Positions 1-33,989 of a DNA stretch of 33,989 bases are shown here, one piece after another. The translations under genes and the position numbers were made by a program. Numbering within the stretch: the stretch's first letter is position 1; each line of letters begins with the position of its first letter. The notes under the pieces were generated by a model. It searched no databases. It saw only the letters and a list, made by a program, of their open reading frames with translations, and was not told the DNA's origin. Origin of the DNA: a virus; IMG/VR virus record IMGVR_UViG_3300007229_000030, positions 1-33,989 of that record, one strand, 5' to 3'.

Positions 1-1428
1 CAATTGATGAAGGAAACTACAAAAGATGCGCTAATGTCTCCAGATCGTAGAATAGACCAGGTACTTGGGGCAACGGCAGGAAGTATTTTTGACAAGGCAG
101 GATCAGAGGCAATTAATAAAAAAGTTGTTGAAGCGCATTACAAACAATATCAAGAAGACTATCTTGCGAATCCTAATAGTTATATTCATGTTCATGAAAA
201 TAGCAAAGATCCTGAAATTGCTGAACGTGCTAAATTACTTCCAAAAACTACTAAGCGCCAAATTAATGCAGTTTGGGGAAAAACTGGTTTAAATGGAATG
301 ATGATTAAAAACGACGTATACAATATGTCGGTTGGGTATCGAAAATATTCAATTACTGAAGGGTATGATAAAAAAGCTTTAAGTTTAAAAGCAGCGATAA
401 AAACAGCTATTCCGTATTCACTTAATGATGAGCAGCAACGTACAATTGTTGAACAAGTAACTATTGGTATTGCGACTAAATTAGGCGTATCACAATTGCG
501 CGTTAAACAAACAGAAGATCTTTGGCAAGAAATTGTAGGAGTTGTTAAAGACATACTAGTTGTTAAAAATTTAGTAACGTTTTTAGGCAATTTATCAAGT
601 AATGCAACGCTTCTTGCTTGGTCAGGCGTGCCAATAAATAAAATTATTGCAGGGCATATAAAAGGGTTTATTGATATAAACAGGTATGAGAAAGATGAAA
701 AAAGGTTGTTTGAGCTGAAAAATAAGCTAGAGACAGGGTATTTTGCGGGGGCTTTAGAAAGGAATGTAAGGCAGGATATTGTTCGTCTTGAAAACGCTTT
801 AGAGCGTAATCCAGTACATAGTGAAGTACAAGCTGGGTTGTATCAAACTATTGTTGAAGATGGTATTGAAACAGACGATGACCCTTATTCAATGAAATCA
901 GCGTTAATGGCGTCTATTGATGAAAAGACGCAAAAAGTTCCTAAATTAATTAAAAACGGCGTTAAAATTGCTTTAATGACTCACGACACAGCGCTTTATA
1001 AAATGTTGCATAAAGGTACGCAGTACAGTGACTTTATTGGTCGGCTTGTACTGATAGAGCATTTACAAACGCGTAAAAAAGATCCTTTATCAATTGTAGC
1101 CGCTCGTAACAGAGCACAAGATTCTTTTGTTAACTACGATATTCCGCAACATAAAGGATTGCAGTATTTAAATGACACTGGATTAATTTGGTTTACTAAA
1201 TATTACATTCGTATTCAAAAAACGATTATTAATCTTTTGCGAGAAAAGCCTGCAAGGGCATTAGGATTGGCTGCAGTTGAAGCATACTTTCCAGCGCTAC
1301 AAAGTTTACTAGACTCTGTAGCGACTGAAAAGATAGCTAATCCTTTTGGTGCTGGAGCATTTGAAATAGTAGATACGTGGGACGATGCTATTACAATGCA
1401 AGTGTTAATGGATAGCTTAGGTGATTAG
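1..1428 (+). CDS. C-terminal part of a large virion protein, probably N4-type virion RNA polymerase (5' partial)
   Basis: The frame is open to the left edge (the first codon is CAA), so this is the last 475 residues of a longer protein; the TTG and ATG at 4 and 7 are probably internal codons. The visible part is mixed helical and hydrophilic, with no transmembrane segment or catalytic motif that I can name. A short hydrophobic, Asn/Ser-rich stretch lies near residues 190-210 and an aromatic, basic segment near 395-420. In N4-like phages the giant virion RNA polymerase gene (about 3500 codons) ends just beyond the SSB/recombination genes on the opposite strand, exactly this arrangement. The assignment is synteny-based inference; the polymerase catalytic domain would lie outside the window. 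It overlaps the next gene's stop by 4 bases (convergent). Another large injected internal virion protein is the main alternative. Confidence 0.6.
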   Translation, partial: QLMKETTKDALMSPDRRIDQVLGATAGSIFDKAGSEAINKKVVEAHYKQYQEDYLANPNSYIHVHENSKDPEIAERAKLLPKTTKRQINAVWGKTGLNGMMIKNDVYNMSVGYRKYSITEGYDKKALSLKAAIKTAIPYSLNDEQQRTIVEQVTIGIATKLGVSQLRVKQTEDLWQEIVGVVKDILVVKNLVTFLGNLSSNATLLAWSGVPINKIIAGHIKGFIDINRYEKDEKRLFELKNKLETGYFAGALERNVRQDIVRLENALERNPVHSEVQAGLYQTIVEDGIETDDDPYSMKSALMASIDEKTQKVPKLIKNGVKIALMTHDTALYKMLHKGTQYSDFIGRLVLIEHLQTRKKDPLSIVAARNRAQDSFVNYDIPQHKGLQYLNDTGLIWFTKYYIRIQKTIINLLREKPARALGLAAVEAYFPALQSLLDSVATEKIANPFGAGAFEIVDTWDDAITMQVLMDSLGD

Positions 1429-1610
1429 TTTTGGAAACAATCTTTTATAAAAGCTGCTACCAATCCGATAAGTAGTAATATTCCTGCTGCAATTAAAAAG
1501 CCGCTAATAAAAGCGCCTCCTACAAAAAATATTACTACTGCTGCGGCAACAAGCACCGAGGCCAATAAAAAATAGAAAATAAATTTAATAGTCTCAATGA
1601 GTATATTCAT
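1425..1610 (-). CDS. small membrane protein, two predicted transmembrane helices
   Basis: A 61-residue protein that is almost entirely hydrophobic: one helix around residues 9-30 and a second around 32-53, joined by a Gly-rich turn, with a short polar tail (KDCFQN). It would sit in the inner membrane. It is the last gene of the minus-strand operon and its stop overlaps the stop of the convergent late gene. The ribosome-binding site is weak, so translation may be coupled to the gene three bases upstream. Function is unknown; a holin-like or superinfection role is conceivable, but nothing in the sequence shows it. Confidence 0.6.
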   Translation of the reverse strand: MNILIETIKFIFYFLLASVLVAAAVVIFFVGGAFISGFLIAAGILLLIGLVAAFIKDCFQN

Positions 1611-1613
1611 AGG

Positions 1614-1847
1614 CTAATTAAAAATATTTGCAAGTGGTTCAGACTCTTCCAAATCATTTGTATCTTCAGAGCTGAATTGGGGCTTTTCAGGTTTAACTTT
1701 TGAACCTAAGTTTACTTCAGCGGTTAGCCCAGCTCCTTTTCGTCCTGCGGTAAAATGAATATCTACAACATCAGTTTGAAAGCCCATTTGAAATAAATGT
1801 TTGCTTATAGCTTCTTCTATATCAGTTTGGTTTAGTTGTACTTGCAT
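1614..1847 (-). CDS. hypothetical protein, 77 aa
   Basis: A small acidic protein that I do not recognise. The N-terminal half reads as helix-strand (IEEAISKHLFQMGF, then a beta-like VVDIHF), followed by a Lys/Pro linker and an acidic C-terminus (SSEDTNDLEESE). The ATG overlaps the stop of the resolvase gene in a TAATG arrangement, indicating translational coupling in the recombination operon. The alternating pattern in the first 50 residues could suit a small nucleic-acid-binding or accessory fold, but no motif confirms this. Confidence 0.6.
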   Translation of the reverse strand: MQVQLNQTDIEEAISKHLFQMGFQTDVVDIHFTAGRKGAGLTAEVNLGSKVKPEKPQFSSEDTNDLEESEPLANIFN

Positions 1848-2425
1848 TATGATTTCCTAGTGTGCATTAATAAAATAATTTGTTTAAACGCCTCAGAATT
1901 TAAACCAGCTTTAATTGCTCCTACAGCGTCTGCCATATGTTCTGCTTTTCCTGCAATAATTTGCTTAATGCCGGATACTTGACGTGTTGGCCAGGGAGCT
2001 TCTGGATGGTTGCTTGTTCCCCATTTAATCATGTCAGTTTTAGATGCTGTTTTAGATCCTACAGTTGCTAGTTTTACTTCTGTGGGTGTAATTTCAAAAA
2101 AAGGTGTGCCGTTACTGCGTAAACCTCCTAAGACGCCTACGCAAATGCCATATGAAGCCATTGCTCTAGCTGATTGGCTACCAATAGGTACTTCTATGAA
2201 AATTGCGTCAGCGTCTTTAGAATGGGTTTTAGCCGCATGAGCTAATTGCATAGCAGCGTTTAAGTCTTTACTGTTTTGTCGAACCTGTTTACCAGTTGGA
2301 ACAACAGGTTTTACGACATCGAGGCTCAAAATCCTAAGATTTTGAGACTCAGTGCAGTAAATTCCACGTGCTACTCCCCAATTATTTAAAGAAGGGTCAA
2401 AGCCTACGACTTCCAATTTTGCCAT
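1847..2425 (-). CDS. RuvC-like Holliday junction resolvase
   Basis: A 192-residue RNase H-fold nuclease of the RuvC type. Acidic positions fit the family: D10 in VVGFDPSLNNWG at the end of strand 1, E78 in IFIEVP, and E162/D166 in AEHMADAVGAIKAG on the C-terminal helix. Length is close to RuvC (about 170). Such phage enzymes cut branched DNA during replication and packaging. I chose the ATG at 2425 over the TTG at 2437 because a GGGGA sequence lies five bases before it and the ATG follows the upstream stop by two bases. It lies in an operon with an SSB and a Sak4-like ATPase, which supports a recombination role. Confidence 0.8.
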   Translation of the reverse strand: MAKLEVVGFDPSLNNWGVARGIYCTESQNLRILSLDVVKPVVPTGKQVRQNSKDLNAAMQLAHAAKTHSKDADAIFIEVPIGSQSARAMASYGICVGVLGGLRSNGTPFFEITPTEVKLATVGSKTASKTDMIKWGTSNHPEAPWPTRQVSGIKQIIAGKAEHMADAVGAIKAGLNSEAFKQIILLMHTRKS

Positions 2426-2427
2426 TA

Positions 2428-3150
2428 CTATCCCCAAAGGCTCTGAGAAGGTTTAGGCGTTGCTCCTGGTGCAGCTGGAGCGCCTTGGACGCCTGCTACG
2501 TTTTTTGTAGAGTTGTCTTTTAAGGTATCTGTGTACCGTTTTTCCCAGTTTTTGATGTAATTGGCTTCTGAGTCTTGAACTAAAGCTTCTGCAACAGTTT
2601 TTTTATCGCTAGCACGAAAAACTTTATTTATTTGCGTTTGCTCTCTTGTTTCACCTGTAGCCACGTAAGCACCGCTGTCGTTCAGCTCTGTTTTGTCTAC
2701 AATAGTTTTAACTAAGCCAACAATAACTGGGGCATCCAGCAAATCAACAAAAACTTGAACTTTAGTAGGAACGTCTTTCTTTTGTTCGTAATCGTAAATG
2801 TTAACGATTTTTTCTTCAGTAGTGAGGTCTTGTAATGTTTTGTTAGCAGCTAAGTTAGCAAACGAACTGCCTAATAGATAACCTGGCAATGGTTTTTCTT
2901 TGCCTGATTTTTTATCTGTATAAGTAGCTTTGTTGCCTTTTGCATCACCGGATGTAACGTATACTTTTTCAGAATGCGTACGTCCGTTACTTTCAAGAGT
3001 TAATGCTATAAAAGCTGCACCGTTTTTACTTACGCCCTGATAGGCCATAGTAATAGTACTTTCGTAAATGCCTGAATCTAAAGGACCGCTACTAGGAATG
3101 TAGTCAGTTTCTGTTTCAGTAGTAGTTAAATTTGCAAATGGATTTGTCAT
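2428..3150 (-). CDS. single-stranded DNA-binding protein candidate (N4 gp45 position)
   Basis: A 240-residue protein with a beta-rich N-terminal 150 residues (SGIYESTITMAYQG, AAFIALTLES, SEKVYVTSG, TKVQVFVDLLDAP) that would fit an OB fold. A Pro/Ala-rich flexible tail follows, ending in SQSLWG. Phage SSBs have this body-plus-tail layout, and this gene lies where N4 encodes its SSB, between a Sak4-like ATPase and the end of the middle operon. N4 SSB also activates late transcription by host RNA polymerase, using, as I recall, Tyr75 and two C-terminal lysines; the tail here is not lysine-rich. The role is inferred from position and architecture, since no single diagnostic motif is visible. Confidence 0.65.
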   Translation of the reverse strand: MTNPFANLTTTETETDYIPSSGPLDSGIYESTITMAYQGVSKNGAAFIALTLESNGRTHSEKVYVTSGDAKGNKATYTDKKSGKEKPLPGYLLGSSFANLAANKTLQDLTTEEKIVNIYDYEQKKDVPTKVQVFVDLLDAPVIVGLVKTIVDKTELNDSGAYVATGETREQTQINKVFRASDKKTVAEALVQDSEANYIKNWEKRYTDTLKDNSTKNVAGVQGAPAAPGATPKPSQSLWG

Positions 3151-3177
3151 GATTAAAATACCTTTGGTTGGTTAAAG

Positions 3178-3927
3178 TTAAACGTAATATTCATTTAAAC
3201 GCGTAATAACATGTTGCAAATTGTTATCAATAAACGTTTCATTGGTAGTAAACATTCCTAATGGTCCACGTAAACGCTCATTAACTGTGTCTTTAGTTAA
3301 TTTAGTTTGAAATACGTATTTAAAACCTAGAATGCGTTCTTCTTCTGTAATGTTAAGCAACTTAGATTCGTAACCTTCTAAATCTTTTAGCTTTACTTTT
3401 TTAGAAGAAATAACAGTTGAAAAGTAACTTTCAATGCCGTTATTTTTTAAAGAGCCTTTAATAGGAACTTTTGTTTCCATTATGTGCTCAGATTCATTTA
3501 GATTATCTAAAACATGTGCTGTAAAGATAACTGTTTTACTTGAAGTTGCTACATGCTTTTGCATAAGATTTTTAAAGTATTGTGCAAACTCGCCCCAAGC
3601 TTTCATGCCATTTGTTGATGATAATACGTAGTCAGATTCGTACATATCCATAAGATAAGTAAGTGAGTCAACAGCAATAGTATGTACGTCAGGCATTGTT
3701 TCTGCGCGTTCAAACGCTTCATAAACTTGGAATGGATCAGTAATGGTAAATCCTACGTTTCCGTCAGGACCTTTTAAAAATTTAGCTGGAAACGGTAATC
3801 GTTTACCTGCCTCGCAATTTAAATACATTACGCCTTCTGGATTTTCTAATCCCATAAGAGAATGTGATTTCCCAGTTGTAGATTTGCCGCCTAATAAAAC
3901 TAGGTGGTCATTTATATAAGTTGACAT
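3178..3927 (-). CDS. Sak4/RecA-like P-loop ATPase (AAA_24 type)
   Basis: A 249-residue RecA-fold ATPase. Walker A is GGKSTTGKS at residues 13-21 and a Walker B-like strand is HTIAVDSLTYL near 83-93. A polar strand (TVIFTAHV) follows, as in Sak4-type phage recombinases, which load on ssDNA with SSB and promote annealing or strand exchange. Size and layout match N4 gp44-type proteins. The start is set at 3927 because GGAGAC precedes that ATG at good spacing, while the in-frame start at 3960 lacks a site and would run into the hairpin leader. Immediate neighbours are the SSB candidate downstream and the primase/helicase upstream, giving a coherent replication-recombination block. Confidence 0.8.
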   Translation of the reverse strand: MSTYINDHLVLLGGKSTTGKSHSLMGLENPEGVMYLNCEAGKRLPFPAKFLKGPDGNVGFTITDPFQVYEAFERAETMPDVHTIAVDSLTYLMDMYESDYVLSSTNGMKAWGEFAQYFKNLMQKHVATSSKTVIFTAHVLDNLNESEHIMETKVPIKGSLKNNGIESYFSTVISSKKVKLKDLEGYESKLLNITEEERILGFKYVFQTKLTKDTVNERLRGPLGMFTTNETFIDNNLQHVITRLNEYYV

Positions 3928-3960
3928 GATGTCTCCAATAAATTGAATGATTTTGCGCAA

Positions 3961-3980
3961 AAGGGGACGGAGTCCCCAAT
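3961..3980 (-). terminator. GC-rich hairpin, terminator-like on the minus strand (copy 1 of a paired element)
   Basis: GGGGAC (3963-3968), loop GGA (3969-3971), GTCCCC (3972-3977): a perfect 6-bp stem with a 3-base loop. It starts six bases past the stop of the primase gene. On the minus strand it is followed by TTTTGCGC, so it can act as an intrinsic terminator or attenuator before the Sak4-like gene. A near copy lies at 9504-9523 with a compensatory pair change. The GGA loop also recalls N4 virion-polymerase promoter hairpins, which is the alternative reading on the plus strand. Confidence 0.6.
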
Positions 3981-3982
3981 GC

Positions 3983-6136
3983 TTAAATAGACGAAAGTTT
4001 TTTGCCTACAGTAACCATGATGGTGCCAAGAATTTCGGCTTCGTCTAATTTATCGACAAGCTTTTCATTAAGACTCATAACGCGTTGACGTATGTTTTCA
4101 AAATCATAACCTGCATCAACTAATACGTAAGCGTAACGCAGTAATTGATTATTACGATTTCCATCTCCAGTATTGTTAATAACCCAACGTTCAAGATTAT
4201 CTAAAGATTTTTGATCTTTAAATTGGTCTTTAAACTTTTCGTTTTTACTGGTTTTAGGTATAAAAGGTAAGACGTCTAAGATTTCGCCATCTTGATAATA
4301 ATAAGGACCATTATTAGATAACCACTTTCTTGCGCGTTGATTAGTTGCTTCGTCTACTTCAAAAGGAAGCCATTGAAACAAATTACTCATAAAGTCTTTA
4401 TAATCTTTTGCATCTAGTGTTAACTCATAATTAATAGGCATAACAATACGGAAACGCTGTTCTGTTTTAGTGTGTCGCTTAGTGGTGTAATACAAAGCTT
4501 TATAGTCTTTTAATAATAATTGCGCAGTAGATAAATTAATGCCTTTGTCTACGTCAATTACAATTATGTTAAAGCCCGATATAATGTTTTCTTCTTTACG
4601 ATGACCATTTGCTAAATGATGATTAACCCAGTGCATACCTGGATTTTGAGTTAACAGGTGTAACTGATCAAAAGGAGCTGTTTCGTTTCTATATCCTTTA
4701 GCTATATCTGTACTATAACTAAGGCGAATAGCATCAAGATTAGTTGCATTAAGTGATTCGCCACGTAAAAACTCAATGCTATCAACAAATGCTTTTTTAA
4801 TAAGAATATTGTTTTGATAGCCGTAAGCAATTGCTAATTGCATCATCTCGTTTTTTTGTGCTGCAGAGCCACGATAAAAAGGCAAATCTTCAACTAAGTC
4901 AGCTTGAGTAATGCTTCTATCTACATCGGCTATGTATTTAGCCAACTTAACGTAGGGCCTGTCGCGTGTTAACAAACTTGCAAAAGCAGCACCTGATTCT
5001 TCTGCTAATTTGATTGCGTAATACAAATGATCTTCGCTTAACTCAAGAGCGTCATCAATAAAAGCATAAGCGCCAGCAAGTTTTAAAACTTTCCACCATC
5101 TATGCGATATTTCAGCTTTTCGCATTTCTTCGTGTTCAGGCAACTGATCAGCTATTTGTTCACATTCAAGTTGATACTCAATAAGCATTAAAGTAACTTC
5201 TTCTGAAACAGAAATTGATTTGTTTACGTAGCTAGGGTCTGCTAATTTACCTATAGCAGTAGAAATAGCATCAATTTCAGCAGTAGTAGTGTTGTTTCTT
5301 CTTTGTTTAAGAATTTCTTCAGGAGTCTGGTTTAAGTTTCTACTGTGATGGCGTGAATAGCCAAAGAAACACCGTCGACCGTAACCTGTGTCAATCATTA
5401 CAAAAAATTCGTCTTCAGTTTTACTACCGTTAAATACGCGACTAGGTGTACCAAACAACATCATGTTAGTTGGAGTAGAGCCTTTAATTTCTTCGACGCG
5501 TTTGTTATCGCTACTGTTTTTAGTCAACTTACCTTTAATTTTGCCTACGTCATATAATTCTAAAAATGTATTAAATGCTTCACCATTGGAAGTTAAATAA
5601 GAACCGATTTCATCAACTTGCAAATTTAATGCGCCTACGCCAGCTAACAGAGCTTTATGTCTTGCAGATTTAATTGCAGGGCCAGAACCTGAATCAAAGC
5701 TATACACAAAATCGCCTATGTCGTGATATTCATTTTCAGCACGTTCCAGCTCTGTGTCTGGATCAGTACCTTTTTTGTGAGCACGTTGATTAGCAACAAC
5801 AGGTAAGTTTTGTTGTGCCATTAAAGGCATAGTTAATTGAAGAAAATTATGCTCAAATTGATTAATAATTTTATCTTCCATAAAGTTTGTAGAAACGCCT
5901 TTACCGCTGCCAGAGGTTGAAAGATTAATGGTATACATATTAATAGGAACGTCAGCGCCATCTAATGTGGCAACACTAGCTCGCATCATTGAAGCTACTG
6001 TCGCAAAATAATATGCAACAGATATACGAAAAAATAATGGGTTAGTGTTTTGAGTTTTCTTGCACAAAATGTCTACTAACTTTTCCTGTATTGGATGAAA
6101 AGTCATTTCTTCTACAGGCTTTAATCGTTTTTTCAT
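3983..6136 (-). CDS. large replication protein: P-loop N-terminal domain plus archaeo-eukaryotic-primase-like C-terminal domain
   Basis: A 717-residue protein in the N4 gp42 position. The N-terminal part resembles DUF3987-type phage helicase-like proteins, with a P-loop-like TSGSGKG at residues 74-80 and a Walker B-like LNLQVDEIGSYL in the region of residues 170-185. The C-terminal part has archaeo-eukaryotic primase features: the DVD motif at about 528-530 in IIVIDVDKG, TTKRH at about 551-555, FRIVMP just after, and an Asp/Asn/Arg segment (DEATNQRARKW) near 595-605. It would unwind and prime phage DNA. The order (ATPase first, primase last) is the reverse of most PrimPol-helicase fusions. 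The ATG has a good AAGGAA site. The assignment to replication is firm; the exact split of activities is inferred. Confidence 0.7.
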   Translation of the reverse strand: MKKRLKPVEEMTFHPIQEKLVDILCKKTQNTNPLFFRISVAYYFATVASMMRASVATLDGADVPINMYTINLSTSGSGKGVSTNFMEDKIINQFEHNFLQLTMPLMAQQNLPVVANQRAHKKGTDPDTELERAENEYHDIGDFVYSFDSGSGPAIKSARHKALLAGVGALNLQVDEIGSYLTSNGEAFNTFLELYDVGKIKGKLTKNSSDNKRVEEIKGSTPTNMMLFGTPSRVFNGSKTEDEFFVMIDTGYGRRCFFGYSRHHSRNLNQTPEEILKQRRNNTTTAEIDAISTAIGKLADPSYVNKSISVSEEVTLMLIEYQLECEQIADQLPEHEEMRKAEISHRWWKVLKLAGAYAFIDDALELSEDHLYYAIKLAEESGAAFASLLTRDRPYVKLAKYIADVDRSITQADLVEDLPFYRGSAAQKNEMMQLAIAYGYQNNILIKKAFVDSIEFLRGESLNATNLDAIRLSYSTDIAKGYRNETAPFDQLHLLTQNPGMHWVNHHLANGHRKEENIISGFNIIVIDVDKGINLSTAQLLLKDYKALYYTTKRHTKTEQRFRIVMPINYELTLDAKDYKDFMSNLFQWLPFEVDEATNQRARKWLSNNGPYYYQDGEILDVLPFIPKTSKNEKFKDQFKDQKSLDNLERWVINNTGDGNRNNQLLRYAYVLVDAGYDFENIRQRVMSLNEKLVDKLDEAEILGTIMVTVGKKLSSI

Positions 6137-6151
6137 TTATAATTCCTTAAA

Positions 6152-7114
6152 TTAAAGTGAGCCATTAGCTAAGTAAGAATCTTTTTGCTTGCACACTGAA
6201 TACGCATTGCAGTAGTTACACGCAATAACTTTTCCAGGTACTTCTTTAACAATGCCAACATTGCCATCTTCATGCAGACGCATATATGCTTCAGCTGAAT
6301 TAGGAAAGTTTTTAGTGCTTCTATTGGTTTTAGCTGGATTTTTAAAGTATTTGTACACGGGTGCTTTGCGCCACAATTCACTGTCGTTACACAATGGAAT
6401 GTCTTCATCAGCGGCATGATGTAACTTTTCTATTGTGGCTAGTTTTTTGCGCACGTACTGTTCGGTTTCTTCTAAAGAAAGTAATGGAATTATGCGTTCC
6501 ATTACAGGATTAGGAGGATACTTAGGGTCACTTGCTGCAAAAGCAGGTTTCCAATCGGTAAATAAAAATTGAATAGCAAATACGTTATCAGTAATTATTT
6601 CTGGAGCTAACCAGCGATAAATACTTCCTTGTAGCTGATAATCTTCGTCTTTATTAGCAGCACTCCATGTATAGGCACTGGTAGACTTAAAATCTTCAAG
6701 TCTGCCGTTACATACAAAGTCAACTTTTCCTGATATACGCTTCCCTTCAAAATCTTTGTAATAGCGTTGTTCCATATAAATAGGAATATCTTCTGGCTCT
6801 AGATCAGTAGCATTAACTTTAACGCGTTGAATTAATTCGTCTGAATGCCCTAACAAGCGCATAGCGTTTTGATAATTACCTAACCAGGCTTTCTCAATGC
6901 CGTCATGTATTGCAGTGCCAATACGAGATTTAAATAAGCTCATCAATTCAGTATTGGCATCTTCTTCGGCTACTCGATTAGAAAGTACAGTTTGTCTAAC
7001 TGACTTCAATAACCGAGTTGCTGAGATAGTGTTAGGGTCGTGATCGTAATGATCAGTAGCTAGGAATACAGCTACTGACAGGGGAACATTAGATGTGCCG
7101 GTGTAAGCAGTCAT
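6152..7114 (-). CDS. PD-(D/E)XK exonuclease, Cas4-like (N4 gp43 type)
   Basis: A 320-residue nuclease. The core reads GTAIHDGIEKA (motif I helix with its His), ISGKVDFVC (the Asp strand), LEDFKST (the D/E-X-K pair) and YQLQGSIYRWL (the Q/Y helix), in the order of Cas4/RecB/AddB nucleases. Four cysteines are placed for an iron-sulfur cluster: C242 in PLCNDSELW and C299, C302, C308 in CNYCNAYSVC, although canonical Cas4 puts its first Cys on the N-terminal side of the catalytic core. It probably resects DNA ends for the Sak4/SSB recombination system encoded just downstream. The start has an AAGGA site. The gene is directly followed (15 bases) by the primase gene. Confidence 0.8.
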   Translation of the reverse strand: MTAYTGTSNVPLSVAVFLATDHYDHDPNTISATRLLKSVRQTVLSNRVAEEDANTELMSLFKSRIGTAIHDGIEKAWLGNYQNAMRLLGHSDELIQRVKVNATDLEPEDIPIYMEQRYYKDFEGKRISGKVDFVCNGRLEDFKSTSAYTWSAANKDEDYQLQGSIYRWLAPEIITDNVFAIQFLFTDWKPAFAASDPKYPPNPVMERIIPLLSLEETEQYVRKKLATIEKLHHAADEDIPLCNDSELWRKAPVYKYFKNPAKTNRSTKNFPNSAEAYMRLHEDGNVGIVKEVPGKVIACNYCNAYSVCKQKDSYLANGSL

Positions 7115-7122
7115 AAAAATCC

Positions 7123-7620
7123 TTAAGAAAAAGTAGAAGTAGTTTTAGCTCGATTAGCTGCAGCAGCTTCGCCACTTAATGCAAAATACGCAGCACCGTC
7201 TTCGTAATTGTCTTCTCGATAGCCGCCTTGTTGGGTACGCACAGCCTTTAACAAGGTCATAAATAGCCAGCCACGCTCTTCACTGCTCATTTGACCATCA
7301 CCAGTAACTGCGTTAAATGCAGCCACTGCAGCAGCCATAGAACGTTCACCAGCTGGGTTGTCGTACGTAATTGCACGATCTTCCATGTGGCCGGCAGCTG
7401 CTTTTAAAAAATCAGGAGCGCGTTTAACAGAACTGCTGTCAGAGTCGTCAAACCAAGCGTTAATTTTGGATTGCAAGCGAGCATCGTCTTGAAAATCTTG
7501 TTCGCACAGCTCAACAGGCGAATTTTGAGATTCACATTCAAAGCAATAAGGAGTTAAGTCAGTTTTTTGGTTAAGGCAATTGGGGTTGTTTTCGCATAAT
7601 TGGGAAAAATCTTTAAACAT
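7123..7620 (-). CDS. DUF6378-like phage protein with N-terminal cysteine cluster
   Basis: A 165-residue protein and the first gene of the leftward recombination operon. Residues about 70-155 show the pattern I associate with the phage family DUF6378: a helix with HMEDRAITYDNPAGE, then MSSEERGWLFMTLLKAVRTQQ, then EDNYEDGAAYFALSGEA. This acidic, all-helical pattern resembles MazG-like nucleotide pyrophosphohydrolases, so a nucleotide-pool role is possible but unproven. The N-terminal 40 residues hold five cysteines (about C9, C15, C26, C29, C39) that could bind zinc. An AAAAGGAA site precedes the ATG. It lies 8 bases upstream of the nuclease gene. The 272 bases before it are the attP region; I see no convincing promoter there. 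Confidence 0.6.
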   Translation of the reverse strand: MFKDFSQLCENNPNCLNQKTDLTPYCFECESQNSPVELCEQDFQDDARLQSKINAWFDDSDSSSVKRAPDFLKAAAGHMEDRAITYDNPAGERSMAAAVAAFNAVTGDGQMSSEERGWLFMTLLKAVRTQQGGYREDNYEDGAAYFALSGEAAAANRAKTTSTFS

Positions 7621-7716
7621 AGGAGGGTTCCTTTTTGTGGGAAGCAGACACTAACAAGCGTCTAATAAGTTTTCTGAAAAAATTTAAGCAGCCACAATTA
7701 CACTCCAGAGCAATAA

Positions 7717-7742
7717 TTCTGGGACAGTTTTTGGGACACTTT
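7717..7742. repeat. P-arm direct repeats of the attachment site (two copies)
   Basis: Two adjacent direct copies of the motif TTTTGGGACACTTT: 7717-7730 (12 of 14 bases) and 7729-7742 (14 of 14), offset by 12 bases. They end about 100 bases left of the tRNA-like core. Identical copies lie on the other side of the core inside the end of the integrase gene. This layout is that of arm-type integrase-binding sites. Confidence 0.7.
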
Positions 7743-7840
7743 GAAAATGATTGAGCAAATTGCAACACAGGGCAGGAAGCCTATGCTGTTGTTATATAAA
7801 GGTTTTTATAATTTGTTGTACTGTGCTGAAATGGGTAAAA

Positions 7841-7868
7841 ACGGATTCGAGTCCCGTCCGGTCCGCCA
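7841..7868 (+). other. attP: attP core: 3' end of a tRNA-Asp gene
   Basis: The bases from 7846 to 7868 read TTCGAGT (T-loop), CCCGT (T-stem 3' strand), CCGGTCC (acceptor 3' strand), then G and CCA. E. coli tRNA-Asp ends in the same way apart from one acceptor base, so this is the 3' end of a tRNA-Asp gene. The 5' T-stem strand (ACGGA, 7841-7845) leaves one mismatch at its last pair, and no D-arm, anticodon arm or 5' acceptor strand lies upstream, so this is not a functional tRNA. The fragment sits 24 bases past the integrase stop and between two sets of direct repeats, the standard position of a phage core site. Integration would restore the host tRNA's 3' end. Confidence 0.85.
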
Positions 7869-7892
7869 TATATCTTCTTGTAAGTACCTGTT

Positions 7893-9044
7893 TTAGTGAT
7901 CTTTTTTTGACTCAATAGAAGCAATTTTGTTTTTGGGACACTTTTGGGACACTTTCTGAATTTGAGGGGCTATTCCTTCAAATCTTAAAGGATCTTGTTC
8001 TGAGCAATATTCGTCAATAAATTCTGAATACGTAGCTAAAAACATCTGCAATGAGTGTCCTAGCTGTTTTGCTGCTTCTGCAGGAGCAATTCCAATAGAT
8101 AATAGCTCTGCTGCTCGTGTATGGCGGCACGTATACGGTATCCGATACGCAGTATCGGTAACCGTATGCGCACGCTTCCAAGCTTTATTGAAATTATCAG
8201 CATCACAGTAAAAACTATCAAACTTGTTTAAAAAGATATAACTGTTTTTAAAACGAGTAGGGTGCTCATTCAATAGTTCTTGTACCCAGGTAGGCACAGC
8301 AACTTTACGAGATACGTAAGTTTTAGTTGAATACTTGATTCGACGCCGTGTAATGGTCTTGCTGACGTGCAATTGCTTACCGTTGTAATCTTTCCACTGC
8401 AGTGCTAAAACCTCACCAGCAGGTCTAAGGCCACAACCAAGAAGTATTGCAAAGTAAACTAAATGCTCATCTTTAAGTGCAGACAACAAACGACTACGTT
8501 CTTCGGGTAAATAGCGATCTACAGGGGTTTTTTGGTCTTTATCGCTTTTTTTGAGATGAAAATCAGCAGGGTTTGGCTTGATACCTAAATGATTAAATAT
8601 CCCACGTAATGGAATCAAAGCATTCTTTTTTCGTTTGCGAGACACTTTACGTCCAGCAACTTGACGCGCATCTAGTACTTTTTTAATTTCTTTTGTTGTG
8701 ATCTCTTCAGCTAAATGATTGCCAAATGCGGGCATCCACCAACTGTTGATGCTGCTTTCGTAATCTAAGTGACTAGAGTAAGAACCGCCTAAATCATCAA
8801 GGTACTCTTGCGCAGCAATATGAAACAAATGTACTTGAGTAATTTCTTCTTGATTTAAAGCAATGCCAAATTTAAGGCGGTGTTTAACTTCGTCTCTTAG
8901 CTTAATCGCTTTGGCGATACCACTCTTGGTGTTAATGTTGACATTGAGCGTTTGGTTGAAGACAAGTTTACCGTTTTTGCGGATTCTAACTCGCGGTTTT
9001 CCACGATGTTCGTCGATGCATATGGGCCACCTTCGCTCCACCAT
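7893..9044 (-). CDS. int: tyrosine-family site-specific integrase
   Basis: A 383-residue tyrosine recombinase. An N-terminal arm-binding region (about 1-65) is followed by a SAM-like core-binding domain (about 70-165) and the catalytic domain. Catalytic residues are R207 (GCGLRPAGEVLAL), K241 (STKTYVSRKV), Y304 and R307 (PYTCRHTRAA, where Tyr replaces the usual first His, as in several lambda-like integrases), H330 (QLGHSL) and the nucleophile Y339 (LATYSEF). The start at 9044 has an AAGGAG site nine bases upstream, inside the excisionase-like gene. The 3' end encodes the P'-arm repeats and the attP core follows. It would recombine attP with the 3' end of host tRNA-Asp. Confidence 0.95.
   Translation of the reverse strand: MVERRWPICIDEHRGKPRVRIRKNGKLVFNQTLNVNINTKSGIAKAIKLRDEVKHRLKFGIALNQEEITQVHLFHIAAQEYLDDLGGSYSSHLDYESSINSWWMPAFGNHLAEEITTKEIKKVLDARQVAGRKVSRKRKKNALIPLRGIFNHLGIKPNPADFHLKKSDKDQKTPVDRYLPEERSRLLSALKDEHLVYFAILLGCGLRPAGEVLALQWKDYNGKQLHVSKTITRRRIKYSTKTYVSRKVAVPTWVQELLNEHPTRFKNSYIFLNKFDSFYCDADNFNKAWKRAHTVTDTAYRIPYTCRHTRAAELLSIGIAPAEAAKQLGHSLQMFLATYSEFIDEYCSEQDPLRFEGIAPQIQKVSQKCPKNKIASIESKKDH
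7930..7955. repeat. P'-arm direct repeats of the attachment site (two copies), inside int
   Basis: Two perfect direct copies of TTTTGGGACACTTT at 7931-7944 and 7942-7955, offset by 11 bases and overlapping slightly, in the same orientation as the left-arm copies. They lie within the last codons of int and begin 62 bases right of the tRNA-like core. A 15-base string starting with one extra T is identical at 7728-7742 and 7930-7944. Confidence 0.75.
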
Positions 9045-9208
9045 TGATCCATGCTCCTTATGTTGACTGAGCTGCCATTAGACCCTGAAACATAATGTTT
9101 TCCTAGTGTTATAGGGTGTGAACCATGGCGTTTCCAGTACTCAAATTGATTTTTAGTGTAACCACCGTCAATAAGGTATTTAGCTAAATTGATCCATTCT
9201 TGTTGCAT
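8897..9208 (-). CDS. excisionase-like recombination directionality factor
   Basis: A 103-residue protein. The first 60 residues fit small phage excisionases of the DUF1233 kind: a Trp near the N-terminus (EWINLAKYLIDGGYTKNQF), a winged-helix recognition segment (EYWKRHGSHPITLGKHYVSG), and a terminal helix with a buried Trp pair (IRSMDQWWSEGG). Such proteins bend attachment-site DNA and direct integrase towards excision. An AAGGAG site precedes the ATG. The last 49 codons overlap the start of int by 148 bases in another frame; that tail is low in recognisable structure, so the functional part is probably residues 1-65. The gene order xis-int agrees with lambda-like recombination modules. Confidence 0.7.
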   Translation of the reverse strand: MQQEWINLAKYLIDGGYTKNQFEYWKRHGSHPITLGKHYVSGSNGSSVNIRSMDQWWSEGGPYASTNIVENRELESAKTVNLSSTKRSMSTLTPRVVSPKRLS

Positions 9209-9228
9209 AATAACTCCTTAATATTCAA

Positions 9229-9456
9229 TTAGTTAACGTTTTTTTGTAGTCTAGGATCTTTGTTTGCAAGATTTGTAATAACTTCAAAAACGGCTTTACC
9301 GTCTTCAAATTTAAATTTTGCCCAAGCATTGGCTAAACAGTACTGCTCAATCTGTTTTTGATTCCAATCTCGAAAATTAAGCGGTAATGGATATTCTAAA
9401 TAAATGCCTGATGCCCACACGTAAGAGTGTGCATCTTGAGTAATAGGAGAAGTCAT
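9229..9456 (-). CDS. hypothetical protein, 75 aa, first gene of the int operon
   Basis: A short soluble protein that I do not recognise. It contains many aromatic residues (YVWASGIYLEYPLPLNF), a helical segment (WNQKQIEQYCLANAWAKF) and a basic C-terminus. The start is set at 9456, where GAGGG precedes the ATG; the longer in-frame start at 9591 would run through the 9504-9523 hairpin and lacks a ribosome-binding site. It precedes the excisionase-like gene by 20 bases and is probably transcribed with xis and int. No motif supports a function. Confidence 0.55.
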   Translation of the reverse strand: MTSPITQDAHSYVWASGIYLEYPLPLNFRDWNQKQIEQYCLANAWAKFKFEDGKAVFEVITNLANKDPRLQKNVN

Positions 9457-9503
9457 AAAGCCCTCAAAAGTGAGTAAATAATAGTATTTGTATTTTTGCG
9501 TAG

Positions 9504-9523
9504 AAGGGGCCGGAGGCCCCAGT
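9504..9523 (+). promoter_or_regulatory. GC-rich GGA-loop hairpin in the divergent region between int operon and fibre gene (copy 2)
   Basis: GGGGCC (9506-9511), loop GGA (9512-9514), GGCCCC (9515-9520). Flanks match copy 1: both read AAGGGG, then C or A, CGGAG, then G or T, CCCCA. The differing bases pair with each other (C-G here, A-T at 3967/3973). It lies 136 bases or less from both divergent genes and 70 bases before the fibre ATG. No long T-run follows on either strand, so a terminator is less convincing here. A 3-base loop with central G in a 6-bp stem matches what I recall of N4 virion RNA polymerase promoters. A possible weak -10 (TATAAC, 9556-9561) without a clear -35 follows for the fibre gene. 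Confidence 0.45.
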
Positions 9524-9591
9524 AGAAAAGATAAGAAAAGTAATTCTGCATTAGGTATAACACTGCAAATACTTTTACTTATAGGTAGCAC

Positions 9592-12500
9592 ATGGTTTTA
9601 TATTGCGGAACAGGGTCTGGAAATACCCCTTCACCTGGAGATCCAAGTAATCCTTCACAATTAGTAGCAACGCCAGTTTTTGAAGGGATTCGTATAAGCT
9701 GGGATTTTCCTGCAGTTAATCCAGAAACTGTTGCTCATTTTATTGTATATCGGTCAACAACTAACATTTACGATGACGCTGATACTTTTAAAATTACTTC
9801 ATCAGATTCAATAACAGATTTTTTAGACGTAAGTTTACCTACAACTTATTTTTATTGGGTAGCTGTGCGTGCAGTCAATGGGTATATTGGAGAAATTCAA
9901 GGACCTGCTTGGGCTACTGCACAACCAAAAAAAGTATCTATTCTTGATGCATTAAGTGCAGATATAAATGCGTCTAAATTAGCATTAGATTTGCAAGAAT
10001 CTATTGGAAAAATAGATATTTTAGAAGACACAATTCTATTAAATGAAACAAATCGAGATACTGATGTAACTACGCTAACTAATCTTATTGCGCAAGTAAA
10101 TGAAGATACTGAATATTCAGCATCAATATGGCAAGAAGAAATTACAACAAGAGCGACTGATTACAATGCGCTTTCCCAATCTATTGTTACGCAACAAACT
10201 ACTTTAGGTGACAATACTGCTTCTATTGAAATATTGTCTGAAGTAGCTGATGGTATTAGTGGAGAGTATTACGTAAAGATTGATAATAACGGCGCTATGA
10301 CGGGATTTGGGCTATCTAGCGAAGCTGTTTATGATGTTAACGGCAATGTAACTGGCGCAGTATCTCAGTTTATTGTTGATGCTAATCGTTTTGTTATTAG
10401 AGACTCTGATACGTACAATTCAGCTACTAATCCAAATAGTGTTAATCCTTTTATAGTCGACAGCGGCATAACTTATATTAATGAAGCTGTTATTAAGTCT
10501 ATTCAATCTGTAGATTACAATAATGACCCAGGTAGTCAATTTACTGGCTGGAAGATAGATCGTTCAGGCAGCATCGAAGCAGCAGCAATAACTATTTATG
10601 CTTCTGACGGTACAACAATACTTCAAGCCGGTGATCCTTCAGACGCTATTGCTAACTCTGCACAAGCTTGGAGTGATATTGGAGGTACAGGCAAGCCAGC
10701 TAATGACGCTACACGTAATTTTTTTCGTGGCTTATACCTGACTACAGCAGATTATGTAGTTGGCGACATGGTCACTTACGAAAGCGAAGTATATATTTGT
10801 ATTTTAAATCATGTAGCTGAAGCTGCAGCTAATACAACGCCAAGTGGTGATGGCACTGCTAATACTTACTGGGATATTTTTAGTAAAAAAGGTGATCCAG
10901 GCATATCTATTAGTAGCACTGTAAGCGTTGATGGCGTAACAACTGTCACGTTTAGTGATGGCAGCACAATAGTTATTAATGACGGTACAGACGGTGCAGT
11001 AAGCAACGCAAGAAGCGTGTCTTTGTCTGCGCCAACACAAGCAATTGCTTATGATTCAGAAGGTAATACGCCATCTCCTAGTGCAAATTTTGTAGTAACG
11101 GCTACTTCAGTTAACACAGAAGGTACGGCTAAATACACGTTTAAAGTTAATGGTATTGAAGCACAAGCTAAAAGCACTTCAGCTACTTATACGTACACGC
11201 CGCCTACTACGTATGCTGCTCTACCTGACGTTATTACTGTTGAGCTGACAGAAGATAGTGATACAGAAATCTTAGACACTGACACATATACTATTTTTGG
11301 CGTTAAACCTGGCGTAACAGGAGAAACGGGGGATAACCCGTTTACTAAAACTGATTTAACTGCGCAGTACAAACCGTTTACAGCAGGCTCAGGTGCTATA
11401 GATTTTTGGAACACTAGTGAAAACACTAATGATGGCGCAGATGTAAGAGAAATAGATATTGACGCTTTTGGCGGAAAATCTGTAATTTGGAAAGCTATTA
11501 ATGGACACACTCACGGAGACACTGCACCTTTAGATTTAACAGACAATGATGCTGACGGAGGATTTAATTCTGCTAGGTTTGCTATAGATCATACTAAGCT
11601 GTATAGATATTCAATATTTATAAAACAAGATACTGATTTAGATGGCGGAAAATATTGGGGAACGCACGGATATAGCAGCTCAGCTAGTGATTGCATAATA
11701 GAAATAGCGCCAAACACTGCAACTGATGGGACAACTAATCCGTATTTTTGGACAGGAGAAACTTTACCTACAAATGATGAATGGTATTTAATTGTTGGTT
11801 ACGTTTTTCCTAGTGACACTGTAGGTACACCGCATTTAACTACAGAAATGTACCATGTAGCTAGCGGACAAAAAGTAGCTGGTGTTACCGGATTTAAAAC
11901 TTTTAAATGGTTAGACACTGCTCTTGAAAGTAACTGCAGGGCTTATCAATATTATAATGCACGTGATGTTGCAGATGAAGTTTGGTTTTGGCAACCACGT
12001 GTAGATGCAATGGTTGACGATACGCCGTCAATTCAGGACATTTTAAGAAAAGGTTTTAAAGGCGAAGTAGGTAATAGCGGACTTAACGGCGCTAGCGTTA
12101 ATATAATTTTTCAAAGAGCTGCTACTGCACCTAGTACGCCAGAAACTTCTTCATCCATACCAACTGATTGGGCAGATTCTCCATCAAATTCAGCTGGCTT
12201 TCTTTGGGCAAGCAAAGGCACAACTGCTGTAGATAGCAATGACTATGTGTGGGAAACGCCGTATCAAGTTGATGGTAGTGTTTTTGCAGAAATTACTATC
12301 TTTAAAAAAGCTGTTACTGCTAATACGCCTACTACTGGATCATATAATTTTACTAATAGTACACTTACTGCTCCTAGTGGTTGGAGTACTTCTATTCCTG
12401 CAATTTCTGCAAATAATGAAATTATTTATGCTTCAGTAGGATTATTTAGTGGCGCTAGCACAGATTCTGCGGTTACTACTACGTGGTCGTCTCCTGTTAT

Positions 12501-15500
12501 TTACGCGCAAAGAACTGATGGCACTGACGGTGCGCCAGGTGATGATGGTAATCCAGGCGATAATGCTTTAACAATTGTTTTAAGCAACGAAGTACATACA
12601 GTGCCTGCTAATGCTGCAGGCAGTGTAGATTCTAGTGATTACTTGGGATCAGGTACAATTATTCGAGTGTATGACGGCGCAGAACAATTAGATTACGATG
12701 CAGTTGGTACAACTACTGGGCATTACACTATTGTTGCTGCTGCAACAGGAATAACAATAAATGCTATAAGCCAAACAGGACCTAGAGCCGCTAGAGTCGC
12801 TGACTTTAGTGCTATGACAGCAGATGTTGCTACTGTTGAATACACAATTACTGGCAAAAATTTATCTGGCGTAGCGTTTGAGACTACAAAAACTCAAACA
12901 ATTACTAAATCAAAAGCAGGTGTTCAAGGTAATCCTGGCAGTAGCGTATCTATTGCAAACACTAGCACTAGTAACGGCGTAACAACCATAACATTTAATG
13001 ACTCTAACGGATCTATTGACATTTCTGATGGGTCTGATGGATCTAGTGCTCAAATAGCCATAGCATATGCTTCTTCTGAAAACGGTGCTAATGCATCGTT
13101 TACTGCTGCTGACAATCTTAAATTTGTAAAATACCATGAATATACGGGCACTGCGCCTTCACTAGATGATGATGATGTATTTAGTAGTGGGTTTGTAAGA
13201 TACATTGGAGAAGATGGCAGCACACCTACTAACTCAGGAGTGCAAACTTTTTTTGCTGAAAATGCAAATGGTTTTAACAAATCAATAACGTTTCTTGCTG
13301 GGCTAGAGTACGTCAATCTGTATGAATGGACAGAAACCCGTATTGCTAATAATGATGATATTCCTGATGGTTTAACTTACGTAAAATTTTCAGGCACTGA
13401 TGGAACTACTCCGCAATTAGGCGTTGATTATTTTAACGCTGTTGATCCGTCTATATTTACTTGGAGAGGTAATAACACTTGGCCTACAAACACAGATTAT
13501 GCTGGCGGAGATAAATATACTTTTACTTCAACAGAAAGTGGAAAATGTTTAATAAAAGTTTTAGCTTTTGATGCAGAAAGCGGTGCTATTGTAGGATTGA
13601 ATGGTACTCAATTGGGCACAATGCTCGGCCCTAATAATGCTACACAAATGTATTCTTTTACAGCAACTAACTTAATTGCTGGCTCTAATGAAATTAGTAT
13701 TTGGTCAAGCAATGGTGATGGCGGCGCAATTAAAGAAATACATGTATTTCATATTGCTGCTGATGGTATTAACGGCACGTCGATTAAATTGGAGTACAGT
13801 CTCAATGGGTCAAATAATTGGCACGATGAATTTGCTGTTGGAGATTTATACGTAAGATCCGGCACAAAAGCTGGAAATGCTTCAGTGTATACATATGGTG
13901 CAGCTACTAAATTTGTGCCTGAAAAAGGTGTTGAATACGATGATGGTGATGATGGAACTAACGCTTATTTACATTTAGCTTATGGAACAAGTGCTACAGG
14001 TACTAACTTTAGTCAAGATCCTGCAGGCGCTACTTACATTGGTAGTTACACTGATACCGTAATAACAGATTCTGCTAATCCATCAAATTACACTTGGGCA
14101 AAAATTAGAGGAGAAGATGGTACAGATGGTACAGGCGTAAAAGTTGTTTATGCTAGTTATTCATCCGGAACTGATAAAAGTTTTACACAAGGCACGCGAC
14201 AATTTGTTAAGTATCATGAATACACCGGCAGCGTTCCATTAATAGGCGAGATACCTGCCAGTGGCTTTGTAAGATTTATTGGAGAAGATGGATCTACGCC
14301 AACAAACTCAGGTGTAAAACCTGTTTATTCAATAGACGGAACTTCCAGTACAGAAAATTCTAACTTATCGTTTATTCCGTTTGAACATCAATATGTAACT
14401 TTTTACGAATGGACGGGCAGTGCGCCTATATCAATTAATGATCTTAATTTATCAAATTCTATATTTGTTAAATTTGAAGGAACCGATGGCGAAGATGGCG
14501 AAGATGGAGTTGATGGACTAAGAGGCGGTGGCTTAGATTTAAATTTTATTAATGCTGAAATGGATGCAACTGGAGCAGTCAATAAAATTTCAACGTCTAC
14601 ATCTTGGAACTCATCTGTTCACTCTACTAATTCTTACGAAGGTGGTTGTTATTTAACATTTAAAACATTAACTACCGATGTAGCGTATATGGTGGCTTTA
14701 AATGAAACTTCTGATGTTACTAACAGTGGGTACGCAACATTAGATTTTGCTTGGAATATTCGTTCACAAGGAAATCTATCAGCTTATGAAAGTGGTGTTT
14801 GGCAAAGTTTAGTTCCAGCTATACCTTATTACAGCGTTAACGACGTATTTTCTATTACGTATGACAACGATAAAGTACGTTATTTACATAATGGCGTAGT
14901 CATGCGTACTGTTGAAGTAGGGCCTGGAAAGAAATTTCATTTTGATTCCAGTATTGGCTATAAAAACACTACTCAGTTGTCTGCTGCAAACATTAAAGTG
15001 TTTACCGATGTACATTTTGCGCCTCAAGGTAACGTTGGCGTTGATGGCACAAGCGCATTAATTCCTAATTTGTTACCGGCTCGACTAACTGATGCCATAG
15101 CTGACGATAATTTTAATAATTATGAAATTTTATTTGGAATACTGCCGACAGATAATATTGATACGTGGGACGTAACGCTTGTTGATGGAGGTTACGGTTA
15201 TGATAGTAATGGGAATCCAATTAATTATTGGGTTCCTCCGTGGACGTCTGAATCAGCCGTTACTAATGGTGTCGATGCGCCATCAACAGATTTAAATATT
15301 AGTCCTACTGATTTTCAAGGCGGTTCAGGAGCCGTCACAGAATTTATAGTCAATTACAACAATGCTCCGGCTACAGGAACGTGGAAAGCACTAAGCGGTG
15401 CTAATAGAGGGAGTGCATCTTCTGAGGGCGGCTACCCACAAGGTGGTAGTGATCAAGGTTTTGAAGTAAGCATGACGTTTGTGCCTGGCGTTAAAAGTCG

Positions 15501-16695
15501 GTTAGTTTTTGAAAAATTACTGGATAACAGTGTTGTTCCACCAACGCCATCAGAAGCGTGGTTAATAGGCAAAAGATCTACAGGACAGAGCCAAGCTTAT
15601 TTTGGAGAGGTAGATCAATTAGACATTCTTTTTGATTCAAAAAAAGAATATTTAATTAGTTTTGATATTTGGGAAAGTAATGGTGGTTCGTCTGCTACTG
15701 AAGTGTATGGAAATAAATTTGATACACGAGGATCAAAACTTAGGCTTTTTTTGGAGGCAGGTTTAGATAGAACGGTTGATACCGCAAGTTATGCATCTGG
15801 TGCCGACACATGGGAATCTACTTCTGCTAGTAACAGTAGCGGGGTTTGGAACAGAGTAACACTAGGGCCTTATTCATGGTCTGCTGATTATCCTCGATCC
15901 ACGCGTGGGCGTATTCGAGTAATCGTGCCTAATCCGACTGTAGAAAGCTACCAAGTAGATGCTGACGGCTGGATGCAAAGAATGGCAATTAAAAATTTAA
16001 GTTTAACTGAGTTAAATATTAACGCGTCTTATGATGCCGCAGGTAATCTTTATCCTGTGGAGTATAGACCGCCTTTGGCATTAAAATTAACTGCCGCAAA
16101 CAAACAAACGTACATTAGTAATTTAAGTGTAGATACTTTACAAATTGCTAACCAAGCTGTTGTAGTACCAACTTTAGTTACTATGCCTCAAGTAACGTTA
16201 ACAAGAGGTGCATTGACTACGCCTAATTCCATTGATTATTTGTTTAATGGTGGTGGATGGTTAATGGACTTTATACTGCCTGTAACAGGAGCGCCAATAA
16301 GTTTTTTCTTGAGTCGAACTTTAACTGAAGGGGTTTCTCAAAATTTTACGGATATTAAAGGCACACAGGCTTCTGGAGGATTAAATCTAGGTATGTCTGT
16401 AAGTTACGAACATCCTGTAGCACCAACAATTAATAACTATTTAGGACAAATGCAAGGGTACGTTAATTTACATGATTATTCTCCGTACAGAATTTCTAGA
16501 GAGCATTTTGGTGAATCAACAAAACTATTTAATTTTACTCCAGATTTAAATCAATGGAAATCTTTGGAAAATGGCCACCTTTACGCAGATGAAATTAGAA
16601 TAAAAGTAGGGCTTTTTGGGACTAGCAGGCGCGTAAATGCTGGCTTTGAATTTAACATTACTTTGAATGCTTTGTGTTTGGAGACAAAAAAATAA
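9592..16695 (+). CDS. giant tail fibre / receptor-binding protein with lambda gpJ-like modules
   Basis: A 2367-residue protein. Residues about 22-112 form a fibronectin type III domain (IRISWDFPA, HFIVYRSTT, YFYWVAVRAVNG). Residues about 115-225 are helical and about 225-350 match the DUF1983/central-spike region of gpJ-type tail-tip proteins (YYVKIDNNGAMTGFGLS, VSQFIVDANRFVIRD, INEAVIKSIQS). The rest is a chain of beta-rich modules separated by collagen-like Gly-Asp stretches (DGTDG, DGEDGEDGVDG), two of them duplicated. The C-terminal 600 residues look like carbohydrate-binding or adhesin sandwiches. The N-terminal hub domains of gpJ are absent, so this is the distal half of a gpJ-like protein used as a free-standing fibre. 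TAGGTAG precedes the ATG, and the stop overlaps the next start (TAATG). Confidence 0.85.
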   Translation: MVLYCGTGSGNTPSPGDPSNPSQLVATPVFEGIRISWDFPAVNPETVAHFIVYRSTTNIYDDADTFKITSSDSITDFLDVSLPTTYFYWVAVRAVNGYIGEIQGPAWATAQPKKVSILDALSADINASKLALDLQESIGKIDILEDTILLNETNRDTDVTTLTNLIAQVNEDTEYSASIWQEEITTRATDYNALSQSIVTQQTTLGDNTASIEILSEVADGISGEYYVKIDNNGAMTGFGLSSEAVYDVNGNVTGAVSQFIVDANRFVIRDSDTYNSATNPNSVNPFIVDSGITYINEAVIKSIQSVDYNNDPGSQFTGWKIDRSGSIEAAAITIYASDGTTILQAGDPSDAIANSAQAWSDIGGTGKPANDATRNFFRGLYLTTADYVVGDMVTYESEVYICILNHVAEAAANTTPSGDGTANTYWDIFSKKGDPGISISSTVSVDGVTTVTFSDGSTIVINDGTDGAVSNARSVSLSAPTQAIAYDSEGNTPSPSANFVVTATSVNTEGTAKYTFKVNGIEAQAKSTSATYTYTPPTTYAALPDVITVELTEDSDTEILDTDTYTIFGVKPGVTGETGDNPFTKTDLTAQYKPFTAGSGAIDFWNTSENTNDGADVREIDIDAFGGKSVIWKAINGHTHGDTAPLDLTDNDADGGFNSARFAIDHTKLYRYSIFIKQDTDLDGGKYWGTHGYSSSASDCIIEIAPNTATDGTTNPYFWTGETLPTNDEWYLIVGYVFPSDTVGTPHLTTEMYHVASGQKVAGVTGFKTFKWLDTALESNCRAYQYYNARDVADEVWFWQPRVDAMVDDTPSIQDILRKGFKGEVGNSGLNGASVNIIFQRAATAPSTPETSSSIPTDWADSPSNSAGFLWASKGTTAVDSNDYVWETPYQVDGSVFAEITIFKKAVTANTPTTGSYNFTNSTLTAPSGWSTSIPAISANNEIIYASVGLFSGASTDSAVTTTWSSPVIYAQRTDGTDGAPGDDGNPGDNALTIVLSNEVHTVPANAAGSVDSSDYLGSGTIIRVYDGAEQLDYDAVGTTTGHYTIVAAATGITINAISQTGPRAARVADFSAMTADVATVEYTITGKNLSGVAFETTKTQTITKSKAGVQGNPGSSVSIANTSTSNGVTTITFNDSNGSIDISDGSDGSSAQIAIAYASSENGANASFTAADNLKFVKYHEYTGTAPSLDDDDVFSSGFVRYIGEDGSTPTNSGVQTFFAENANGFNKSITFLAGLEYVNLYEWTETRIANNDDIPDGLTYVKFSGTDGTTPQLGVDYFNAVDPSIFTWRGNNTWPTNTDYAGGDKYTFTSTESGKCLIKVLAFDAESGAIVGLNGTQLGTMLGPNNATQMYSFTATNLIAGSNEISIWSSNGDGGAIKEIHVFHIAADGINGTSIKLEYSLNGSNNWHDEFAVGDLYVRSGTKAGNASVYTYGAATKFVPEKGVEYDDGDDGTNAYLHLAYGTSATGTNFSQDPAGATYIGSYTDTVITDSANPSNYTWAKIRGEDGTDGTGVKVVYASYSSGTDKSFTQGTRQFVKYHEYTGSVPLIGEIPASGFVRFIGEDGSTPTNSGVKPVYSIDGTSSTENSNLSFIPFEHQYVTFYEWTGSAPISINDLNLSNSIFVKFEGTDGEDGEDGVDGLRGGGLDLNFINAEMDATGAVNKISTSTSWNSSVHSTNSYEGGCYLTFKTLTTDVAYMVALNETSDVTNSGYATLDFAWNIRSQGNLSAYESGVWQSLVPAIPYYSVNDVFSITYDNDKVRYLHNGVVMRTVEVGPGKKFHFDSSIGYKNTTQLSAANIKVFTDVHFAPQGNVGVDGTSALIPNLLPARLTDAIADDNFNNYEILFGILPTDNIDTWDVTLVDGGYGYDSNGNPINYWVPPWTSESAVTNGVDAPSTDLNISPTDFQGGSGAVTEFIVNYNNAPATGTWKALSGANRGSASSEGGYPQGGSDQGFEVSMTFVPGVKSRLVFEKLLDNSVVPPTPSEAWLIGKRSTGQSQAYFGEVDQLDILFDSKKEYLISFDIWESNGGSSATEVYGNKFDTRGSKLRLFLEAGLDRTVDTASYASGADTWESTSASNSSGVWNRVTLGPYSWSADYPRSTRGRIRVIVPNPTVESYQVDADGWMQRMAIKNLSLTELNINASYDAAGNLYPVEYRPPLALKLTAANKQTYISNLSVDTLQIANQAVVVPTLVTMPQVTLTRGALTTPNSIDYLFNGGGWLMDFILPVTGAPISFFLSRTLTEGVSQNFTDIKGTQASGGLNLGMSVSYEHPVAPTINNYLGQMQGYVNLHDYSPYRISREHFGESTKLFNFTPDLNQWKSLENGHLYADEIRIKVGLFGTSRRVNAGFEFNITLNALCLETKK
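13054..13404 (+). repeat. fibre module B, copy 1
   Basis: Residues 1155-1271 of the giant fibre. They share with 14137-14490 the landmarks FVKYHEYTG, SGFVR(Y/F)IGEDGSTPTNSGV, an aromatic YEWT segment and VKF(S/E)GTDG, in the same order and spacing. The nucleotide sequences have diverged more than the protein, so the duplication is old or maintained by protein-level selection. Confidence 0.8.
14137..14490 (+). repeat. fibre module B, copy 2
   Basis: Residues 1516-1633 of the giant fibre, the second copy of the module at 13054-13404. It ends at the start of the most regular collagen-like run of the protein (GEDGEDGVDG), after which the sequence family changes. Module boundaries at Gly-Asp repeats are typical places for recombination between fibre genes. 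Confidence 0.8.
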
Positions 16696-17147
16696 TGGAT
16701 CATTATTATGTTTATCAAGAAACAACTGGCTTAATTGTTATGAAGTTACACGGGACAGCTGCAGTTGCAAATAGACAAGCAACTACTGGCCGTAAAGTTA
16801 AAAAAGGAATAGTTGATATAAACAATCAAATATTTGACGTTAATTTAGACCGTTTAATAAATAAACCATTAATTAGCTACACGGTAAATGTTGTTTCTGA
16901 TGCTTCAGGCAATATAACTATTGCTGCAGATGGAATAGACACTCTTATAATTTCTGAATTGCCTTTAGAAACAAAATTAACAGTGAACGGGCAATCTGAA
17001 ATTGCAAATCCTACTTTAGACGCATCAGGTAATGTTATTAAAAATAGTGGTGTTGTGGAATTTTCTGTAGATTTAGCAGGTACTTACCTGCTTAATCTTA
17101 CTAATATTCATTTTAAAGACACCATTTTAACGGTACAAGCACTATGA
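16695..17147 (+). CDS. small fibre-associated protein, 150 aa
   Basis: Beta-rich protein directly coupled to the giant fibre (TAATG overlap, GGAGA site 9-13 bases before). It begins MDHYYVYQETTGLIVMK, a style common in tail-fibre accessory and assembly proteins. A central segment (SDASGNITIAADGIDT) and a late one (DLAGTYLLNLTNIHFKDT) suggest beta-sandwich strands. A strong hairpin (AGCAGGTA, CT, TACCTGCT at 17075-17092) falls inside the coding region near its end. Its place between the fibre and a DUF4376-like gene points to fibre assembly or attachment; no catalytic motif is seen. Confidence 0.6.
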   Translation: MDHYYVYQETTGLIVMKLHGTAAVANRQATTGRKVKKGIVDINNQIFDVNLDRLINKPLISYTVNVVSDASGNITIAADGIDTLIISELPLETKLTVNGQSEIANPTLDASGNVIKNSGVVEFSVDLAGTYLLNLTNIHFKDTILTVQAL

Positions 17148-17527
17148 AATTAGCTCTACATAACGATAAAAACCGTGCACAACGAGACAGTATTAATACT
17201 ATTCGTGACGTTAAAGAAATTTTGCCAGTAGAAGTCACGTTTAGTTTAGGCACAGTCACTGTAGATTGTGACGAAAAGGCAGATTCTCGTATGAGTAATG
17301 CATTGTTTTTGTGGGATTCACTGAACATTACTACGTTAGATTGGACTTTATCTGACAATACTGTATTGCCGTTAACAAAAGCAGAGCTACAAGAGCTGTA
17401 TGACGCTATTTTAGTAGCCAGAGGGACAAGATCACTTAATTTACATGTGTACGCAGCCAGCTTAAAAGCAACATTACCTGTTGCGGATGACGCAACACTA
17501 TTTAACGGGAGCACTTGGTCACTATGA
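17144..17527 (+). CDS. DUF4376-like tail fibre assembly-type protein
   Basis: A 127-residue protein. The pattern RDSINTIRDVKEILPVEVTFSLGTVTVDCDEKADSRM, followed by a Trp-containing strand (LDWTLSDNTVLPLTKAELQELYDAI), resembles DUF4376, a domain common in phage tail fibre and fibre-assembly proteins. The pattern LPV, Asp, Asn-Thr and T-x-AEL are the cues. The start overlaps the preceding stop (ATGA), so the two are translationally coupled. It probably helps fold, attach or decorate the fibre encoded upstream. Family assignment is from memory and moderately sure. Confidence 0.6.
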   Translation: MKLALHNDKNRAQRDSINTIRDVKEILPVEVTFSLGTVTVDCDEKADSRMSNALFLWDSLNITTLDWTLSDNTVLPLTKAELQELYDAILVARGTRSLNLHVYAASLKATLPVADDATLFNGSTWSL

Positions 17528-17745
17528 AGCAGTATTTTTGGAATATTTTAATTTGGTTAACGCAGGGATTAAACGTTTTTTTAGGAGGTAATCCTGATGA
17601 AGCTACCAGTTCCAGAGCCTATCGTCTACGTCATCAGCTCTTTTGGGGGGCATTCCGGAAAGTGATTGATTTTCTGTTGGGTGAAGATCATTGTGAGTAC
17701 GCGTATTACGCTGAAAAGCGGCGTGTAGCGTCTTGGGATAAATAG
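17524..17745 (+). CDS. small conserved phage protein, 73 aa
   Basis: It starts MKQYFWNILIWLTQGLNVFLGGNPDEATSSRAYR with a short hydrophobic N-terminal helix. It matches a small protein type seen beside tail and lysis genes in many tailed phages: an N-terminal helix, GG-x-PDE-x-x-SxRAYR, then FW and a Cys-x-x-A-Y tail. Function is unknown. ATGA overlap with the preceding gene marks translational coupling. Its last 143 bases are also covered by the minus-strand winged-helix-like gene, so one strand's codons constrain the other's. Confidence 0.7.
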   Translation: MKQYFWNILIWLTQGLNVFLGGNPDEATSSRAYRLRHQLFWGAFRKVIDFLLGEDHCEYAYYAEKRRVASWDK

Positions 17746-18115
17746 TTGATGGATCGTGTAGCTCAGATGCGTACGGCAGTCGTGCGTGTCCTGCAGCTGT
17801 CCCAGGCATACATCGTAGAGCTGTAAACGCTTCAGGAGTTTGAATTGCTTGTTTAGACCGTTCTGAAGCAGATTCTGTTGAAAAAGGTAGTTTATACGCA
17901 AAATAAACGCAACGCTCAATAGAGCATTTGCTTTTATGTAGGTAGCCACGAATGCTTAATCGGTGCAATGCCGTGTAAATAGCATGAGGGCCTAAGTTGA
18001 TAGCCGCTTCTCCAAACACTTTAAAATGTTCTTTTGCTATTTTAGTAGCTAAATCTTTTGCCTTAATAGGCTCTTTTGTTAAACAGCGTTCAATAATATC
18101 GTGGTCTAACTGCAT
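17603..18115 (-). CDS. winged-helix-like DNA-binding protein candidate, opposite to its neighbours
   Basis: A 170-residue protein. The first 75 residues read as a winged helix: helices AKDLATKIAKEHFKV and PHAIYTALHRLSIRGYL, then a basic wing (HKSKCSIERCVYFAYK). The C-terminal 90 residues are Pro/Ser/His-rich without evident fold, and the last 47 are antisense to the 73-residue gene on the plus strand. A TTGGAGCC site precedes the ATG. It is the only minus-strand gene in the 15-kb plus block and faces a divergent region with a 15-bp palindrome, so a small regulator of the neighbouring membrane-protein genes, or of lysogeny, is a fair inference. The real stop could be functionally irrelevant if only the N-terminus matters. 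Confidence 0.55.
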   Translation of the reverse strand: MQLDHDIIERCLTKEPIKAKDLATKIAKEHFKVFGEAAINLGPHAIYTALHRLSIRGYLHKSKCSIERCVYFAYKLPFSTESASERSKQAIQTPEAFTALRCMPGTAAGHARLPYASELHDPSTIYPKTLHAAFQRNTRTHNDLHPTENQSLSGMPPKRADDVDDRLWNW

Positions 18116-18183
18116 ATTTTGGCTCCAAATATAAATTAAATAGACAAAAGAAAAATTTCTTCAGAAAAATAAAAATTGATGAA

Positions 18184-18198
18184 TTACAGTCTCTGTAA
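18184..18198. promoter_or_regulatory. 15-bp palindrome, operator candidate in the divergent region
   Basis: TTACAG, TCT, CTGTAA: two perfect 6-base arms with a 3-base centre, lying 69 bases before the minus-strand winged-helix-like gene and 38 bases before the plus-strand 34-codon gene. On the minus strand a TTGATA (-35-like) lies just upstream and the palindrome overlaps a TGTAAT (-10-like, spacer 15). A half-site TGTAAC recurs at about 18216, 22 bases on. This suits autoregulation by the adjacent DNA-binding protein. As RNA it would be a small 3-base-loop hairpin. Confidence 0.45.
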
Positions 18199-18235
18199 CG
18201 CGCTATCAAAGTCGTTGTAACAGGAAACTTATTTT

Positions 18236-18340
18236 ATGAATAAACCAAGATCTAAGCCAAAACGTGGGCAGCGAGCAGCTAAAAATTCTAGCAGCAAACC
18301 TTCTGTTAAAAAACCGTCACCTAGAAAATCAGGCTATTAA
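18236..18340 (+). CDS. very basic 34-residue protein
   Basis: A short open frame with GGAAA eight bases before the ATG. It is rich in Lys, Arg, Ser and Pro (KPRSKPKRGQRAAKN at the start, KPSPRKSGY at the end) and has no hydrophobic core, so it is probably disordered and could bind nucleic acid. It is the first plus-strand gene after the divergent region. Composition is far from a random AT-rich frame and the ribosome-binding site is plausible, but the length makes this uncertain. Confidence 0.45.
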   Translation: MNKPRSKPKRGQRAAKNSSSKPSVKKPSPRKSGY

Positions 18341-18361
18341 TCAGATCCATTATGTAAGTCG

Positions 18362-18410
18362 AGGAGGTGATCTCATCTACCGTGTAAGCATAGCTATAAG
18401 GCGATGCTTA
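18362..18410 (+). promoter_or_regulatory. very strong Shine-Dalgarno-like sequence plus 7-bp stem in the leader of the small membrane protein gene
   Basis: AGGAGGTGATC at 18362-18372 is complementary over 11 bases to the 3' tail of 16S rRNA, yet no ATG, GTG or TTG opens a useful frame at normal spacing. An ATC codon lies seven bases after GGAGG and is in frame with the membrane protein starting at 18438. A stem TAAGCAT (18385-18391) with ATGCTTA (18404-18410) follows. The leader could modulate translation of the downstream gene or provide an unusual early start. Confidence 0.35.
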
Positions 18411-18437
18411 ATTATTAAGTTTACTAAGGAATTACTT

Positions 18438-18689
18438 ATGAAAATGTTATTGATTGCAGTATTAGTTACAGCTCCTGTAGCTGCTTTTGGCCAAAGTTTA
18501 GAAACTACGGGTACGTTACATCGTTGGGATTATTTAGATTTATTTATGGGCATTTTATCGACTATGGGCGGCGGTGCAGCACTAGCGGCTTATGTCCCAT
18601 TAAAGGTACAAAAAGCCATACCTGGTGTCCGAATGCTGATTAATCTTGTTGGTCAGAACTTCCGTAATGCTTCAAACAAAGATGATTAA
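18438..18689 (+). CDS. small membrane protein, holin-like candidate
   Basis: An 83-residue protein. A signal-like hydrophobic N-terminus (MKMLLIAVLVTAPVAAFG) is followed by a Trp-Asp-Tyr turn and a second hydrophobic segment (YLDLFMGILSTMGGGAALAAYVP), ending in a polar tail of the form VGQNFRNASNKDD, a tail type I associate with small phage membrane proteins near lysis genes. I chose the ATG at 18438 because AAGGA precedes it; the frame is open further upstream. A holin function is plausible by size and topology but unproven, and no endolysin gene is visible in this window. Confidence 0.6.
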   Translation: MKMLLIAVLVTAPVAAFGQSLETTGTLHRWDYLDLFMGILSTMGGGAALAAYVPLKVQKAIPGVRMLINLVGQNFRNASNKDD

Positions 18690-18963
18690 ACGCATGGAAA
18701 ATTATTTGTTTGAAGCAGCCAGCGCGATAGTGATGGCTTTAGCGGCTGGCATGGTTGCGCTATGGAAAAATAATCAAGCTAGTTTGCAAGATCGAATTGC
18801 CCACACTGAGAGAAAGTTAGGTAGCTGTGAAGAGCAGCACCGAGAAGCAATGCAGAGCATTGTTACACTTTCTCAAAGAGTGGGAAATTTAGAAGGTTTT
18901 GCACAACGCAAACATGGGGATTTTTTGCGCAGCGATGGAAAGAACAACAATCTTGAAAGCTAA
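18682..18963 (+). CDS. single-pass membrane protein with coiled coil
   Basis: A 93-residue protein: one N-terminal transmembrane segment (FEAASAIVMALAAGMVALW) followed by a charged coiled coil (QASLQDRIAHTERKLGSCEEQHREAMQ and onwards). This is the topology of an inner-membrane spanin or of small holin partners. The start overlaps the preceding stop by eight bases; a second ATG at 18694 is an alternative, and neither has a strong ribosome-binding site, so coupling is likely. A run of six T at 18921-18926 near its end precedes the next overlapping frame. Its role in lysis is an inference from topology and neighbours. Confidence 0.55.
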   Translation: MIKRMENYLFEAASAIVMALAAGMVALWKNNQASLQDRIAHTERKLGSCEEQHREAMQSIVTLSQRVGNLEGFAQRKHGDFLRSDGKNNNLES

Positions 18964-19144
18964 TAATGTGCGAAGCACGCCAGAAGAATTAGCAATAGTT
19001 ATTGCTAAACGAAATAAATCAATAGCGGAGCAAATAGATGAAATTAAACAAAATAAAGAGTTGGCTATGCGTAGGACCTATCATAGCTCTGCTATGTGCA
19101 AGTTTGAGTCCGAAAACGCTAAGCGCACCGGTTTGCGACGTTGA
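18935..19144 (+). CDS. small hydrophilic helical protein, 69 aa, overlapping both neighbours
   Basis: Starts MERTTILKANNVRSTPEELAI and continues as a charged amphipathic helix (KRNKSIAEQIDEIKQNKELAMRR) with a basic tail. It overlaps the coiled-coil gene by 29 bases and the secreted FN3-like gene by 107 bases in different frames. The ribosome-binding site is poor, so the start is uncertain. The helical, TPEEL-type N-terminus resembles small phage accessory proteins, but I cannot name it. The overlap leaves open that only part of the frame is used. Confidence 0.4.
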   Translation: MERTTILKANNVRSTPEELAIVIAKRNKSIAEQIDEIKQNKELAMRRTYHSSAMCKFESENAKRTGLRR

Positions 19145-19562
19145 ATCACTAACTTGCTCTATAAAAATACAAACTAGTTGGGTTACACCTGTTAATAGAG
19201 AAGATGGAAGCGCATTAGCTGCCCAAGATATTAGCAAATATCAAATAGTGGGTGTTCAAGCTAGTGGAGTCGACACAATACCCAGCAAAAATGTAGCTAC
19301 TTGTGGACAATGTTGGGATGTAGCGCCTAATGATACGTCAGCTGTTATTCAAGGCGCTATTAAAGTTTCTAAAGCAGATGTTATTGATGATGGTAAAGCT
19401 TCTGTAGCTGTGGCTATTAGAACTTTTGATGTACAAAACCAAATGTCAGAATGGTCTGAATTAGTTTACGTTGACGTACCGTTTCCAGAAGATTTTATTA
19501 CAGCGTTGACTCCACTTGTAAAAAAGACCCAACTGTTAAACGTCGTAGTTACTTTCGAGTGA
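19038..19562 (+). CDS. secreted protein with fibronectin type III-like domain
   Basis: A 174-residue protein with a clear signal peptide: KLNKIK, then a hydrophobic stretch (WLCVGPIIALLCASL) and a likely signal peptidase I site after TLSA. No good lipobox is present. The mature part reads as an FN3-type sandwich: IQTSWVTPVNREDGSAL, then ISKYQIVGVQASG, and later ASVAVAIRTFDVQNQMSEWSELVYVDV, a pattern typical of FN3 strands with a NEDG-like turn. Two cysteines (CGQC) may form a disulfide. A signal peptide means export by the infected host rather than assembly into virions, so an envelope-facing role is possible. GCGGAG precedes the ATG, inside the previous frame. Confidence 0.6.
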   Translation: MKLNKIKSWLCVGPIIALLCASLSPKTLSAPVCDVESLTCSIKIQTSWVTPVNREDGSALAAQDISKYQIVGVQASGVDTIPSKNVATCGQCWDVAPNDTSAVIQGAIKVSKADVIDDGKASVAVAIRTFDVQNQMSEWSELVYVDVPFPEDFITALTPLVKKTQLLNVVVTFE

Positions 19563-19610
19563 TGATTAATTTCTTGTTACGACTATTTGCTTTTGATTAC
19601 GAGAAAAATT

Positions 19611-20387
19611 ATGGCAATTACTAAATTAAGTGATTTAGGACTACAAAGTTGGTTTGATTTTAGTTTACCGGATGCGTGTGAAGTTGATCATACTAATTTG
19701 TTATTAAGCATTAAAAACCAAATTACTCAAACAGATTTAGAAAGTATTGGTGGATCTCCTACTTGGGGTAATAGGCGGATTAATAGAAAGCGGGCTGTAC
19801 AGTTACGCAATAATCCGTACAGATCCAGTGTTGCAGATGTAACGCAAGGAGATTGGATCAGTTTTGCTGATAGTTTACCTGCTGCAGGAACTATTACTGT
19901 AATTGTCACCTGTGTTTTGGATTTTACTCCGTGGCCTGGTGTGCCTAATTACGATGACGCGAGTATTTTAAGTAATTCTGCAGGGGCTAATCTTTTAATG
20001 ATTGACGGGGCAGGTGGTTGGAACAGTGTTGCAATGGGAGCAGGTACTTCTATATTTGGCTCAACTAAGCATGAAACTGAAATTGTAATAGGGCAAGCGT
20101 GCACTTATTTATTGGAATGGCACGCAGGTGATACATCAACTAGCGAGCTTTGGGTTAATGGATTTAAGGTCAGCGATACGTTGAATCTTACTACAGCATT
20201 GCGTAATCGTTTAAGTACGGGATATAACACTGAAAGTTATGGCAGTGATCGTATATTTGAAGGCGCTTATTGCGAATTAGCTATTAAAGAAGCTGCGTTA
20301 ACTAACGATGAAAAACGTGATGTTTTTGAACAACAACGTAAAAAATGGTATCCCACTGCTTCTGGCAAATGCGGCGTAGCTATTTAA
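19611..20387 (+). CDS. LamG/concanavalin-like tail protein candidate
   Basis: A 258-residue protein whose sequence pattern suits a laminin-G/concanavalin jelly roll, common in phage tail proteins that bind surface glycans. The cues are an opening DLGLQSWFDFSLPDACEVD, internal aromatic strands (GTITVIVTCVLDF), a YLLEWHAGDTSTSELWVNGFKVSDT segment, and a closing EGAYCELAIKEAALTNDEKRDVFEQQRKKWY helix. That last form (strand with E-hxx-A-hxx-E-K and a terminal helix) is characteristic of these phage jelly rolls. The start is set at 19611; the upstream in-frame ATG at 19587 has no site. It begins a second receptor-binding group ending in the tailspike. Confidence 0.6.
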   Translation: MAITKLSDLGLQSWFDFSLPDACEVDHTNLLLSIKNQITQTDLESIGGSPTWGNRRINRKRAVQLRNNPYRSSVADVTQGDWISFADSLPAAGTITVIVTCVLDFTPWPGVPNYDDASILSNSAGANLLMIDGAGGWNSVAMGAGTSIFGSTKHETEIVIGQACTYLLEWHAGDTSTSELWVNGFKVSDTLNLTTALRNRLSTGYNTESYGSDRIFEGAYCELAIKEAALTNDEKRDVFEQQRKKWYPTASGKCGVAI

Positions 20388-20404
20388 ATAATTGGGTTTT
20401 ATAA

Positions 20405-21172
20405 ATGTTGCCAGATTCTAAACTAGATATTGAATACGCAGTTAAACCTGCAATTGATTACGTTACTCCAATATTTACTGAATTAAGTGATCACGCTAGT
20501 GATTTAATCTTTACGCCTGAAATGATTTACTCGGTTGAGAATACCCTTTGGGTAAATAAAAATGGCCAAGTTATGTCGGGATTTAATTTTTATTTCACAA
20601 ACGTTCCAGTGCTGGGAGGAGGTCTAGGAGTACCACAAGAGCCATATCCACAAGGTACTATCATAACTAATTCGGATTTGTTGTGGGAAACATCTTCAGT
20701 AGTTAGCCAACCGGTAAGACTTGTTTCTATGATGAACACATTAACTTTACTCAGTGCATCGGAAACAGGTTTTAAAATGTTTCTTGACCATCAAACTGTT
20801 GGGCTAGAGTTATCTTATACTGACGCACCTTTCGGTTTTTTTACTTCAATGCGAATACAAGGTGAATATATTGATCCAATATATGACGCAAATGGAGTAG
20901 CAAACAATAATCCTAATAATGATGTGCGTGTTGTTGACATTACAAAGTCTCACAGTAAGTTTGGAATGAGTTCCACTCAAACAGCTCCTGATTACGATGG
21001 AGTATCTGGTACTGTTGATGAAAATGGTATTGTCGATGACACAAGATTTTGCGTACCGTATAACGTTGGAAGCTCTTTTAACGAATTAACTAATAGTAAT
21101 CCTTCTAATTTAAGACAAGTAAGAGGACTTTTATTAGAGGGAAATAAAATCAAAATAACGGTGACGCCATGA
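20405..21172 (+). CDS. putative structural protein, 255 aa
   Basis: I do not recognise this family. Predicted mostly beta, with Gly/Pro/Asn-rich loops (VPVLGGGLGVPQEPYPQG, DANGVANNNPNNDVRVVD) of the kind found in virion proteins, and no signal peptide or transmembrane segment. It is coupled to the next gene by an ATGA overlap. Position in the fibre/tailspike group suggests a structural or adaptor role. Confidence 0.5.
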   Translation: MLPDSKLDIEYAVKPAIDYVTPIFTELSDHASDLIFTPEMIYSVENTLWVNKNGQVMSGFNFYFTNVPVLGGGLGVPQEPYPQGTIITNSDLLWETSSVVSQPVRLVSMMNTLTLLSASETGFKMFLDHQTVGLELSYTDAPFGFFTSMRIQGEYIDPIYDANGVANNNPNNDVRVVDITKSHSKFGMSSTQTAPDYDGVSGTVDENGIVDDTRFCVPYNVGSSFNELTNSNPSNLRQVRGLLLEGNKIKITVTP

Positions 21173-21699
21173 TAATTAAACTAATTGAGTCACCGCTTTC
21201 TGTAAGCGTTAATGATTTTATCATTGATATGAAAGAAGATCTGCTAGCAGTAGTCTACAACCTAGAATCTGTACTTGATGAAACAGAAATTATTAACAAA
21301 TGGATAAATGTATTTAAAGGGGTCATTTCAAAAGCAGAAGCTTCTGATAATTACCGCCAAATTATTATTTCAGTGGATGAAAAAATTGTTTTTTACTCCT
21401 GTTTTAAATTAATAAATGCTGAAACAGGTCAATATAACGCTGAATTAGCATTAATAAGAAATAGTGCAGCAGGCGACAAAAAATTTATGCGTGAACTTTC
21501 TTTTTTAGATTTACTTTTTAATGCTTCTATTGATAAAGGCATGAAAATTGTCCATTCAAAATGTAAAACAGGAAGTCAGCTTGATATGTATTACGACTCA
21601 ATTCATGCATTAGGACATGATTTAATAACTGATTGGTCTAGACAAAATAGCTCATTAGGTTGGGCAGATTACACAACTAAATTAGAACGAGGAAATTAA
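21169..21699 (+). CDS. hypothetical protein, 176 aa, alpha/beta
   Basis: An alpha/beta protein: strands IIISVDEKIVFYSCFKLI and YNAELALIRNSAAG, then a helix (FLDLLFNASIDKG) and a strand with Cys (KIVHSKCKTGSQ) before a second helix (YYDSIHALGHDLI). The order of strand, helix, strand, helix weakly recalls GNAT-type acetyltransferase folds, but the acetyl-CoA loop is not visible, so I do not call it one. It is translated from an ATGA overlap with the preceding gene and followed after one base by the next, all within the tailspike operon. Confidence 0.5.
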   Translation: MIIKLIESPLSVSVNDFIIDMKEDLLAVVYNLESVLDETEIINKWINVFKGVISKAEASDNYRQIIISVDEKIVFYSCFKLINAETGQYNAELALIRNSAAGDKKFMRELSFLDLLFNASIDKGMKIVHSKCKTGSQLDMYYDSIHALGHDLITDWSRQNSSLGWADYTTKLERGN

Positions 21700-21700
21700 A

Positions 21701-21973
21701 ATGTCAGAATTAACCCCAGGAAACGTTTTTAAAACAGATTTTAGACGCGCCGGCTCAACAGGAATAATACAAGTTGTTTACGGAGACAGTGATGTTCATC
21801 TTTTTGGTAGTCTTGATAATGACAATTATGTTCTTATCGAAACTTTTGTGAGCAGTACAATAAAAGAAATAGCTTTATGTACCTATTTTAAATTTAGCAC
21901 TGATGCTGCAAATGCAGATGCAACTGCAGTTACGACAACTAAGCTAATTCTTGAAGAAACGATAGGTGGATAA
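21701..21973 (+). CDS. small tail-associated protein, 90 aa
   Basis: A beta-rich 90-residue protein (GIIQVVYGDSDVHLFGSLDNDNYVLIETF, IALCTYFKFSTDAANADATAVTTTKLILEE). It reads like a single beta-sandwich, as in small head or tail decoration proteins, and resembles phage proteins that describe a response value with Thr/Ala-rich turns. GGAAA precedes the ATG. The stop overlaps the tailspike ATG (TAATG), so both are made together, consistent with an accessory of the tailspike. Confidence 0.5.
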   Translation: MSELTPGNVFKTDFRRAGSTGIIQVVYGDSDVHLFGSLDNDNYVLIETFVSSTIKEIALCTYFKFSTDAANADATAVTTTKLILEETIGG

Positions 21974-24168
21974 TGACTGATTATTACATTGCTAAAGATG
22001 GCCAAAATGGGACTGACAGAGGTACTGCTGAATCTCCAGCACGTACTGTTTCTTATGTCATAGAAACGCTTGGCGCTGGTACAGGTGATACGCTTTACTT
22101 TTTTGCTGGCACTTATAGTTCAGAGCTTGAGCGTGGCACAGAAAATGAAGTTATTTGTAATTTATCAAATAGAGTTATTAGGCTAAAAAAAGCTCCTCAA
22201 ACTTCTGGCGATGTAATTTTCAAACCAAGTAATATAACAAACTCAAGCGGTGAATATAAAGAGACTTTGATTGCATGGAGTTCTTTGAATAACAGCATTT
22301 CTGATGTTGATTTATTAGACGGTATAAAAATAACCTACACAGAAGGCCAGAATCGCAATGGCTATAAACCTTTGTTTTTCAGTCAAGGAACAAGGACAAA
22401 TACATTTAAAATAGGTTTTAAAAATTGTGTATTCGATTGGGATTATCCTGACGCACAAACTGATGGTGGCAACCCTTTGCCTTTCCAAGAAAATGTTGCA
22501 GGTTTTAATTTTGGAGATACTGTTTTACGTTATGTTTTTGATAATTGTGTTTTTTATTCAAAAAATTCTGCTGCAATTTACAATTCTTTTGTAAAAAACG
22601 ATTTTACAATACAAAATTGTGACTTCAATGTAGAGTTTGCTGACCCTTCAGAAACAGTACCAGAAAATATGACTCTCGATTATGTTGTAGGATTAAGTTC
22701 TTCAGCAACAGTAGATGATGATTCTAATTTGGTTTTTAGTAACAACAAAATTTCTGTCAGGCATGGTGCTCTAAGTGGAGGGGTATCTGTAATTAGTGCG
22801 CTCAATCTCACTAGCACAAAATTTCTTGGGAATAAGTTTTCTTTAAAAAAATATTCTGGTGCAGATGAGAATCAAGATATTAGTATGATTTACAATGTAG
22901 TTTCTCGGCCTGAAAAACTATTTTTAAATGCGATAATTGATGGCAACTCTTTCTACACTAATGCAAAAAGAGGTGTTTGCATATTCACTAAGGCTTCTGA
23001 CAGCAGTCTTTTAACAGAAAAAACAGTTAGAATTAAGAATAACATATTAACTTACGCAGATTCAGCGCCAAGTACTTCTGCGTATGGGGTAAAAGCTGAT
23101 TATCAACTTTGTGATATTTATAACAATGTTTTTAACAATGCTGCTGTGGCAATAAGATTTTATCGTACACCTGCTGGCGCAATGGTTACAAATAATAAAT
23201 TTTTAGGAATAAGTCATCCTAGTGGATCAAGTGCTTACTGTGTAACATTTCAACATTCTAAGAGTGCGTTAGTAGAGGAAAATGAATTTGAGTTTAATTT
23301 TGCTGATGGAGAAGGCAGTTACGCAATTAAAACAGCGCAAGAAGGCGGTGAATCATCTGATGGAATGATTGTTAAAAACAATAATTTTATTATTCAACAG
23401 CAGTTAAGCGCGAATGAAACAAGAATGTATTCTTTTAATTCAGGAACAGGTATACAACATAAAAATGGCGGCTCTGATGATTTAGGGCGTTCAGCTTGGT
23501 TTTTAAATAACACATATGAAAATATCAACTTGTTAAACAGTCCAAGCACTTTTGCAAGTATTGCGTATCAAACCGATTCAACTATAACTGCTGCGGATTG
23601 GAAAACTAATTTTGAGCCAACAGCAAATTATAACCCTCCTCAAATAACATTTGACCTGACAAGATCAGTTTCAAAGGCTCTGCGGAATAATAGAATTTCT
23701 GGCAAGAAAAAAGATTTTTATGTTAGCCCGCATTTTAGCGATGAGTTGATCACTAATGGTGGCTTTAGGTCTTTAAACAGAGTAAGCGGTGTTTTTGCTG
23801 AAGATATAAGTAGCTGGACAGCAAATGCGAATGCAACTTTAGATTACGATTCAACCTTTTTAGGGTTGAGAGTAACAAACACAGGTATTTATGGAAGGGC
23901 GTACCAACAGGTAACTTTAGTAGAAGGTGGCTTGTACAGAATTATCGCTGTTTGTGAGGAAGATGTTACTGGTAATGCCTTAGTGTTAATTGGATCGACT
24001 GCTGGCAATAATTTTCATTATCAAGGCTCTGCTGCGTTTTCCGAACTTCTCGTTGATGACACTTTTATAGCAAAAAGCACTACTGGTTATGTGCAGTTAC
24101 TTGCTCATAGCAGCACTACTGGCGCTTCTACAACTTGGTCTTACGTTTCACTAAGGCGAATAGGGTAA
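21973..24168 (+). CDS. beta-helix tailspike (pectate-lyase-like), possible depolymerase
   Basis: A 731-residue protein. Residues 1-60 carry the typical opening of parallel beta-helix enzymes (YYIAKDGQNGTDRGTAESPARTV, then GTGDTLYFFAGTY). Residues about 100-540 hold many turns with N-N and N-x-F patterns (FENNKISVRH-like, IKNNILTYA, VTNNKFLGI, VKNNNFII). Residues about 590-731 form a C-terminal beta-sandwich (NGGFRSLNRVSG, SSWTANANATLDYD, YVQLLAHSSTTGASTTWSYVSLRR) like carbohydrate-binding modules. Such proteins often cleave capsule or O-antigen. Catalytic residues cannot be assigned by eye. AGGTGG precedes the ATG, which overlaps the previous stop. Confidence 0.8.
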   Translation: MTDYYIAKDGQNGTDRGTAESPARTVSYVIETLGAGTGDTLYFFAGTYSSELERGTENEVICNLSNRVIRLKKAPQTSGDVIFKPSNITNSSGEYKETLIAWSSLNNSISDVDLLDGIKITYTEGQNRNGYKPLFFSQGTRTNTFKIGFKNCVFDWDYPDAQTDGGNPLPFQENVAGFNFGDTVLRYVFDNCVFYSKNSAAIYNSFVKNDFTIQNCDFNVEFADPSETVPENMTLDYVVGLSSSATVDDDSNLVFSNNKISVRHGALSGGVSVISALNLTSTKFLGNKFSLKKYSGADENQDISMIYNVVSRPEKLFLNAIIDGNSFYTNAKRGVCIFTKASDSSLLTEKTVRIKNNILTYADSAPSTSAYGVKADYQLCDIYNNVFNNAAVAIRFYRTPAGAMVTNNKFLGISHPSGSSAYCVTFQHSKSALVEENEFEFNFADGEGSYAIKTAQEGGESSDGMIVKNNNFIIQQQLSANETRMYSFNSGTGIQHKNGGSDDLGRSAWFLNNTYENINLLNSPSTFASIAYQTDSTITAADWKTNFEPTANYNPPQITFDLTRSVSKALRNNRISGKKKDFYVSPHFSDELITNGGFRSLNRVSGVFAEDISSWTANANATLDYDSTFLGLRVTNTGIYGRAYQQVTLVEGGLYRIIAVCEEDVTGNALVLIGSTAGNNFHYQGSAAFSELLVDDTFIAKSTTGYVQLLAHSSTTGASTTWSYVSLRRIG

Positions 24169-24198
24169 ATAATTTAATTTAAAAATAGGAAATTTAAC

Positions 24199-24567
24199 AT
24201 GACAGCAAGTTACATTAAAAAAGGGTTCAGTAAACAAACGTTAGTGCGTTACAAAGGTGATACGTACCCAGATTCATTTAGGCTTTGGTCAGACAATACT
24301 AAACAAACGCCACTTAATATTACATCGGATCATACCTTTGTAATGACAGTGGCGAGTAATTTAGAAGCAGGTACAGTACCTGCGTTTTCGGTAAATGGGC
24401 AAATTGTAGACCCAGGCACAAGCGGAGAAGTGGCTTTTGCACCTTCAGCAGCAAATACTAATTCGTCTGCTGCAGGGACGTATTATTACAATGTGTTAAT
24501 GGCCGCACCTAGCGGCGAGTTAACTATTGCTGCTGGTAAATACGTTATTGTAGAAGATATTGGTTAA
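24199..24567 (+). CDS. small beta-sandwich tail protein, 122 aa
   Basis: Reads YKGDTYPDSFRLWSDNTKQTPLNITSDHTFVMTVASN, a pattern seen at the start of phage baseplate upper proteins and similar tail proteins (a charged turn, then L-x-x-x-x-PLNIT and a strand FVMTV). It ends GTYYYNVLMAAPSGELTIAAGKYVIVED, a last strand pair. AGGAAA precedes the ATG. It is the last gene of the plus-strand receptor-binding block; the convergent minus gene ends 15 bases on, and no hairpin terminator with a T-run is visible between. Confidence 0.6.
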   Translation: MTASYIKKGFSKQTLVRYKGDTYPDSFRLWSDNTKQTPLNITSDHTFVMTVASNLEAGTVPAFSVNGQIVDPGTSGEVAFAPSAANTNSSAAGTYYYNVLMAAPSGELTIAAGKYVIVEDIG

Positions 24568-24582
24568 AACGCTGTTATTAAA

Positions 24583-24960
24583 CTATTCCAATTTTGTAGG
24601 TTGGGGCAAGTTTATTTTTTCTTCAGGCAGACTTAATAAATACTGCAATACATCGTCTGAAAAAGATCTAACATCTTTTGAAGGATGAACTTGTTTTAAT
24701 AATTCAGCTTCTTTTATTAAATACTGACGCGTGGTCAAAGGTTCTTCATCTTCTTTAACGTATGAAGAATCAAGCGTTTCTTCGTAAGCATTTAAAGCGG
24801 CTTCTACTTTTTCAATAGCGTAGCCATAAGCAAATCCTGCATCAGGATGAAATAAGCTTTCTGAATTGTCATTACTGTATCTAAATTGTTTAGCAGATTG
24901 CTTAACTTTCCGTTTAAGTACAGTAAAGGGGTGCGGAGAAACAAAATTCATTAGAGCCAT
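24583..24960 (-). CDS. hypothetical protein, 125 aa, helical
   Basis: Mostly helical and charged, with a basic N-terminal third (FTVLKRKVKQSAKQFRYS) and acidic middle (KEDEEPLTTRQYLIKEAELLKQ), ending SLPEEKINLPQPTKLE. No family recognised. The start at 24960 is chosen because GGGAGG lies six bases before that ATG; the upstream in-frame ATG at 24999 has none. It is a single minus-strand gene convergent with the fibre block and separated by 160 bases from the next minus gene, whose downstream region holds a 14-bp inverted repeat. Its transcription unit is not clear. Confidence 0.55.
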   Translation of the reverse strand: MALMNFVSPHPFTVLKRKVKQSAKQFRYSNDNSESLFHPDAGFAYGYAIEKVEAALNAYEETLDSSYVKEDEEPLTTRQYLIKEAELLKQVHPSKDVRSFSDDVLQYLLSLPEEKINLPQPTKLE

Positions 24961-25066
24961 TGGGAACCTCCCTATTAGTCCATAGATAATGAAACTCAAT
25001 TATGCGTATGGAGTGTAAAAAAGATAGAGGTAAACAATAAACAGTTAAAAATGTTTAGTTATATAA

Positions 25067-25114
25067 AATAGCGTTTTTTAGTGGACTTAGTTAAAACTCA
25101 TAAAAAACGCTATT
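25067..25114. terminator. 14-bp inverted repeat, possible bidirectional terminator
   Basis: AATAGCGTTTTTTA (25067-25080) pairs perfectly with TAAAAAACGCTATT (25101-25114) across a 20-base loop. It begins eight bases past the stop of the 73-residue gene on the minus strand. The arms contain T6/A6 tracts, so a transcript from either side could fold and release. The long loop and lack of a T-run after the stem make it a poor classical terminator; it may instead be a protein-binding site. Confidence 0.45.
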
Positions 25115-25121
25115 AATTCAA

Positions 25122-25343
25122 TTAAATAAGCGTTCTAGTAGAAGATCGCATCAGAGCACGAATAGTTTGATCAAGGCACTGGGCGGCATAAAATGCTTCT
25201 TTTTCACAAAAAGTTATTGTGTTCCCTGGCAATCCCCAAGCTATTTGGCCTGTTTCAGTTAGTACGGAAGGCACTTCACCAAAACCGTGGATGATATTAC
25301 TACTTTTTCTTGCTTCACTTTTTGGAACAATGGCAGTAGCCAT
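25122..25343 (-). CDS. hypothetical protein, 73 aa, own promoter
   Basis: A small soluble protein (starting MATAIVPKSEARKSSNIIHGFGE, ending ALMRSSTRTLI) with one Cys-containing helix (KEAFYAAQCLDQTIRAL). Not recognised, and no HTH is visible. The start is fixed by AGGAG seven bases before the ATG at 25343. It stands apart from the polymerase operon: a good sigma-70-type promoter and a perfect 13-bp inverted repeat precede it and an inverted repeat follows. A single regulated gene outside the operon suggests separate timing, possibly in lysogens, but that is inference. Confidence 0.55.
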   Translation of the reverse strand: MATAIVPKSEARKSSNIIHGFGEVPSVLTETGQIAWGLPGNTITFCEKEAFYAAQCLDQTIRALMRSSTRTLI

Positions 25344-25364
25344 AAACACTCCTATGTAGTTCAA

Positions 25365-25396
25365 CAAACAAGTACAGAAATGGCTGTACTTGTTTG
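25365..25396. promoter_or_regulatory. perfect 13-bp inverted repeat at a predicted transcription start
   Basis: CAAACAAGTACAG (25365-25377), spacer of six bases, CTGTACTTGTTTG (25384-25396). On the minus strand it starts four bases after the -10 of the promoter at 25400-25427 and thus overlaps the expected start site, where it could be an operator for a dimeric repressor or a 5'-UTR hairpin. The spacing of CTGT and ACAG is reversed from a LexA box, so LexA is unlikely. Confidence 0.55.
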
Positions 25397-25399
25397 CAG

Positions 25400-25427
25400 A
25401 GTATACATAAAAGACGTTCAAAATCAA
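25400..25427 (-). promoter_or_regulatory. sigma-70-type promoter for the 73-residue gene
   Basis: On the minus strand TTGATT (25422-25427), 16-base spacer, TATACT (25400-25405). Both hexamers are one or two bases from consensus. Transcription would start near 25393, within the inverted repeat, and run into the gene at 25343. Confidence 0.5.
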
Positions 25428-25466
25428 GGACTTAGGTAATATTTGTACAAAATTTGTGATTAATAT

Positions 25467-25655
25467 TTACTCATTAGGTTTTTGCTCTTTTGTGGTGTTT
25501 AAAAATGCTTTTCTTAATTGAGACTCTGTAATTTTTAGCATGTGAGCAGCAAAAAATGTTGTTTTTGCAATAACTTTAGGATCACTCAAATCTTTACCTT
25601 CAACAAATTTTAAAAAAGCTTCACGTTGGGTTTTACTCATTTCGCTTTTAGACAT
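25467..25655 (-). CDS. hypothetical protein, 62 aa, coupled to DNA polymerase
   Basis: A small helical protein (KTQREAFLKFVEGKDLSDPK, FFAAHMLKITESQLRKAFLNTT) with a possible helix-turn-helix-like pattern in the last 25 residues, too short to be sure. It overlaps the polymerase gene by 19 bases and has AAGGAA before the ATG. It is the last gene of the rightmost operon. A polymerase-associated or DNA-binding role is possible but no motif proves it. Confidence 0.55.
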   Translation of the reverse strand: MSKSEMSKTQREAFLKFVEGKDLSDPKVIAKTTFFAAHMLKITESQLRKAFLNTTKEQKPNE

Positions 25656-28255
25656 ATAGCTTCCTTGTGTAAATTGACTGTATTAAGTATTTGTTGAGTA
25701 GACGCGTAATTAGGCAACACTACTTCATCTGCCCAAGTAGGGTGAAAAATAGACAATTCAGCGCCTAGTTTGACAGTGTCATGGTGAAGTTCAGGCAAAT
25801 CTTGCCATTGCATGGATTTAATTAACTCTTTGTTTACCCAGTGAACGACGGAAATGTCGTCTTTAATCACTAAGTAAATAGCGTCATGAATCATAGCAAT
25901 GGGCAAAATATCGGTAGCATACGGAGATGCCCAGACTTTTTGCATAAATTCATTACATGCACGGTTGTTTAACAAACCATAACTTTGGCCTAGGGCGTTA
26001 CCTGCGGTCCTTCCTTCGGCTTCTGCTATAAAAGGCGTATTGTTACGGCCTCTAAGCGTTTGGCCTAGCAGGGGCGTGCGTACGCGCAACCCAAAGGCAA
26101 CGGTGACATAACCATCGGTGCTTGCTTGAATTAATTTTTGATTTACCCATTCTATTGAGGCGGCGTATAAATCTTTAAAACGCGCTTCAACGCTTTTAGA
26201 TTTCTCTTTTGTCCAACCTAGCCTGTTCATTAACGTTATCCACATGCCTTGGTACGTTAGGGCAAATGTAGGCGCTTTACTGTCTTGGCGGACTTCAGGG
26301 AATTTTTTAGCAATAGAATTAATAGACGCTACTGTGTCAACAATGCCAGGTAGCCGGTCAGGAAAGTAACTGAAAGCCCTAAGACAATGGCCGTCATATC
26401 CTTCGGTGTAGACTTTTAGCTTGTTAGGATCTCTAGTAGTAAGTGCAGATATGTAATCTTCTAAAGAATTAAAATCTGCACCTGCCATTACAAAGCCTTT
26501 AGGCGCTATAAAGCAGCTTTTAATAAGCTTACCGTACTTTGAACCTGAAGGCATGTTTTGTAAATTAGGCCCTGACGAGCTTAATCGGCCAGATACTGTG
26601 CCACCTAAATTAAAATTGCCATGAATGTAAACAATTTCTGTGCCATGGCTAATGCCTTTTTCAAAAATAGGAATAAACGTGGTAAGTATCTTTGATACTT
26701 GAGCTAAATTGATTAAAGCAGTTAATATTTCTTTGTACGCAACATTAGTTGTGTGGTTTATTAGCTTGTTAAGCGTTTTAGCTCCTGTAGCTGGTTGTTT
26801 AGTCTTAGTAAGATCTATTACGGGCAGTTCCATAGCCTCATAAAGCAATTTTTGCAATTGCGGCGGACTGTTGGGGTTAAAAACATGGTGTTCAAACGCT
26901 GTAATAGGGTGTTGTTTAACTTTTAATTTAGCATTTGCTGCAATCATTGCGTCTTTTTGCAAACGTTTATTAAAGTTTTTTATAAAAGGTGTGTTTAACG
27001 CATCTAAGTTTGTATTTTCTATTGCTAATAGTTCTGTTTTAACTTCCGGTACACGTACAGGGTTCAGTGGCATACCCGTCAGCTCCATTTGAATAATGGT
27101 TTTCTGACTAGGCATAAACAATTTAGTGTACAAATCAAGCTGCTGATCTTTTACCATTTTGGGGTAAAATTTGTTATAGACGTAATTAGTACATAAACCG
27201 TCAATTACGTTATATTTCAATAACTTAGGCAAAGGAATACGGCAAACATCAGTAATGTTGTCTCCCATACCCCAATCACCTGCAAACTCATGTGCGAGTT
27301 CTTTAAGAGACAAATGATTGCCTGCAGTGCTGTTAGTGGCTAAATACGCAATGACTTTAGTATCGTCAAACGATTTTGTAACAATATGTAAGCCTTCTAA
27401 TAATCCTGCAGTATCGCTTAAATTTTTCATCCACAAAGTTGCTATACAAATTTTTAAGTCAAAAGAACAATTGTGCCAACGCAATCTACCTGTGTAAGAA
27501 ATAAGGAATGCTTTAATAAGTGCTCTTACTTCTGGGTTAGGAAGGTATTGTCCGTGCATTCCGTCTACTGGCTCAGGCAGCTCTTGGTAATCACATGCAA
27601 AAGCAATGCCTTCGTGTTCTGACCAGCAAAAAGTGATAGTGGCAATGCCTGCTTTATCGTGTTTCAACGAAAAGGTTTCAATGTCGCACGCTAATTCTGG
27701 AAAGTCAGCTAAAGCATGTAAAGCTGTTTTTATTTCTGTAACAGTTTTAGGGTATTCAGCTGAATGTATTACGTTTTTGCCAGGTTCTGAGTAACTGCCT
27801 TTAATTACTTTATAAAAAGTATTAAGAGTTAAATCCATTTTAGATTGGTTTGCAGGATTAAATAAAATAGTTTTATAGTTAATGCCTAATACAATAGTAA
27901 AGTTTTCATAATCTTTGATTTTGCATGGGTATTTATAACCTAAGCACGGTTCTGTTTTAGCATTTTTGGTTAAAGCTTTAAAGTAATTGGCATCAGTACA
28001 TAAAATGTTTTTTACACCTATTTCTGCCATAGATGGTAAAAGTTCTTCAACTAAATATTCTTTCATAAGTGCAGCAGAAGCTTTGTTGTTTTTGTCATAT
28101 TTGAGTGAATAAACAATAATATTGTCTTCTTGCAAACCAAGTTCAATTAAAGGGTTAATGTAAGTTTTGTTGATTGTATTAGTATTAAATGCGCTTTCTT
28201 TGATTAATACTGCCGTAGGGTAAGTGTCAGATTGGGTGTAAATAATGTGCCGCAT
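25637..28255 (-). CDS. family A DNA polymerase with 3'-5' exonuclease (N4 gp39 type)
   Basis: An 872-residue replicative polymerase. Exonuclease: ExoI D191/E193 (ACDIETF), ExoII near 261-266 (HNCSFD), ExoIII around D298 (DDTKVIAYLA) with a later YNVID. Polymerase: TVSGRLSSSGPNLQNMPS at 553-570, motif A D594 (AGADFNSLEDYI), motif B R656, K660 and Y668 (RQDSKAPTFALTYQG), motif C H790/D791 (MIHDAIY). Motif C has Ala where most family A enzymes have Glu (HDE). Size and lack of a 5'-3' exonuclease domain agree with N4-like replicases. The upstream 12-base gap and tight packing put it in the right-hand operon with the RecD-like helicase. The ATG follows a GTGAG site. Confidence 0.95.
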   Translation of the reverse strand: MRHIIYTQSDTYPTAVLIKESAFNTNTINKTYINPLIELGLQEDNIIVYSLKYDKNNKASAALMKEYLVEELLPSMAEIGVKNILCTDANYFKALTKNAKTEPCLGYKYPCKIKDYENFTIVLGINYKTILFNPANQSKMDLTLNTFYKVIKGSYSEPGKNVIHSAEYPKTVTEIKTALHALADFPELACDIETFSLKHDKAGIATITFCWSEHEGIAFACDYQELPEPVDGMHGQYLPNPEVRALIKAFLISYTGRLRWHNCSFDLKICIATLWMKNLSDTAGLLEGLHIVTKSFDDTKVIAYLATNSTAGNHLSLKELAHEFAGDWGMGDNITDVCRIPLPKLLKYNVIDGLCTNYVYNKFYPKMVKDQQLDLYTKLFMPSQKTIIQMELTGMPLNPVRVPEVKTELLAIENTNLDALNTPFIKNFNKRLQKDAMIAANAKLKVKQHPITAFEHHVFNPNSPPQLQKLLYEAMELPVIDLTKTKQPATGAKTLNKLINHTTNVAYKEILTALINLAQVSKILTTFIPIFEKGISHGTEIVYIHGNFNLGGTVSGRLSSSGPNLQNMPSGSKYGKLIKSCFIAPKGFVMAGADFNSLEDYISALTTRDPNKLKVYTEGYDGHCLRAFSYFPDRLPGIVDTVASINSIAKKFPEVRQDSKAPTFALTYQGMWITLMNRLGWTKEKSKSVEARFKDLYAASIEWVNQKLIQASTDGYVTVAFGLRVRTPLLGQTLRGRNNTPFIAEAEGRTAGNALGQSYGLLNNRACNEFMQKVWASPYATDILPIAMIHDAIYLVIKDDISVVHWVNKELIKSMQWQDLPELHHDTVKLGAELSIFHPTWADEVVLPNYASTQQILNTVNLHKEAICLKAK

Positions 28256-28267
28256 TGTTTACTCACT

Positions 28268-28867
28268 TTATGAAGTGTAAAAAAGATTTTCAGTTAATAT
28301 TTTTTTAATTAACAATATAGAAGAATGGTTTTTTTCTATAAAAGCATTTAAATTTTTTTCACTATCGTCCATATCTTGATCGGGATAGCAAAGATGCGTC
28401 AAAGCATAAAATTTAAATTCTTTAATTTTTTTTAACAACATTTCAGGAATTAAAATATCTAGTTCTTTTTGTGTTGTAGCTCTGCTTAATACAGAAGTTA
28501 AGTAATTAGAAACTTTAGTTACTTCAGCTTTATTTTCTCTTTTTAATTCTGCTAAATACTCATCCATTTCAGAATGAAGTGTTTTGTCTAGTTGTTTTGA
28601 AATGCTTGAGTCATTTAAAGAAGTATAAGATTTTCCTTTGTATACAAAATTAGCGCTTATGTTTTTTGCTTTATGAGCTGCTTTTATACTGTTTAAAAGG
28701 GATGTTTGATAATTAATGCGTGGTAAAAACAGTGCATCTAGCATACATGTGTGCATTATTTTTTTTGAAAAAAAGTAACTTTGTTTTTCTTTCTTATCTA
28801 AAAGCACTGAACCTAATTGATCAATAGCATGAGCTGGCTGGCGTTGGAGAATGTTTTCGTGAATCAT
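28268..28867 (-). CDS. hypothetical protein between helicase and DNA polymerase genes, 199 aa
   Basis: A helical, Lys-rich protein (KKIMHTCMLDALFLPRI, EMDEYLAELKRENKAEVTKVSNYL, IPEMLLKKIKEFKFYALTHLC) with no signal peptide or transmembrane segment and no motif that I recognise. It starts in an ATGA overlap with the helicase gene and ends 12 bases before the polymerase ATG, so it is co-translated with replication proteins. In N4 the interval between gp37 and gp39 also holds one gene of unknown function, and this probably corresponds. A replication accessory role is inference from position only. Confidence 0.65.
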   Translation of the reverse strand: MIHENILQRQPAHAIDQLGSVLLDKKEKQSYFFSKKIMHTCMLDALFLPRINYQTSLLNSIKAAHKAKNISANFVYKGKSYTSLNDSSISKQLDKTLHSEMDEYLAELKRENKAEVTKVSNYLTSVLSRATTQKELDILIPEMLLKKIKEFKFYALTHLCYPDQDMDDSEKNLNAFIEKNHSSILLIKKILTENLFYTS

Positions 28868-30129
28868 ACAATGTCTCCTTTAAAATAAACTGTTTCAGCT
28901 GCACGGCTAACAGCTACGTACAACATTCTCGCTAATTGATTTGGATTTCTGCAGCGGCTAACGTCATCTAAATCAATAAAAACTGATTTGTATGTTGAAC
29001 CTTGCGCTTTATTAATAGTGCAAGCATAAGCTGCTCGAAGGTCAATCCAGGTTTTATTAATGTTTTCGATTACGTTAGTTTCTTGATTCTTTCGTGCTGC
29101 AGCAACACGTTTTTGTTTGGCGTCTAAATCTAATGGCATAAATTGAGAATACTGGTCAATAGTAGTAATCCAATGGCCATTTACGCCATATTCTATTCCT
29201 GAATGAATAGAGCTTATTTGTACTGATTCGCCTGTTTTTAAATCTCTCATATGATTGCGAGGAAAATATTCGTTAACAATAGCGTAATCTCCTGCTTGGA
29301 AATTAGCGTTACCACTAATGTGTTGACTAACTAATTGGTTATATTTAATTACAGTTGAATTTGTCCATGCTAATATTTTAGAATCTTTTTGTGCCCAATC
29401 TGATCGCGCAAATTCTTGACTAATTTTTTGTTCAAATGCATTAGTATCAAGGTGGTGAATGATTTTTTGATCTGGCGTAAAAGAAAAAAAATCTTCGCCA
29501 TTTACAACATTTCTAAAAGAAGTAGATAATGCAATAATAGGATTACCTTCTGCTTGTCGCATAATCTTTTTAAGTTTGACTTGCGGACAATGTTGGCTAA
29601 ATGCAGGCGATCTTACGTGGCTTACTGGAGTGAGTTGCGATGGATCACCCACAAAAATTACTTTTGTTGTAGAAGTCAATGCTGTAATTTTATGTAAAAG
29701 ATCATCACTTATATAACTTGCTTCATCTATTACTAACACTGTATTTGCTGGACAATGCTTAGCGTTTGTTGCACTTAAGCTAGTTTTATTTGAGTAATAA
29801 TTTTTTTTAACACGCAAACTTAAAAAAGAATGTATTGTTGGAACTTCTTGATTAATGATAAGAGACAGCGCTTCACAAGCTTTATTAGTTGTAGCGGTAA
29901 ACTGTATTTCTGGTTTGTTGTGCTCAGATACAATTCCAGCAATTAAGTTTTTTGTTTTCATAATGCTGTCAAAATTGGCCAACAAATTTGCCATAAGAGT
30001 TGATTTGCCTGTGCCTGCATAGCCGGCCAAAACAAATTTGTTATCTGTTGTACTTAAAAGAAATGCAGTAATAGCGTCGTAAGCGTTTTGTTGATCGGAA
30101 GTTAAAACATACGGTGAAGGTGACGACAT
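28864..30129 (-). CDS. RecD/Dda-like SF1B DNA helicase (N4 gp37 type)
   Basis: A 421-residue helicase. Walker A GYAGTGKST at residues 36-44, motif Ia-like TATTNKACEAL near 78-88, Walker B VIDEAS at 133-138, motif III IFVGDPSQLTPV at 158-169, motif IV-like MRQAEGNPI at 190-198, and late motifs AYACTINKAQGSTY and ARMLYVAVSRA (V and VI) in the last 60 residues. These are all the standard SF1B motifs in order. Such enzymes unwind DNA 5' to 3' at phage forks. The stop overlaps the next start (ATGA), and six bases separate it from the VWA gene upstream. Confidence 0.9.
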   Translation of the reverse strand: MSSPSPYVLTSDQQNAYDAITAFLLSTTDNKFVLAGYAGTGKSTLMANLLANFDSIMKTKNLIAGIVSEHNKPEIQFTATTNKACEALSLIINQEVPTIHSFLSLRVKKNYYSNKTSLSATNAKHCPANTVLVIDEASYISDDLLHKITALTSTTKVIFVGDPSQLTPVSHVRSPAFSQHCPQVKLKKIMRQAEGNPIIALSTSFRNVVNGEDFFSFTPDQKIIHHLDTNAFEQKISQEFARSDWAQKDSKILAWTNSTVIKYNQLVSQHISGNANFQAGDYAIVNEYFPRNHMRDLKTGESVQISSIHSGIEYGVNGHWITTIDQYSQFMPLDLDAKQKRVAAARKNQETNVIENINKTWIDLRAAYACTINKAQGSTYKSVFIDLDDVSRCRNPNQLARMLYVAVSRAAETVYFKGDIV

Positions 30130-30135
30130 TAGGTA

Positions 30136-31278
30136 TTACTCTGTAGGATTGTAATGAATTACTTTACCAAATGAGGCAGTAAACTTTGGATTATCGTAAA
30201 TTAGCCATATAACAGGAATTTTTAAATCTAAAGAAGGTTTTCTAAAATACCCATCAGTAAAAATAATAAGCAATTTAGGTTTAGCATCAGCAGCCCATTT
30301 TAAAACAGGATCTATCTGAGTTCCTCCACGTCCAGTAAAATTGAGCTGCATAAAATCCTTAAAAGATTTTATTTGACTAACTTTTTTAATTTCTGTATCA
30401 AACTGCAAAAAAGTTAAAGTTTTTGGTTTAAGCTGTTTAAAAATAGCTGCAGTTTCTCCACATACTTGATCAAAATTTTTTTGTGTAACTGATCCTGAAG
30501 TATCACAGGCCATAGCAATATTGTCTAAACCATTGCTAGATGGTGTAGGCAGCAAATGCGTAGGGAAAAAACGTTTATTTAATTTACGGTAGCTATAAGA
30601 ACGTTTTACTAAATTGTTGCAATATTTAGATAAAATACGAGTCCAAGGTAATTTTGGCGATAATAAATTTTCTATATATAGCGCAATTTCTTTTGGTAAG
30701 TTACCAGAGTGCTTTTGTGCTGCGCTAATGGTATTAGCTTTTATTAATATTTCATCAAGTGCTTTTGTTTCTTCGATATTATTTTCATCTCCAGCAATAA
30801 TGTCCATAGGGCATTGTTTGTCTGCTTCTTTGTCATCCTCTAAAAGCATATAAACTTCGTCAGTACTCATATCTCGGTAGTCTGAATTTAATAAACCTCC
30901 TTCAGGCATTTTAAAGTTTAATTTCGTTAAAAACCAATTAATGACGTAATCAGCTGCTCTGTTGTATCGCCCAGGGTCTTTATCACCAGTTCTTCTTACA
31001 TGCATAAAAGCCACATGCATGGTTTCGTGAAGCACTAAAAACAATTGCTCTTCTGAAGTTAAAGATAAAAAGAAATGTGGATTAAATATTATTTGTTTGC
31101 CGTCAGTAGCTGCAGTAGGTACTGAGGTATTAATGCGATGTTCCATTAAAAAGCACAAAACAGTGAAAAAAGTAACGTCAGGGGTAGTCATCATACGAAC
31201 TTTAGCTTTGTTTAAAGCTTTTTGTGCTTGTTCAAGTACTTCTATTGTAGCTTCTTGAGATTGGGGCATAGATTGCAT
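30136..31278 (-). CDS. VWA domain protein with HExxH metallopeptidase-like N-terminus (N4 gp25 type)
   Basis: A 380-residue protein of the DUF2201 plus VWA-like type. An N-terminal zincin-like helix carries HETMH at residues 84-88 (SEEQLFLVLHETMHVAFMHV), with NRAADYVIN further on, which could supply the third ligand. The C-terminal part is a von Willebrand A fold with the MIDAS DTSGSV at 259-264, a later GGTQIDP and FTDGY. These proteins pair with MoxR-type ATPases, and here the partner lies immediately upstream. I set the start at 31278, after the upstream stop, with CAGGTGA before the ATG; the longer frame would overlap the ATPase gene. Function in N4-like phages is not known to me. Confidence 0.85.
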   Translation of the reverse strand: MQSMPQSQEATIEVLEQAQKALNKAKVRMMTTPDVTFFTVLCFLMEHRINTSVPTAATDGKQIIFNPHFFLSLTSEEQLFLVLHETMHVAFMHVRRTGDKDPGRYNRAADYVINWFLTKLNFKMPEGGLLNSDYRDMSTDEVYMLLEDDKEADKQCPMDIIAGDENNIEETKALDEILIKANTISAAQKHSGNLPKEIALYIENLLSPKLPWTRILSKYCNNLVKRSYSYRKLNKRFFPTHLLPTPSSNGLDNIAMACDTSGSVTQKNFDQVCGETAAIFKQLKPKTLTFLQFDTEIKKVSQIKSFKDFMQLNFTGRGGTQIDPVLKWAADAKPKLLIIFTDGYFRKPSLDLKIPVIWLIYDNPKFTASFGKVIHYNPTE

Positions 31279-31291
31279 AAAATCACCTGTT

Positions 31292-32329
31292 TTAAAATAG
31301 ATCAGCTGCGTTATCAGCGCCCCATTTTTTAATAGCGGGTGCGTCTCGCATACTTGGGTTGCGTCGAGTAATGTCTTGGATACAAACAACTTGAAATTCA
31401 AATAAAGAAACAGGAATACGTCGAATATACGTCATAACTGGTTCTATATTTTCTGGGGTCACATTCATTGCAATTGAACCAATTAATGCGTAAAGAGTGC
31501 CCGGAGATGTAGGAATATCTAAAGCTGCTGGTCGAGCAATAATGTCATTAAAAGTAGGTAAATCTTTGTAAACTGAACAAAAACTTAAAAATTCTCTAGC
31601 AAGCCCTTCTGATATAACTCCAGTAACTAATTCCAAAACATTAGGTTCAGTCTCTATATCTATCATATCAAGCAAGTTACTTAGAAATTCCCAGGTTCTT
31701 GGTGAACCATAGGTGCGATCAGAGTGGTCAGGACGAAACGTGTAAAGCATTTCTGGTTTAAAACGAATATAAGATTTAATCATATGATTAATATTATTTT
31801 CATCTGCCCATTCAAGCCAAGTTTTATGACAAGATTGAAGTTCTAAATGTACAAAACGTGATTGCAATGCATTAGAAAGATCCTCTACTAATGCGTTATC
31901 ACTAGATAAATTGCCTGCTGCAACAATCTTACATTTACTGTGTAATTTAAAATTGCCTATCATTTTGTCTAATACAAGTTTGTAAGCAGCTTTTTGAGTA
32001 GACTCATCAGCACCAGTAAATTCGTCAAGAAATAACAACCAACCGTTGTAGCCTGCAGGAATTGAGTCTTGTTCAAGAGGGAACGTATCTATAGGAACGT
32101 AACCTGATTTAGTTTTTTCTTCGTTTACTGTAGGAAAACCTAGTAAATCTGATGGATCACATTGAGATAAACGCAGATCAATTAGTTTTAATCCGTACTC
32201 GTCGGCAAGTTGTTTTATAATAGCGCTTTTACCATTTGCAGGTGATCCGAGAATAAAAGGAACTAAGCCTGCTTTTAGATAAGTAGCCGTCATTGCCTTG
32301 GATTGCTTTGGATTTGTAGTAAGTGTCAT
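31292..32329 (-). CDS. MoxR-type AAA+ ATPase (N4 gp24 type)
   Basis: A 345-residue AAA+ protein. Walker A GSPANGKS at residues 28-35, a DLRLSQCDPSDLLGFP segment typical of MoxR proteins, Walker B LFLDEF at 99-104, sensor 1 Asn in IVAAGN, arginine finger region LQSRFVHLEL, and SPRTWEFL (sensor 2 region). MoxR/RavA-class ATPases act as chaperone-like remodellers with VWA partners, and such a partner follows 13 bases downstream. The ATG at 32329 follows TTGGAA; the upstream TTG at 32341 would overlap the previous gene's stop. The pair lies at the right-hand part of the operon in the same order as N4 genes 24 and 25. Confidence 0.9.
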   Translation of the reverse strand: MTLTTNPKQSKAMTATYLKAGLVPFILGSPANGKSAIIKQLADEYGLKLIDLRLSQCDPSDLLGFPTVNEEKTKSGYVPIDTFPLEQDSIPAGYNGWLLFLDEFTGADESTQKAAYKLVLDKMIGNFKLHSKCKIVAAGNLSSDNALVEDLSNALQSRFVHLELQSCHKTWLEWADENNINHMIKSYIRFKPEMLYTFRPDHSDRTYGSPRTWEFLSNLLDMIDIETEPNVLELVTGVISEGLAREFLSFCSVYKDLPTFNDIIARPAALDIPTSPGTLYALIGSIAMNVTPENIEPVMTYIRRIPVSLFEFQVVCIQDITRRNPSMRDAPAIKKWGADNAADLF

Positions 32330-32330
32330 T

Positions 32331-33110
32331 TTAAGTTCCAATAGGTTGATTAGTTATTAATGAAATAGTTTTTGCAGGTACAATAACGTCATTTTCTCCA
32401 AATGGAGTAAATTCAATTTTGGGTCGCTGTTGTTTTTTTGGCTTGGTTTGCAGTTCTGTTCTAGTTGTTTGGTCTAATAAATGAATAGATTCTGGGTATG
32501 CTTTGATTACTTGATTAACCGTGTTACATTCAGTTAATAAATTTTCAAACGCTTCTAAATAACTTGCTTGTTTAGCGCCCCATTCTTTTTCTATTTGTAA
32601 TTGCTCTGATAATATTGGACGCAACCAATTGATATATTGCTCTGAAAAATCTAATAAATTAAAAACAGGAATTTGGTTATCGGTATATTTTGCTTCTTGA
32701 GTTTTAGTTATATAATGAATTAGTAATTCTTTAAAATTGTTTAATTTAAAATCTATTAATAAAAAATCGTTGATGTCCTCGTTGATTTTAAGATATATCT
32801 TGTTTTCAGTAGCACATTCAATTTTTGTATAATAAGATTCTCTTAGGCGACTCGGGGCACGCGGTGTGGACGAACTAATCGAGTATTCGTCGGCATATTT
32901 AATAAAACCTTGGTTTATTACCTTTTGGTATTCAGGCAATTTTTGCGCAGCTTTAATATATAGCTGTGATGGCATGTTTTCAAAAGCTGTTTGTATTGTT
33001 TGTAACTTTTCTTTGGTTAGTTGGGGTCTAGGGTTTGCTAAAGCATAATGTTTTTCAAGAGCAAGTAATAAAAACTTTTTTTTTTCTTTAGTTAATCGTA
33101 TAGATGCCAT
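32331..33110 (-). CDS. hypothetical protein, 259 aa, N4 gp23 position, weakly Nmad5-like start
   Basis: Soluble, mostly helical protein. The start (SIRLTKEKKKFLLLALEKHYA) weakly recalls phage proteins labelled nucleotide-modification-associated (Nmad5), which begin RLTK and a Leu-rich helix; the similarity is from memory and short. The middle (KINEDINDFLLIDFKLNNFKELLIHY) is helical and acidic; the C-terminus (KPKKQQRPKIEFTPFGENDVIV) has a basic linker. It lies directly upstream of the AAA+ gene with one base between, so it is likely made with the AAA+/VWA pair. GGAAACT precedes the ATG. No catalytic motif is visible, and I do not assign a function. Confidence 0.6.
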   Translation of the reverse strand: MASIRLTKEKKKFLLLALEKHYALANPRPQLTKEKLQTIQTAFENMPSQLYIKAAQKLPEYQKVINQGFIKYADEYSISSSTPRAPSRLRESYYTKIECATENKIYLKINEDINDFLLIDFKLNNFKELLIHYITKTQEAKYTDNQIPVFNLLDFSEQYINWLRPILSEQLQIEKEWGAKQASYLEAFENLLTECNTVNQVIKAYPESIHLLDQTTRTELQTKPKKQQRPKIEFTPFGENDVIVPAKTISLITNQPIGT

Positions 33111-33259
33111 GATAGTTTCCTGTTGTCTTTTCTTCTTTGAGTGTTAGCTGCTTTTTTAGCAGGTTGGCCAGTAGTGCCAGTATGATTTTTGTTGTGCTCG
33201 TAACGTCCGTTTAATCCAAGACGAAATTTTTTATTACTGTTTTGGTAGGTTTTGCTCAT
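33092..33259 (-). CDS. small basic protein, 55 aa
   Basis: A short open frame rich in Lys, Arg, Asn and Gln (SKTYQNSNKKFRLGLNGRYEHNKNH, then a TTGQPAKKAANTQRRK tail). GGGAGG lies five bases before the ATG, and the ATG overlaps the stop of the previous gene (ATGA), both strong signs that it is translated. The C-terminus overlaps the next gene by 19 bases. Composition suggests an unstructured, possibly nucleic-acid- or ribosome-binding protein. Nothing else can be said from sequence. Confidence 0.65.
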   Translation of the reverse strand: MSKTYQNSNKKFRLGLNGRYEHNKNHTGTTGQPAKKAANTQRRKDNRKLSWHLYD

Positions 33260-33456
33260 ACACCTCCCCAAGGTTTATTGTTTCTTATTTTTTGTTTATT
33301 TTGGTTCTCGATGATGATGCGAAGATGCGTCATCTCTTCACTAAGTTCGTGCAGTTGCAGTGAACGGTATTGGTATAGTTCGCTGACGTGCCCCATGCCG
33401 GTACTAATGCCCACTATGATAACAACGATTACTATTGCGTCTATTACCTTATACAT
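33256..33456 (-). CDS. small single-pass membrane protein, 66 aa
   Basis: An N-terminal transmembrane segment (IDAIVIVVIIVGISTGMG) followed by a polar, heptad-like region (YRSLQLHELSEEMTHLRIIIENQNKQK) ending WGGV. The start is set at the ATG at 33456, with AAGGCGG before it; the earlier TTG in frame overlaps the upstream stop. ATGA overlap with the 55-residue gene downstream. Membrane anchor plus coiled coil could suit a small regulator or anchoring protein of the host membrane, but this is unproven. Confidence 0.6.
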   Translation of the reverse strand: MYKVIDAIVIVVIIVGISTGMGHVSELYQYRSLQLHELSEEMTHLRIIIENQNKQKIRNNKPWGGV

Positions 33457-33458
33457 TT

Positions 33459-33875
33459 TCAACCGCCTTCAACGTGTATGTGAAAAAACAATTGTCCGTT
33501 GGACTCTTGTTCAAATACGTTTACTATGGCGTTTATATCTTCATCGCGGATGGTCACAGTAGTAGACATAGCGCCATCTTTTTCTTTTTCGTACTTTTTT
33601 AGTGCCTCATAGTCAGTTACGCCTTCTGCGCAGTAGCTACTCCAGAAAGTTACATCTTTTACTACGTTGTTTGTATTATCTTTTTGAACAAATCCTTTAA
33701 GGCACTCCGGAATCTCTAAATTTTCTTCCTGAAATAATTTAACTAAGTCATACGGATCAGCGTCTGAACAATCCGCTTCAAATTTTGCTATCCGTTCGAC
33801 TTGCTCATAGGTTTTTACATCCCACAGCAGATCGAACACGTAGGGTAATTCGTTGCCTCTATGTTCACTTACCAT
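33459..33875 (-). CDS. hypothetical protein, 138 aa, acidic
   Basis: An acidic soluble protein (DVKTYEQVERIAKFEADCSDADPYDLVKLFQEENLEIPE, then KDVTFWSSYCAEGVTDYEALKKYEKEKDG, and a beta-like end with FEQESNGQLFFHIHVEGG). The aromatic HIHVEGG end and DYEAL segment give no family. The start is the ATG at 33875, eight bases after GGGAG. It overlaps the stop of the preceding partial gene. Its stop lies three bases before the next gene's ATG. Early or middle phage accessory protein of unknown role. Confidence 0.6.
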   Translation of the reverse strand: MVSEHRGNELPYVFDLLWDVKTYEQVERIAKFEADCSDADPYDLVKLFQEENLEIPECLKGFVQKDNTNNVVKDVTFWSSYCAEGVTDYEALKKYEKEKDGAMSTTVTIRDEDINAIVNVFEQESNGQLFFHIHVEGG

Positions 33876-33989
33876 TTTCAAACTCCCATACTGTTTTTAG
33901 TTTACGGTATTTATTTCGAGCAGCATCACAAGCATCGGCAGCAATAGCAGCAACATGGGCAGCGTCATAAGCTGCCTTATCAGCAACAT
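33865..33989 (-). CDS. 3' end of an Ala-rich helical protein (5' partial at right edge)
   Basis: The frame enters from the right edge and ends TGA at 33865-33867. The visible 40 residues repeat an A-x-x-A-A pattern (VADKAAYDAAHVAAIAAD, DACDAARNKYRKLK), that is an amphipathic Ala/Asp-rich helix, then VWEFENGK. Such Ala-rich repeats occur in many phage accessory proteins; no function is given by this fragment. It overlaps the start of the next gene by 11 bases, consistent with one dense operon. Confidence 0.6.
   Translation of the reverse strand, partial: VADKAAYDAAHVAAIAADACDAARNKYRKLKTVWEFENGK

Follow-up and report, generated by a model that had tools for sequence, protein, structure and literature searches.

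N4-like phages have been held to be strictly lytic, a trait that is wanted in therapy phages. The first transcripts of the type phage N4 are made by a polymerase that arrives in the virion, and a prophage would lack this enzyme. In N4, the injected polymerase reads the early genes from hairpin promoters, RNAPII reads the middle genes, and the host sigma70 polymerase together with N4 SSB reads the late genes (PMC4496689). The idea of a temperate N4-like phage is not new: N4-like viruses and proviruses with an integrase have been published, and a lysogenic lifestyle was proposed for them (PMC10654107, mSystems 2023). An initial annotation of the DNA studied here described N4-like phages as virulent; this view is outdated: reports from 2021-2023 describe N4-like genomes and proviruses with an integrase. 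The published viruses combine N4 hallmark genes with an integrase and occur as proviruses in bacterial contigs, as in the present study. The main text of that report (PMC10654107) gives neither attachment sites nor promoters, whereas our phage has a defined attP. T7-like cyanophages, a podovirus lineage with lytic dynamics, likewise carry an integrase and an attachment site, and integrate without forming stable lysogens (PMC8776855). They belong to another family, and transient integration was shown there, whereas the phage described here is known from its sequence.

New in the present analysis are the attachment site, the probable source of the integration cassette, a prophage resolved at its junctions, and a hairpin before the int operon. 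A defined attP with its tRNA target, an integrated relative with a vRNAP gene, and the hairpin make lysogeny and prophage restart directly testable.

Genome context of the integration module

The window, that is, the whole stretch of DNA analyzed, is an entire virus record of 33,989 bp and represents a fragment of the phage genome. It begins with the C-terminal part of an N4-type virion RNA polymerase (vRNAP; 1-1428, plus strand; phrog_2206, E 1.8e-137), whose gene runs off the contig; the last 474 amino acids are encoded in the window and are matched by N4 vRNAP structures in the PDB (E 4e-30). The minus strand encodes a gp46-like RuvC-type protein (1847-2437; phrog_159, E 1.6e-37), an N4-type single-stranded DNA-binding protein (SSB; 2428-3150; phrog_743, E 3.3e-59), a Sak4-like annealing protein (3178-3960; phrog_124, E 1.7e-44), an N4-type DNA primase (3983-6136; phrog_2135, E 0, 1067 bits), an N4 gp42-type exonuclease of the PD-(D/E)XK type (6152-7114; phrog_2139, E 3.8e-123), and a gp41-like, DUF6378-like protein (7123-7620; phrog_474, E 1.7e-24), which is the next gene past the integration module. 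The phrog_474 label of this last gene, "phosphofructokinase", looks wrong; Pfam suggests DUF6378, with a match just below the cut-off. Further along the same strand are a family A DNA polymerase (25637-28255; phrog_17, E 5.6e-143), a Dda/RecD-like helicase (28864-30129; phrog_325, E 1.6e-106), an N4 gp25-type VWA-like protein (30136-31401; phrog_1314, E 2.1e-111, PHROG label "HNH endonuclease"), and an N4 gp24-type AAA+ ATPase (31292-32341; phrog_1297, E 3.4e-111).

The DNA polymerase, primase, and SSB are of N4 type and are arranged in N4 order. The virulent type phage, Escherichia phage N4 (NC_008720), has in common with the window the order helicase, DNA polymerase, exonuclease, primase, Sak4, SSB, and vRNAP. 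No integrase is annotated within the 50 kb of N4 viewed, whereas the window phage has an integration module, and unlike N4 it carries this module and an opposite-strand late block between the DNA polymerase and exonuclease genes. The N4-like gene order proposed in the initial annotation was thus confirmed by the vRNAP end and by the primase, exonuclease, SSB, DNA polymerase, helicase, VWA-type, and AAA proteins. The primase was matched by 470 phage records with a top identity of 55%, and no near match to the window phage was present in the 50,697 phage records searched.

The suggested comparison with Schitoviridae core genes could be made in a sister phage (G001, 66.9 kb), which encodes an N4-type major head protein, portal, terminase, and both RNAPII subunits, together with a 3683-aa ORF at the vRNAP position; the window, as a fragment, is without the portal, terminase, head protein, and RNAPII genes. 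On this gene content and order, we assign the window phage to the Schitoviridae as a genuine N4-like phage.

Integrase, excisionase-like gene, and attachment site

The integration module lies at 7715-9456, and the coordinates given in the initial annotation are correct. Leftward from 9591, its order is a hairpin (9520-9506), a 75-aa ORF, an excisionase-like ORF, int, a pair of arm sites, the attP core, and another pair of arm sites. The 75-aa ORF (9229-9456, minus strand) is the probable first gene of the int operon; its ATG at 9456 was assigned from an N-terminus in common with the sister phage, in which the ORF is present but diverged (pN 0.27).

The tyrosine integrase (383 aa; 7893-9044, minus strand) was recognized by PF00589 (E 8.5e-12, above the cut-off) and by the phrog_1 integrase family (E 4.9e-39). 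Alignment to the solved IntI4 and to the integrase of a related virus contig (L032) located the catalytic residues R207, R307, H330, and Y339, and K241 was placed by inspection; all five are intact, as the initial annotation had indicated. A tyrosine (Y304) replaces the histidine of the HxxR motif, as it does in the relatives. The tyrosine recombinase signature R-K-(H/Y)xxR-H-Y is therefore represented by R207, K241, Y304xxR307, H330, and Y339. Integrase relatives in the 50,697 phage records were at most about 29% identical among the matches listed.

The excisionase-like ORF (103 aa; 8897-9208, minus strand) overlaps the start of int by 148 bp. None of the profile libraries searched gave it a name. 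It aligned weakly (32% over 56 aa) with the excisionase-like ORF of the related cassette, which in turn weakly matched a PHROG excisionase family (E 0.0019). The predicted fold, of low confidence (pLDDT 50), is helix-helix-strands-helix; identification as an excisionase by fold was rejected because the model was too poor for a structure search. The overlapping gene noted earlier thus keeps its description as excisionase-like, on the basis of one weak alignment and a low-confidence model.

The attP core is a 24-bp sequence, TTCGAGTCCCGTCCGGTCCGCCAT (7846-7869, plus strand), that bacterial tRNA-Asp(gtc) carries unchanged at its 3' end. The exact 24-mer occurs in 3 of 369 genomes of one bacterial class (that of G014), each time as the tRNA-Asp(gtc) 3' end plus the next base, and the chance expectation for such a match is about 2e-10. 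The window contains no complete tRNA gene. Four copies of a TTTTGGGACACTTT-like sequence form two pairs of arm-type integrase sites, one on either side of the core. The first pair (7715-7742, plus strand, with copies at 7715-7730 and 7727-7742) is partly kept in the sister phage, and the second (7929-7955, plus strand) lies within the 3' end of int. The arm motif is found nowhere else in the window, and the four copies observed compare with a shuffle mean of 0.26. The locus thus shows the features of a tRNA-targeting attP, namely a core equal to a tRNA 3' end, arm-type repeats on both sides, and an adjoining int. The 24-bp identity and the two arm pairs bear out the tRNA-Asp core with arm repeats that had been reported for this region. 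In one of the three genomes with the exact 24-mer (L058, G253:C15), a tRNA-Asp end and its flank match 29 nt of the window attP; this genome is a candidate relative of the host, or the match arose by chance.

We estimate a probability of roughly 0.85 that the module functions as a cassette for site-specific integration and excision in a Schitoviridae phage, and the window lineage is probably able to integrate. The infecting phage DNA would be circularised before integration, and Int would bind the arm and core sites of attP. By analogy with its family, Int would then carry out recombination between the 24-bp core and the host tRNA-Asp gene at its 3' end; as the phage brings an identical 3' sequence, the tRNA would stay intact. 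The reverse reaction would fall to the excisionase-like protein, as in its family. Integration may lead to lysogeny.

An integrated N4-like relative

Bacterial genomes were searched with a primase alignment, which gave eight loci. One of them, contig C129 (JANJVG010000124.1, G009:C129; 127 kb) of a Burkholderiaceae MAG, has an integrase on the same contig. Its N4-like genes are in N4 order, with homologues of the MCP, portal, terminase, and RNAPII and a virion polymerase of 3733 aa. The element is bounded by 50-bp perfect repeats, of which that at 166-215 forms the 3' portion of a complete tRNA-Cys gene and that at 76431-76480 is a tRNA-Cys fragment. An integrase and an HTH_17 excisionase are encoded just inside attL. 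Past attR, about 50 kb of further sequence with tRNA-Gly, tRNA-Leu, a racemase gene, and fumarase represents the host chromosome. Based on MAG sequence and with a left host flank of only 137 bp, we identify C129 as an N4-like prophage integrated in a bacterial chromosome. Its early genes adjoin the terminase inside the element, suggesting that the virion ends join before integration.

The prophage resembles the sister phage in its primase (62% identical), terminase (70-73%), and MCP (62-69%), and in having its integrase beside the att site. It differs in its tRNA-Cys target, in its integrase, in the HTH_17 excisionase, and in the location of int, which lies at the DNA polymerase end of the late block. 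C129 therefore supports the principle of N4-like integration and not integration by the window phage itself, since integrase and target differ. N4-family phages can probably lie dormant. No N4-like prophage beyond C129 was found in 399 genomes of the order to which the MAG belongs. The proposed search of bacterial genomes for the window phage bounded by tRNA-Asp attL/attR found no such copy among the sequences searched; the integrated relative C129 lies in tRNA-Cys.

A 75.9-kb N4-like contig in the isolate assembly of Vreelandella venusta NBRC 102221 (L042, G010:C16) had no integrase match on the contig. Either a phage was present in the culture, or the element exists in an extrachromosomal state.

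Integration and lysogeny

Integration by itself does not show lysogeny. The module is compatible with ordinary lysogeny under an unrecognised repressor, or with integration without stable lysogeny, in which rare, transient insertion would occur during lytic infection and stable lysogens would never form, as in the T7-like cyanophages (PMC8776855). Besides this precedent, two results favor the latter reading. First, no recognisable repressor was seen among the ORFs scanned in the window, itself a fragment, or among the small ORFs tested in the sister phage. Second, all copies seen are free attP forms: the six copies (the window, four other metagenome contigs, and the sister phage) have an unoccupied attP and no host-phage junction, and three attP-flank patterns searched in IMG/VR returned free attP forms only. 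In the 369 genomes of the class of G014, no integrase exceeded 36% identity. However, the excisionase-like gene is kept under selection (see below), the C129 relative has intact-looking late genes in a bacterial contig that continues for about 50 kb beyond attR, and 40 N4-like proviruses have been reported (PMC10654107). We consider integration without lysogeny unlikely, though it deserves some weight. The temperate N4-like lineage of the initial annotation stands as regards a complete-looking module and a probable ability to integrate; no recognisable repressor and no integrated copy of the window phage were found among the sequences searched.

Conservation and origin of the module

We also considered whether the module is a passenger, that is, a relic, a satellite, or a product of chimeric assembly that is non-functional in the phage. 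Close relatives of the integrase occur in only two lineages of the virus collection searched, and seven of eight related N4-like records tested have none; both results are in keeping with such a passenger. Against it, the same arrangement recurs in the sister phage and in five assemblies drawn from different datasets. Four other metagenome contigs are 99.93-99.99% identical to the window, which rules out a chimeric assembly, and one of them runs from the tail fibre gene through the module to the polymerase gene. The sister phage shows about 80% nucleotide identity over the module region and carries the module at the same place, and its attP core is unchanged although flanking bases differ. Relative to the sister phage, dN/dS was 0.105 for int and 0.106 for the excisionase-like ORF outside the int overlap, close to the values for the exonuclease and SSB. 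By this measure (dN/dS about 0.1), both genes are under purifying selection. Together with the catalytic residues and the conserved core, these comparisons largely refute the passenger reading, which we regard as very improbable.

The presence of the module in four contigs and in a sister phage with a full N4 core indicates neither a chimera nor a recent gain. Judged from these genomes, the Schitoviridae lineage has carried the cassette for some time. The alternative raised in the initial annotation, that the cassette was recently gained, is contradicted by the sister phage, in which, at about 80% identity, the module occupies the same position and is subject to purifying selection.

The small virus contigs L032-L034 encode integrases 38-40% identical to that of the window. 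The overlap between an excisionase-like ORF and int is repeated in L032, and both L032 and L034 have a near-identical tRNA-Asp core, GTTCGAGTCCCGTCCGCTCCGCCAT, near int. L034 also encodes a repressor, a RecE-like exonuclease, and replication initiation genes, indicating that the cassette belongs to lambda-like temperate phages. Unlike the window, L032 and L034 have a RecE-like exonuclease, an ordinary SSB, and, in L034, the repressor, and no N4 genes were seen in them. A lambda-like temperate phage is the probable donor of the cassette, with the transfer predating the split between the window phage and its sister. That the window is itself a lambda-like temperate phage with borrowed N4 replication genes, as the resemblance of the cassettes might suggest, is a reading to which we give almost no credence, because it conflicts with the vRNAP end and the N4 gene order and is refuted by the N4-type portal, terminase, head protein, and RNAPII of the sister phage.

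Hairpins upstream of the int operon and of Sak4

The initial annotation had pointed out that a prophage could not rely on an injected polymerase for its first transcripts. This difficulty is real but not absolute, since the host sigma70 polymerase with SSB reads the late genes of N4 (PMC4496689). The host polymerase could in this way restart a prophage.

Hairpins were scanned for as C-TYC-G triloop stems. In N4 (1-50 kb), the scan returned three sites only, at 90-102, 555-575, and 4546-4562, upstream of gp1, gp2, and gp15, which by position and sequence we take to be the known early promoters. In the window, it returned two hairpins only, both on the strand of int and the replication genes. 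GGGGCC-TCC-GGCCCC (9506-9520, minus strand) lies about 50 nt upstream of the int operon and is present at the same place with the same loop in the sister phage. GGGGAC-TCC-GTCCCC (3963-3977, minus strand) lies upstream of Sak4, is promoter-like or a terminator, and is also found at the same place in the sister phage.

The hairpin at 9520-9506 places a stem with a TYC triloop ahead of a gene, on the non-template strand. The base contacted in N4, -8G on the template strand, is a C in this hairpin (stem GGGGCC/GGCCCC); the requirement for G is that of the N4 polymerase (PMC3715699, PMC4496689). In 21 N4-like stretches, TCC outnumbered GGA triloops on the gene strand by 20 to 1, suggesting that the loop is read on one strand; a preference for UNCG-type RNA loops could also explain this bias. 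The Sak4 hairpin is followed by T runs, and the primase-Sak4 junction has a TCCG tetraloop in two relatives and a plain terminator with seven T in another. The 3963-3977 hairpin may therefore well act as a terminator. Because of the different -8 base and the tetraloops and terminator in relatives, we did not accept the hairpins as certain vRNAP promoters.

The hairpin before the int operon resembles vRNAP promoters and may be a terminator. It has no leftward gene just before it and a poor T run, which favors a promoter. We offer as a speculative and rather improbable model that the int/xis operon is transcribed from this hairpin by the injected vRNAP, so that integrase would be made on infection only and be silent in the prophage. 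If this is true, the choice to integrate would be set by the polymerase brought in with the virion, and the family would need no lambda-type control of int.

Strand-specific TCC/TTC triloops were also observed between operons of N4-like phages, including the sister phage (L036-L039), often with TTTTGTGA after the stem. These inter-operon hairpins are vRNAP promoters, terminators, or both.

Late block beside the module

A plus-strand block (9592-24567) with the tail fibre gene and small late-type genes lies between the DNA polymerase and the exonuclease. Its first gene, which adjoins the module, encodes a tail fibre protein of 2367 aa (9592-16695, plus strand; phrog_496, E 3e-30; phrog_23593, E 4.6e-34). 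The protein contains many collagen-like GXX stretches and aligns only piecewise with the 2302-aa fibre of the sister phage.

The lone minus-strand gene in the late block is an ORF of 170 aa (17603-18115), predicted with low confidence to be helical. It is a possible cargo gene or regulator. A role as the repressor was considered and rejected, as the ORF had no family match and a poor structure model. At roughly the same position, the sister phage has a methyltransferase-like gene. In the Burkholderiaceae prophage, the tail fibre and lysozyme genes likewise lie toward the exonuclease side, with att and int at the opposite end of the block.
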